The position numbers were made by a program, and so were the translations under genes. 42,288 nt of DNA from a virus, in the IMG/VR virus record IMGVR_UViG_3300034023_000064, positions 1 to 42,288 of that record, one strand, 5' to 3'. Under the pieces are notes generated by a model that saw nothing but the letters and a program-made list of their open reading frames with translations, did not search any database and was not told the DNA's origin. This document shows, in pieces, positions 1 through 42,288 of the stretch (the first letter of the stretch is position 1; each line of letters opens with the position of its first letter).

Positions 1-1986
<1,986 letters not shown>

Positions 1987-1989
1987 TTA

Positions 1990-3729
1990 TTAACCAGTTA
2001 AACCTTTTACGAGTGCCGCGCCACTTGCTAATTGTTGCAATACTGATGGAGCATAAGTTTGACCTGACGCATTAGTTTGTGACGTTGTAATGGTTGGAAT
2101 AGTGTTAGCAGGAAGACCACGAATTTGTGCATTCATCCAATCAAGTTGATTTTTAGGATAATCTTGCATAGTTTGCCATTGTTGTTGCGCTGCGGTCAGT
2201 TCAGCTTGTTTTTGTGCTTGCTGTGCTTGACCAGCCGCCTCAAGCGTTGCTGTATCAAGATTTTGCATTTTTTGTTGATTACCAAGTATTGTAGTGTAAT
2301 CATTTAATGCGCCCATTTGACGGGTTTCATCTTGAGCTTGTGCGCCTTGAACATCTTTAGCGGCTGTCAATCCAAGTTGTTGTTGCTGACCTGCTTGTTG
2401 TGCTTGTTGATTTGCAATGGTCGCTAAATTTTGTTGCTCTTGAGCTGTCAATTGACCTTGTGTTTGACCAATATTAGCTAAGTTTTGTTGCATTGCTGAT
2501 GTCAACTGACCTTGTGTTTGACCAATATTAGCAAGATTTTGTTGTTCAGCCGATGTTAATTGACCAGCAGTTTGACCAATATTTTGATATGCCTGTGCCT
2601 GTTGCGTTGCAGCTTGAGCTTGATTTTGTCCTAATGTATTGTAGGCTTGCGCTTGTTGCGTTGCCAATTGACCTTGTGTTTGACCAACATTTTGATATGC
2701 TTGTGCTTGTTGAGATGCTAAGTTTCCAGCAGTTTGACCGAGCGTTGCTTGGCGACCCAAATCTGTTTGAGCATTTGCCATCGCTTGTGTGTAACCTTGA
2801 TTAGCTAATTTTCCTTGTTCTTGGAGTAATGTTTGCTGAGTATCACGAAGCGCACGCGCTCCAAATTCACCCATGCGATTTCCACCAAATTGACCGGCTT
2901 TAATAAACTGATCCGATACCTGTGGCAATAAATTTTCACTTAAATTGCGACCAGCTTGTTGCGCCAGTGTATCCATTACATTTTGCTGATATGGATTCAT
3001 GTAATTGTTTATGCCGGTATAGGATTGCTGACCAGCCGCTGTTAAATAAGGATTTGCATTAGCAGTAATATTTCCAGCACTACTTAATGAATCAGTTAAA
3101 GCAGAATATGGTGACGCTGTTATATTATTAGCAGATACTCCAGAATTTAAAAAATTTGGTGTAGAATTTGATGTTATATTTCCAGCACTAGTATTGCTGT
3201 TGGTTAAATATTGATTTGCCACGCTTGATGGCGATAATGCTTGTGCAGATACTAACGACGTAGCAGCAGTTAATGGATTTAAATTTGCGGCACTTGTTAA
3301 ATTAACATTAGCTGCACCTGATGGCGATAATTTTGCGGCATTAGTCCAATTACCACTAGCATCTTTAATCCATTGCGCAGGCGTATTAGGTGATAAATAA
3401 TTGGTTTGACCCGTGCTAAGTCCTGTAGCCGTATTAGAATTCTGATACGCCTTCATCGCTGTAGCAGCATTAGTAAGACCAGCATTCATTCCTGTTGGTG
3501 AATTAAACCCAGTAGAATTTTGCTGAACCTGAGAATAGGCTTGCGTTTGATTAGGATCTAACCCAGCAACTGTTGGCAGAGCATATGGCACATAAGGTCT
3601 ATCTGCCGTAGCAATTGCGTTTTGAATCTGATCGTAAATAGCTTGTTGCATCCATGCAGGTGTTGATGTATTTGTAACATCAAGTTTTGTAGAGTTTTGT
3701 GGTGTTTGGTCTGTTAAATAAGATCCCAT
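1990..3729 (-). CDS. Gln/Ala-rich repeat virion protein (possible internal or tail protein)
   Basis: This 579-residue protein has no catalytic motif that I recognise. The first 230 residues are Asn/Thr/Ala-rich. Residues 241-320 hold the most conserved-looking part, with YMNPYQQNVMD followed by GQFGGNRMGEFGARALRDTQQ, a pattern found in structural proteins of many short-tailed environmental phages. Residues 329-436 are six tandem 18-residue units of the form NIGQTQGQLTxxxQQNLA, probably a long helical or coiled-coil stalk. The gene shares one base (TAATG) with the stop of the upstream gene, implying translational coupling. Its place in the distal tail block suggests a virion component such as an ejected internal protein or tail stalk. 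That role is inferred; the reading frame is firm. Confidence 0.6.
   Translation of the reverse strand: MGSYLTDQTPQNSTKLDVTNTSTPAWMQQAIYDQIQNAIATADRPYVPYALPTVAGLDPNQTQAYSQVQQNSTGFNSPTGMNAGLTNAATAMKAYQNSNTATGLSTGQTNYLSPNTPAQWIKDASGNWTNAAKLSPSGAANVNLTSAANLNPLTAATSLVSAQALSPSSVANQYLTNSNTSAGNITSNSTPNFLNSGVSANNITASPYSALTDSLSSAGNITANANPYLTAAGQQSYTGINNYMNPYQQNVMDTLAQQAGRNLSENLLPQVSDQFIKAGQFGGNRMGEFGARALRDTQQTLLQEQGKLANQGYTQAMANAQTDLGRQATLGQTAGNLASQQAQAYQNVGQTQGQLATQQAQAYNTLGQNQAQAATQQAQAYQNIGQTAGQLTSAEQQNLANIGQTQGQLTSAMQQNLANIGQTQGQLTAQEQQNLATIANQQAQQAGQQQQLGLTAAKDVQGAQAQDETRQMGALNDYTTILGNQQKMQNLDTATLEAAGQAQQAQKQAELTAAQQQWQTMQDYPKNQLDWMNAQIRGLPANTIPTITTSQTNASGQTYAPSVLQQLASGAALVKGLTG
2422..2745 (-). 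repeat. Six tandem 54-bp units coding 18-residue repeats
   Basis: Residues 329-436 of the gene at 1990-3729 divide exactly into six 18-residue units, each with G-Q at positions 3-4 and QQ near positions 12-15. The DNA copies are diverged but keep the 54-bp period. Confidence 0.8.
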
Positions 3730-5528
3730 TATCTTGCTCCTCTCATATAATCTAATGGCGATTTAGCGGCTGTACTAAATTGACCTTTTGCTAATTTTTT
3801 GCCTTTTTGTTTGCGAAGTTCAGCACGCATTTTATCAAGTTTTGCAGCACCGGCTTTAGTTGATCCATCACCAAGTAAAGCCACTGTTTCTGCATCAATA
3901 ACATATTCGCCATCAGAAAGTCTTGCGTCTATTGTATCATCTCTGCCCGATCCTGACCCTTGTGCTAAGTAAGCAATTCGAGATAAACCGCCTTGTGCTT
4001 TTAATACTGGCTCAGGTGCATTTGGATTGGCTGAAGGTTTTACAATACGATATTTGTTCAAACCTTGCCCATAATTAAGCGCAGCAAATGTACCTATATC
4101 TTGACCTACTTTTGCAGCGTCAATTGCCATTGCGTTGTAGTCTAATGTAGTGGATGGTTGATTATAATATTGCTGTTGCTCAGTCGTTAGTTTTGGTGAT
4201 GATACAATTGCTTGTTGCACCTTATCAGGTCCGCCCAGCATGGATGCAGCCGCGACACCACCAAGTCCAAGCAAACCAATTGTTCCCCAGTCCATAGATT
4301 TATCGCCAGCAGGTGGTACTGAGCCTGTTGCAGGTGGTGTTTGACCTAACGTGTCTTTTGCTAAGTGACCACTATTTTCATCAGCCGTTTGTTGCACTGC
4401 TTGATCAGCAGGAGAATTTTTATCCCAAACTCCTTTCGCAAGACCTGCTAATGCACCTGATGTCAGTGCTTGACTTGGATTATATCCAGCCGTCAGCATA
4501 TTACCGCCAACTCGTGCGGCTGTATTTATGCCACTACCTAAGTTTGGACTTCCCGTTGCAAATTTATTGGCTAATTGCGGGCCAGCACCAGAAAGCGCAC
4601 CACCAATACCACCCTGCAATACACCTTTCATAATGTCTTCATTAGTCAATGCATTCATACCACCGCCAATTAATACACCACCCGCAGCGGATGCAGCAAT
4701 TGGGTTTTTAATGCCTATAGCACCACCAATTTCAGATACTAAACCAGCGTTTAATCCACCGAGTACACCAGATTGCAATCCACTTTTTAGTATGTTGTCA
4801 CCCGTTAAGGCTGCCGCACCCGCACCTACTGCACCAGCAGCCAATGCAGTACCAGCAATTTGACCTGCTTTACCAAATCCAAAGCCAGCCGCGCTACCAA
4901 GATAATTACCAACTGCCGGTGCAAACACACCAATTGCCGCAGGCAAAATGGTTTTAATCATGCTTTTCCAATTCCACCCAAACTCACGAAGACCTGTGCG
5001 TGGATTGATAGAACCTGATGCACCCATGTTTTTAAGCATAGCCGCTTCGCGTGGGTTGATATGCGCAAGCATCGTATCGCCACCACGACCAGCGGCTTGG
5101 ATATGTTGCGCGGCACTTGCAAGACCGCCTTGTGCCATTGGTTGCGCAGGCATCATGCCTTGTGGTGATTGCGCAGGTGGCATCATAGGACGCTGTTGCG
5201 GTTGCGGCATCATCCCTTGATTTGGCTGTTGCTCTTTACCTTCGATACGATCTCGCAAGCCATACAGTGCAATCAAAAGCGAAATAATGATTTGCGGATT
5301 GAATTCGGGTGGAAGCGTATCTTGATCCAGTTTTCCATCCATAATGGCAGAAGTCCTGAGCTTATCGTAATGCTCTGGATGATCCACTGCGGCTTCTAAG
5401 AATTTAATCAAGCTATCAATGTCGCCAGATGAAATAGGCTGATCTGCAAACTTTTGCTCCATCTGCGTAATTGCTTGCTGATAAGCTGGGTTTCCGCGAA
5501 CTAATTCTACTAATATTTGTTTATCCAT
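3729..5528 (-). CDS. Virion-associated protein with hydrophobic Gly/Ala core and AQGG linkers
   Basis: This is a 599-residue protein. Residues 1-90 are helical and acidic. Residues 100-140 are Pro/Gln/Met-rich (a low-complexity linker). Around residues 130-180 there is an AQGGLASAAQHI segment, then GGDTMLAHINPREAAMLKNMG and SINPRTGLREFG, a block I recognise as recurrent in phage virion-associated proteins. Residues 185-330 are a long Gly/Ala-rich hydrophobic stretch (repeated AAGAVGAGAAAL-like runs) that could insert in a membrane. Near the C-terminus, another AQGG linker precedes GRDDTIDARLSDGEYVIDAE, also a recurring phage module, and the tail is basic. A hydrophobic core with virion-type modules would suit an ejected or membrane-penetrating protein, but this is inference. 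Confidence 0.55.
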   Translation of the reverse strand: MDKQILVELVRGNPAYQQAITQMEQKFADQPISSGDIDSLIKFLEAAVDHPEHYDKLRTSAIMDGKLDQDTLPPEFNPQIIISLLIALYGLRDRIEGKEQQPNQGMMPQPQQRPMMPPAQSPQGMMPAQPMAQGGLASAAQHIQAAGRGGDTMLAHINPREAAMLKNMGASGSINPRTGLREFGWNWKSMIKTILPAAIGVFAPAVGNYLGSAAGFGFGKAGQIAGTALAAGAVGAGAAALTGDNILKSGLQSGVLGGLNAGLVSEIGGAIGIKNPIAASAAGGVLIGGGMNALTNEDIMKGVLQGGIGGALSGAGPQLANKFATGSPNLGSGINTAARVGGNMLTAGYNPSQALTSGALAGLAKGVWDKNSPADQAVQQTADENSGHLAKDTLGQTPPATGSVPPAGDKSMDWGTIGLLGLGGVAAASMLGGPDKVQQAIVSSPKLTTEQQQYYNQPSTTLDYNAMAIDAAKVGQDIGTFAALNYGQGLNKYRIVKPSANPNAPEPVLKAQGGLSRIAYLAQGSGSGRDDTIDARLSDGEYVIDAETVALLGDGSTKAGAAKLDKMRAELRKQKGKKLAKGQFSTAAKSPLDYMRGAR

Positions 5529-5754
5529 TTGTTACCTCGCAGAAACGCTCTGCCCATTCTTGCCAATCATCAAAGTTATACGGATTCGGTGCATTTTGTG
5601 GCAATGTCGTACTGCTCACAAATTGTACTGCCCAATCCTGCCATTTTTGTATGTCATTTAATCTTCTAATTGCACCATAAGGATCCAAATCAAGTGACAG
5701 TTGATCTGCCCAGTCTTGAAGTTGTAATCCAGTTGGTAATGTAATTCTAATCAT
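5521..5754 (-). CDS. Small hypothetical protein of the tail block
   Basis: This 77-residue protein is not recognised. It is rich in Trp, Asp and Gln, with repeated W-x-x-W patterns (DWADQL, KWQDWAVQF, DWQEWAERF). These suggest two or three similar amphipathic helices, possibly an internal repeat of about 30 residues. It overlaps the genes on both sides by a few bases (5521-5528 and 5751-5754), so it is embedded in a coupled tail operon and is very likely expressed. A structural or assembly role is only inferred from position. Confidence 0.6.
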   Translation of the reverse strand: MIRITLPTGLQLQDWADQLSLDLDPYGAIRRLNDIQKWQDWAVQFVSSTTLPQNAPNPYNFDDWQEWAERFCEVTNG

Positions 5755-7580
5755 CCTGTCACCGTACCGTCGCCAACGTCAATATGCGCAATAATCTGCC
5801 CCATTTGATAATCACCATCAATTGCATTGGACTCAAATCGAAGTCTTAATTCTCTACGTTGTTCTTTTAATGTGACGATTTGTTGATAAGTTGCCTCAGC
5901 AGTATCTGGAAATGCATAAATAGTTCCGTAAACTTCTGGTGCGCGAGCGTTAGAACGACCAATTACTTGTACCGTCATGTCAGAGCTTTGCACAAAGTCT
6001 GGTTCAATAATAGAGATTTCATGCCAATTTGAATTTCCTTGTGCCGGTGACGATAAGTCAGCCGTTTCAAAGAAACTGTAAATAGGCTGTATGGTGTTTT
6101 CATAAATTTGATTAACACCTTTTTCATGGATCCACACATGAAAATCATTATTTACTGCATCAAGACCGGCTGCGATTGGTGCCACAAATAAATTGCTGTA
6201 TGTTGCCGATGATCTGCCTGCATTGGGAAGCTGCGTGTCATACCAAGTCTGCTCACGCACATTGTAGATAACAGCATGTGTACACTCGGTTGCATCACCA
6301 CGAGGATAACACCACCAAATCTCACCAAATCGAGGCACCTTAAATCCAAACACTTTTTGACGTTCGTTTTGATTGATACCTTCAAAGAAATAATTTAGGT
6401 TCATTAGGTTTGCTACTTCACGCACCACACCGTTAAACATCATAAACCGATCAACACCAACCCAATAATAAATACCGTCATAGTCCACAACAGAATCTGG
6501 TGAAATAATTGACGTGCCTGTGGCTATAACGTCAAACTGAAACACAGTTGCGCCACCAGTAAAGGTTGTACGAATAACAGCGTCATACGCCCAAAATAGA
6601 CCAGCAGGAGCGTTACCGCTACCAGCACGCAGCGGCATGCCTTTTATTATTTTTGTACCCCAAGGACGCGCAATGCCAGAGCCAGAACCTGATAGATCTG
6701 TGAAGTCACCAGCAACACTCCAGCCAACAATACCATCACCACCATAGTAAAAAAGATATGGATGAAGCGATACGATGCCACCAGCCACATTAGCACCTGT
6801 TGGAAGTCGAATGTCTTTAAGTGGTACTGTGCCAAATGCATCGCCATAAAATATTTGTCCTACGGTGTCATTAGTTGCATAAGAGTTATTCGGTGCGCAA
6901 TGCGCCAATATTGAGTTAGCAGTCGTTGATGAATCATACTGATAGTCAAACATCCACTTGTTGTCGGAATCTTCAATTAATGCTTCAGATCCACCAGACA
7001 TATCCACTTTTGTAGTGGTAATCGTTGTTGTGGTTGCAACGACTACATAACCGTTATAAATAGATCCAGCGTTAGTGGATGTAATAGTAATAATTGCGCC
7101 AACTGCGGTGGCATCGTAATTTGGGAAAGAAGTGTAAGCAGTAATGTTTGCCGCAACCGCAGTAGCCGTTGCAGACAAACTAGTAACATACGTCACAGGT
7201 GCTGACATAATATCTACGCCATTTATGGTAATCATGCTAACAACGCCAGCAGCACCACCAGTTAAAGTTACACTTCCAGTTGATACAACCGCTATTGGTG
7301 TTCTACTCGTAATAATCGAGCTGTTATAACTTGCATCAATGGTGAGTCTATTTAGCTCAGTAGCCGATCCAGAGTGCATATAAACAAAGTCGCCTTTGTT
7401 TATATTAGTTAAACCCGTGCTTTTTTCTGGCAAATATTTGGTTGTTGATCTAAATCCACCAATCTTGCGTGGAAGACCACGTTGCCAGCGAACCCACTGG
7501 CCATCAACGTAAGCATTACCTTCAAACTTGGTTCCGTCACGTTTAATGCCAGGATCTGACTTTAAGATGATGGTACTCAT
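5751..7580 (-). CDS. Tail hub/nozzle-like structural protein (P22 gp10-like by inference)
   Basis: This is a 609-residue beta-rich protein. The N-terminus has a conserved-looking block (DPGIKRDGTKFEGN, then QWVRWQRGLPRKIGGF) typical of tail proteins in short-tailed environmental phages. Residues 110-200 look like an inserted Val/Thr-rich beta-sandwich. About residues 380-470 read DGIYYWVGVDRFMMFNG, FGFKVPRFGEIWWCYP and VIYNVREQTWYDT, successive beta-propeller-like strands as expected for gp10-type hub proteins. The end is RRELRLRFES plus a polar tail. It follows the adaptor and a fibre-like gene in one coupled series: its start overlaps the previous stop (TAATG). Structural role is likely; the precise gp10 equivalence is an inference. 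Confidence 0.6.
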   Translation of the reverse strand: MSTIILKSDPGIKRDGTKFEGNAYVDGQWVRWQRGLPRKIGGFRSTTKYLPEKSTGLTNINKGDFVYMHSGSATELNRLTIDASYNSSIITSRTPIAVVSTGSVTLTGGAAGVVSMITINGVDIMSAPVTYVTSLSATATAVAANITAYTSFPNYDATAVGAIITITSTNAGSIYNGYVVVATTTTITTTKVDMSGGSEALIEDSDNKWMFDYQYDSSTTANSILAHCAPNNSYATNDTVGQIFYGDAFGTVPLKDIRLPTGANVAGGIVSLHPYLFYYGGDGIVGWSVAGDFTDLSGSGSGIARPWGTKIIKGMPLRAGSGNAPAGLFWAYDAVIRTTFTGGATVFQFDVIATGTSIISPDSVVDYDGIYYWVGVDRFMMFNGVVREVANLMNLNYFFEGINQNERQKVFGFKVPRFGEIWWCYPRGDATECTHAVIYNVREQTWYDTQLPNAGRSSATYSNLFVAPIAAGLDAVNNDFHVWIHEKGVNQIYENTIQPIYSFFETADLSSPAQGNSNWHEISIIEPDFVQSSDMTVQVIGRSNARAPEVYGTIYAFPDTAEATYQQIVTLKEQRRELRLRFESNAIDGDYQMGQIIAHIDVGDGTVTG

Positions 7581-8779
7581 TAGAACGTCCCACCATTGAC
7601 ATTACCAGACTGAGCAGTACCCAACGCAGTCCATGCATTAGTCTGAGTAACAGCAGAAAAAATACTAATACCAGTGGATCCACCACCTAAATTGATTAAT
7701 GCACCACCCGCAGTTGATGCGCCAGTACCACCTTGCGAAATATCAATTGGAAGTGCAATAGAGGCAGTATCGGCAATAAGAAAATCAGTGCCATTGCAGT
7801 AATAAATACCACGTTGACCTTGTGTAATCGTAACACCAGCACCAGCGGCTGTTTTAACTGTAAACGTATAAGATCCTGTCGTACTATTGGTGATCCAATA
7901 TTGCTGTACCGTTGTTGGAACAATGATGGTGCGATTGCCAGTTAATAAGCCGGTAAAATTGTAAGCAACTCGATTTAATTCAGATCCAGAAAGTGTATAG
8001 GTGCCAGTGCCTGCTACAGCAATAGACGTGTAATCAAACGCAAATGTCGCAGGTTGACCAAATCCTATGGTGTAAAAGTTACTGCCATCCGATGCAATAA
8101 TAGCTGATTCACCAGGTTGAAAACTTAAAGATGCTAAACCATCAATTGTGTTTGTTCCTGCTGGTGTTGCAACAATTGCACCCGTTCCAGAATTTCGCAA
8201 ATAAATAAACCAATTATCAACCGTTGCAGCCGATGGGAATGTGACGATACCCCCTGCACCCGTCCAGTTGTACATCTTGGCGCGATCTGTAACGCCCAAT
8301 GTAAAGTTAGCACTAAAAGTGGTGACTGGCACAGACTGTGATAACACAGTGCCAACTGCAACAATGCCTGTTCCAGCTAATGAGGATGCATTAGTTTGTG
8401 AAGTAGCCGCACCATATTGCAGTGAACGCCATACGCCAGCAGATGTTGAATTGTTTGTTAAATAAACTTGCCACAGTGTCCCAGTTGCAATCGACACCAC
8501 TTGTGTTCCATCATAATTAGCAATGATGATAGTTTGCGTGCCAATATTGTTGAATAAGATTGTCTGACCAGTTCCTGCTTTTTGTGCATCAGGAAGTAAA
8601 ATCTTTAATCCAGCCGTAACAGTTTGAATATCAATAATCTTAGCAGCAAGATTGCTTGACGCAGAAGTTTCTTCCGGCCAGCTTAATTGTACGTTTGCTG
8701 TCAGCGTTAATGATTCGTAGCTAACTTCAGATGGATAAACGGTAGCACCGCCAAAAACGTAATTGTATGATGTTGTCAT
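7580..8779 (-). CDS. Tail fibre-like structural protein ending in NGGTF
   Basis: This 399-residue protein is Thr/Ser/Gly/Ala-rich and almost entirely predicted beta strand. Near residue 345 it has ISQGGTGASTAGGALINLG, a signature common in phage tail fibres and baseplate spikes. Mid-protein segments such as SFQPGESAIIASDGSNFYTIGFG resemble fibre-shaft beta repeats. The last five residues, NGGTF, are identical to the C-terminus of the long fibre protein at 12344-14176. It lies between the adaptor and the hub-like gene with one-base TAATG overlaps on both sides. A fibre or appendage role is likely; the receptor is unknown. Confidence 0.6.
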   Translation of the reverse strand: MTTSYNYVFGGATVYPSEVSYESLTLTANVQLSWPEETSASSNLAAKIIDIQTVTAGLKILLPDAQKAGTGQTILFNNIGTQTIIIANYDGTQVVSIATGTLWQVYLTNNSTSAGVWRSLQYGAATSQTNASSLAGTGIVAVGTVLSQSVPVTTFSANFTLGVTDRAKMYNWTGAGGIVTFPSAATVDNWFIYLRNSGTGAIVATPAGTNTIDGLASLSFQPGESAIIASDGSNFYTIGFGQPATFAFDYTSIAVAGTGTYTLSGSELNRVAYNFTGLLTGNRTIIVPTTVQQYWITNSTTGSYTFTVKTAAGAGVTITQGQRGIYYCNGTDFLIADTASIALPIDISQGGTGASTAGGALINLGGGSTGISIFSAVTQTNAWTALGTAQSGNVNGGTF

Positions 8780-9417
8780 TATGCTTTATTCCTAATTGCA
8801 GTTCGGTCAAGAATGCGTTGCAGATCTTCGCCATTAAGTGATTGCGCTGCACGATCATAAAGCGTTTGCCAAGTTTGCAAGCGTGCATCATTTTTAAGAT
8901 AAGGTGCTGCTTCAAGTAACGTACCGTACAGCAATAAATCTGGCGCAAAGTCAGTAATGAAGTTTGTTTGAGTTTCTTCACCGAGAAATCGTGGTTGCTC
9001 GTAATAAAGGATCTCTATGGTGGTGTCAGTAGCAGGTGTTGGCGCAATTAACCAATGAAAATAATCATAATCAGCATAATACTCTGGTGTGCCAGTTTCT
9101 TCACTGTCAGGCCAATAATTGCGAATATACTCATAGGATCTGCCGTGAATTGCATTAGTACCAATATGCATTGATACGGTTTCACGCCATCTATCAGGTT
9201 TTGGATAAACTGAAACGCCAGCAGGCAATGTTGTGGTGACTGGCACAATAAATCCTGTGACTTTAAGTTCACGGGAAATTCTGCGTTCAGCAAGCGTTAT
9301 AAGCCGAGGAAGTTGCTCATAAACGTATGGATCAGACTCTTGCGTGAAACCACGCTCTAGGTACCGTCGAAGGTCTGTAAGTAGTGTTGTGTATGTTACG
9401 CTGCTATTGTTGCTCAT
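8779..9417 (-). CDS. Head-tail adaptor protein (phage adaptor, SU10/P22 gp4-like)
   Basis: This 212-residue protein matches the pattern of phage adaptor proteins that bind beneath the portal. The N-terminal helix carries LAERRISRELK. Next come a PDRWRETVSM strand and a central ILYYEQPRFLGEETQTNF segment. The helical end reads APDLLLYGTLLEAAPYLKNDARLQTW then YDRAAQSLNGED. The order Glu-Arg-Arg-Ile-Ser, Tyr-Tyr-x-x-Pro and Leu-Leu-Glu-Ala-Ala-Pro-Tyr is characteristic of this family. It is the first gene after the promoter-like sequence at 9471-9499 and begins a coupled run of tail genes. A second adaptor-like gene lies at 14479-15459, so the two may form successive rings. Confidence 0.75.
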   Translation of the reverse strand: MSNNSSVTYTTLLTDLRRYLERGFTQESDPYVYEQLPRLITLAERRISRELKVTGFIVPVTTTLPAGVSVYPKPDRWRETVSMHIGTNAIHGRSYEYIRNYWPDSEETGTPEYYADYDYFHWLIAPTPATDTTIEILYYEQPRFLGEETQTNFITDFAPDLLLYGTLLEAAPYLKNDARLQTWQTLYDRAAQSLNGEDLQRILDRTAIRNKA

Positions 9418-9470
9418 AATGACTCCAAGTTATCACAAGCGAGCTGTTGCAGCAGGCACATTTTTATTAA

Positions 9471-9499
9471 ATTATAGTATTTGTACCGCGTGTAGTCTA
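9471..9499 (-). promoter_or_regulatory. Putative sigma70-like promoter for the distal tail block
   Basis: On the minus strand a -35-like TAGACT (9499-9494) is followed after 17 bases by a perfect -10 TATAAT (9476-9471). It sits in the 86-base gap upstream of the adaptor gene at 9417. Four of six -35 bases match the consensus. No experimental support. Confidence 0.5.
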
Positions 9500-9503
9500 T
9501 CTT

Positions 9504-9737
9504 TTATGGCTTAAAATGCGCTTGCATCCAATAAGCCGCTGCTCCTAAAAGACCAGCAACTGACCATTGGATTGCGGCTTCTGTTACTTTTTTAAGCATT
9601 TCTTTCTTTAACTTTTCAGCTTCTATTCTTTCTTGTATCCATTCGTGATGTGATGCATGAGAGTCAATTACTTCTTCATGATGCTCTTGCAGGGCTTCTA
9701 AAAAAAGTGCCTTTAAACTATCGCGATTAAGGTCCAT
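9504..9737 (-). CDS. Small protein with one C-terminal membrane segment, possible lysis accessory
   Basis: This 77-residue protein has a charged helical N-terminus with His/Glu-rich stretches (EHHEEVIDSHASHHEW). A basic segment (KLKKEMLKKV) follows, then one hydrophobic helix near residues 52-71 (IQWSVAGLLGAAAYWM). An N-terminal coiled-coil-like part with a single C-terminal membrane helix resembles XhlA-type holin-associated proteins. It lies directly downstream of the endolysin and holin genes. The start is supported by AAGG just upstream. A lysis role is inferred from context and topology; it might instead be an unrelated small membrane protein. Confidence 0.55.
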   Translation of the reverse strand: MDLNRDSLKALFLEALQEHHEEVIDSHASHHEWIQERIEAEKLKKEMLKKVTEAAIQWSVAGLLGAAAYWMQAHFKP

Positions 9738-9795
9738 GTCCTTTGCCTTCTGTTAATAAAAAATGCCACTTGCGCAACATTTTACAGTAAAAATG

Positions 9796-10149
9796 TTATC
9801 CATTCCAACGAGCAATCTTACCATCACGAACATCAATATGGGTAAAAGATTTGTAGCGTCCAAGACCTTTGCAATCGTCATCAAAATGCTTCATGAGATA
9901 GTTTTGCACTTCGCGTGGTTCGATGTCTTTTACTTTAATGTCGGCTGCATTACCTAAGACGTGTTGACTATGCTTTGCACCTCCCACTTTCGTGTTGTGC
10001 GCTTCACATCTTCTACCGCTCATAATAGTAATAGGTTTGCCAAAAGACTCACGGATGCGGTTAAGTAGCTCTACTAGCTTAGGGTTAACGTCTTTTTCAC
10101 CACACCCGCAGTGACACTCAAATTCTTCTGGTTTGAAGTATTTGCTCAT
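9796..10149 (-). CDS. Endolysin, peptidase M15 family (D-Ala-D-Ala carboxypeptidase-like)
   Basis: This protein would cleave peptide cross-links of the host cell wall at lysis. The 117-residue product starts MSKYFKPEEFECHCGCG, has SGRRCEAHNTKVGG, AKHSQHVLGNAADI and then HIDVR. The Ser-x-His and Ala-Asp pair and the final His-x-Asp form the zinc-binding and catalytic pattern of the M15A/VanY-like family. I place the start at 10149 rather than an earlier ATG at 10179, because AGAAGG lies eight bases upstream of 10149. The longer start would also overlap the holin gene. It follows the holin by one base. No signal peptide is seen, so holin-dependent export is expected. Confidence 0.85.
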   Translation of the reverse strand: MSKYFKPEEFECHCGCGEKDVNPKLVELLNRIRESFGKPITIMSGRRCEAHNTKVGGAKHSQHVLGNAADIKVKDIEPREVQNYLMKHFDDDCKGLGRYKSFTHIDVRDGKIARWNG

Positions 10150-10150
10150 A

Positions 10151-10339
10151 TTATTTACCTTCTGAAACAAACAGTCCAATCATACCAAACACTACACCTG
10201 CCGCAGTCAAACCATCATGGATAGGACCAGCTTCAATATTCATACCCGCCATCGTAGCCAGTGCCGCCACACTCGCGTGAGTTGAAGGTTCTTTTAATCT
10301 TGCGTTTAAATAGTTCCATATTTTAAGTAATTTATTCAT
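10151..10339 (-). CDS. Putative holin
   Basis: This 62-residue protein has a basic amphipathic N-terminus (LLKIWNYLNARLKEPSTHASVAAL) and one or two hydrophobic stretches (ASVAALATMAGM and GLTAAGVVFGMIGLFV). The LKEPSTHAS element followed by small hydrophobic helices is seen in many short phage holins. It lies immediately upstream of the M15 endolysin, the usual holin position, and would permeabilise the inner membrane at lysis. Family assignment is by pattern and context. Confidence 0.7.
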   Translation of the reverse strand: MNKLLKIWNYLNARLKEPSTHASVAALATMAGMNIEAGPIHDGLTAAGVVFGMIGLFVSEGK

Positions 10340-10341
10340 GT

Positions 10342-10662
10342 CTATAACTCCGCTAATTGTTGTCTTAACTGCCCGATTTGAATTTCAATATCTGCAAGCC
10401 ATGTGGTGTCAATGGCTAAAATAGCTTCCCGCTGTCTGCGAGGTGTGACTGAATCCTCTAGTTTTGCAATCTCTGTTTTGATTTTTGCTTTCTCATCTAA
10501 AATAGGTATATTTTCATTTATAAAATCTCCATTGATATATGCCCAACCAATCCCTACACCTTCTGGCATTAGAATCCATCCCTGTTCTGCCGCATGTTCT
10601 GGTTCTGATACAACATTATTAACTACTTTATCGTTTTCAATTACTGCGTATTTATTTGACAT
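10342..10662 (-). CDS. Probable tail fibre-associated or assembly protein
   Basis: This 106-residue protein begins KYAVIENDKVVNNVVSEPEHAAEQGWILMPEG. An EGVGIGWAYINGDF segment follows, then a helical C-terminus with SVTPRRQREAILAIDT and a final leucine-zipper-like IGQLRQQLAEL. This arrangement is common in small proteins encoded beside tail fibre genes, thought to cap or chaperone fibres. It lies just downstream of the Gly-rich fibre gene. Whether it is a virion part or a chaperone cannot be told from sequence. Confidence 0.6.
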   Translation of the reverse strand: MSNKYAVIENDKVVNNVVSEPEHAAEQGWILMPEGVGIGWAYINGDFINENIPILDEKAKIKTEIAKLEDSVTPRRQREAILAIDTTWLADIEIQIGQLRQQLAEL

Positions 10663-10672
10663 ATTCAGTTCC

Positions 10673-11995
10673 TTATGCGTATTCGTAAACTATAACAATA
10701 CCATTAGCACCAGTACCACCACCTGAAGAACTACCTCCGCTACCACCTGAACCATAGGCTTCACCGTTTACTCCTCCAGAAGAGAATGATCTACCTCTGC
10801 CGCCACCACCAAAAAATGAAGAACCTCCAGCACCACTAAGCGGGTTAGATCCACCGTTTGCATTAGAACCTGAACAACCCCCTCCGCCTGTAACTCTTAG
10901 CGTACCTACTGTGGCATCTCCGCCAGCACCGCCATCATTTGCATTACTAGCAGACCCTACACCACCGACCCCACCTGAGCCGCTACCTATAGAACCAAAT
11001 GTGGTAGTGCCTCCAGTGCTACCTGACGACCCAGTACCCCCAGCCGCTCCTCCTGCTCCGATAGTTACAGTTAGAGTTGTTAACGCTGATGCGCTTACAA
11101 ATGTTTCAAAATAACCCCCCGCGCCACCGCCACCAGAAGTTGCCGTAGTAAACTGACTCGTACCACCGCCACCACCGCCACCAACACCTCGGACAAGGAT
11201 GTTGTTTGTGCCTGTACCTTTAGTCCAAGTGCCAGCCGCTGTAAAAACTGTCATTCTTAATAGCGAACCTGCGGATGCAGCACTTTGCCATGTAGCATTG
11301 GTTGAACTTGTTGCTGTTAATACTTGCCCCGCTGTTGGCGCAGTTGCCCCACTAACTGATACAGTTGTCGTTGCTGATTTTAATTCATATCCTACCGCGT
11401 TAGTGCAATTTGATAAGTTTCCGCTTGTGGGAGTACCTAAAATCGGTGTAATTAAAGTTGGTGTGTTATTAAATACATTTACGCCTGTCCCTGTTTCATC
11501 CGTTAACGCAGCAGCTAAATTAGCACTAGATGGTGTAGTTAAAAACGTATTAACATTTGTTCCAAATTGCCCAGCACTAAACGTAATTGCACCCGTCATC
11601 GTGCCGCCAGCGGTAGGTAAAAACCCAGTAATTGCACCTCCTAACGTCAAACTGCCCGATGAGGTTACTGTGCCGGATAATGTCAAACCGCTTACCGTTC
11701 CCGTACCGCTTACTGAAGTGACTGTACCTGTAGCCGGTGTTACAAACGTTAAATTTCCCGCGCCATCAGTTTTAATAACTTGGTTAGCAGTTCCGTCTGT
11801 TGTTGGATATTTTAAACCAGCAGGATTGTTCATCAATCTTATTACAGATCCACCGGTGTTTAATGCCCAAACCGACATATCAGCAGTGTTGTAATTGATT
11901 GCAAGCTCACCAGCAGTTAAATTTCCAGCGGTAGGCGATGTACCTGTTGTTGATGTTCGATAAAGCTGAATAGGTGTAAAACCAGTAGCTGCCAT
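10673..11995 (-). CDS. Tail fibre protein with Gly-rich C-terminal domain
   Basis: This is a 440-residue fibre. The N-terminus has an attachment-like segment (TAGNLTAGELAINYNTADMSVW), followed by shaft repeats (TSVSGTGTVSGLTLSGTV, then FLPTAGGTMTGAITF). From about residue 245 a beta-strand region leads into a poly-Gly domain (GGGGGGGTSQF, many GGAGG and GSGG runs) that ends GANGIVIVYEYA. Gly-rich domains ending in IVIxYEY are a known receptor-tip type in phage fibres and adhesins. The shaft is paralogous to part of the fibre at 12344-14176. The protein probably contacts the host surface; which receptor is not inferable. Confidence 0.75.
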   Translation of the reverse strand: MAATGFTPIQLYRTSTTGTSPTAGNLTAGELAINYNTADMSVWALNTGGSVIRLMNNPAGLKYPTTDGTANQVIKTDGAGNLTFVTPATGTVTSVSGTGTVSGLTLSGTVTSSGSLTLGGAITGFLPTAGGTMTGAITFSAGQFGTNVNTFLTTPSSANLAAALTDETGTGVNVFNNTPTLITPILGTPTSGNLSNCTNAVGYELKSATTTVSVSGATAPTAGQVLTATSSTNATWQSAASAGSLLRMTVFTAAGTWTKGTGTNNILVRGVGGGGGGGTSQFTTATSGGGGAGGYFETFVSASALTTLTVTIGAGGAAGGTGSSGSTGGTTTFGSIGSGSGGVGGVGSASNANDGGAGGDATVGTLRVTGGGGCSGSNANGGSNPLSGAGGSSFFGGGGRGRSFSSGGVNGEAYGSGGSGGSSSGGGTGANGIVIVYEYA

Positions 11996-11999
11996 GTTA

Positions 12000-12344
12000 T
12001 TACCTCAAATTTTCAAGTTTAAATAGGGTTGACATGTGCAAACCCGCTAGTTCGTCTAATATGTTTTCAAGTGCTGGCACATTGTTTGATAATTCACTAC
12101 GATTGTCATTTATCCAAGATAAATTGTCACGAATGAGCTTTTCAATATGCGGATCATCATTTGGAATTTCTTCAATTTTACCAAAAGTTCCAATTTGTGC
12201 TTCAACAAATTTATCAATTAGTGTTATCAATTCATCATAAAACTCGCCCAATGCCTGATGCTGTGCATAAGAATCAGTTGTCCAATGCCTTGCATGACTT
12301 GCATTGCGCTCATCAAATACTTTAGTAATTAGCTCGCCAATCAT
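12000..12344 (-). CDS. DUF5856-like phage protein of unknown role
   Basis: This 114-residue, largely helical protein has ASHARHWTTDSYAQHQALGEFYDELITLIDKFVEAQIG. The spaced His and Glu residues resemble a ferritin-like four-helix fold and match my recollection of the DUF5856 family in phages. It is coupled to the long fibre gene upstream by a one-base TAATG overlap. The ferritin-like reading is tentative; no function is established. Confidence 0.6.
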   Translation of the reverse strand: MIGELITKVFDERNASHARHWTTDSYAQHQALGEFYDELITLIDKFVEAQIGTFGKIEEIPNDDPHIEKLIRDNLSWINDNRSELSNNVPALENILDELAGLHMSTLFKLENLR

Positions 12345-14176
12345 TAGAATGTGCCTCCGTTAATACCACTCCACGTTGGTGCGCTTGCGCCTGCCGATGT
12401 TAACACCTGACCTGCTGTTCCTGCCGCTGTGTAAGCGTGCGCTGTACCAGTACCATAACCTGCACCACCAGCAGTTGGTGTTGCTGTTGAATTAGTTCCA
12501 CCAGATGCAATAGCTAAGGTAGCAGAAAGACCTGCGGCTGTGCCTGTTGTGTTTTGATTCCATGTAGGAACTGTACCACTCAGATTTGCATAAGTATAAC
12601 CTGTACAATTTGTAAGAGTTCCACTCGCAGGCGTTCCTAATATAGGTGCGACTAAAGTCATACCGCTTGGCAATGTGGTTGCCGAAGTTAAATTAGCTGC
12701 TGTACCTGTGGTATTTTGATTAAGTGTTGGAAAGTCTGCGGCAACAGCAATCGTCAATGCACCTGTCGATGTCGTGCTTTTTAAAATACCTGTTGCAAGT
12801 GCTGAAGTTCCTGCGCTGAAATCAGTTCCAGCGGTAGCAGCAACCAATGCACTAGAGCTTCCTTTTAGCATTCCAGAAATGCTTGTTGTAAGTGTTATAG
12901 CTGGTGTTGTTGTTGCATCTGCTACCGTACCAGCAAAACCATTAGCACTAACAACTGAAACCGTTGTCACAGATCCACCCGACGCGGTTGCATTAATAGT
13001 TTGGTTTGGCCATGTTCCGGAAATAGTTACATTTGAACCGGCTACTAACGCTGGCGTTGTTGTGCCAGTTCCACCGTTTAATACCGGAAGCGTACCAGAT
13101 ACCTGCGTTGTTAAACTAACACCGCTAAGTGTACCTCCGAGCGTTAAATTTCCCGTACTTGTCACTGTTCCTGTTAAAGTGATACCGTTAACTGTTCCTG
13201 TACCGCCTACGCTGGTGACTCCGCTACTGATTGCCGACGTTGTAACACTAGTAACAATACCTTTAGAATTGACGGTGATGACTGGAACTGTGGTTGAAGA
13301 ACCATAAGTATTAGCAGTAACACTAGAAGCAGGTAAATCATCGTTAACTAATGCGCGAAACAATGTTGGTGCAGCGGCTCCACTTGCAGGACCGGCATAA
13401 ACCACGTTAGCAGGTTGGTCAGAAAGAATAATAGCTGAACCCCATGTTGGCGCAGAAGATCCGCCAGAAACTAAAACTTGCCCAGCCGTTCCAGCCGCAC
13501 TAACATAAAGACCATCAGCACCAGACCAAACAACAGCACCTGCCATCGGTACAATGCTTTTTGCAGTACCGCCATGACTTAAGCCAAGAATATTTTCAAC
13601 TTCATTAGCACTCGATAAATCCACTTGCGGATGCTTGTGATCTGATCGTGACATAGATGTGGCAACACCAGCCGATCCAGTAGTCAATCCAGCTAAAGGT
13701 AAACTATCAGATAAATCAGCGGCAAGCGTCACATTTGCGTTTAACGGACCGCCACCAGTTAAACCAGTGCCAGCAATCACTTGACGTGTGGTAGGAACGT
13801 AGCCAGTAATCGTTGCGGCAATCGTTGATGCGGCAGTGACGCGACCAGTTGAATCTACGGTAAAAACAGGAATATTTGTGGCATCACCGTAAGATCCAGC
13901 AGCAACGCCTGTGGCACTTAACTGTGTGCTAGTAATGCCACCAGTGGCAACACTAAGTGTCACATTACCAGTTAATTGACCGCCACCCGTTAAACTGGTG
14001 CCAGCGATAACTTGCCGTGTTGTAGGAACACCAGCAACACTCAAAAGATCTCCAACTCTGATTTGATAATTATTGCCGTTGTAGACAATCATCATCAAAC
14101 TGTCTTCTGATGCAACAGGTGCTAGTGGTAGCTGCGTTATCCGTGTGGGAATTAAATTACTTGGTACGTCAGACAT
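12344..14176 (-). CDS. Long tail fibre-like protein, repeat-rich, ending in NGGTF
   Basis: This 610-residue protein begins with a region likely to attach to the tail (IPTRITQLPLAPVASEDSLMMIVYNG, then YQIRVGDLLSV). Multiple beta repeats follow: VPTTRQVIAGTSLTGGG occurs twice, then TSVGGTGTVNGITLTGTV, ILGTPASGTLTNCTG and WNQNTTGTA. It ends in TAGQVLTSAGASAPTWSGINGGTF-like sequence, with AGQVL also occurring mid-protein. The terminal NGGTF matches another fibre-like gene at 7580-8779. The composition (Thr, Gly, Ala, Ser) and repeats are typical of fibre shafts. It is the first of a set of fibre genes downstream of the Zn-ribbon and adaptor-like genes. Confidence 0.7.
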   Translation of the reverse strand: MSDVPSNLIPTRITQLPLAPVASEDSLMMIVYNGNNYQIRVGDLLSVAGVPTTRQVIAGTSLTGGGQLTGNVTLSVATGGITSTQLSATGVAAGSYGDATNIPVFTVDSTGRVTAASTIAATITGYVPTTRQVIAGTGLTGGGPLNANVTLAADLSDSLPLAGLTTGSAGVATSMSRSDHKHPQVDLSSANEVENILGLSHGGTAKSIVPMAGAVVWSGADGLYVSAAGTAGQVLVSGGSSAPTWGSAIILSDQPANVVYAGPASGAAAPTLFRALVNDDLPASSVTANTYGSSTTVPVITVNSKGIVTSVTTSAISSGVTSVGGTGTVNGITLTGTVTSTGNLTLGGTLSGVSLTTQVSGTLPVLNGGTGTTTPALVAGSNVTISGTWPNQTINATASGGSVTTVSVVSANGFAGTVADATTTPAITLTTSISGMLKGSSSALVAATAGTDFSAGTSALATGILKSTTSTGALTIAVAADFPTLNQNTTGTAANLTSATTLPSGMTLVAPILGTPASGTLTNCTGYTYANLSGTVPTWNQNTTGTAAGLSATLAIASGGTNSTATPTAGGAGYGTGTAHAYTAAGTAGQVLTSAGASAPTWSGINGGTF

Positions 14177-14179
14177 TCT

Positions 14180-14482
14180 TTACATCTCCAGATAAGAATT
14201 ACCGTCTTCGGTAATGAAAAATTCGTCGCCAGCCTCTTGGATTACACCAGCAGGATGCGTGTTAAGTGAAACGTCTGGTCGATTAAATGGCAACACAATT
14301 TGATCTGGCGGTCTTGGTGCAAGACGATAAGGATCGTATTCGTCGGTATCTTCTTTGCACACCATTAAGTTTGGGTAATTAGGATCAGGATGCAATTCAG
14401 CTAATTTGAATTTACGCGAACATCTGGCACATATTCCAATGCCAAGTGTAGGTTCTCCTGTTGTGTCTAAATAAATGCTCAT
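14180..14482 (-). CDS. Small zinc-ribbon-like phage protein
   Basis: This 100-residue protein has GIGICARCSRKFKLAELHPDPNYPNLMVCKEDTDEYDPYRLAPRPPD. The Cys-x-x-Cys pair and one later Cys suggest a metal-binding ribbon with an incomplete fourth ligand. Similar small proteins sit beside adaptor and capsid genes in many short-tailed phages. It overlaps the upstream adaptor-like gene by four bases (ATGA), so it is coupled. A structural or connector role is inferred. Confidence 0.6.
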   Translation of the reverse strand: MSIYLDTTGEPTLGIGICARCSRKFKLAELHPDPNYPNLMVCKEDTDEYDPYRLAPRPPDQIVLPFNRPDVSLNTHPAGVIQEAGDEFFITEDGNSYLEM

Positions 14483-15459
14483 TTTGTGTAACAGCCAATG
14501 CCAGGATTAATTTTTGTTGGACTACCATCATTGTCACCATCCCATGCACGTTGCATTGACATAGCCGCCTTTTGATCAAGCACTGGAATTAAATTAGCAT
14601 CAACTGCGGGTGTTTCTGCCGCCATTCTCGCAGCAAGACCATTTACAATGGCTTCAAGCCAACGCTGAGGAACTTCTACGTCTTGTTGAAGGTTTGTGGT
14701 GTCCATAATCTGTCTTTGCCGCCAAAGGATCAACTGCGCTTGCTCTGCCGCAAGAAATGGTGCAGGCCAGATATTGACCACTGGACTTGGCAAGTCACGT
14801 TGAAACCAATAAGAGTTTGGGCGAGAAGGAAAAACTTTGTTGCTTTGATTAACGTAGTCGTCGCGGTTAAGTAATCCAAGTGGAATTTCTTGTGGCATAT
14901 TGCCAAGCGTAATAGCGTAATAGCTCATCGGACTCGTTGACGTTATTCTAAAATAACTATACGCCTTAGCCGCAGAAATATCAGTCCAAACAATATCACC
15001 AGCAACAGCCGTGACATTAGATGATCCAACGGTTATCCATGTTGATCCGTTATCACTGACTTGAAACGTAACCGCAACCGAATTTGCTGACCAGTTGATA
15101 CCCACAGTGGTGACAACAGTCTGTGATGTAAAATCAACTTTATAACTGGTGGATGTGATAGTTTCTGCGCCTGACAATAACTGCAAGACACGATAATTTA
15201 AATTTAGTACATCAACGGTGCCAATTGGAAGTGTCACAATTGGCTGATTTTCGTACATTGGAAGGATGACCTTCTCAATGCACCAGCTCGGTGGTTTGAT
15301 GTTTGCTAGTTCAGACAAGAAAAGATACAGCGAATCCAAAGCATAATCCTGCATCTCAGCAGTAATCGCCTGCGCTGTTAATCGGCAACGTCTAAAGGCG
15401 TGATCCACTACCTTCAGAGCGTTAAATGTTGTATTAGAAATGCTGTCAGAATATGCCAT
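14479..15459 (-). CDS. Second adaptor/tail accessory-like protein with inserted beta-sandwich
   Basis: This is a 326-residue protein. The N-terminal helices (ALKVVDHAFRRCRL, ITAEMQDYALDSLYLFLSELAN) and the C-terminal part resemble gp4-like adaptor proteins of short-tailed phages. The C-terminal part contains LNRDDYVNQSNKVFPSRPNSYWF, an LPSPVVNIWPAP strand and PQRWLEAIVNGLAARMA. Between them, about residues 100-190 form a separate beta-rich domain (FQVSDNGSTWITVG, AKAYSYFRITST) resembling an F5/8 type C or Ig-like carbohydrate-binding fold. The gene follows the capsid block. The adaptor reading is moderately supported; the insert's function is unknown. Confidence 0.6.
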   Translation of the reverse strand: MAYSDSISNTTFNALKVVDHAFRRCRLTAQAITAEMQDYALDSLYLFLSELANIKPPSWCIEKVILPMYENQPIVTLPIGTVDVLNLNYRVLQLLSGAETITSTSYKVDFTSQTVVTTVGINWSANSVAVTFQVSDNGSTWITVGSSNVTAVAGDIVWTDISAAKAYSYFRITSTSPMSYYAITLGNMPQEIPLGLLNRDDYVNQSNKVFPSRPNSYWFQRDLPSPVVNIWPAPFLAAEQAQLILWRQRQIMDTTNLQQDVEVPQRWLEAIVNGLAARMAAETPAVDANLIPVLDQKAAMSMQRAWDGDNDGSPTKINPGIGCYTK

Positions 15460-15543
15460 CGTAACCTCAGTTTAAAAGTCTTGACGGCATACTGATACAG
15501 TTGCCCGTGTTATCCAATTATAATTGAATAGTCGGTGTAAAAT
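15460..15543 (-). promoter_or_regulatory. Intergenic gap with palindromic TATAAT, possible weak promoter
   Basis: The 84-base gap upstream of the adaptor-like gene contains CAATTATAATTG (15515-15526), a perfect palindrome that includes a -10-like TATAAT. I see only a poor -35 (TAGATT at 18-base spacing), so promoter activity is uncertain. Confidence 0.25.
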
Positions 15544-16098
15544 CTATTTTTTCTTCATTGCTCTGCGACCTTCAGACAATGCAATCGCTAACGCTTGCTT
15601 TGAATTAGTCACGTCCGGTCCTTTTTTACTTCCAGAATGCAAATCGCCATCTTTAAACTCGTTCATCACTTTGCCAACTTTAGCTTCTGAAATTTTACCG
15701 CCATTTTTCATGGCAATTAAAGGCGATTGTGATGCCACAGGAACTGACTTGCGAACAGGAATTTTTCCTTTCATCATTTCCTTGCGTTGCTCGCGTGGTG
15801 ATTCACGTTTCTCATGTTGCATCATTGCTTTTTTGCTGGCGTACTTTTCACCAGTAGCTTTTTCAACTACCTTTCCGCCTTCTGCTTTGCACATTTTAGG
15901 AGCTACTTTGCCACCTTTTGCTTTGCACATAGTAGATGATGATGCTTTCTTAGCGGTGCCACCTTCTTTGTAGCCACCACATGATCCACCCATTGCTTTT
16001 TTAACTGTGCCCCCTTCTTTATATCCACACGCACCGCCTTTGCTGTAATGCATTTGCGGTCCAAATTCAAACTCACCGTATTTTAATGTTGCGCCCAT
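15544..16098 (-). CDS. Basic Lys/Gly-rich protein with DUF6496-like C-terminus
   Basis: This 184-residue, strongly basic protein has an N-terminal half of imperfect repeats (YKEGGTVKKAMGG, YKEGGTAKKA, CKAKGGKVAP, CKAEGGKVVE) with five or six Cys residues in regular spacing. The C-terminus, VMNEFKDGDLHSGSKKGPDV followed by SKQALAIALSEGRRAMKKK, matches a motif that I associate with the phage DUF6496 family. High charge and Cys repeats suggest nucleic-acid binding or a virion-internal protein. It lies between the capsid-associated genes and the adaptors. Function unknown. Confidence 0.65.
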   Translation of the reverse strand: MGATLKYGEFEFGPQMHYSKGGACGYKEGGTVKKAMGGSCGGYKEGGTAKKASSSTMCKAKGGKVAPKMCKAEGGKVVEKATGEKYASKKAMMQHEKRESPREQRKEMMKGKIPVRKSVPVASQSPLIAMKNGGKISEAKVGKVMNEFKDGDLHSGSKKGPDVTNSKQALAIALSEGRRAMKKK

Positions 16099-16112
16099 GA
16101 TCGTATCCTCTG

Positions 16113-16523
16113 TTATGCGTTTGCATAAGTTTTAATGCACTCAATGACAATTGTGTACATATCACCGGCAGACATATCTAATGTTGTGAATAACACGTTG
16201 CCGTTAACACCTGTTCCACCATTGTTTTGCAAACCACCAAAACTAGAAAAATCCATTAGATAATTGGTATTTTGCGGAATCATCCATGCAAAAACATCTG
16301 TTGTTGCGTCCCATAAAATACGGACTTCCATGCCATGCGTGGTTGCCCATATTTTATTAATCTTAACGCCATTACATGCGCGACCATAAGCGTTCACGCT
16401 AAGTGTTGATGGATTAATTTTGACAACAGCAGTTTCACCTGTGCCGTCAGAGATATTTGTAAACTTGCCAATAAACAATCGTTCACCGTCAAGCAATGTT
16501 TGTGATGCTACTACGTCAGCCAT
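16113..16523 (-). CDS. Capsid-associated structural protein (hypothetical)
   Basis: This 136-residue beta-rich protein has GERLFIGKFTNISDGTGETAVVKI, then MEVRILWDATTDVFAWMIPQN, and ends FTTLDMSAGDMYTIVIECIK. Such proteins are regularly found a few genes after the capsid gene in short-tailed environmental phages and are usually labelled structural. It is preceded by GGGGAG six to nine bases before its ATG. It lies just downstream of a hairpin at 16545-16566, so its expression may depend on read-through. No firm function. Confidence 0.6.
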   Translation of the reverse strand: MADVVASQTLLDGERLFIGKFTNISDGTGETAVVKINPSTLSVNAYGRACNGVKINKIWATTHGMEVRILWDATTDVFAWMIPQNTNYLMDFSSFGGLQNNGGTGVNGNVLFTTLDMSAGDMYTIVIECIKTYANA

Positions 16524-16544
16524 GATGCTCCCCTGTTGATTAAA

Positions 16545-16566
16545 ATGAGGCGAATTAACGCCTCAT
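16545..16566 (-). terminator. Probable intrinsic terminator after the head fibre/decoration-like gene
   Basis: ATGAGGCG (16545-16552) and CGCCTCAT (16559-16566) form a perfect 8-bp stem with a six-base loop, five bases past the stop of the gene at 16571. On the minus strand the stem is followed by TTTTAATC. The short T-run suggests partial termination. Confidence 0.6.
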
Positions 16567-16570
16567 CAAA

Positions 16571-17011
16571 TTAGCTTGCTTGTGTAAATGTCACACCAGC
16601 CGCAACCGCGCAAAACGCTTTTGCAAACCACGATGTACCATCACTGATCACAGTAACTTGATCGCCAGCAACAGCTTGTGCATCAACAAAAGAAATGGTG
16701 TCATCAGCAGTACCGGTATCACCAGCAACGCCAGCAGCGTTAACAGCTTGACCTTTGATAATGTTAGCACTTGATGCAGTAACGATGGTGTAGCTTGCGC
16801 CAGAAGGAGCAGCAGTAACAATAAATGTGTAATTTAAACCAGCCGCAGGTGCAGGAAGTGTAGTTACAAATTCTGTTGCAGAGTTTAAAAAGAAAACCTG
16901 ACCGCTTTGTGCAGCAGTTAAAGTAGATGCCGCTGTCAGTGAAACTGTTGCGTCTGGACCGATAAAGCCATTTAAAGAAGTGACTGGTCCTGTAAAGGTA
17001 GTTGAAGCCAT
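16571..17011 (-). CDS. Head fibre/decoration-like protein
   Basis: This 146-residue, Ala/Thr/Ser-rich beta protein starts STTFTGPVTSLNGFIGPDATVSLTAA. It continues with GQVFFLNSATEFVTTLPAPAAGLNYTFIV, TASSANIIKGQAVN and DQVTVISDGTSWFAKAF. The opening TFTGPVxSxNGF and these trimeric-fibre-like strands recur in small head-fibre or decoration proteins next to capsid genes. It lies between the capsid terminator hairpin and a second hairpin, so it has its own regulated transcript boundary. Role inferred. Confidence 0.6.
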   Translation of the reverse strand: MASTTFTGPVTSLNGFIGPDATVSLTAASTLTAAQSGQVFFLNSATEFVTTLPAPAAGLNYTFIVTAAPSGASYTIVTASSANIIKGQAVNAAGVAGDTGTADDTISFVDAQAVAGDQVTVISDGTSWFAKAFCAVAAGVTFTQAS

Positions 17012-17101
17012 TTTGATTCCTCACATGCGAGTTGTGGATATGTGTCTGCATGTCGTCAGCCGGAACTGTCAGCATATCCTATTGTTTTCCGGAAATAAAG
17101 A

Positions 17102-17121
17102 AAGGGAGCCGAAGCTCCCTT
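17102..17121 (-). terminator. Intrinsic terminator with UUCG tetraloop after the capsid gene
   Basis: On the minus strand AAGGGAGC-TTCG-GCTCCCTT forms an 8-bp stem capped by a classical C(UUCG)G tetraloop, followed by TTCTTTATTT. It lies seven bases past the capsid stop. The tetraloop and stem make this a convincing terminator or mRNA 3'-end stabiliser. Confidence 0.75.
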
Positions 17122-17128
17122 CCGTCAA

Positions 17129-18043
17129 TTAAACGCCAGCCGTTCCAAAAATTCCTCTTGGATCAGTCCAGCCGAGAACGTATCTCTCTGTCGCTTTGTA
17201 GCGCATTGAGTCTGTTTCAAAGTCACCTTCCATAGATTTTTCTAATGGACGACGCATTAACAGTTTCAAACCTTCAGGTGCATCAGTTTGAATCCACCAT
17301 GCAGTTGTCGAAGTGATACGAGATAAGTTAGCTTGACCGTCACCTAGTAAACCTAAAGATTTAACAGGGTTGATGTCGTTGTCAGCGGTACCAGCACGCA
17401 AAACTGATTTCAATAACACTTCAGCTTGGAATACGTTGCTTGGACCGGTAACGATTTGTTTTGGTGTTAAGCGAATACGTTTACCGTTGTTGTCAACAGC
17501 GTTGCGAATTTGAATTAACAATTGTTCCAAAGATGTTTGTGATAATGCAGCGGCAGTAGTTAACTGATTGCTGAATGTACCAGAAACAATTGGATGGTTT
17601 GTTGCAATCAAAGATACGCCATCACCACCAGTATATGAGCCGTTGAAAGCACGGTTCAAAATGTTAGCCGCTAATGTTTCTTTTGTTTCAACCAAAGATT
17701 GCGCTAAGTGTTTAGCGTATGTTTGACCAATACGGATATGATCACCGTCTTCAACCAATACTTTGGTTAATGCAAACGCAAGACCGTAAACTTTGTACAA
17801 GTAACGTTGTAAGAACAACACACCACCTGATTGATAAGTAACAGCCATACCATCAGGTAATTCAGGTGCTGCGCCAAATCCATAAAGAACTGGTTCTTCG
17901 TGATAGTTACGCGCAATACCTTTTTGCTCGGTGAAAACCTGTTTCCATTCATCAGCACGTTGATCGTAAACACCATCAAAAACTTCATTTAGGATTGGTT
18001 CTACTACGGATCTAAAGTCCGTACTTCTCATAGGAGTAGCCAT
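17129..18043 (-). CDS. Major capsid protein (HK97-like fold)
   Basis: This 304-residue protein is the likely shell subunit. The N-terminal region (STDFRSVVEPILNEVFDGVYDQ) and YHEEPVLYGFGAAPELPDG lead into ALTKVLVEDGDHIRIGQTYAKHLAQS. ATNHPIVSGTFSNQL follows, then RLTPKQIVTGPSNVFQAEVLLKS and a C-terminal SMRYKATERYVLGWTDPRG. The order matches HK97-fold capsid proteins of the Mu gpT-like type. It has a strong AAGGAG ribosome site seven bases before ATG, and is bracketed upstream by the promoter-like 19252-19281 and downstream by a tetraloop terminator. This fits the high expression a capsid gene needs. No protease domain is visible, so scaffold cleavage is not implied. Confidence 0.85.
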   Translation of the reverse strand: MATPMRSTDFRSVVEPILNEVFDGVYDQRADEWKQVFTEQKGIARNYHEEPVLYGFGAAPELPDGMAVTYQSGGVLFLQRYLYKVYGLAFALTKVLVEDGDHIRIGQTYAKHLAQSLVETKETLAANILNRAFNGSYTGGDGVSLIATNHPIVSGTFSNQLTTAAALSQTSLEQLLIQIRNAVDNNGKRIRLTPKQIVTGPSNVFQAEVLLKSVLRAGTADNDINPVKSLGLLGDGQANLSRITSTTAWWIQTDAPEGLKLLMRRPLEKSMEGDFETDSMRYKATERYVLGWTDPRGIFGTAGV

Positions 18044-18055
18044 TTATAATCTCCT

Positions 18056-18655
18056 TTAGCTTACTGTGTTAACAGGTGCTTTGTATTGTGATTCGTTCAA
18101 GCGAACGCTCATGTTTACAAATGCATCAGTTGGTGAATCGGTAACAAGATAAGCATAACCGGTGATTTGGAATTGGCCGGATGTAGCTGATTCTGCCGCT
18201 AAATAAGTTGAGCTGATACCTGTTGCAGTTGAACCACCTGCTGTTGGTCGCCAGTCGCATTCTGCACCCACAGCAGTTTGTACTGAATCAGTACCTGCTG
18301 TTCCTGGGTTTGCAAATTGAACATCATAAATGGTTTCTGGATCATCATAAACCCAAGCAACAATTTGTGTGCCAGTAGTACCACCAGTCCAAAATGGAGC
18401 AATGGTTGGTTTACCAGTTGAATCATAATATTCAACACCAGCAAAAATACCAAGTAATGAAATGCCGTCAGTAGTTCCTGTGCGTGTGCCGTCAGAAGTA
18501 CCAAGTTGAATTGTACCAGCGGTGACTAATTTAACTGGATCACCAGAGTAAATAGACGCAGCGTAAGTGCTTGCGATTGTATAGGCTTTTGGACGCATCT
18601 GACCACTGTTGTGGAAAGCAGGTCTAAAGCCATAAGGTGCGCTTGTTGTAGACAT
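18056..18655 (-). CDS. Capsid-associated (decoration-like) structural protein
   Basis: This 199-residue beta-rich protein begins TSAPYGFRPAFHNSGQ then YTIASTYAASIYSGDPVKLVTAG, a pattern often seen immediately upstream of this capsid type. It continues GISLLGIFAGVEYYDSTGKP and IVAWVYDDPETIYDVQF. It probably decorates or stabilises the shell, or forms part of the head. AGGAG lies just before the start and a 12-base gap separates it from the capsid gene, so the two are co-transcribed. Confidence 0.65.
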   Translation of the reverse strand: MSTTSAPYGFRPAFHNSGQMRPKAYTIASTYAASIYSGDPVKLVTAGTIQLGTSDGTRTGTTDGISLLGIFAGVEYYDSTGKPTIAPFWTGGTTGTQIVAWVYDDPETIYDVQFANPGTAGTDSVQTAVGAECDWRPTAGGSTATGISSTYLAAESATSGQFQITGYAYLVTDSPTDAFVNMSVRLNESQYKAPVNTVS

Positions 18656-18679
18656 AATAGCTCCTAGAAATTAGATTGG

Positions 18680-19222
18680 TTAGAGGTCAAAAAGAGCCTC
18701 TCTATCATCGCCTAACTCCAAATTACCTTCACCAATAGACAAACGTGATTTTGATGCTTTTGCGGTTTGCTCTAAAAACTCTGCGGTGTCCGTAAGTTTT
18801 TCTTCTTCGCGGAGTGGCGCATCGTGATGAGCTTCTTTCATATACTTAAAGTACAATGAGTTTGGCAATTTGAATGCAAGCATCTCATTCACACCAATAA
18901 ATCCTGTCCAGTCGCCTGTTTTAAGTGTGGCATATTCCCAGCCAGGAATATCTTCTGGCTTAATTGCTTCATAACCTAAACGCATGCGCGTGTGGATTGA
19001 ATCTCTTGGATTCGTCGTTGTTAGCCAGCAGGTGTGCCAGCCATCGATACTGGGTAAATCCGGTAAAGACGAATTAAAAAATTGTTGACGGAACATTTCT
19101 ACTCGCTCATCGTCTGTGACTTCCCGATTTTCTTCAATGGCTCGATCTTTCATCGTGCGACTTGTCCGAATATCGTTTCCAGCGGGTTTGTTTGATCTAA
19201 TGCGTTCGTCTGTTGTTGTCAT
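18680..19222 (-). CDS. Conserved phage protein of the head module
   Basis: This 180-residue protein has an Arg/Asp-rich start (TTTDERIRSNKPAGNDI). A core follows, VEMFRQQFFNSSLPDLPSIDGWHTCWLTTTN, then TRMRLGYEAIKPEDIPGWEY and FIGVNEMLAFKLPNSLYFKYMKEAHH. This is a familiar uncharacterised protein between scaffold and capsid genes in environmental phages. It is the first gene behind the putative promoter at 19252-19281. A role in head assembly is likely but not shown. Confidence 0.65.
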   Translation of the reverse strand: MTTTDERIRSNKPAGNDIRTSRTMKDRAIEENREVTDDERVEMFRQQFFNSSLPDLPSIDGWHTCWLTTTNPRDSIHTRMRLGYEAIKPEDIPGWEYATLKTGDWTGFIGVNEMLAFKLPNSLYFKYMKEAHHDAPLREEEKLTDTAEFLEQTAKASKSRLSIGEGNLELGDDREALFDL

Positions 19223-19251
19223 ATGACTCGCTCCTTTCAGCGGTTGTGTAA

Positions 19252-19281
19252 ATTATATAGTAAAAAATTTTTAAAAATCAA
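19252..19281 (-). promoter_or_regulatory. Putative promoter for the capsid block
   Basis: On the minus strand TTGATT (19281-19276) and TATAAT (19257-19252) are separated by 18 bases that are very AT-rich. The -35 overlaps the scaffold stop codon. Placement before the capsid genes suggests extra transcription of them. Confidence 0.55.
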
Positions 19282-20192
19282 TTTTTATTCTTTCTATCGT
19301 ACTCAGCGTAACGCTTGACATATTTATTTCTTAATGTCGCATCGTCCCAAACGCCAGCTTCCATTAATGCCTGTTTTCTTTCTGGACTAATGTAAATCTC
19401 TTTGCGCGTTGATGTTGGTGCATGTTCGCGACCAGAACCCACGTTAGGACCGCCACGCGGTGTGCGTCCTGCCTGTCTACCAAATTTATGTGGCAATCTT
19501 TTTTCAATCCGATTGCGCAATTCGTCCCAGTATTCTTCAGTGCGCGAATCTAATCCTTCTTTTGCAAGACGTTTATCAATAGCAAGTACAACAGCAGAAT
19601 CTTCGTCATCACCTGTTGCATCGTACCATTTATGATCTTCCATAAACTCACGCGCATGGAACATAGTCAGCTCATCAATCGATGGTTGTTGCGGTGCGCT
19701 TTGACGTTCTGCTTGCTGTTTTATTGCATGAATCTCTTTTGCACGCGCAATAGCTTGATCACGAAGTCGAATAGCTTGCGCAACATCTGCTCCATTGCCA
19801 GCATCAACTGCTTTCTCAATTACACGCTCTGCCATGTGAACTTCGTTCACGGCTTGTTGCAAATGCGAGTCAATGTTGTTGATGTCAGATTTTTGTGCGC
19901 GAGTTTCTTGTGCGGTTAATCTGCGCTCTAAATCGTCATTACGCTTACGAAGGAAATCAAGCTCCATCTTGTCGCGTTTGATTGCTGTGTCTTTTCTGTC
20001 TTTGCGTTCTAGCTTTTCTTTTCTGCGACGTTCACGAATAGCGGCACGCTCATCATCATTTGCATCGTTGCCAAGAATTCGCTCGTCTTGATCCTCATCA
20101 TCTGAATCATCCGTAACAATAACAATGTCGCTGTCATTGTCTTCGTTATCAAATTCGTCGTCTTCATTTAATATTTCGTTTGCCATCGCCAT
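19278..20192 (-). CDS. Scaffolding protein
   Basis: This 304-residue protein is very acidic at the N-terminus (long Asp/Glu runs to about residue 50). Arg/Lys-rich, coiled-coil-like helices follow (RAAIRERRRKEKLERKDRKD, then LERRLTAQETRAQ, VNEVHMAERVIEKAVDAGN). The C-terminal part has FHAREFMEDHKWYDATGDDED and ends ISPERKQALMEAGVWDDA and RYAEYDRKNKN. An acidic N-terminus, coiled-coil middle and basic tail, positioned just before the capsid genes, are the hallmarks of phage scaffolds that guide procapsid assembly and then leave. The exact family is not named. Confidence 0.75.
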   Translation of the reverse strand: MAMANEILNEDDEFDNEDNDSDIVIVTDDSDDEDQDERILGNDANDDERAAIRERRRKEKLERKDRKDTAIKRDKMELDFLRKRNDDLERRLTAQETRAQKSDINNIDSHLQQAVNEVHMAERVIEKAVDAGNGADVAQAIRLRDQAIARAKEIHAIKQQAERQSAPQQPSIDELTMFHAREFMEDHKWYDATGDDEDSAVVLAIDKRLAKEGLDSRTEEYWDELRNRIEKRLPHKFGRQAGRTPRGGPNVGSGREHAPTSTRKEIYISPERKQALMEAGVWDDATLRNKYVKRYAEYDRKNKN

Positions 20193-20198
20193 CTCCTA

Positions 20199-20624
20199 TC
20201 AGATGAATGCTTTAATTTTTAGTGGATCTGTTAAAACCTTGCCGATAATATCCAAGTCGTTGAATATTACAAACATTGCTGATTCGTTGCTGTTTACTGG
20301 TACCTCGTATCGATCACCACCATACTTAGCTACACGCACAAAGTCACCTACTTGACACCAATCACCTTCAGGCCATGACTCTAAGGTTGTTCGATTCTTA
20401 AAAGCCACCGGACCTATCGACACAACTCTTGCCACCTGTGTGTTCCACTTCTCTGTGTCTTTTGTGTCGGTACTTAAAATAATGCCGCCAGCCGATGTAC
20501 TTTTTGGAGTACGAATCTGAACCAGAACGCGGCTCCCAAAAGGCTGGATGCCTGCTTCTACAGCAGGGAAAGCCTCAGCTAAAGCATTCTCATAAATCGT
20601 TGTCACGATATTTTTCCTCGTCAA
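20199..20624 (-). CDS. Phage GroES-like co-chaperonin
   Basis: This 141-residue protein carries the Cpn10 fold signature. PFGSRVLVQIRTPKSTSAGGIIL contains the flexible mobile loop ending in the hydrophobic tripeptide IIL that docks into GroEL. VARVVSIGPVAF follows, then GDFVRVAKYGGDRYEVP and AMFVIFNDLDIIGKV. It is longer than host GroES (about 97 residues) because of an N-terminal extension and an inserted segment around SWPEGDWCQ. By analogy with T4 gp31 it would let host GroEL fold the phage capsid protein. It lies in the head module between portal and scaffold. Confidence 0.85.
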   Translation of the reverse strand: MTRKNIVTTIYENALAEAFPAVEAGIQPFGSRVLVQIRTPKSTSAGGIILSTDTKDTEKWNTQVARVVSIGPVAFKNRTTLESWPEGDWCQVGDFVRVAKYGGDRYEVPVNSNESAMFVIFNDLDIIGKVLTDPLKIKAFI

Positions 20625-20787
20625 TTAAAGTTAAGAGTACGTTGATGGCAGCTTCATAACCTGCTACCACACCAGTGCGATGCCCATACTCAAAAGCATC
20701 GCGCTGTACTGGTTGCTTTAAAGAGTCAACGCTGTATCTAAGCTGTGACTCTTTAAGGCGATTGAGTAATTTTGACTCAATGTTCAT
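20590..20787 (-). CDS. Small conserved hypothetical protein
   Basis: This 65-residue protein, probably helical, has SKLLNRLKESQLRYSVDSLKQP, AFEYGHRTGVVAGYEAAINVLLTLIDEEKY. The EYGHRxGxxxGYxxA pattern occurs in small phage proteins next to portal genes. It overlaps the GroES gene by 35 bases and the small gene upstream by four (ATGA). Function unknown. Confidence 0.6.
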   Translation of the reverse strand: MNIESKLLNRLKESQLRYSVDSLKQPVQRDAFEYGHRTGVVAGYEAAINVLLTLIDEEKYRDNDL

Positions 20788-20918
20788 GCAGGAGTCTTAG
20801 ACTCTTTTGGCGCACTTGGCATTTTTTGTCCATCTAACTTTTCACCGGCTGCCATGCGTTTGTGTTGTTTAACACATGCGCCAGTCATGGGTACTTCTTT
20901 GCCTTTTGTATCACTCAT
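20784..20918 (-). CDS. 44-residue conserved-looking small protein
   Basis: A short frame begins ATG at 20918, with GGAGAT six bases upstream. It encodes KGKEVPMTGACVKQHKRMAAGE followed by a Lys/Pro/Ser-rich tail, and its TGA overlaps the next gene's ATG. The ribosome site, coupling and sequence similar to small proteins beside portal genes support it as real. Function unknown; one Cys and two Met-rich patches are visible. Confidence 0.6.
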   Translation of the reverse strand: MSDTKGKEVPMTGACVKQHKRMAAGEKLDGQKMPSAPKESKTPA

Positions 20919-20930
20919 GTCATATCTCCA

Positions 20931-23507
20931 TTAAGGATTAGGATTAATTCCAGTGCCAGTGCTGACACCAAACTTTTCACCGCTTATGATCTCAGCTTGC
21001 GCAAGTCGCATCGCTGTTTCGTTGTCAGCAGCGTTCATACGCTCTCTTGCCTGCATTTCAGCAGCAGAGCGTTGATTTTCTACCTGCGCTTCAAATGCAG
21101 CTTGTTTTGCATTTGCCATTTCACGTTGTGCATCACGTTGCATCTCCATCATGTTTTCTTGAGCAGCTAACTGAAGTTTTGCTTTTTCAAGTTCTTGTGA
21201 TTGTTGCATTCTGGCTTGATCAGTTTGTTGCGACTGTTGTAATTTAGCTTGTTCAATTTGCAATTTAGCCTGATCAGATTGCGCACGTTGTTGCATCGCA
21301 GCCTGTTGTGTTTGCGCGTTGAGCTGTGCAACCTGCATGGTGTTATCGGGTGGCAATTGTGGTTGTGGTTTGTACTGCTGTGCTTCTTGCGTAATCGTTG
21401 CAAGCTCTTGACCAAACCCATCTAATTGTTGCTCGATAAATTGTTGCACTTTCATCATCAAGCTAACTTGCTCAGATACATCATTGCCAATCACATCATC
21501 TTTTTCTGCCTTAGATGCTGCTTTGTGTGATTCGGTTAAGTAATAGTTCAATAGATGATCACGCAAGTGAAGTGAAATAGGATAAAGATAGTTCGTAATG
21601 ATAGCAGGATTTTTGCCAAACAACGGTGATTGCAAAAATGCCATGTGCGTCATCAAGTGACCTAGATGATCTTGTTTGGGTAGCACATAGATTGGTCTTC
21701 CCATTGACGCTGCAACATTTTCGGAAATAGGATCCATATCCTCTTTTCCGGGTTCGGGTTGCAAGTAATCATCAGCCGATAACTTCATGACCGTTAAGAA
21801 CGCTTCCTCAACTTTGCGTTGATTGTACATCTGCGGGAACAATTGCGAGCGTTGCAAAATCGCTTGGTTTTGTGCAAAGCGTTGCGTTTCGCTAAAGATA
21901 GCAGGATCACTGACTGGGATGATGTCCATCGGGCCGTCAAAGTCTGACGGATCAATTTCAAGTCCAGCCTCGTATGCTTTCAAGTCTTCAACTGTTAAGT
22001 ACGCAGAGTTAATGCGATGCAATACTTTTAGCACGCGATCCATCGAGTTGTGCAAACGCGCATGAATTGAACTGAATACCACCATGCCTTGCTCAATCAA
22101 CGCCATTGTTGTACCAACTGGCTGATTTGGATTCTGATCTGATAGCTTCTCAAACGATGTTTGAATCACGCCTTTTCCGGCATCCACTAAGAATCCAAGC
22201 AATTGAAACAGTACAGGTGATGGACCGTTAAATGGCAGTGGCATAGCAATCTTGCGCACGTCATCAACCATTGCGCCACCATCAAGCTCAACAACTTCTG
22301 TTGGTTGCACGTTGATAGTCTGACCGTTAGGACCGCCTTTGAGCTTTAGTAGCGTTGGCACGTTTTGAATGTGCGCTGAATCAAGCAATGCACGCAATGC
22401 ACCAGTAGCCGCACCTGACAAGCCACCAATCATTTGTGTCAAACTAATTGGATAAGCACCACGCCAAGGAACAAAAGGAAACTCAATGATCCAGTCTAGC
22501 TCTTTTCTGTTTTCATCGTCTGGCTCCCAGTTTCTGTAAAGCGACAAACCTTCGCTGGTCGTTTTATCAATACTTAAGATATATGGTTCCATACCATCAC
22601 CAAAGTCTAAGAACGTGTAGACTTCAAAAATGGTGCGAAGTCCATCCTCGTTGTAGCTGCTTTCCTTTCTGCCTTCAATCTTGTCGTTGGCTTGTGATGA
22701 TTTACTAAACTCTGGTTCACTTGCGTAACCCAAGTCAACATCGATATACATACCCGCTTTAACGCGACGTGCGTATTCCATCTTGGTGATGTATTGCACA
22801 TGCGTTTTGCGCTCTGCTGAATAGAAGTTGGTTGCAGCAAATGGCAGGTAAACGTCTTCAATAGCGATAAATTCTGCTTGTGGTCGCTTGTACTGATTGT
22901 TCCACATTAACTTGAGATATTGACCACCACCCAGTGGCAACTGCGTACTAAGCTGCTCTAGCTCGCCTCTAAACTCTGGCATCTGCTCAGTCAACTGCCA
23001 ATTCATAAAGTCTGCTTTGCGTTGCGCCTTTGCAAGTTTTTCTTTTTCCTGCTCGCCTAGTATCTTTGTTTTGACAGGACCGTTAGCGGGAAAGATCTCT
23101 TTCATCACACGCGCAGAAAAATCCACGCATGCTTCAACCAGCATTGGATGCACAACTTTGTTTGCACCAGTAAACTGTGCGCCACCTGGTGCATCATCAC
23201 CAAGACCTGTTCTGCGCAAACCTTCTTCGTATTGCTTGTCGCGTTTTTCGCGTGCTTCTTTATCGCGATCAATCTTTTCTAGCAGATCCTCAATCATGTC
23301 AGACAAGTCTGACTGATCTACTTCATCGATGATGTTAGCAAAATGCGCTGACTGTTCTTTTTCGTCTTTTTCGTTTTTGAGTTTAAGGATAGCACCGCCA
23401 TCCTCTGTGTCTTCAACGTCAGATTCTTCGTCAGGATCAAACTCTACGTCTTCACCTTCCAACTCGTCTTCATCATCAATGTAATCGTCTTCAATTTTTT
23501 TAGCCAT
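20931..23507 (-). CDS. Portal protein
   Basis: This 858-residue protein forms the DNA entry ring in the head. An acidic N-terminal 45 residues are followed by a helical region (LSDMIEDLLEKIDRDKEAREKRDKQYEEG) and PGGAQFTGANKVVHPMLVEACVDFSARVMKEIFPANGPVK. Central segments include LGGGQYLKLMWN, EDVYLPFAATNFYSAERKTH, EFPFVPWRGAYPISLTQMIGGLSGAATGALRALLDSAH and LGFLVDAGKGVIQTSFEKLSDQNPNQPVGTT. The last 150 residues are a Gln/Ala-rich coiled coil ending near EIISGEKFGVSTGTG, like barrel-type extensions of P22 portals. It overlaps the upstream multidomain gene by eight bases. Confidence 0.85.
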   Translation of the reverse strand: MAKKIEDDYIDDEDELEGEDVEFDPDEESDVEDTEDGGAILKLKNEKDEKEQSAHFANIIDEVDQSDLSDMIEDLLEKIDRDKEAREKRDKQYEEGLRRTGLGDDAPGGAQFTGANKVVHPMLVEACVDFSARVMKEIFPANGPVKTKILGEQEKEKLAKAQRKADFMNWQLTEQMPEFRGELEQLSTQLPLGGGQYLKLMWNNQYKRPQAEFIAIEDVYLPFAATNFYSAERKTHVQYITKMEYARRVKAGMYIDVDLGYASEPEFSKSSQANDKIEGRKESSYNEDGLRTIFEVYTFLDFGDGMEPYILSIDKTTSEGLSLYRNWEPDDENRKELDWIIEFPFVPWRGAYPISLTQMIGGLSGAATGALRALLDSAHIQNVPTLLKLKGGPNGQTINVQPTEVVELDGGAMVDDVRKIAMPLPFNGPSPVLFQLLGFLVDAGKGVIQTSFEKLSDQNPNQPVGTTMALIEQGMVVFSSIHARLHNSMDRVLKVLHRINSAYLTVEDLKAYEAGLEIDPSDFDGPMDIIPVSDPAIFSETQRFAQNQAILQRSQLFPQMYNQRKVEEAFLTVMKLSADDYLQPEPGKEDMDPISENVAASMGRPIYVLPKQDHLGHLMTHMAFLQSPLFGKNPAIITNYLYPISLHLRDHLLNYYLTESHKAASKAEKDDVIGNDVSEQVSLMMKVQQFIEQQLDGFGQELATITQEAQQYKPQPQLPPDNTMQVAQLNAQTQQAAMQQRAQSDQAKLQIEQAKLQQSQQTDQARMQQSQELEKAKLQLAAQENMMEMQRDAQREMANAKQAAFEAQVENQRSAAEMQARERMNAADNETAMRLAQAEIISGEKFGVSTGTGINPNP

Positions 23508-26500
23508 GCTTTGCCTCTCTTATTGATGTGGGTATCTTACCACTTTTTAGTGGTTGCGAATGTGTGGTTATCTGGATAGACACAGCAGCCGGTTCTTCTT
23601 CTTCTTGCTCATCCTCCATGCTGTCTATAAATGCTTTCATGATTTGCTCAATCGCATCGTTATGAAGCACGTCAACAATACCACCGTGCGCGTACAAGTC
23701 TTCTTCTGTTGCAAAGATGGGTTTGCCTTGTGATAAGCGTTGATGTGCATGGTCAATGGCTTTATGCACAATACTGCGTGGCATGTCTTCACCTTCTTGC
23801 AAATGAAGAATAAGACGGATCTCGTCAAGTGTTAGCGTAGGCACCAGCGTTGGTACGTCCATTTCTTTACCATTGATAGGCACGCCAATTGAATATTCAG
23901 TCATCACGCCTGTACCGTCTGGACGCTCAAGCTCTCCGAAGTAGCCTAGTCCTTTCTTTGTTTTGTCTGGTCTGTTGCCATAACCATAGTCACTTTCTTC
24001 GTACTTGTCGTGTAGTGCTTGCACGCTGCCGCCTTTTGCAAAACCTTTAAGAGGTATGTCTTTATTTCTTTCATAAAATTCATCACGCAGAGAATTTAAT
24101 TCGTCATCAGTAACAAACCTACCGTATTTGTCGGTTGCTGCTTTATACAACTCTGGATGCATTTGACTTCCACTTTTATTTAAATCTGTTAATAACGTGT
24201 TTTCAAAATCCCCAACACTCGACCAATCTTTTGAGCGCACAAAGTCGTGAATAGCAGGCAAATACTTTTCATTAGGCGCAGCGTTTTGTTTGCCTTTGAT
24301 TTGAACAATTTTTTCTTGAGGAGGTCCGTAAAGATCTTTCATAAAATTTATTGCGGATTTTTTCATACCTAAATGAGGATTAGCGGCATTATATTCACGC
24401 ACGTCTGTTATTAATTTAGCTTGTTCATCGTAAGGTAATTTGTCCATCAACATGTTGTAATACAAATATTCGTCGGCAGGTTTGCTAGTTTCAATCGTCA
24501 CATGCGGCTCACCACGTCTATCACGCAATGAATAGATGTTGGACTTGCCGCTACCAACCTCATCACAATACTGACCAACACAATGACCCATCGTATCGCC
24601 TTCAAACTTCAGTGCGGCTTGTAGTGCATCACGTCTTTCTGCAATACGGTAATCTGCCAATGCTTCTTCTGGTGTTGACGCACTTGCCCACTCGCCACCA
24701 CTAGCATCAAGCACCGCTGGATTACCACGACTGTCCTCACCAAGGTAATGCCCTTCTTGCAATGTAGGCTCTGGCATTTTCATTTGCATCCAAGCCAACC
24801 CTTGATCGGGATATTCTTTGTGCATTACGGTTGCAGCGTTGCGACCCTCTTTGAGCTTCTCAGCTTCACGCCATGCGTTGATTTTAGCAACATGCTCAAC
24901 AGCCTGTGGCATGGAAACACGACTGAGCTTTGCTGGATCTATGCGCAGGAAGTCTGGGAGATCGGTGTCTGGATGTGTTGCATTGCGAAGTTTATTTGCT
25001 AAATCGTAAAAACCTGTGTCATTAGTATCAGTGCTTTTTATAGCGTAAACATTTTGGTTTTCTGGCACTGATTCAAGCCAAGGATTTGCTTGTAAATATC
25101 TAGGACTTGTATCAAGCAATTCTTTTGCTTTGTCAACAGTAAACGCATTGTCAGCGTAATGCTCCCAAAGTTTAGCTAAATCTGATTTAGCAATCCCTTC
25201 TACTGGGTAGCCTGCTTTTTTTCTTAATTCTTCAACATCATTGTATGGTGATATTTCTTTGTTGGGCGTGTAATGCAAAGGATTATAGTTCTCAAGCTCT
25301 GAGATCTTATCTTGAATTCCAGCAGTTTCACGCTGTGCATTAGCCATGCGATTAGCAATCACTTCTGATGGCAATCCCATTTCTTCATACTTAGCGGCAA
25401 ACTCTTGGAGGTTTGGTATCTTTGACTTTTGTTGACTGATAAGCACGTCACGTTTGGCAGGCCATTCCTCGGCAATACGTCGAACCGGATCTTCTGGCGT
25501 ACCCATTTCGTTTTTAATATATTTAGCCAGCTTTTGTTGCAACCAATCGTTGACTGCTACTTTAGGAATTGTATCTTTATATTCATAAGACGTAGGACTA
25601 TATTTTCCAGACAATGCAGCGGATGCAACATCTGGATCAACATATTGTGAATAACGCATGGCTGCGTCTTCTGGTGTTATGTAATAACTTGCACCTTTAA
25701 CAAAATTGCCACCCTTTGGTTTGATGATCCCACCAAAACCAGCATTGTCTATGATGAAATTAGGATCGCGCATTTGCTCGGTAGTGGGTACCGATCTGTA
25801 AGCAGCATCTTTTAGCCCAGTAAAAAACTTTTCTGCATTTGGGTATCCAGACAACAATTGTTTATAGTCTTCTATTGCTGCGTCAACTTCGCCACCTTTA
25901 GCGTAACCGTTATCCACTTCCCCTCCTTCTGCCCACTTAACCTTGTCTGCCCAGTACGCGGCACTGCTCTTGCCTTTGGCAATGTTCTTTGCATGACGTG
26001 CCTTGAATGATTCACGCTTTGCTGTCATGCGATCTGACTCACCTTCTTTTGGCTTGCCTGCTGTTTCAGCACCTTGCTCACCGAAGCGAATGATATTCTC
26101 TTTGCCATCAACCATTGTTTTCACAATGTGTGACTTGGTTGGATGGTTTGGCGTGCGTTGTGGTTTGTCTAACTGCAAACTGTCTTTGTCTACTCTGCCG
26201 CCTTGTGCGTAGCCTTCAACATCAAGCGACGGCCCATCACCCTCATACTTATAAATCAAGTCCTTTAATGGAATATCAGACAGTTTGCCACCAGCAAGTG
26301 GATAGTTTTCACGACGTTGCGCCATGTCCATGTCAAGACGATCTTGTGTTGCGCGTGCTTGTGCTTCGCCTGCTAGACGATTATATAATCTAAGTTTTGG
26401 TGCTTGATTATTTTCAATATTGCTGATTTCATCATTAAGTTTGTCACGCTCTGCGGCAATTTGTTTATGGCGCAAAACATTTGCAACATACTCATCTTCA

Positions 26501-28581
26501 TTGGTAATTGTGTCACGCAATTTTCCATTTTCAATAAGTGAAGTATTTAACGCTTTTAATTTTGGCGATAAATGGTTTTCAATGTAAAAAGATGCAGCAG
26601 ATCCTAAATCACCACCTTGACCCCAACCTTCTTGGTCTTGAATAGCGTGTTGCAATTCATGCATAGCTGTTGATTTATCAATAGCATCATCAACCATACC
26701 AACACCAATAATATCATCTCCAAAAAAACCACCTTTTCTTTCTGGCGATACATTCATCATAAGGCGACGATTGTTATCACCAAAATCAATCATGCCATGA
26801 TACGCATTATGTAATTCTGGATGAGATAAAAATGCTGATACTGGATCCATTATTCTTTCACCTCGTCGCAAATCTTCAGAATTTGCCCATGACCATTTAT
26901 CTTTTGGTATGGCTTGCGCATCCTTATCACTAATTTCACTAAACAAAGTCTTATCCGGCATACGACCAATCAAATGCTCGCGCCACACTTCTGCTGGATC
27001 TGCGCCTTCATCTAATTTCTTAGCGGCTAATTCAGCAGCTACCTTATCCCAGTTTCTTGATTTAGGTCCAATGAATGATAATCCTGCTGGCAAACCTTCC
27101 GTTGCCTTAACGCCTGGTGCTAATGTTGTCATCGCATCAGCAAGTGACTGCGCACGACCACGTTTAAACTGTGGTACGTTGCTCATCTCTGGTATCTGCA
27201 TTGGTGCATTGCCATAAGACCAGTTCTCAATCTCCTCTGGTGTTTTGCCCATGAGTAAATCACCAGCACCTACGCCACCGGCTAGTGGCACCCAGCTTGG
27301 AACTGTGTATTGATTGCCAACGTCACGCGCACTGCCAAGCATCTCGGCAAGTTTGCCAAGGTTCTCGTTTTGGTCTTGTGCTTTTACAATCCCACCTTCT
27401 GCATACTTTTCTTGCAACTCATCCAAACTACCAGCACGTTTTATAATTTCTGGATATTCATCACCAAACATGACGTAATTTCTTGTGCCTTTGTCAGTGC
27501 TACGCGATGTTGCGTCTAAGTATTTAAGACCAGGTATGTCAATGCTGTGTAAATACTCAGCCGCCTTTTCTGGTGATCCAAGCATCTTGGCTAGTTTATG
27601 ATAAGTGACCGACCCTTCTGCGCCTTTCTCAAACGCTGGTGACATGTTCTTGTGCATGTTGATTTCTTCAGCAATCTTTTCCATTGCAATTTGATCTTCA
27701 CGACTTGGAAAATTGTAAGTATTGGCAAACAAATCATCTGGATTGAATTCGCCATTGTCGTATTTAGATGAAATCGCGTCACGCGCATTCTGTAACTCTT
27801 GAATCTTTCTTGGTATTGCTTTGCCAACATAACTTTCAACGGGTTGATCCCAGTCTAGCAAATGATGTTCCCCAAGTGGATCCATTGCTTCACGCTCTGC
27901 GTTAGGCCAACGGATTGAGGTTTCGTAGAGGTTTCCGCCTTTTTGCGCTTCCATATCTTTTATTTCTTGCAACAAAGCAGCTTCTTTTTCTTTATCACCT
28001 CTTAATTTTGCAATATCAGCATTGTATTTTTTTAAAAATATTTTATTTTGATACTCATCAACTGGAACACCTGCTGTCATATAAGTTTTTGCAACCAAAG
28101 GATTTTCTGCAAAATAAAGTCCATGCCCATACGCTTGCGCACCTTCACCTGTTCCAATCTTTGACATGTCAAACCGGTCAAACAAATGTGGCGTACCATG
28201 ATAGGCTTTGATTGCCATACCAAGCGTACCACCTGCTGATGCAGGAGCAAACGGCATTGCACCTGTTTGCGCAAGACCAGCAAACTCCATTCCTGCTTCA
28301 GCTTTTTGTGCGTCAGTTCTGAATATTGGATGCTCCATTGCGTATAGCGGATAACTTTCTTCGTCATAACCAGCATCTTTAGCGGCTGCAAGTTCTGCAT
28401 CTGTTAGCTGGTCTGTTGCAATTGCATACATATCGTTTAAATGTTGCCCGTAACGCTTTGCCGCTTCAACGGGATGCAAGATTGTCGATGCAATCATTGA
28501 GTCATTGTCTTCAAAGTTTTGTGCATTTAATTTGTCTTTTAATACACCATATTGTTCTGCTAAATCTTTTAAGTCTGCCAT
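23500..28581 (-). CDS. 1693-residue polyvalent protein: ART, HExxH zincin, PcfJ-like and virion modules
   Basis: This giant protein looks like several separable domains joined by AxGG linkers. Residues 126-380 resemble a polyvalent-protein ADP-ribosyltransferase (AYHGTPHLFDRFD, GHGLYFAENPLVAKTY, GTRNYVMFGDEYPEII). Residues 636-660 contain MHELQHAIQDQEGWGQGGD, an HExxH zinc-metallopeptidase signature of polyvalent proteins. About 845-880 hold a basic FKARHAKNIAKGKSSAAYWADKVKW module. Residues 1331-1365 (MGHCVGQY, SLRDRRGEPHVTIE) resemble PcfJ-like domains. Residues 1543-1630 (LGYFGELERPDGTGVMTEYSIG, PTLVPTLTLDEI) match a further recurrent phage module. The linkers YAEGGIV, YAQGGRV, WAEGGEV/YAKGGEV, FAKGGSV and YAHGGIV fall near residues 394, 791, 883-897, 1514 and 1630. 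Position between terminase and portal suggests packaging with the virion and injection. Activities are inferred. Confidence 0.65.
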   Translation of the reverse strand: MADLKDLAEQYGVLKDKLNAQNFEDNDSMIASTILHPVEAAKRYGQHLNDMYAIATDQLTDAELAAAKDAGYDEESYPLYAMEHPIFRTDAQKAEAGMEFAGLAQTGAMPFAPASAGGTLGMAIKAYHGTPHLFDRFDMSKIGTGEGAQAYGHGLYFAENPLVAKTYMTAGVPVDEYQNKIFLKKYNADIAKLRGDKEKEAALLQEIKDMEAQKGGNLYETSIRWPNAEREAMDPLGEHHLLDWDQPVESYVGKAIPRKIQELQNARDAISSKYDNGEFNPDDLFANTYNFPSREDQIAMEKIAEEINMHKNMSPAFEKGAEGSVTYHKLAKMLGSPEKAAEYLHSIDIPGLKYLDATSRSTDKGTRNYVMFGDEYPEIIKRAGSLDELQEKYAEGGIVKAQDQNENLGKLAEMLGSARDVGNQYTVPSWVPLAGGVGAGDLLMGKTPEEIENWSYGNAPMQIPEMSNVPQFKRGRAQSLADAMTTLAPGVKATEGLPAGLSFIGPKSRNWDKVAAELAAKKLDEGADPAEVWREHLIGRMPDKTLFSEISDKDAQAIPKDKWSWANSEDLRRGERIMDPVSAFLSHPELHNAYHGMIDFGDNNRRLMMNVSPERKGGFFGDDIIGVGMVDDAIDKSTAMHELQHAIQDQEGWGQGGDLGSAASFYIENHLSPKLKALNTSLIENGKLRDTITNEDEYVANVLRHKQIAAERDKLNDEISNIENNQAPKLRLYNRLAGEAQARATQDRLDMDMAQRRENYPLAGGKLSDIPLKDLIYKYEGDGPSLDVEGYAQGGRVDKDSLQLDKPQRTPNHPTKSHIVKTMVDGKENIIRFGEQGAETAGKPKEGESDRMTAKRESFKARHAKNIAKGKSSAAYWADKVKWAEGGEVDNGYAKGGEVDAAIEDYKQLLSGYPNAEKFFTGLKDAAYRSVPTTEQMRDPNFIIDNAGFGGIIKPKGGNFVKGASYYITPEDAAMRYSQYVDPDVASAALSGKYSPTSYEYKDTIPKVAVNDWLQQKLAKYIKNEMGTPEDPVRRIAEEWPAKRDVLISQQKSKIPNLQEFAAKYEEMGLPSEVIANRMANAQRETAGIQDKISELENYNPLHYTPNKEISPYNDVEELRKKAGYPVEGIAKSDLAKLWEHYADNAFTVDKAKELLDTSPRYLQANPWLESVPENQNVYAIKSTDTNDTGFYDLANKLRNATHPDTDLPDFLRIDPAKLSRVSMPQAVEHVAKINAWREAEKLKEGRNAATVMHKEYPDQGLAWMQMKMPEPTLQEGHYLGEDSRGNPAVLDASGGEWASASTPEEALADYRIAERRDALQAALKFEGDTMGHCVGQYCDEVGSGKSNIYSLRDRRGEPHVTIETSKPADEYLYYNMLMDKLPYDEQAKLITDVREYNAANPHLGMKKSAINFMKDLYGPPQEKIVQIKGKQNAAPNEKYLPAIHDFVRSKDWSSVGDFENTLLTDLNKSGSQMHPELYKAATDKYGRFVTDDELNSLRDEFYERNKDIPLKGFAKGGSVQALHDKYEESDYGYGNRPDKTKKGLGYFGELERPDGTGVMTEYSIGVPINGKEMDVPTLVPTLTLDEIRLILHLQEGEDMPRSIVHKAIDHAHQRLSQGKPIFATEEDLYAHGGIVDVLHNDAIEQIMKAFIDSMEDEQEEEEPAAVSIQITTHSQPLKSGKIPTSIREAKHG

Positions 28582-28583
28582 GT

Positions 28584-30134
28584 CTACACCGCGTAAGGAT
28601 TGATTCTCGGTTTCGCTTTGCTTGGCACATCGTCATAGTCTTTGGCTTCAGGTAGCTCAAACCATCTATCGTTCTTGAAATAGATGATGGCTTGCGTGAA
28701 GGTATCAACATAGTCGTCATGCTCGGCAACAGGAAACTTAGCGAGTTGTTTTAAAAATGCAGCCGCCCAACTAACGGGTTGACCACGATTCTTCTTCGAC
28801 TCCGGTATCCACAATAATCCTAGCTCAAGTGTAGGTGCAGCTTGGTGTGCGCGTGAAATCTTGTCTGCTCTGTCAGGATTATAACCCACTGCTGGAACTT
28901 TCGCCAATCGCAGATCCTGCAAGAGTGACTGACCACTTGCCTTCGCTTCGACCAAGATACGATCTGGACGACGTGCGCGTGAATGCGGTGACTCTTTTGA
29001 CATTCCACCGTACTCGGTACCCCAGTCTTTGATGGCTTTAGCACGCAAATCTGGGTAGCTGAGATGTTCATCCCATGCATCAATGAGCATTGCGTTATGC
29101 AACCCTTCATGTGTGAATATCGCCCAAACTGTGCAAGCCGTTGGATCGCCTGTTGTCTTCTCGGTGAACGCGCAGTCATAAGATTGAAGTATATATTCAA
29201 ACGGAGGCAAGCCATCATCGGCTGACCATAAGCCAAAGTGTTTTGTCTTAAGAATCCCACCAGACACTGGCGCAGGATCCTGTTGAAGTTGTCCCGCTGT
29301 ACCATAAGTGCCGAGCAATTGCTTAAGCATGGTGATTTCTTTTACGCCAAACCGATCAGGACAAATCAAGTCCCCTTTCTTTGTGCGTGGATCATATTCG
29401 CCAAGGATGGTCTTGCGTCGCTTGCCATCGTACTCAGCAGGAATACAGATATGCTCCCAGCCTTTGATGTCGTTTAAGATATGACCGCTGATGTCACGCT
29501 CGTGCAGACGTTGCATAACCGTCACCATCGCATCGGTCTTCGGATTGTTAAGCCGTGTTGACCACACCATGTCAAACCATTCGAGATCTGACTCGCGCAT
29601 CGCCTCGGACTGAGCTGCCTGTGCGCCATGTGGATCATCCAGTATTAAACGCGAACCACCCTCACCCGTTGCCGTACCGCCAACAGACGTTGCGAGTCGA
29701 TAGCCAGTCTTGTCATTCTCAAAACGTTGCTTTGCATTTTGATCGCCAGCAAACTTGAACATGTGACCCCAACGCTCTTGATACCAAGGTGATTGGAGTA
29801 GTCGTCTTGTCTTCAAGTTGTCGCGTGTTGACAGCGTGCCAGAATACGACGCGCACAAAAACTTCTGAGCAGGATCGGTGATCCACTCCCATGCAGGCCA
29901 CATCACTGACACAATCGTTGACTTGGAATGACGCGGAGGAATGTTGATTAACAGTCGATGTATCTCGCCAGCACTGACTGCTTCGAGATGCTCGCAGATC
30001 TCCTCAATGTGCCATGACTCCATGAACGGAACACCAGGCTCAACCACATGCCATGACTGCTTAACAAATTCGTACAAAGATGCCGACGCAGATCGTCGCG
30101 CCTTCTCAGCCTTAACTTTTTCAAGCAGTGTCAC
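28584..30134 (-). CDS. terL: Terminase large subunit (TerL)
   Basis: This protein translocates DNA into the head and cuts it. The 516-residue product has an ATPase part with a Walker A variant NIPPRHSKS (residues 64-72), Walker B LILDDP (162-167) and a coupling region VMQRLHERD near 206-214. The C-terminal nuclease has acidic residues at YDCAF (D320), ILVEAKASG (E396) and EHDDYVDTF (D473, D474), the usual RNase H-like triad. Length and order match TerL of tailed phages. It overlaps the terminase small subunit's stop by four bases and is followed after two bases by the polyvalent gene. Confidence 0.9.
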   Translation of the reverse strand: MTLLEKVKAEKARRSASASLYEFVKQSWHVVEPGVPFMESWHIEEICEHLEAVSAGEIHRLLINIPPRHSKSTIVSVMWPAWEWITDPAQKFLCASYSGTLSTRDNLKTRRLLQSPWYQERWGHMFKFAGDQNAKQRFENDKTGYRLATSVGGTATGEGGSRLILDDPHGAQAAQSEAMRESDLEWFDMVWSTRLNNPKTDAMVTVMQRLHERDISGHILNDIKGWEHICIPAEYDGKRRKTILGEYDPRTKKGDLICPDRFGVKEITMLKQLLGTYGTAGQLQQDPAPVSGGILKTKHFGLWSADDGLPPFEYILQSYDCAFTEKTTGDPTACTVWAIFTHEGLHNAMLIDAWDEHLSYPDLRAKAIKDWGTEYGGMSKESPHSRARRPDRILVEAKASGQSLLQDLRLAKVPAVGYNPDRADKISRAHQAAPTLELGLLWIPESKKNRGQPVSWAAAFLKQLAKFPVAEHDDYVDTFTQAIIYFKNDRWFELPEAKDYDDVPSKAKPRINPYAV

Positions 30135-30637
30135 GCACTCGCCTTTTGAAGCAATGAGTGCATGGTATCCAGCTCATCATCGCTCAACCCTTTAAAGTCA
30201 CCAGCGGTTTGTTGCGTGTTGTTGATCTGAATGGCGGTATCAATGTCTTTGCCAAGGATTGTTTCCTTTCCTTTTTGCAATGCATTCTGTGCTTGCGTAT
30301 GCTCTTGAATGGTGATCGTTTCATCAATCTTGCGCATCATCGTGGACAAATTCTTCATCGTTGAACGCTTGAAGAACTCCACATGTTTTAGTCTTTCAAT
30401 TACCGCATCTTCAACAACTTGCTGTTGGTGCGGTAAAAGTGCGGTAAATTCTTCGCGAACTCGCGCAGTATCTTCGATGAGCTTAGGTAAAACCCCTCGT
30501 TGCCAATCTTCTTTTTTTGCTCTTTTAGCTATATTTGAATTATCAATTCTTGTTTCATCGGAAATCTGACGTAAAGACTTATCGGCTTCATACAACGCCT
30601 TCGCCTTATCCCAATCTCCCTTCGTTGGTCTTGCCAT
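30131..30637 (-). CDS. Terminase small subunit (HTH-containing)
   Basis: I start this gene at 30637, not at a possible ATG at 30811, because AAGGAGG lies eight bases upstream and the longer form would run into phoH. The 168-residue product begins MARPTKGDWDKAKALYEADKSLRQISDETRIDNSNIAKRAKKEDW, a helix-turn-helix for DNA recognition. It continues with a helical oligomerisation region (RERLKH-like helices, IQEHTQAQNALQKGKETIL). It lies directly before TerL with four overlapping bases. Role: recognise the packaging site and recruit TerL. Confidence 0.8.
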   Translation of the reverse strand: MARPTKGDWDKAKALYEADKSLRQISDETRIDNSNIAKRAKKEDWQRGVLPKLIEDTARVREEFTALLPHQQQVVEDAVIERLKHVEFFKRSTMKNLSTMMRKIDETITIQEHTQAQNALQKGKETILGKDIDTAIQINNTQQTAGDFKGLSDDELDTMHSLLQKASA

Positions 30638-30650
30638 AACTGCTACCTCC

Positions 30651-31349
30651 TTAACGGTAACGGAGAATGATTTCTTTACACATCTCTGATCTAACAATAT
30701 CGTCAATACCAAACTCGACGATACCAATCTTATCCACATCATAAAGCCGATCAACTGCATCAGCAAGACCAGACAAACCTCGAATGTCTGTCTGCGCAAT
30801 GTCACCATCAATGATTACTTTGCAGTCATCACCAATCCGACTTAAAAATAATTTCATTTGCGATGGCGTAGTATTTTGCGCCTCATCTAAAATACACAGA
30901 CTGTTCTTAAATGTACTGCCTCTCATGAACTCCAGCGGCTTTAATTTGATCTGTCCGCGCTTAACCAATAGGTCAGTATAGGATTTTCCCAAACGCTCCT
31001 CCAGCACGCTTAAAAGCGGCTCCATGTACGGTGCAAACTTTTCACCAAGATCGCCAGGTAAAAAACCAAAACCTTTGCTCGACGCTTCAACGTTTGGTCG
31101 CGTCAATATCACGCTATCAATGAGCTTTTCTTCGAGTAGCTCGGCTGCGTAAGACGCTGCGATATACGTCTTACCCGTCCCTGCCGGACCGACAGCAAAA
31201 GTAATAACGTTTGCACGAATGGCATTGATGTATTGTTGCTGTGCTTTGTTTAATGCACGCAACTGGGATTTCTTTGGTGTTGTTGTTACTTCTTGTACAA
31301 ACTTTTGTGCGCGTCGATCTTTGCGCTTAAGTTTCTTTTCAAAATCCAT
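30651..31349 (-). CDS. phoH: PhoH-like ATPase
   Basis: This 232-residue PhoH family protein has Walker A GPAGTGKT (residues 54-61), the family block RPNVEASSKGFGFLPGDL, FMRGSTFKNSLCILDEAQN with Walker B (LCILDEAQN, 151-159), and SRIGDDCKVIIDGDIAQTDI. PhoH proteins are common in phages of aquatic bacteria and are thought to act in nucleic-acid or nucleotide metabolism; the true function in phages is unsettled. It follows a 450-base structured leader (31374-31789), suggesting post-transcriptional control. Confidence 0.85.
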   Translation of the reverse strand: MDFEKKLKRKDRRAQKFVQEVTTTPKKSQLRALNKAQQQYINAIRANVITFAVGPAGTGKTYIAASYAAELLEEKLIDSVILTRPNVEASSKGFGFLPGDLGEKFAPYMEPLLSVLEERLGKSYTDLLVKRGQIKLKPLEFMRGSTFKNSLCILDEAQNTTPSQMKLFLSRIGDDCKVIIDGDIAQTDIRGLSGLADAVDRLYDVDKIGIVEFGIDDIVRSEMCKEIILRYR

Positions 31350-31373
31350 GTAAGATCCTATTGAGAATAAGGC

Positions 31374-31789
31374 ATCGCGCTAGGTAATTGACTGCTCTCC
31401 GCCTAGCGTGATTGAAATGAAAACTAAAACATGAACACGATAGCCATCACGCTATCACTAAAAACACTAACACCTAAATGCGTTTAGTGATAGCAAAAAC
31501 CACCACGTCATTGATGCAAACAACGTGGTGTAAAAACTCCCATTTAATCAATTCCAAACTTCCTACGGTACAAGTTTGATTAAACGGGCGACTAACCAAG
31601 GATCTGATAGTAACTACACAACAGTTTAAGTAGCATTAACTATCAATGAAACACCCTGCAATAAAATGTGTCTGTAGCACGATAACGTTCCTAGAATAAA
31701 CGCGCAAGATGTTTCATTCATAACTAAACCCAAGCCACAAACCAGCCATTGATAAATCGCCAAAAATAAAAATACTGGCTTGTGGTGGG
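31374..31789 (-). ncRNA. Candidate structured leader/noncoding RNA: serial hairpin array upstream of phoH
   Basis: This 450-base gene-free stretch (31350-31796) has no convincing coding frame but many inverted repeats. From low to high coordinate, the pairs are 31374-31384 with 31402-31412 (11 bp, one mismatch), 31451-31462 with 31483-31494 (12 bp, perfect), 31501-31508 with 31523-31530 (8 bp, perfect), and 31539-31551 with 31576-31588 (12 of 13). They continue with 31605-31611 with 31639-31645, 31646-31653 with 31710-31717, and 31735-31745 with 31775-31785 (10 of 11). Two imperfect positions become G-U pairs only in minus-strand RNA, hinting at that strand; one favours the other strand. Alternatives compete: 31404-31412 also pairs with 31446-31454 (9 bp) and 31439-31444 with 31451-31456. 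RNA function is inferred. Confidence 0.5.
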
Positions 31790-31796
31790 CATAAAC

Positions 31797-32114
31797 TTAT
31801 TCTACACCACTAAAACAATTTTTATTCTCGCCTATAAAAGAAATAATTTTTGGAATTAGATCCACATAGGTTTGAATCAATACTCTGTAACAACTGTTAT
31901 TAGCAAATCGATGCTCATCGTAATTATATGACAGCCAAAAATTTGCTTTGTTTTTTCTTTTGCCATTAAACACCAATTTAAAATTTACCCATGTTTTGTT
32001 TTCAAAATCAAAGTTTGAAAAATAAACATCCCAACTGCCATCGTGATCGATTGATCCAACACATGCATAAACAGGATTTTTTGGCACCAATCCTTCAAAT
32101 GATCTATTTGACAT
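31797..32114 (-). CDS. Small hypothetical protein upstream of the hairpin array
   Basis: This 105-residue protein is not recognised. It looks like a folded soluble protein: PVYACVGSIDHDGSWDVYFSNFDFENKTWVNFKLVFNG, then KNKANFWLSYNYDEHRFANNSCYRVLIQTYVDLIPKIISF. It is rich in Asn, Phe and Tyr and has three Cys. It is the only gene in the 32381-31350 stretch, lies behind the promoter-like 32245-32250 and an attenuator-like hairpin, and is followed by a hairpin eight bases past its stop. The ribosome site (GGGTAA) is weak. Possibly an early accessory protein. Confidence 0.55.
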   Translation of the reverse strand: MSNRSFEGLVPKNPVYACVGSIDHDGSWDVYFSNFDFENKTWVNFKLVFNGKRKNKANFWLSYNYDEHRFANNSCYRVLIQTYVDLIPKIISFIGENKNCFSGVE

Positions 32115-32132
32115 TTTTTTTTACCCATAAAA

Positions 32133-32200
32133 AAAACCGTCTTCATAATCTGGTGAAAGTTGCCGTGAATGATGGCGGCTCAGATTCTAAATTCGGTTTT
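32133..32200 (-). terminator. Three-tier hairpin followed by a U-run: terminator or attenuator
   Basis: AAAACCG (32133-32139) pairs with CGGTTTT (32194-32200), AATCTG (32147-32152) with CAGATT (32181-32186), and GCCG (32162-32165) with CGGC (32176-32179), separated by symmetric seven-base internal loops. On the minus strand the stem runs into TTTTTTTT, ending just before the gene at 32114. It could terminate the primase transcript or attenuate the small gene. Confidence 0.55.
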
Positions 32201-32220
32201 GTTTAATCATTCATCTTTTA

Positions 32221-32250
32221 ACAGGTCTTTCACAACCTGTACAAATTATA
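32221..32250 (-). promoter_or_regulatory. Putative extended -10 promoter with operator-like dyad
   Basis: On the minus strand TGTTATAAT (extended -10, TATAAT at 32250-32245) would start transcription near 32238. A perfect dyad ACAGGT-N8-ACCTGT (32221-32240) covers that start, as an operator or 5' hairpin would. No clear -35 is visible. Confidence 0.4.
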
Positions 32251-32280
32251 ACACATCCCAAAAAAATATTCCCATCTACA

Positions 32281-32380
32281 TTCCCGTTCCCGTTCCCGCG
32301 TCCCCACTCTCTTAGAGAGTGTGGGACGGGCGGGAATCTAATGGGCGACTGTCCCGAATCCCGTTTGGGACAATTCGGGA
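32281..32380. other. CGGGAA iteron, G-run and hairpin cluster; candidate replication origin
   Basis: TTCCCG is repeated three times head to tail (32281-32298), and CGGGAA recurs at 32331-32336 and 32376-32381 (overlapping the end of the interval). Two more copies (32550-32555, 32572-32577) lie in the 3' part of the primase gene. The minus strand has four G-runs with short loops (32305-32283), and the plus strand has a similar G-run set (32323-32345), both compatible with G-quadruplexes. Two strong hairpins are present: GTCCC-CACTCTCT/AGAGAGTG-GGGAC around 32300-32327, and TCCCGAAT/ATTCGGGA (32352-32380). An AT-rich tract adjoins at 32241-32270. Iterons beside a primase-helicase gene suggest an origin; a terminator pair is the alternative. 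Confidence 0.45.
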
Positions 32381-32381
32381 A

Positions 32382-34244
32382 TCACGGGACATCTTTTCTT
32401 AACCAGTAATATCCAGCATCACGCATTACAAGTCCTTGTTTTTCAAGGTCTTTTAGTCCTTCATTGAAGCGATTGGAGTTTGACTTGCTGTTATTGCTCT
32501 TAATTTCTTCATACGCAAATGGTCGCCACTCCTCACGGGACACCACAAATTCCCGTTCGCCCAAAAGTGTGCGGGAACCACCTAAATTTTGCGTCGCTGC
32601 GATGGCTTTTTTTAGTCCATCTAAACATTTTTGCGTAGCTGGTTTTAATAACACTTCCTCTTGAGCGACTCCCACATACTCCAAGTAAACACCATCGATT
32701 TGCTCTTGCAGGTAATCATCATAAAAACATTCACCTTCCAGCGGCACAATCTTTAGCGCAAATTCCATGTTGCTACCTGCCGCAAAGTCTTTTGACTTAG
32801 TGCAACTAAAAGTCACCTCCATCTTGGATTTCTTTGTCATGCAAAACTCTGCATCCATACCAGCTTTTATGGCACTGCTACCACGCGCACGACCTTTATC
32901 CCCATGACCACTATGATGAACAGTCACAATCGCGCTGGTGTACTTCTTTGTGAGCATTTCAATGTTGGATAAATACATTGCCATGTCTTCAGACGAATTC
33001 TCGTCACCATGCATGTTTCTGTGCAGTGTATCGATAAAGATAGCGTAAGGTTCTTGATCAGTAATCTCAGCAATAATCTGGATGATTTGTTGCACCGCGT
33101 CTGCGCTCAACATATTGACTGATTTTGTGCTAAAATAAATGTTATCTGGATCACGATTGTATTTTTGCTTTAGAGCTTGCATACGCATAGCTAAACCACG
33201 ATGACCTTCACCTGCGATGTAGATGACTAGACCCTTCTTCGTCATACGTCCGTGCCATGTTATGCCATTCCCAATGCAAAACGCCCAATCTAAAGCCACC
33301 AAAGATTTACAAGAACCAGATTCCCCAAACAAGAGTGTGCTGGATCCTCGTTCCAGCACATCCTTTATTACCCAATCGGCTGGTTTCATCTTAGCCATTA
33401 ATTCCTGCACCGACACAAACAAACTTTGTTTTCTTCCGCACACAAAATTGTAAACGGATTCAATTCCCGCGTTGTTTGCCATGTCGTTGAAGTCTTCGCC
33501 TACGATTGGTGGGTAAATAACCTCAACACCACACTTATTGGCTTTCTCAACACCTACGCCAGACGTATCGTTATCCGCGCAGATCAAAACGCGACCTTTG
33601 TATTCTTTGCGGATCATGTCGCACACTGGTTTCAAATTGCCCGCGTTGAATGCAACGACAACGCAAAAGCCTGTGGCTTCATGTAGCGTCATTCCAGTTG
33701 CAAAACCTTCAGTGATTAAAACCGTATCACCTAGGCTTCCAATCACATAGTAACCGCCTTGCATCTTGCCGCCCGTGTAAAAACGCTTGTCACCATCTGC
33801 TGAAATAAACTGTAGTGACTGGATTTCTTCGTTTGCACCATAGACGGGAACGACCAGGCGATTATCATAAAGCCGCAATCCAGAATCCGCCTTGATGTTC
33901 TTGCGTATCAAATAATCATGGTTTTCAATCGTTGGCAACTTGGCGTAAAGCTCTTGCGCATTAAAGGCAGCGGAGGCGTAAGCAAAGTCACGCTCCTCCT
34001 TGGCTTTCTTTAATGCTTCTTCACGATCATAATCGCTCGCTAAGGCTTGACCATTAAGAAACCAATAGTGAACCTCGCCAGACTTCCAATCGCCAAATGC
34101 TGCGCCTTTACCGTCAGCGAACATGGATACCCAACCCGACTTGTCTTTGCCTGTCGTTTGAAATCTTGTGATGGCAGATTGCTTAATATATGGCGGAGGA
34201 TTAAATCCCACCGCACGGATTGCGTCGAGCAAATCTTGACTCAT
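32382..34244 (-). CDS. Primase-helicase (TOPRIM plus RepA-like ATPase)
   Basis: This 620-residue replication protein combines a TOPRIM primase-type part (VLITEGFATGMTLHEATG with E179, and VLICADNDTSG with D224 and D226) with a RecA-fold helicase. The helicase has Walker A GESGSCKS (307-314), GEGHRGLAMRM, Walker B AIFIDTLHRN (401-410) and VTVHHSGHGDKGRARGSSAIK. The usual Gly before Lys-Ser in Walker A is Cys here. No CHC2 zinc finger is seen at the N-terminus, though the short start (FGDWKSGEVHYWF) resembles primase N-terminal modules. The start has GGAA six bases upstream and overlaps the HTH gene by four bases (ATGA). Confidence 0.8.
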   Translation of the reverse strand: MSQDLLDAIRAVGFNPPPYIKQSAITRFQTTGKDKSGWVSMFADGKGAAFGDWKSGEVHYWFLNGQALASDYDREEALKKAKEERDFAYASAAFNAQELYAKLPTIENHDYLIRKNIKADSGLRLYDNRLVVPVYGANEEIQSLQFISADGDKRFYTGGKMQGGYYVIGSLGDTVLITEGFATGMTLHEATGFCVVVAFNAGNLKPVCDMIRKEYKGRVLICADNDTSGVGVEKANKCGVEVIYPPIVGEDFNDMANNAGIESVYNFVCGRKQSLFVSVQELMAKMKPADWVIKDVLERGSSTLLFGESGSCKSLVALDWAFCIGNGITWHGRMTKKGLVIYIAGEGHRGLAMRMQALKQKYNRDPDNIYFSTKSVNMLSADAVQQIIQIIAEITDQEPYAIFIDTLHRNMHGDENSSEDMAMYLSNIEMLTKKYTSAIVTVHHSGHGDKGRARGSSAIKAGMDAEFCMTKKSKMEVTFSCTKSKDFAAGSNMEFALKIVPLEGECFYDDYLQEQIDGVYLEYVGVAQEEVLLKPATQKCLDGLKKAIAATQNLGGSRTLLGEREFVVSREEWRPFAYEEIKSNNSKSNSNRFNEGLKDLEKQGLVMRDAGYYWLRKDVP

Positions 34245-34411
34245 AAAGATTCCAAATAGTCTGAAAGTTTTTTAATCATGTCATAGCTGGTGCGCTTTTC
34301 AATGTCATGGATAAAGCGATGAAGCGTTAAACGTGAAATGTCTGTTGATCGTGATACTTCACTGATGTTCATGGGTTTGAGTTTGGTTTTGATTTGATCT
34401 GGCGTAAGCAT
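34241..34411 (-). CDS. Cro/XRE-like small helix-turn-helix regulator
   Basis: A 56-residue frame starts at ATG 34411 (AGGA about seven bases upstream; ATG 34417 is a weaker alternative) and its TGA overlaps the primase ATG. The product reads LTPDQIKTKLKPMNISEVSRSTDISRLTLHRFIHDIEKRT followed by YDMIKKLSDYLESL. The ISEVSRSTDIS-RLTLHRF segment is a typical helix-turn-helix and the C-terminal helix could dimerise. It is the first gene behind the minus promoter of the divergent pair at 34453-34480, so it is well placed to regulate both promoters. The lack of a longer C-terminal domain suggests a Cro-like, not CI-like, protein. Confidence 0.75.
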   Translation of the reverse strand: MLTPDQIKTKLKPMNISEVSRSTDISRLTLHRFIHDIEKRTSYDMIKKLSDYLESL

Positions 34412-34433
34412 TGTCATTTCCTTTTGTTCAAGT

Positions 34434-34480
34434 TATAAAAAAATATGTTGACATTATAAACAGCGTGCGGATAATAGCAA
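34434..34480. promoter_or_regulatory. Overlapping divergent promoters with a 17-bp dyad operator
   Basis: Plus promoter: TTGACA (34448-34453), 16 bases, GATAAT (34470-34475). Minus promoter: TTGCTA (34480-34475), 16 bases, TATAAT (34458-34453). Each -10 overlaps or abuts the other's -35. A dyad TGTT-N9-AACA (34446-34462) sits in the middle, preceded by TATAAAAAAATA, an UP-like element. The 38862-38903 site repeats this plan. Occupation of the dyad would affect both directions. Confidence 0.65.
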
Positions 34481-34526
34481 CCTCGGTAAAGAAATTATTT
34501 TTTTAATCCCAATGTGGAGAGCAACA

Positions 34527-35276
34527 ATGAGCTTACTTAATAGCATTACAAAACCCGTAAACAGATACCGTTTGTTCACAATTTACGGTGGAGCTGGTAC
34601 AGGTAAAACGTCTTTGGCTAATACGTTTCCTGCGCCAATTTTTATAAGAGCTGAAGATGGCTTGTCTTCAATTCCTGCTGATGCAATGCCAGACGCATTC
34701 CCAATTTTAGAAACAGGAAGTGACATCTTTAATCAATTATTGGCATTGATCAAAGAGGATCACCAATACAAAACTGTCATTATCGACAGCATCAGTAAAT
34801 TAGATCGCTTGTTTACAGATGAAATAACAAAAGGCGACAGCAACGCTAAAGCACTAGCCACAGCAATGGGTGGTTATGGTGCTGGGTACCAAGCTCTTGG
34901 CTCTATGCACGGACGTGTGCGTAAAGCCTGTCAAATTCTTTCTGATCAAAAAGACATGAACATCGTGTTTTTGTCACACGCAGAACTAAACACAATTAGT
35001 CTACCAGATGCGGATCAGTATCAGCAATTTGGTTTAAAGATGGAAAAAAAATCGCAGAGTCATTACATCGACGATGTAGACTTTGTGGGTTATCTGCGTC
35101 TTGAAACTTTTATATTAAAAGACGAACAGAAGAAAACAAAAGCGACAAGTAGCGGTGAGCGCATTATTCAATGCACGAGCCAAGCATCATCTGTTAGCAA
35201 AAACCGTATGGGTTTAACTGACGACATTTTAGTGACTTATGGTGTAAATCCATTAGCACAATTCATCAATCAATAA
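34527..35276 (+). CDS. Sak4-like RecA-fold ATPase (recombination)
   Basis: This 249-residue ATPase starts at 34527, where GGAGA lies six bases upstream; an earlier ATG at 34512 lacks one. It has Walker A GGAGTGKT (residues 21-28), TVIIDSISKLDR (Walker B, 83-90) and a conserved middle (MGGYGAGYQALGSMHGRVRKACQIL). The C-terminal IIQCTSQASSVSKNRMGLTDDI is typical of the AAA_24/Sak4 family. These proteins act in single-strand annealing or recombination with a partner SSB, which is encoded next. First gene of the plus-strand operon. Confidence 0.75.
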   Translation: MSLLNSITKPVNRYRLFTIYGGAGTGKTSLANTFPAPIFIRAEDGLSSIPADAMPDAFPILETGSDIFNQLLALIKEDHQYKTVIIDSISKLDRLFTDEITKGDSNAKALATAMGGYGAGYQALGSMHGRVRKACQILSDQKDMNIVFLSHAELNTISLPDADQYQQFGLKMEKKSQSHYIDDVDFVGYLRLETFILKDEQKKTKATSSGERIIQCTSQASSVSKNRMGLTDDILVTYGVNPLAQFINQ

Positions 35277-35290
35277 GTAGGAGAAACATC

Positions 35291-35809
35291 ATGAGTTTTT
35301 GGCAAACAAGCGAAGGTAAAAGCGCAACAACAGAAGCGACAGGAAAGTTTGAAGCGTCAGCATCGTATGAGCTTATTCCAGACGGTACCACTGCGCTGGC
35401 GATTATTACTAAGCCATCAATTGAACAATACAATGGCGATGAGTACATAAATGTTGAATGGACGATTGCAAAACCCGAAGCGTACAAAAATCGTAAGGTT
35501 TTTCAGAAAGTGCGCGTATGGGATAGCAATCCCAAAAAAGCAGACAAAGCCAAAGCGATGCTTGCAAACATTGACAAGAACGCTGGTGGTAAATTGGCAA
35601 AACTTGATAAAGATCCAACTAACGAGTCGCTTTCCGTGCTAACTGGTAAAACCATGCTAATCAAAATTCTTATCTGGAGCATTGATGATAAGACGGGAAA
35701 TTATATTGGCGCAGTATCACCACGCACAACAGAAGAAGCAGCACCTGCACCGACTCCCAAGCCAACACCTGTGGATGATGCGTTTGACGATTGGGACGTA
35801 CCTTTTTAA
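35291..35809 (+). CDS. Probable single-stranded DNA-binding protein (DUF669-like)
   Basis: This 172-residue protein begins SFWQTSEGKSATTEATGKFEA and continues with beta-rich IPDGTTALAIITK, YINVEWTIAKPEAYKNRKVFQKVRVWDSNP and TLIKILIWSIDDKTGNYIGAV-like strands. The C-terminus is a Pro-rich linker ending in the acidic tip DDAFDDWDVPF. The acidic tail with a terminal aromatic-hydrophobic pair mimics bacterial SSB tips that recruit partners. It sits between the Sak4-like ATPase and the exonuclease. SSB activity is inferred from this plus the tail. Confidence 0.65.
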   Translation: MSFWQTSEGKSATTEATGKFEASASYELIPDGTTALAIITKPSIEQYNGDEYINVEWTIAKPEAYKNRKVFQKVRVWDSNPKKADKAKAMLANIDKNAGGKLAKLDKDPTNESLSVLTGKTMLIKILIWSIDDKTGNYIGAVSPRTTEEAAPAPTPKPTPVDDAFDDWDVPF

Positions 35810-35856
35810 TTAACCAATAACCGCACAAGGATGTGCATCTTTACGAGGAAAATAAA

Positions 35857-36717
35857 ATGATTGAGCAAAGAACAGACGAATGGTTTGCGCTAAGACGCGG
35901 ACGTGTAACAGCATCAGCAGTCGGTGCAATTCTTGGGTTGTCGCCACACCAAAAACCAAAAGATGTCATGCGTGCGATGGTACGCGAATGGCACAATGCA
36001 GAAAAAGAATTTAAAGGTAACAGTGCTACCGAGTACGGTACGTTCCATGAAGACATGGCAAAGCTAGATTTTCAAATGGAAACCGGAAGCAGTATTGAGG
36101 AAACAAGTTTTCATCCTTTTGACGTGTGGCTTGGTGCATCACCAGACGGATTTGTTGGTGATCATTTGATTGAAATCAAATGTCCATTTAGTTTGCGTAA
36201 TGCAGAAAACCCAATGTTTAAAACGATTGCAGATCAACCACATTACTATGCTCAGATTCAAATTCAGTTGTTTGTGACACGCAGAAAAACGTGCATCTTT
36301 TACCAATGGAGTCCGTTTGGATCTAAAACCGAGATGGTGGAATACGATGATGCATGGATTAAAGAAAATCTGTCAAAACTGCTGGCGTTTTATGAAGAAT
36401 ACCTGTTGGAGCGTCATCACAACGCGGCTGTGCATTTAGCACTTAAGCACACAAATGTTGATGGCTTGGACGACAAGGTTAAGTATTACTTTGAACTCAA
36501 AGCGCAGATTGCATCGCTTGAAGAATTAGCCAAAGCAACACTGCAAGAAATTGTGAATGGCTGTGAAAATAAAGACAGCGAGATTGATGGTCACAAATTA
36601 ACCAAGGTGGTTAAGAAAGGATCTGTTAGCTACGCTAAAGCTATCAAAGAATTATTACCTAATGCAGATTTAACGCCATACATGGGTAAACCCACAGAGT
36701 ATTGGTTATTGTCATGA
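35857..36717 (+). CDS. YqaJ/lambda exonuclease-family recombinase
   Basis: This 286-residue protein probably degrades 5' ends to create single strands for annealing. It begins EQRTDEWFALRRGRVTASAVGAILG, the YqaJ N-terminal motif. It then has TEYGTFHEDMAKLDFQ (E62), LGASPDGFVGDHLIEIKCPFS (active-site D97 and E106-I-K108) and YYAQIQIQLFVT. The start at 35857 has GAGGAA six bases upstream; the ATG at 35833 is less favourable. It forms a recombination module with the SSB-like and Sak4-like proteins, and the helicase gene overlaps its stop (ATGA). Confidence 0.85.
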   Translation: MIEQRTDEWFALRRGRVTASAVGAILGLSPHQKPKDVMRAMVREWHNAEKEFKGNSATEYGTFHEDMAKLDFQMETGSSIEETSFHPFDVWLGASPDGFVGDHLIEIKCPFSLRNAENPMFKTIADQPHYYAQIQIQLFVTRRKTCIFYQWSPFGSKTEMVEYDDAWIKENLSKLLAFYEEYLLERHHNAAVHLALKHTNVDGLDDKVKYYFELKAQIASLEELAKATLQEIVNGCENKDSEIDGHKLTKVVKKGSVSYAKAIKELLPNADLTPYMGKPTEYWLLS

Positions 36718-38483
36718 AACAAAAAATGCGCCCATACCAACAATCAGCACACGATGAAGCGATTGCATGGGTACGCAAAAATGTGGAGTCCTGCGTTTTA
36801 GAATTACCAACAGGCGCAGGTAAATCCATCATTGTTGCCGAAATTGCCAATACGCTGCATCAAGTAAGCAAAGGCAAACACGTCTTGTGTATTGTGCCGT
36901 CAAAAGAATTGCTAGAACAAAATGCGGATAAGATCCGCGCAACAGGAAATGACGTGTCATTGTTTTCTGCCAGCGTTGGTGAAACCTGTCTTGCCAATCC
37001 ACTGGTGGTTGGCACGCCTGTCAGCATCAAAAACCAGATTGACAGGTTTGGCAGTCAATTCTGTGCAGTCATTATTGACGAATGCCACCGGATCACACCG
37101 ACAGTCATTCATATTATTGAACAACTCCAAGTGTTCAATGAACGTCTGCGCGTCATTGGTTTGTCTGCCACACCGTACCGCATGAACACTGGCTACATTT
37201 ACAAGTACGATCAACGTGACGTGGCTTTAAATGAAAACAAAAGTCGTGATCCCTACTTTCACAAGTTGATATACAAGGTGACAGCACGCGACTTGATAAG
37301 CCAAGGTTATCTGTGTCCTCCTGTTGTCGGAGAGATTCACAGCGAACATTATGAAACGCGCGACATGCAACTAAACGGCATGGGTAAGTTTTCAAAGGAA
37401 GACGTTGACCGTGCGTATCACGGCAAAGGCAGATTGACTTCCAAGATTGTTGCGGACGTGATTGCACAATCACAAAACCGACATGGCGTGATCTTGTTTG
37501 CTGCAACGGTGCAGCATGCTAGTGAAATCATGGAGTCACTGCCACCAGAGCTGTCTGAAATTGTCACTGGATCCACGCCTGCTGGTTTGCGTGAAGTTAT
37601 TTTGCTCAAGTTTAAAGCCAAGATTATTAAATACTTGGTAAACGTCGCTGTGCTTACCACAGGTTTTGACGCACCGCACTGCGACGTGATTGCACTTCTA
37701 CGCGCCACTGAGTCTGCATCACTTTTACAGCAGATGATTGGACGAGGTTTGCGTCTAAGCGACGGAAAAGAAGATTGCTTAGTTCTGGACTATGCAGAGA
37801 ATGTTGACCGGCATTGCCCAGACGGTGACGTTTTTAATCCAGATATTAAGACGATCAACAGCGTGGAGTTTGAAGGCGAGTATCTTATTGCGCGTTGCGA
37901 GAGATGCTCAACGCTAAATGAATTTAAACCACGCGACAACGATGCTGGATTTGGCATTGATGACAATGGTTATTTCTTAGACTTGCAAGGCAATCGAATT
38001 GTAACGGAGTATGGATTTTTCCCTGCGCATTATGGACGTGCTTGCCAGTCAGATTACTGCGACTATAAATGGAGCTGCAAACCGTGTCATGAATGTGGTG
38101 AAGGTAACGACATCACGGCACGGTACTGCGGATCGTGCAAAGAGGAGTTGATTGATCCCAATGAAAAGTTAGTGCGTGAATATCGTAAACGAAAGAGTGA
38201 TCCATATCAATCACAGACCGATGAAGTGCTTGATATGAAAGTTAAGCCAACTATTAGCAAAGCAGGTAACGAGTGTTTGCGAGTTGAATTTACGACTGCA
38301 TGGCGAACGTTTACCGTTTTTTTTACGCCAAAAATTACGCGCGACTACAGCAGCTTTATGGCTGTTACAAATAACGGTACAAAGATGCCTAAAACAGTCA
38401 CTTATCAAAAAAAAGGTGATTTTTACAGGGTTCACAATTACAACATGAGATTCAGAAACGATGAAATTCCCCTCTTGGCTTAA
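36714..38483 (+). CDS. SF2 DEAH-box-type helicase with C-terminal zinc ribbons
   Basis: This 589-residue helicase starts at ATG 36714, overlapping the exonuclease stop. Motifs are RPYQQSAHDEA (Q-like), Walker A LPTGAGKS (31-38), DECH (122-125), SATP (151-154), VLTTGFDAPHCDVIALLRAT (motif V) and LQQMIGRGLRLSDGKEDC (motif VI). After about residue 430 there are Cys pairs: CERCSTLNEF, CQSDYCDYKWSCKPCHECG and ARYCGSCKEE. They form one or two zinc ribbons. The C-terminal domain (VEFTTAWRTFTVFFTPKI) is uncharacterised. A DNA-unwinding role in replication or recombination is likely. Confidence 0.8.
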   Translation: MKQKMRPYQQSAHDEAIAWVRKNVESCVLELPTGAGKSIIVAEIANTLHQVSKGKHVLCIVPSKELLEQNADKIRATGNDVSLFSASVGETCLANPLVVGTPVSIKNQIDRFGSQFCAVIIDECHRITPTVIHIIEQLQVFNERLRVIGLSATPYRMNTGYIYKYDQRDVALNENKSRDPYFHKLIYKVTARDLISQGYLCPPVVGEIHSEHYETRDMQLNGMGKFSKEDVDRAYHGKGRLTSKIVADVIAQSQNRHGVILFAATVQHASEIMESLPPELSEIVTGSTPAGLREVILLKFKAKIIKYLVNVAVLTTGFDAPHCDVIALLRATESASLLQQMIGRGLRLSDGKEDCLVLDYAENVDRHCPDGDVFNPDIKTINSVEFEGEYLIARCERCSTLNEFKPRDNDAGFGIDDNGYFLDLQGNRIVTEYGFFPAHYGRACQSDYCDYKWSCKPCHECGEGNDITARYCGSCKEELIDPNEKLVREYRKRKSDPYQSQTDEVLDMKVKPTISKAGNECLRVEFTTAWRTFTVFFTPKITRDYSSFMAVTNNGTKMPKTVTYQKKGDFYRVHNYNMRFRNDEIPLLA

Positions 38484-38859
38484 AGTTTACGGTGACACTT
38501 CGTATCGTGGTGAATGCCCAAGCGAAACGCTTGAAGCAATTACATTCTTTGCGCAACTGCGACGTGAATATCCAGACACCTATGGATTGATTGCTACGCA
38601 CATTAGAAACGAAGGCAAGAGATCATGGGAGCAGGTAGCACGACAGAAAGCAGAAGGGATGACCAAAGGCGCACCAGACATTATTATTCCCACCAGGCGA
38701 GCATTTGTATGCGAGATGAAACGACGCGATCATACGAAGTCAAAATGGCAACCGATGCAGCTCGAATATCTCAAAACCGCACACGATGCCGGTGCGTTTG
38801 TTTGCGTCGCACTGGGATATGACGCGGCTTACAGCGCATTTCAAGATTCTATTGTTTAA
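38461..38859 (+). CDS. VRR-NUC domain nuclease
   Basis: This 132-residue protein starts 23 bases inside the helicase gene in another frame. It has SETLEAITFFAQLRREYPD, GMTKGAPDIIIPTRRAFVCEMKRRDHTKSKWQPMQLEYLKTAHDAG. The PD-(D/E)xK core is G-A-P-D then E-x-K (EMKRRD), with the QxxxLxxxxxAG element typical of VRR-NUC. Such enzymes act as junction-resolving or structure-specific nucleases in phage recombination. The last gene before the second copy of the early promoter. Confidence 0.75.
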   Translation: MKFPSWLKVYGDTSYRGECPSETLEAITFFAQLRREYPDTYGLIATHIRNEGKRSWEQVARQKAEGMTKGAPDIIIPTRRAFVCEMKRRDHTKSKWQPMQLEYLKTAHDAGAFVCVALGYDAAYSAFQDSIV

Positions 38860-38861
38860 AA

Positions 38862-38903
38862 TATAAAAAAATATGTTTACTTCGTGAACAGGTATGATAT
38901 TAT
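38862..38903 (+). promoter_or_regulatory. Second early promoter, near-copy of the divergent plus promoter
   Basis: TATAAAAAAATATGTT (38862-38877) is identical to 34434-34449. The -35-like TTTACT (38876-38881), 16-base spacer and -10-like TATTAT (38898-38903) are aligned with the first copy. The dyad TGTT-N9-AACA (38874-38890; six of seven pairs match) is conserved while intervening bases differ. It would drive the small-gene cluster from 38961. Confidence 0.6.
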
Positions 38904-38960
38904 TTAACCACGCTTTCAAGAAGGCGAAACAATAATAAAATAATTTACGGAGTAAATATC

Positions 38961-39245
38961 ATGAAAAAAGTAACAGAACTGCAATACGCAATGCTTTGCA
39001 AAATCATCGAAGATGATTTCACATGGAGCAATGGAAATGCTCTTGAAGCCTTAGAAGAAGGCCCAAATGGTTGTCTTACATACGTCAACCAGATCATTGA
39101 GTCAGCTCAAGATCGTGGAACTGCAACAAGTTTGATGAATGCAGGACTTGTTGGTCGTCACAATGCAGGAACCCGTGAGGACTGCATTTGGTTAACGGAT
39201 GCAGGTGTTGAGTTGATGAGAGAGCTTTACGCAGTAGCCGCATAA
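38961..39245 (+). CDS. Small winged-helix-like hypothetical protein
   Basis: This 94-residue protein is not recognised with certainty. It starts MKKVTELQYAMLCKIIEDD and has SLMNAGLVGRHNAGTREDCIWLTDAGVELMREL. The helix, then short strand (CIWLTDAG) and final helix resemble a winged-helix regulator. The start has GGAG nine bases upstream. It is the first gene behind the promoter copy at 38862 and is followed by a strong hairpin. Confidence 0.5.
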   Translation: MKKVTELQYAMLCKIIEDDFTWSNGNALEALEEGPNGCLTYVNQIIESAQDRGTATSLMNAGLVGRHNAGTREDCIWLTDAGVELMRELYAVAA

Positions 39246-39255
39246 ATATAAAAAA

Positions 39256-39281
39256 AACTGGGCGTAAATATGCGCCCAGTT
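39256..39281 (+). terminator. Strong 9-bp hairpin between small genes
   Basis: AACTGGGCG (39256-39264) pairs perfectly with CGCCCAGTT (39273-39281) over an eight-base loop. The A-run precedes the stem on this strand, so a T-run follows only on the opposite strand. A second CGCCCA (39282-39287) could pair instead. It may stabilise mRNA, attenuate, or stop antisense transcription. Confidence 0.5.
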
Positions 39282-39303
39282 CGCCCAACTTTAGGAGTAA
39301 ATA

Positions 39304-39711
39304 ATGAAATTAATTATTAAAGAAATGAAGAAGGAAAAGTTTGAAAATGCTGACTTTTTTGCAGGCGCATTTCAATCAAAAGGAGTCACAATTGAAGCAG
39401 TTGTGACAGACTGCCCAGACAGGGCTTGGCTGGAAATCGGGTTTAACGAAATGACCGTTATTGACGGTAAAGAGGTATCTTTGTTTTTAAAAGATGACGC
39501 GCAAGACACACTTGCTGCGTTATGGCGTGTGCAACAACAGGTTGCAACTGATTTACCGCTGGTGAAAAAAGTTGTATCCAGTAAATTTATTGCTGAAGAT
39601 ATGCACGGCAGAGATGTCATGTGCGATACGCTTGAAGAAGCGTTGGACGCACATAAGAGATTTGGCAATCCACGCCAAATCGATGACATAAAATTTATTG
39701 CGGGTGAATAA
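39304..39711 (+). CDS. Hypothetical protein
   Basis: This 135-residue protein is not recognised. The sequence shows a beta-rich first half (GVTIEAVVTDCPDRAWLEIGFNEMTVIDGKEVSLFL) and a helical second half (DTLAALWRVQQQVATDLPLVKK). AGGAG lies six bases before the ATG. It follows a strong hairpin and is followed by a tightly spaced second gene. Probably an early accessory protein. Confidence 0.55.
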   Translation: MKLIIKEMKKEKFENADFFAGAFQSKGVTIEAVVTDCPDRAWLEIGFNEMTVIDGKEVSLFLKDDAQDTLAALWRVQQQVATDLPLVKKVVSSKFIAEDMHGRDVMCDTLEEALDAHKRFGNPRQIDDIKFIAGE

Positions 39712-39712
39712 C

Positions 39713-40018
39713 ATGCACGAAACATTAACATTCCAGATTGTCACGCATGACAATTATGAATTGACCGCTGAGGTCAAAGTGTTAATAACTGGTAGCTTTA
39801 GAGAAGCTACATTTCATCACGAAGCTGAGGATGAACGTGAAATTGACATTGAAAATATTGCCATCTTTGATGAAGATGGTGATCCGGTAGCAAAGCCATC
39901 ACAAAGATTGCTCGACATTGTTGCAGAGCATATCGACGACAATTTTATTGAGATTTATCGTGGTGCTACCACCATTGATGATTTTCATTCAGATTACAAA
40001 TTGCGTGATCTGATTTAA
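39713..40018 (+). CDS. Hypothetical acidic protein
   Basis: This 101-residue protein, acidic in the middle (EAEDEREIDIENIAIFDEDGDP), has a beta-rich start (LTFQIVTHDNYELTAEVKVLITG). I take the start at 39713 (GGGTGA upstream) rather than 39698, since the latter would overlap the previous gene. Small acidic early phage proteins often inhibit host enzymes or mimic DNA, but there is no direct evidence here. It ends just before a terminator-like hairpin. Confidence 0.5.
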   Translation: MHETLTFQIVTHDNYELTAEVKVLITGSFREATFHHEAEDEREIDIENIAIFDEDGDPVAKPSQRLLDIVAEHIDDNFIEIYRGATTIDDFHSDYKLRDLI

Positions 40019-40034
40019 CGAATACTCCTACCTA

Positions 40035-40059
40035 GCCGCTAAGCCAAGTGGCCTTTTTT
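40035..40059 (+). terminator. Intrinsic terminator
   Basis: GCCGCT (40035-40040) pairs with AGTGGC (40047-40052, one G-U) over a six-base loop and is followed by a C and a T6 run. This has the form of a rho-independent terminator between the gene ending at 40018 and the small gene at 40072. Confidence 0.65.
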
Positions 40060-40071
40060 GAGGTTAACAAA

Positions 40072-40218
40072 ATGATTGAATTTATCAAGTGGCTAGACGA
40101 CTCGGATGTCGCCTATTTGGTTATGCTTGCGCTTTTTTTAGCGATGGCAAAATTGCATTCCAAAGCCATGGAAGAAAACACACGTTTACGCAAATTACTT
40201 AAGAGAGCAATGCGATGA
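40072..40218 (+). CDS. 48-residue small membrane protein
   Basis: A short frame with GAGG eight bases upstream encodes IEFIKWLDDSDVAYLVMLALFLAMAKLHSKAMEENTRLRKLL. One hydrophobic helix (residues 13-27) is followed by a basic, coiled-coil-like tail. Its TGA overlaps the next ATG. Likely real by ribosome site and coupling; function unknown. Confidence 0.55.
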   Translation: MIEFIKWLDDSDVAYLVMLALFLAMAKLHSKAMEENTRLRKLLKRAMR

Positions 40219-40433
40219 TTAATCCAGTACAACAAATGATTGCTGAGGCAATCAACTCAAAAGATCCAGCACACAATGTTGCGTTGGTTTGCACAGAGAT
40301 CGTGCGTGGTTTAAGTTTCATTGCTAATGCCATTCCAGACAAGGAAGAACAGGATGCGTTCATTGAAACAGTCAGCAAACAGATTCATGCAGAGCTGGAA
40401 ATCCTACAACAAACAACACAATTCGAGGCATAA
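40215..40433 (+). CDS. Small hypothetical helical protein
   Basis: This 72-residue, mostly helical protein (INPVQQMIAEAINSKD, NVALVCTEIVRGLSFIANAI, FIETVSKQIHAELEILQQ) is coupled (ATGA) to the membrane protein before it. Not recognised; no motif that defines a function. Confidence 0.5.
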   Translation: MINPVQQMIAEAINSKDPAHNVALVCTEIVRGLSFIANAIPDKEEQDAFIETVSKQIHAELEILQQTTQFEA

Positions 40434-40437
40434 GACG

Positions 40438-40686
40438 ATGAGCGCAACTCTTTTACTAACTTTATCATTTTTAACAGTCGATACCACCATCGACAAGAAA
40501 GGACGTACAACCACACATGAACGTATTGAATACACTACGAGTGTAATTCCCTACGATAGCCGCCAGGCATGCGCTAATGCGCAACAAGAATGGCAGTTTG
40601 CTGTTGGTGCTTACCAAATGAGCAAACGTCCCACTCGAATTATCACTGCTGTCTGCAATGACAGCGCAACGGGAGTGGTAGAATGA
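40438..40686 (+). CDS. Small possibly exported protein
   Basis: I start this gene at 40438 (GAGG nine bases upstream), giving 82 residues. It begins with a short hydrophobic stretch (SATLLLTLSFLTVDT), a weak signal peptide without a strong cleavage site. A soluble part with two Cys residues (ACANAQQEW, AVCNDS) follows that could form a disulfide. It overlaps the next membrane-protein gene by four bases. A periplasmic accessory role is speculative. Confidence 0.5.
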   Translation: MSATLLLTLSFLTVDTTIDKKGRTTTHERIEYTTSVIPYDSRQACANAQQEWQFAVGAYQMSKRPTRIITAVCNDSATGVVE

Positions 40687-40883
40687 AAAACGACTTAATA
40701 TGGGTAGCTATTTGTTCATTTGCAATTGGTGCATTGCTTTGCTTTATTACAATAGCAGTAACACACAGACATCATTATGAAATCATCAAAACAAATATTG
40801 GAGAGTTTATGTTACGAGACAGCAAACTATACGGGGTGTATGAGCTAAGTCGAGATAATCAAGGGAACATGGTGGCGAGATGA
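40683..40883 (+). CDS. Small single-pass membrane protein
   Basis: This 66-residue protein has one strong hydrophobic helix (residues 5-26, LIWVAICSFAIGALLCFITIAV) then HRHHYE and a soluble C-terminal part. It is coupled by ATGA to the genes on both sides. Membrane location is likely; role unknown. Confidence 0.55.
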   Translation: MKNDLIWVAICSFAIGALLCFITIAVTHRHHYEIIKTNIGEFMLRDSKLYGVYELSRDNQGNMVAR

Positions 40884-41038
40884 AACAAATAGCGTTAAAA
40901 GATCATTTAGAAAACCGTTTGCGTGAACTAAAAGAAGAACGCAGACGGTTAAAAAATCAAAAGTTGCGCAGCGTTAAAGAAAGCAACGACATAAAATTTA
41001 TTTTAGCAAAATTTAGAGAGGAGCGTAAACATGGCTGA
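40880..41038 (+). CDS. 52-residue basic coiled-coil-like protein
   Basis: A short frame from ATG at 40880 (overlapping the previous stop) encodes LKDHLENRLRELKEERRRLKNQKLR and more Lys/Arg-rich helix. It is strongly basic and probably helical. Supported by coupling only; function unknown. Confidence 0.45.
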   Translation: MKQIALKDHLENRLRELKEERRRLKNQKLRSVKESNDIKFILAKFREERKHG

Positions 41039-41108
41039 GTTAATTTTTTGGACAGGCATTGTGGTTATGATCGTCTGTTTTTTGGTGGAGTACGCTGATG
41101 GGAATTGA
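41031..41108 (+). CDS. 25-residue membrane microprotein
   Basis: ATG at 41031 with GAGGAG seven bases upstream encodes AELIFWTGIVVMIVCFLVEY and a short tail, essentially one membrane helix. The strong ribosome site argues that it is translated. Its 3' part overlaps another 25-residue frame. Confidence 0.45.
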   Translation: MAELIFWTGIVVMIVCFLVEYADGN

Positions 41109-41175
41109 TGACGCAGCGGCACTTATTTTCTTTGTTTTGGGATTAATCTTGGCGGGAATATGGATATACCATTAG
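41098..41175 (+). CDS. Second 25-residue membrane microprotein
   Basis: ATG at 41098, inside the previous frame's end, encodes GIDDAAALIFFVLGLILAGIW then YH and a stop. It is one hydrophobic helix with a DD before it. Expression would rely on coupling to the frame before it; evidence is modest. Confidence 0.35.
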   Translation: MGIDDAAALIFFVLGLILAGIWIYH

Positions 41176-41318
41176 TAAAACCAATTGAAGCATTAACGCC
41201 AGTGCAGAGCGAATGCAAACACGAACACTGGCGCATTTATCAAAGTCGCGGTTATAGAGAATGCGACAAGTGCAAGCTGCAACGACCAATCTTTAATGTT
41301 GTGAAGCATCAACGATGA
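41160..41318 (+). CDS. 52-residue zinc-ribbon-like protein
   Basis: ATG at 41160 encodes a 52-residue product with CKHEHWRIYQSRGYRECDKCKLQRP, four possible metal ligands (C-x-H then C-x-x-C) typical of a small zinc ribbon. Its TGA overlaps the next ATG. A nucleic-acid or protein-binding role is plausible but unproven. Confidence 0.5.
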   Translation: MDIPLVKPIEALTPVQSECKHEHWRIYQSRGYRECDKCKLQRPIFNVVKHQR

Positions 41319-41575
41319 ACATTAGTCAGATATTTATCAACCTGTCGCCATTCTTGCGTGACAAGTTTACAAGTGAAGTATTCACCTTGGGATTGGTGCA
41401 TGAGTTGAATCAAAAGCAATTTGAGGTACGTTGCAAGCGACTTATTCGCCAGCACAATGGTGAAACCAGAAAATTATACAAGGCTCTTTCTAGGCTAAAT
41501 GCAGCAGAAAGATTAAGATTTTTTGACGTAGTAAGTGGGGTAGATGATGGATCACAAAGAGTTGCAGATTATTAA
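41315..41575 (+). CDS. Small hypothetical basic helical protein
   Basis: This 86-residue, helical and basic protein contains FLRDKFTSEVFTLGLVHELNQKQFEVRCKRLIRQHNG and LYKALSRLNAAERLRFFDVV. It overlaps the zinc-ribbon gene (ATGA) before it and the degenerate HNH-like gene after it. Not recognised. Confidence 0.5.
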   Translation: MNISQIFINLSPFLRDKFTSEVFTLGLVHELNQKQFEVRCKRLIRQHNGETRKLYKALSRLNAAERLRFFDVVSGVDDGSQRVADY

Positions 41576-42116
41576 GCAGATTGTGCGATACAGTGCAAAA
41601 ACTGGAAATTTTTATCGTGGTGGATCTGATTTGCCAGCTAAGTTTGCAAATAAAAAAAAGCACGCAACAATTTCATTTCAGAGAGGTGAAATTAATCGCA
41701 CTTATCCAGCATGGAAAATTGCGATTTACATGTCGCATGATTATTGGCCAGACGATGGTGATACTTGTGAATATGTCGATAGCAATCTAAATAATTTGAG
41801 TTTGAGCAATCTGCGCGTTATCCATTTTAATGATGACGAAACAACGGTCATGGATTACTGCATTGATAACCAGCTTGAGTATCGATATGTGTCACTAAAA
41901 ATGCGCAAAGAAAAAAGGATCAGAAGAAATGTTGGTGGGATGTCGTACTGGTTTTACAAAAAAGAAGACTTTGAACGCCAGTGCCGCAGTTTAAAAAAGA
42001 TAGATGTTGAACAGGTAAAAAAACCAAGTATTGGCAGACGCAAAAACCAGCACTTTAGAGATTTTTTAAAAACACACATGATTGTGCCAAAACGGTGGGA
42101 GATGACTTTATGTTAA
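41544..42116 (+). CDS. Degenerate HNH-like protein
   Basis: This 190-residue protein resembles the layout of HNH homing endonucleases. It has RYSAKTGNFYRGGSDLPAKF, AWKIAIYMSHDYWP and then CEYVDSNLNNLSLSNLRVI, where an HNH enzyme would usually have an Asp-His pair followed by Asp-x-Asn-x-x-Asn-x-x-x-Asn-Leu-Arg. The catalytic His is absent, so nuclease activity is doubtful. The C-terminal part is basic (KPSIGRRKNQHF). The start could be 41544 or 41547; GGGG precedes both. It might be a DNA-binding derivative of an HNH enzyme. Confidence 0.45.
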   Translation: MMDHKELQIIKQIVRYSAKTGNFYRGGSDLPAKFANKKKHATISFQRGEINRTYPAWKIAIYMSHDYWPDDGDTCEYVDSNLNNLSLSNLRVIHFNDDETTVMDYCIDNQLEYRYVSLKMRKEKRIRRNVGGMSYWFYKKEDFERQCRSLKKIDVEQVKKPSIGRRKNQHFRDFLKTHMIVPKRWEMTLC

Positions 42117-42288
42117 AAATAGATCAAAAGATTGTTGGCTACAAAGTAGTCAACAAAGAAGATGAAAAAGTAGTGTTTGAGATGATACACGAGAATTTTC
42201 CTCGACCACCGCATTTGACAGGTACAACGTACAAAGTAAAAACGCCACAAAGCGAACACGCTCTGTATATCACTATCAATGATATGGT
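42110..42288 (+). CDS. TSCPD-like domain protein, 3' end cut by window edge
   Basis: An ATG at 42110, inside the previous gene, opens a frame with no stop in the 59 codons visible. The last part reads FPRPPHLTGTTYKVKTPQSEHALYITIND, a pattern similar to the start of TSCPD domains of ribonucleotide-reductase-related phage proteins (RP..L.G.TYK..TP...yvTIND). Such proteins are linked to class II nucleotide reduction, but this region is short and the Cys-containing part lies outside the window. Confidence 0.4.
   Translation, partial: MLKIDQKIVGYKVVNKEDEKVVFEMIHENFPRPPHLTGTTYKVKTPQSEHALYITINDM

Follow-up and report, generated by a model that had tools for sequence, protein, structure and literature searches.

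Gene Order and Features of the Locus

The window, that is, the whole stretch of DNA that we analyzed, is the 42,288-base virus record IMGVR_UViG_3300034023_000064, from a phage described as freshwater. Its late genes run from phoH through terS and terL into the structural genes, all on the minus strand. A primase-helicase gene (32382–34244) lies upstream of the leader RNA and hairpin array considered here, and recombination genes start at 34512 on the plus strand. In minus-strand order the features are the following.

32245–32250, minus strand: extended TATAAT −10 box (TGTTATAAT), directly before the leader RNA
32129–32244, minus strand: 116-nt leader RNA with two pseudoknots and a terminator ending in U8
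31797–32114, minus strand: 105-aa small open reading frame (ORF) that separates the leader RNA from the array
31720–31796, minus strand: H1, a long hairpin with the conserved loop TGGCGATTTATCAAT
31636–31727, minus strand: variable domain X9, with a 24-nt imperfect outer stem TGAAACATC/GGGTGTTTCA (I1)
31605–31645, minus strand: small hairpin TGATAGT...ACTATCA, in a slot occupied by module B in relatives
31539–31588, minus strand: hairpin CCCGTTTAATCAA/TTGATTAAATGGG (I4), found in six further distinct sequences
31495–31530, minus strand: hairpin resembling an intrinsic terminator, 12 pairs followed by U5
31451–31494, minus strand: perfect 12-bp hairpin GCTATCACTAAA/TTTAGTGATAGC (I5)
31374–31412, minus strand: last hairpin before phoH, ATCACGCTAGG/CCTAGCGCGAT
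30651–31349, minus strand: phoH, the first gene downstream of the array (PHROGs phrog_170, E 3e-77)
After phoH, minus strand: terS (phrog_1206, terminase small subunit), then terL (phrog_38, terminase large subunit)

The array thus lies between the 105-aa ORF and phoH. The ORF has no match in Pfam or PHROGs; homologues of 40–64% identity occupy the same position in some relatives. The array itself (31374–31789) has neither a protein match nor a long coding frame. The near relatives of the locus are IMG/VR contigs; L261, a further relative, had been placed in the bin of an uncultured Methylomonas genome, which hints only weakly at the host. Just after the primase gene, at 32280–32400, the window has G+C-rich nested inverted repeats (CCCGTTCCCG.., GTCCCGAATCCCGTTTGGGACAATTCGGGAATCACGGGAC), which are also present in L006, L011, and L014.

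The Hairpins of the Array Are Genuine

An earlier note on this DNA counted at least seven inverted repeats of 7–13 bp in a stretch free of coding frames, and the repeat list bears this out: the array holds inverted repeats I4, I5, I6, I7, I9, I13, I15, and I16 as well as the 24-nt imperfect pair I1. Its predicted fold has an energy of −142.6 kcal/mol on the minus strand (z −5.0) and −108.0 kcal/mol on the plus strand (z −5.9). None of 100 dinucleotide shuffles per strand reached these values, which answers the concern, raised in the same note, that shuffled sequences might fold equally well. When the whole genome was scanned in 300-nt tiles (n = 140; mean z −0.75, sd 1.37), the minus-strand tile at 31501, in the array, was among the three lowest of the 140 (z −4.4), and the tile at 32101, just upstream of the array, was the lowest of all (z −6.1). 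Because two coding stretches near 39 kb were also low, the folding z-score alone is suggestive rather than proof; in the coding stretch 39001–40200, tile values ran from about −4.3 to −4.9 on both strands.

Comparison with relatives revealed compensating changes. The H1 loop is present in 77 IMG/VR stretches, and in three lineages the stem around this fixed loop is nearly wholly different in sequence, with pairing retained. As counted by a script (MAFFT misaligned the H1 arms), the 13 paired positions in 19 sequences comprised 209 Watson–Crick, 10 G-U, 7 A-C, and 21 other cells, most of the failures concerning the outer end or two sequences that were shifted. The last hairpin, 31374–31412, was paired in 131 of 132 cells in 11 distinct relatives, with a compensatory change in L003/L016. 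The covariation check that had been proposed for homologous regions upstream of phoH gave compensating changes in both H1 and the last hairpin; together with folding that surpasses that of shuffles, they support the claim of a structured RNA before phoH. The hairpins of the array are genuine, beyond what chance would produce.

Exchange of Modules among Relatives

Close homologues of phoH were found in fifteen loci. In the regions upstream of them, some modules of the window are more than 95% identical and others are missing, replaced, or reordered. Gain, loss, and swapping of modules were seen between phages with nearly identical phoH, and no cassette was universal among the arrays compared. 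L015 carries domain X9 at 99% identity, linked there to module B. In L004 the flanks of the small hairpin at 31605–31645 enclose module B instead, and the stem ends of the hairpin at 31451–31494 enclose a domain of about 190 nt. The slot of the terminator-like hairpin (31495–31530) holds CCACCACTCATTGCAGTTTATGGCGTGGTGG with a U5–U7 tract in relatives.

The relatives also carry extra modules that are absent from the window. Among these are domains inside ACTATCA/TGATAGT stems, some of them tRNA-like; several cassettes of relatives are tRNA-like within stems of 15–20 bp, and some match tRNA in ARAGORN or Rfam. Another is the hairpin TTGACAGCTTGGAAAGACAAGC: its 19-base core turned up in at least 120 IMG/VR stretches, in many cases next to tRNA genes. 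The window lacks the 19-mer ACAGCTTGGAAAGACAAGC, which is common in relatives. A short hairpin with the loop GAAAGA recurs in L017–L136 (pattern ACAGCTTGGAAAGACAAGC), in at least 120 phage stretches; it often stands a few bases before a tRNA gene and is a possible processing or antitermination element. Clustering of the cassettes gave 23 clusters with both strands listed, so that about half are reverse complements. At positions 2662–2700 of L023 we noted 39 bases with 92% identity to Staphylococcus phage genes annotated as RNA polymerase beta subunit or hypothetical protein.

The locus of L261 lacks phoH, and there the leader, small ORFs, H1, the terminator-like hairpin, and the cassette following it stand directly before terS. 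Because the array directly precedes terS in that relative, its constant neighbor is the packaging operon and not phoH. In yet other phages the array is flanked by the portal gene and the structural gene that follows it, and it has the same orientation as the gene upstream.

Reading Direction

It had been suggested that the RNA is read toward phoH, given two mismatches that become G-U pairs on the minus strand only. In our tally for the window those at 31539/31588 and 31735/31785 do behave in this way, but the mismatch within 31374–31412 gives G-U when the plus strand is read and A-C when the minus strand is. Neither G-U pairs nor folding energy, for which z is similar on both strands, decided the strand. 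The direction itself is supported by co-orientation with the upstream gene and by promoters in relatives: in L090, L190, L193, and L194, H1 directly follows a consensus promoter, TTGACA-17-TATTAT or TATCAT. The promoter before H1 fixes the reading direction in those four relatives, and on this basis the array RNA is read toward phoH.

A Double-Pseudoknot Leader RNA

In the leader RNA the loop of hairpin P1, GTGAAAG, pairs downstream with CTTTCAC to form P6; the upstream strand of P2, GAATGAT, pairs with ATCATTC in the apical loop of a nested hairpin; and P3–P5 make up the terminator stem with its U8 tract. All six helices are kept and covary across 33 distinct sequences, and a −10-like box, which was not used as a selection filter, is present in 33 of 33. 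P6, in 11 versions among the 33, has no mismatch in 231 cells, a perfection due in part to its having been located in each sequence by best complementarity. For P2 there are 14 versions, and 21 of 264 cells are mismatched, almost always at a helix end. A formal count on six aligned sequences is free of the best-complementarity bias: 99.5% of cells were paired, 12 of 33 pairs had changed on both sides, none of 500 shuffles reached the score, and the score dropped sharply when the structure was slid by one column.

Packaging operons are not the only genes that follow the leader RNA, which also precedes small accessory-type genes; two copies are present in L243. It has no match in Rfam and no convincing match in named phages. 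As judged from the stem and U8 tract after TATAAT, and from the terminator-like hairpin at 31495–31530, the region has the layout of an attenuator or riboswitch-type element, namely, a putative intrinsic terminator in an untranslated leader after a promoter. Both pseudoknots covary, and the terminator hairpin is itself tied into both; they may either hinder or help termination. The leader RNA, which was absent from the earlier note, is a better candidate for a switch than the array. Because its covariation is exceptionally clean, and because it is adjacent to a promoter and stands before several kinds of phage gene, it is well suited to tests of RNA-based control over the late genes of phages.

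Comparison with Known RNA Systems

At the gathering score, Rfam gave no match in the whole window; at permissive thresholds, 31200–32400 and 12 related loci had no match to GOLLD or ROOL. Over all the Rfam searches, of relatives and named phages as well, tRNAs were the only hits, and these lay outside the window. ARAGORN found no tRNA genes in the window, where Rfam RF00005 was also unmatched, and the DNA of the array has no similarity to named phages. None of the three elements (array, module B core, and double-pseudoknot leader) belongs to an Rfam family, and in the literature on related topics we found no description of any of them. In late leaders of the lambda Q type a promoter is followed by a short leader and an intrinsic terminator before the late genes. 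The window likewise has a promoter, a leader, and a terminator ahead of its late genes, but its terminator hairpin forms part of two covarying pseudoknots and is followed by a long structured array. Its mode of action may perhaps resemble such leader-terminator control, as in lambda Q or HK022 put.

GOLLD and ROOL are large structured phage RNAs of unknown function that are often near tRNA islands; the 5′ region of GOLLD is less conserved, and its linker sometimes has tRNAs (PMC12286853). The array resembles them as a structured phage RNA of the kind found near tRNA islands (PMC12286853) but differs in being a chain of separate, exchangeable stem-loops and not one large fold. Identity with either was rejected, their covariance models being unmatched even at the permissive threshold, in keeping with the earlier note, which had assigned the array to neither. 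The put RNA of phage HK022, about 70 nt with two stem-loops, suppresses termination without a dedicated protein and is characterized by binding to the beta′ zinc-binding domain (PMC9378689). Like put, the RNA described here is the leader of a phage transcript, preceded by a promoter and followed by terminators (PMC9378689). In sequence the two differ: neither array nor leader matched HK022 positions 25000–33000 by blastn, and the HK022 immunity region has no sequence similarity to them. Finally, theta ribozymes are defined by a minimal HDV-like fold with a catalytic cytosine and cleave at the 3′ end of a tRNA (PMC10879173); they share with our cassettes the character of small structured phage RNA motifs beside tRNAs (PMC10879173). 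The window has no tRNA within 5 nt of whose 3′ end a cleavage site could fall, and the hairpin TGACAGC..GGAAAGAC..GC, which recurs beside tRNAs, gave no fit to an HDV-like fold on inspection by eye.

Module B and Related Regions of Other Phages

Module B, of about 105 nt with the core GTAATGGC..AAATAGGARACTTGGGA..TGAAAGTAC..CGAATA, has been lost from the window. It is present in 68 IMG/VR stretches, as well as in jumbo phages and a phage-plasmid. Positions include the following.

L002, 2701–2800
L012, about 925–1020
L013, about 48–146
L183, 2478–2605
L184, 2403–2580
L232, 3988–4113

Its gene context is mainly of two kinds, either ahead of the phoH/terS/terL operon or following the portal gene, and wherever an upstream ORF was called, that ORF was on the same strand as the RNA. 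Its structure is supported by covariation: 90.6% of cells were paired, 11 of 24 pairs had changed on both sides, and none of 500 shuffles reached the covariation score. The module is intergenic in Salmonella phage vB_SalM_SA002 and Erwinia phage pEa_SNUABM_48, and it recurs in a Salmonella phage-plasmid. Other parts of the 900-nt non-coding region of that phage-plasmid match 427 phage and 969 plasmid records, among them phage P1, where the match adjoins ban and tRNA genes; epsilon15-like phages, where it adjoins a tRNA-Arg; and lambdoid phages, where it comes immediately after the repressor gene. The window array is not directly similar to these enterobacterial regions, and we infer through the shared module B that the two may form one family.

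Proposed Function of the Array

The earlier note had proposed that certain segments of the array can pair in two ways, as in a switching leader. In the window they can, exactly or nearly so: 31404–31412 forms nine of nine pairs with 31446–31454 and eight of nine with 31374–31382, and 31451–31456 forms six of six with each of its partners, 31439–31444 and 31489–31494. That the two alternative pairings decide phoH expression draws further support from six related loci, in which 31404–31412, its alternative partner weakened to two G-U pairs, is still pairable with the upstream segment. The relatives, however, improve the local hairpin at the expense of the alternative: hairpin 31374–31412 is kept in every relative that possesses it, and L014 and L015 retain it with the alternative partner missing. 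Because the alternative partner has been weakened or lost and the local hairpin kept, selection appears to favor the latter, and we regard a switching array as very improbable.

The reading that we tentatively prefer is that 31350–31796 is an untranslated structured RNA of the minus strand, the lower part of the late-operon leader, acting mainly in cis. The structures, their covariation, the exchange of modules, the gene order, and the terminator-like shapes all emerge from sequence comparison; from them we infer transcription in the window phage, termination, read-through, and a regulatory effect. Transcription would most likely begin at the TATAAT box near 32250 and yield first the double-pseudoknot leader with its U8 terminator; the small ORF would be copied next, then the hairpin array with its second terminator-like hairpin, and the transcript would finally enter phoH, terS, and terL. 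The array is a chain of self-contained stem-loops, swapped as cassettes among related phages, and the region as a whole would mainly govern the passage of RNA polymerase through the two terminators and stabilize or process the late transcript. The cis-leader reading is supported by terminator-like hairpins on the minus strand, in the window and in relatives, by the folding, the module exchange, the retained pairing of H1 and the promoter before it in relatives, by the covarying leader RNA, and by the position of the array before terS in L261 and after the portal gene in other phages; against it count the loss of module B from the window and the lack of a cassette common to every array. The cassettes linked by module B that lie outside late operons (close to tRNA genes in jumbo phages, in the phage-plasmid and, via its region, in P1, Uetakevirus, and lambdoid phages) also count against a view restricted to cis action and suggest a role in trans. 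The main rival, which we consider possible but somewhat unlikely, is accordingly that the array represents one or more ornate non-coding RNAs that act in trans after excision from the late transcript, much like tRNAs, the long stems serving as processing stalks and the enclosed domains as active parts. The identity of the module B core across freshwater phages, jumbo phages, and the phage-plasmid fits such an RNA, as do the tRNA-like cassettes and the occurrence of cassettes next to tRNA genes and as stand-alone units, but the window has neither module B nor a recognizable tRNA. It is improbable that the hairpins, as mobile or recombination-prone units, are maintained by recombination and have little function themselves, the array being a graveyard or hotspot of palindromic insertions. 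Fast gain and loss of modules between close relatives and the want of a universal cassette would agree with this, and the shared stem ends ACTATCA/TGATAGT could seed recombination; compensatory changes nevertheless preserve pairing in H1, the last hairpin, and module B, and the loops are conserved, whereas a graveyard would preserve neither pairing nor loops.

A broader and unlikely possibility is that unrelated phages (freshwater, jumbo, P1-like phage-plasmids, epsilon15-like, and lambdoid) share a pool of RNA cassettes with common stem "sockets" and tRNA-like and T-loop-like domains. They would assemble these into phage-specific non-coding arrays acting at the level of RNA, for example, as antiterminators made of RNA alone or as decoys for host defences that target RNA, and the window array would be a stripped-down example. 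Some of the modular cassettes lead to regions of well-studied phages, P1 among them, and the cassettes would be open to study in laboratory E. coli. Long, unannotated, modular structured regions are seen in phage P1 (L233, 1–460 and 2100–2400) and in phiV10-like, mEp390, SfII, and phiNP phages (L235, L236, L237, L238, L240, and L241); that of mEp390 lies directly after a TTGACA-type promoter, behind the repressor gene.

Follow-up and report, generated by a model that had tools for sequence, protein, structure and literature searches.

In the plasmid pLS20, the promoters Pr and Pc are arranged in such a way that, in the assignment favoured by the authors, the -10 box of each falls on the -35 box of the other (PMC4207663). 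The bidirectional promoters of Escherichia coli, among which acrA/acrR is an example encoding its own repressor, are bound by RNA polymerase in two mutually exclusive orientations; because of the symmetry of the -10 element, their two starts lie mostly 18 bp apart, with spacings of 10 or 23 bp also found (PMC12825309).

The locus described here belongs to a 42,288-nucleotide stretch of viral DNA (IMG/VR record IMGVR_UViG_3300034023_000064, positions 1 to 42,288; hereafter the window), in which two outward-facing promoters, PR and PL, are fused between the divergent hth-primase and Sak4-SSB-exonuclease-helicase operons (site 1; Table 1). The reading that we favour, with a probability of about 0.6, is that site 1 is a bidirectional early promoter, which polymerase uses in only one direction at any moment and which is co-repressed by the auto-regulated helix-turn-helix (HTH) protein, that is, a Cro-like early shut-off. 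This reading replaces the 'two-way switch' proposed in the first-pass annotation of the window, and the recurrence of the arrangement across phage families is its most interesting part.

Table 1. Features of the two promoter sites and of the flanking operons (positions in the window).
Feature	Position	Strand	Remarks
Strong terminator-like hairpin, 12-bp stem, GTTTTT tail	31501..31530	-	Possible end of the leftward early operon; ahead of the PhoH and terminase genes
Primase-helicase (Toprim + AAA_25)	32382..34244	-	4-bp overlap with the 3' end of the HTH gene; Pfam, PHROGs
HTH regulator, 56 aa, first gene of the leftward operon	34241..34411	-	phrog_18104 transcriptional regulator, E 8e-10
A-tract immediately upstream of PR, UP-element-like	34434..34445	+	Common to site 2 and clade B; diverged in L011
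17-bp dyad TGTT-N9-AACA, candidate operator	34446..34462		Spans PR -35 and PL -10/start; arms and core conserved across clades
PL, promoter of the hth-primase operon, TTGCTA-N16-TATAAT	34480..34453	-	-35 34480-34475, -10 34458-34453; 10/12 to consensus
PL predicted start	about 34446	-	Position expected from the promoter
PR, rightward early promoter, TTGACA-N16-GATAAT	34448..34475	+	-35 34448-34453, -10 34470-34475; 11/12 to consensus
PR predicted start	about 34482	+	Position expected from the promoter
Sak4-like ssDNA annealing ATPase, first rightward gene	34527..35276	+	Pfam AAA_24, phrog_124
Rest of the rightward operon: DUF669/SSB-like, YqaJ exonuclease, DEAD/ResIII helicase, VRR-NUC-like	35291..38859	+	DUF669 and VRR_NUC below cut-off
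Second dyad TGTTTACTTCGTGAACA	38874..38890		Clade A: changes only in the centre; clade B: right half lost
Second rightward promoter TTTACT-N16-TATTAT, ahead of the 38961 gene block	38876..38903	+	9/12 to consensus, TG before the -10
Small-gene block (94, 135, 106 aa, others), 3' of site 2	38961..42116	+	Mostly without known function

The hexamers and N16 spacers of both promoters were confirmed where the first-pass annotation had placed them, and so was the TGTT-N9-AACA dyad. The further claim that the -10 box of each promoter lies on the -35 box of the other is correct as to position, but the overlap amounts to just one base pair, the boxes otherwise abutting: the PR -35 and the PL -10 have only position 34453 in common, and the PL -35 and the PR -10 only position 34475. 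This sharing of single base pairs accommodates two complete outward promoters within 33 bp. When promoter pairs were scored with standard sigma70 weights, using 100 dinucleotide shuffles of the whole 42,288-base record as the null, the pair at site 1 reached 25.8 bits and was the sole interleaved pair of at least 20 bits in the record; the shuffled windows contained a mean of 0.02 places scoring at least 25 bits. Site 1 is thus an interleaved sigma70 pair, with both promoters near consensus and each -10 at the -35 of the other.

The description of the first minus-strand gene as encoding a 56-residue HTH protein was borne out by a model of its fold. In sequence, the protein matches phrog_18104 (Table 1). 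Its translation begins with MLT, which is the conserved start. The Pfam family HTH_26 matched the protein just under the cut-off (E 3e-4, 21.4 bits against a cut-off of 22), and HTH_3 also stayed below it (16.9 against 23). The AF2 model (pLDDT 90) consists of four helices, at residues 4-11, 16-23, 27-34 and 43-55, packed in the compact all-helical fold with an HTH that is typical of the Cro/C1 (XRE) type. Its fold matches included SinR (TM 0.79), P22 c2 (up to 0.70) and 434 Cro (0.58); the Foldseek E-values all exceeded 0.05, which is not surprising for a chain of 56 residues. The protein is predicted with good confidence to be a four-helix HTH domain, nearest in fold to SinR and related XRE/Cro proteins. 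Structures of SaPI2 Stl-Sak4 were also among the matches; the idea of a Sak4 anti-repressor that they prompted was dropped because the 56-aa protein corresponds to the HTH part only.

In the mechanism that we propose, the host RNA polymerase would occupy the 33-bp element in either orientation, never in both simultaneously, and would transcribe the Sak4-SSB-exonuclease-helicase genes when facing rightward and hth-primase when facing leftward. As the 56-aa protein accumulates, a dimer would bind the 17-bp dyad; since it would cover the PR -35 as well as the PL -10 and start, both promoters should be repressed, that of the HTH gene included, and in clade A (see below) the second rightward promoter at 38876 would be shut as well. 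The outcome would be that the replication and recombination genes are expressed in a pulse that limits itself through negative feedback, without bistability. We infer the mutual exclusion of polymerases at site 1 (by analogy with overlapping promoters in the literature, such as those of E. coli, PMC12825309), the binding of the HTH protein to the dyad, and the repression with its timing.

A near-identity DNA search of phage records gave no match. A scan of viral contigs with TAAAAAAATATGTTKAC retrieved clades A, B, L211 and L215, the other matches being mostly unrelated, A+T-rich contigs. Clade A comprises 13 loci with HTH proteins 91-100% identical to that of the window; site 1 is kept in 13/13 of them, and site 2 (the second copy, at 38862-38903) in most of those that extend that far. 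In clade B (HTH 45-50%, Sak4 about 80% identical) site 1 reads TGTTTACATTATAAACT, and this 16-mer is kept at site 1 of L211, whose HTH protein is 39% identical to that of the window and 72% to that of clade B. The PR -35 and a -10 are retained in clades A, B and L211, and the PL -10 is kept in all clades; the PL -35 of clade B is weak or very poor (GTACTA). The dyad proved to be conserved in relatives, as the check proposed in the first-pass annotation demanded: its core TGTTKACATTATAAAC does not vary at site 1 among clade A, clade B and L211, the HTH proteins of the latter two being only 39-50% identical to that of the window. L011 has a diverged A-tract and spacer, but its 17-bp dyad, its -10 and the opposing -35 are unchanged. 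A scan with TerL found a 97% match in L256, a contig binned as Methylomonas, whose genome holds a Sak4-like protein only 36% identical and no HTH match. L256 is apparently a phage whose early region is a different one, which would point to a swap of early regions between related phages, and it therefore says little on host or lysogeny.

The copy at site 2 is real (79% identity over 43 bp, E 4.5e-5 in a search within the record) and includes both a dyad and a promoter, but it is not a divergent pair: on the minus strand there is only a weak candidate matching 9/12 of the consensus, with no minus-strand gene downstream. Since the flanking genes both run rightward, site 2 is one-directional in its gene context. 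Its -35 and a -10 are retained in clades A and B. In clade A its dyad, TGTTTAC/GTGAACA, is better than that of site 1. In clade B the A-tract, the -35 and a -10 are kept and the dyad reads TGTTTACTTTTTARAAT, the right half being gone, so that a circuit with two operators is not general; a search of the flanks in other families found a second site only in clades A and B. It should be noted that, 3' of the site 2 promoter, positions 38911-38928 (CGCTTTCAAGAAGGCG) can fold into a short hairpin, whose counterpart in L215 reads CGTTCACAAGAACG, which suggests a compensatory change and a hairpin in the 5' mRNA before the 38961 gene. A strong terminator-like hairpin in minus-strand reading (10-bp stem with 6 GC, T-rich tail) lies at 39255-39282, between two plus-strand genes, where a minus-strand transcript is not expected.

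The search with the HTH protein also led to 64 more distant loci (33-49% identity), which have the C-terminal motif KKLSDYLE in common. This motif is almost the same as one of the words used in the search, so that its constancy is in part a bias of the search. The set compared comprised 32 non-redundant HTH families (<70% identity), including the cultured phages H103, CASP1 and 1N2-2 and the record MW202675. An interleaved pair was found upstream of the HTH gene in 21 of the 32 families, CASP1 and 1N2-2 among them, each with p<=0.05 against its own shuffles; about 1.6 would be expected (Fisher 4.6e-21), bearing in mind that families with common ancestry are not 32 independent inventions. Of 23 aligned pairs, 21 have their two -35 hexamers separated by 21-23 bp, the exceptions being 20 and 15 bp, and in 18/23 a G directly precedes the -35 on each arm. 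Judging from these alignments, the geometry has survived while the sequence around the promoter pair has not.

As regards the operator, two candidates were considered. The two -35s commonly form an outer inverted repeat, which is striking in single cases (TGTGTTGAC/GTCAACACA in 1N2-2, GGGTTTACA/TGTAAACCC in L078), but this candidate was rejected because the promoters themselves explain the repeat and no significant arm-to-arm covariation was seen over 23 aligned pairs (p 0.09-0.12, flanks and whole arm). As for the inner dyad, 7 of 22 families have its left half-site, GTT, at a distance of N9 or N10 from the right AAC, whereas about 0.6 families would be expected, as estimated from the counts at other offsets; of the two operator candidates, we therefore prefer the inner dyad in clades A and B. 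It is not universal, the inner half-site being absent from most of the distant families among the 22 compared. No regulon of repeated operators was found in the flanking sequence examined in other families.

The main alternative, which we consider rather unlikely, is that site 1 is simply a pair of overlapping sigma70 promoters, that the dyad is a by-product of setting TTGACA against TATAAT, and that the HTH protein acts elsewhere. The dyad pattern is indeed no more frequent in the window than expected by chance (2 matches against 2.2), its half-site GTTGACA includes the -35 itself, site 2 of clade B retains the promoter without the dyad, and the covariation and the missing inner half of most families, discussed above, speak in the same sense. 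Both matches, however, sit at the two promoter copies, in identical register to the -35 and behind the ATAAAAAAATATG tract, and four observations argue against a by-product. The dyad is better at site 2 of clade A, where no divergent gene needs a promoter, and its variants there are confined to the centre; families that have the promoter geometry in common show an enrichment of GTT at N9/N10; the G before both -35s goes beyond the hexamer consensus; and L011 retains the 17-mer while its flanks change.

It is quite improbable that the HTH protein is instead an activator or orientation selector, which from the dyad would block one direction and help the polymerase in the other. The very poor leftward -35 of clade B is what would be expected of an activated promoter, and at the interleaved pLS20 promoters RcoLS20 acts in this manner at low concentration (PMC4207663). 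Because Rco at low level also activates its own promoter, we keep this explanation open, but the dyad lies over the PL -10 and start and the PR -35, positions that normally repress, and the clade A promoters are near consensus in both directions.

As the first-pass annotation had stated, the phage shows no integrase: the record, a linear contig that may be incomplete, has no match to PF00589, and the scanned ORFs include no integration family save one weak and spurious match to PhoH. No second regulator or repressor was found near site 1 or among the scanned ORFs either, the nearest thing being a 114-aa match to phrog_858 (12000-12344) inside the structural block. Given the uncertain completeness of the contig, the absence of these genes is not proof. 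Prophage copies were sought by an HTH profile scan, with a single peptide pattern, of a bacterial collection of one genome per species (84,980 species), and no relative of the HTH protein was found. The phage is probably not temperate. The 'two-way switch' is not supported: both divergent transcripts carry replication and recombination genes, and two promoters blocked by one protein at one site would go off together and not exclude each other. A bistable circuit of the lysis/lysogeny type, with the HTH protein as Cro and an unseen partner repressor, is suggested by the resemblance of divergent promoters plus a small HTH protein to immunity regions, but is highly improbable, as neither two antagonistic repressors nor an integrase or other means of lysogeny was seen in this linear contig, and neither transcript holds an immunity repressor.

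With regard to the gene surroundings, a structural block on the minus strand (portal, head, tail, terminase) takes up most of the left part of the record. Between its portal and terminase genes, a 1693-aa protein (23500-28581) has several weak family matches and is possibly a large polyvalent protein ejected with the DNA. Near the left end, long arrays of 9-bp and 6-bp-based repeats extend over 252-1516, and the frame 1109-1516 within them encodes a Pro-Leu-Pro-rich repeat protein. For Sak4, the start at 34527 (MSLL) was favoured over one at 34512, in view of the many relatives that align only from residue 5 and of the GGAG ribosome site before 34527. In its 5' leader (34505-34521), a stretch resembling AAYCCCAATG(W)GGAG lies just before the start codon, and also before Sak4 in four distant families (L016, L022, L046 and L135); it is possibly a translation element or a second regulatory element.

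Across the families, a large replication gene, often encoding a primase, typically comes next after the HTH gene; the distance from the HTH start codon to the beginning of the next large gene is 160-190 bp in most loci. The divergent neighbour is a Sak4-like gene in 47 of 74 loci (iterated profile search) and an SSB-like or different gene in the others. Four Sak4 phages in whose annotation no HTH gene appears in the region have primase and Sak4 on one strand. It is possible, and we propose it tentatively, that many phages of different hosts have one early-control module, in which a gene for an HTH protein of about 56 aa and a primase gene oppose a recombination operon across a fused bidirectional promoter with -35s 22 bp apart, and in which competition between polymerase orientations, together with the HTH protein, would set the replication/recombination ratio and the shut-off. 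A search of the openly accessible literature found no study of this HTH/primase/Sak4 promoter module. Should the picture drawn here hold, the early genes of a group of aquatic and soil phages that has been little studied are controlled by a promoter in which both directions compete for a single polymerase and whose geometry is nearly fixed, even though the HTH proteins of the families are only 33-50% identical to that of the window. The module would be testable in the cultured CASP1 and 1N2-2, and would be a compact natural part, with a built-in repressor, for the study of bidirectional promoters.

The gene layout of the window (HTH/primase/Sak4) is found in Pseudoalteromonas phage H103, Alcaligenes phage CASP1 and Idiomarinaceae phage 1N2-2, for whose loci the literature searched held no regulatory study. 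CASP1 and 1N2-2 also have the interleaved promoter pair, whereas the promoters of H103 are not clearly interleaved (p 0.09); in all three, the HTH protein is only 34-36% identical and the 17-bp dyad is not kept. With Cro proteins (lambda-type; PY54 Cro, with one 16-bp operator), the locus has in common a small DNA-binding protein, a palindromic site of 16-17 bp and a divergent early region (PMC4488713). In temperate phages, however, Cro opposes a CI repressor, and none was found in this linear contig; the predicted resemblance to 434 Cro is at the level of fold only. Compared with the bidirectional promoters of E. coli, the starts are farther apart here (about 36 bp) and each -10 abuts the opposing -35. 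The closest experimental precedent for the promoter geometry is pLS20, which has interleaved boxes and a divergent gene encoding the regulator of both promoters (PMC4207663). It differs in being a plasmid of a Gram-positive host, whose tetrameric RcoLS20 acts by looping between two operators and activates at low concentration (PMC4207663), whereas in the phage the protein has 56 aa and each promoter region a single dyad.
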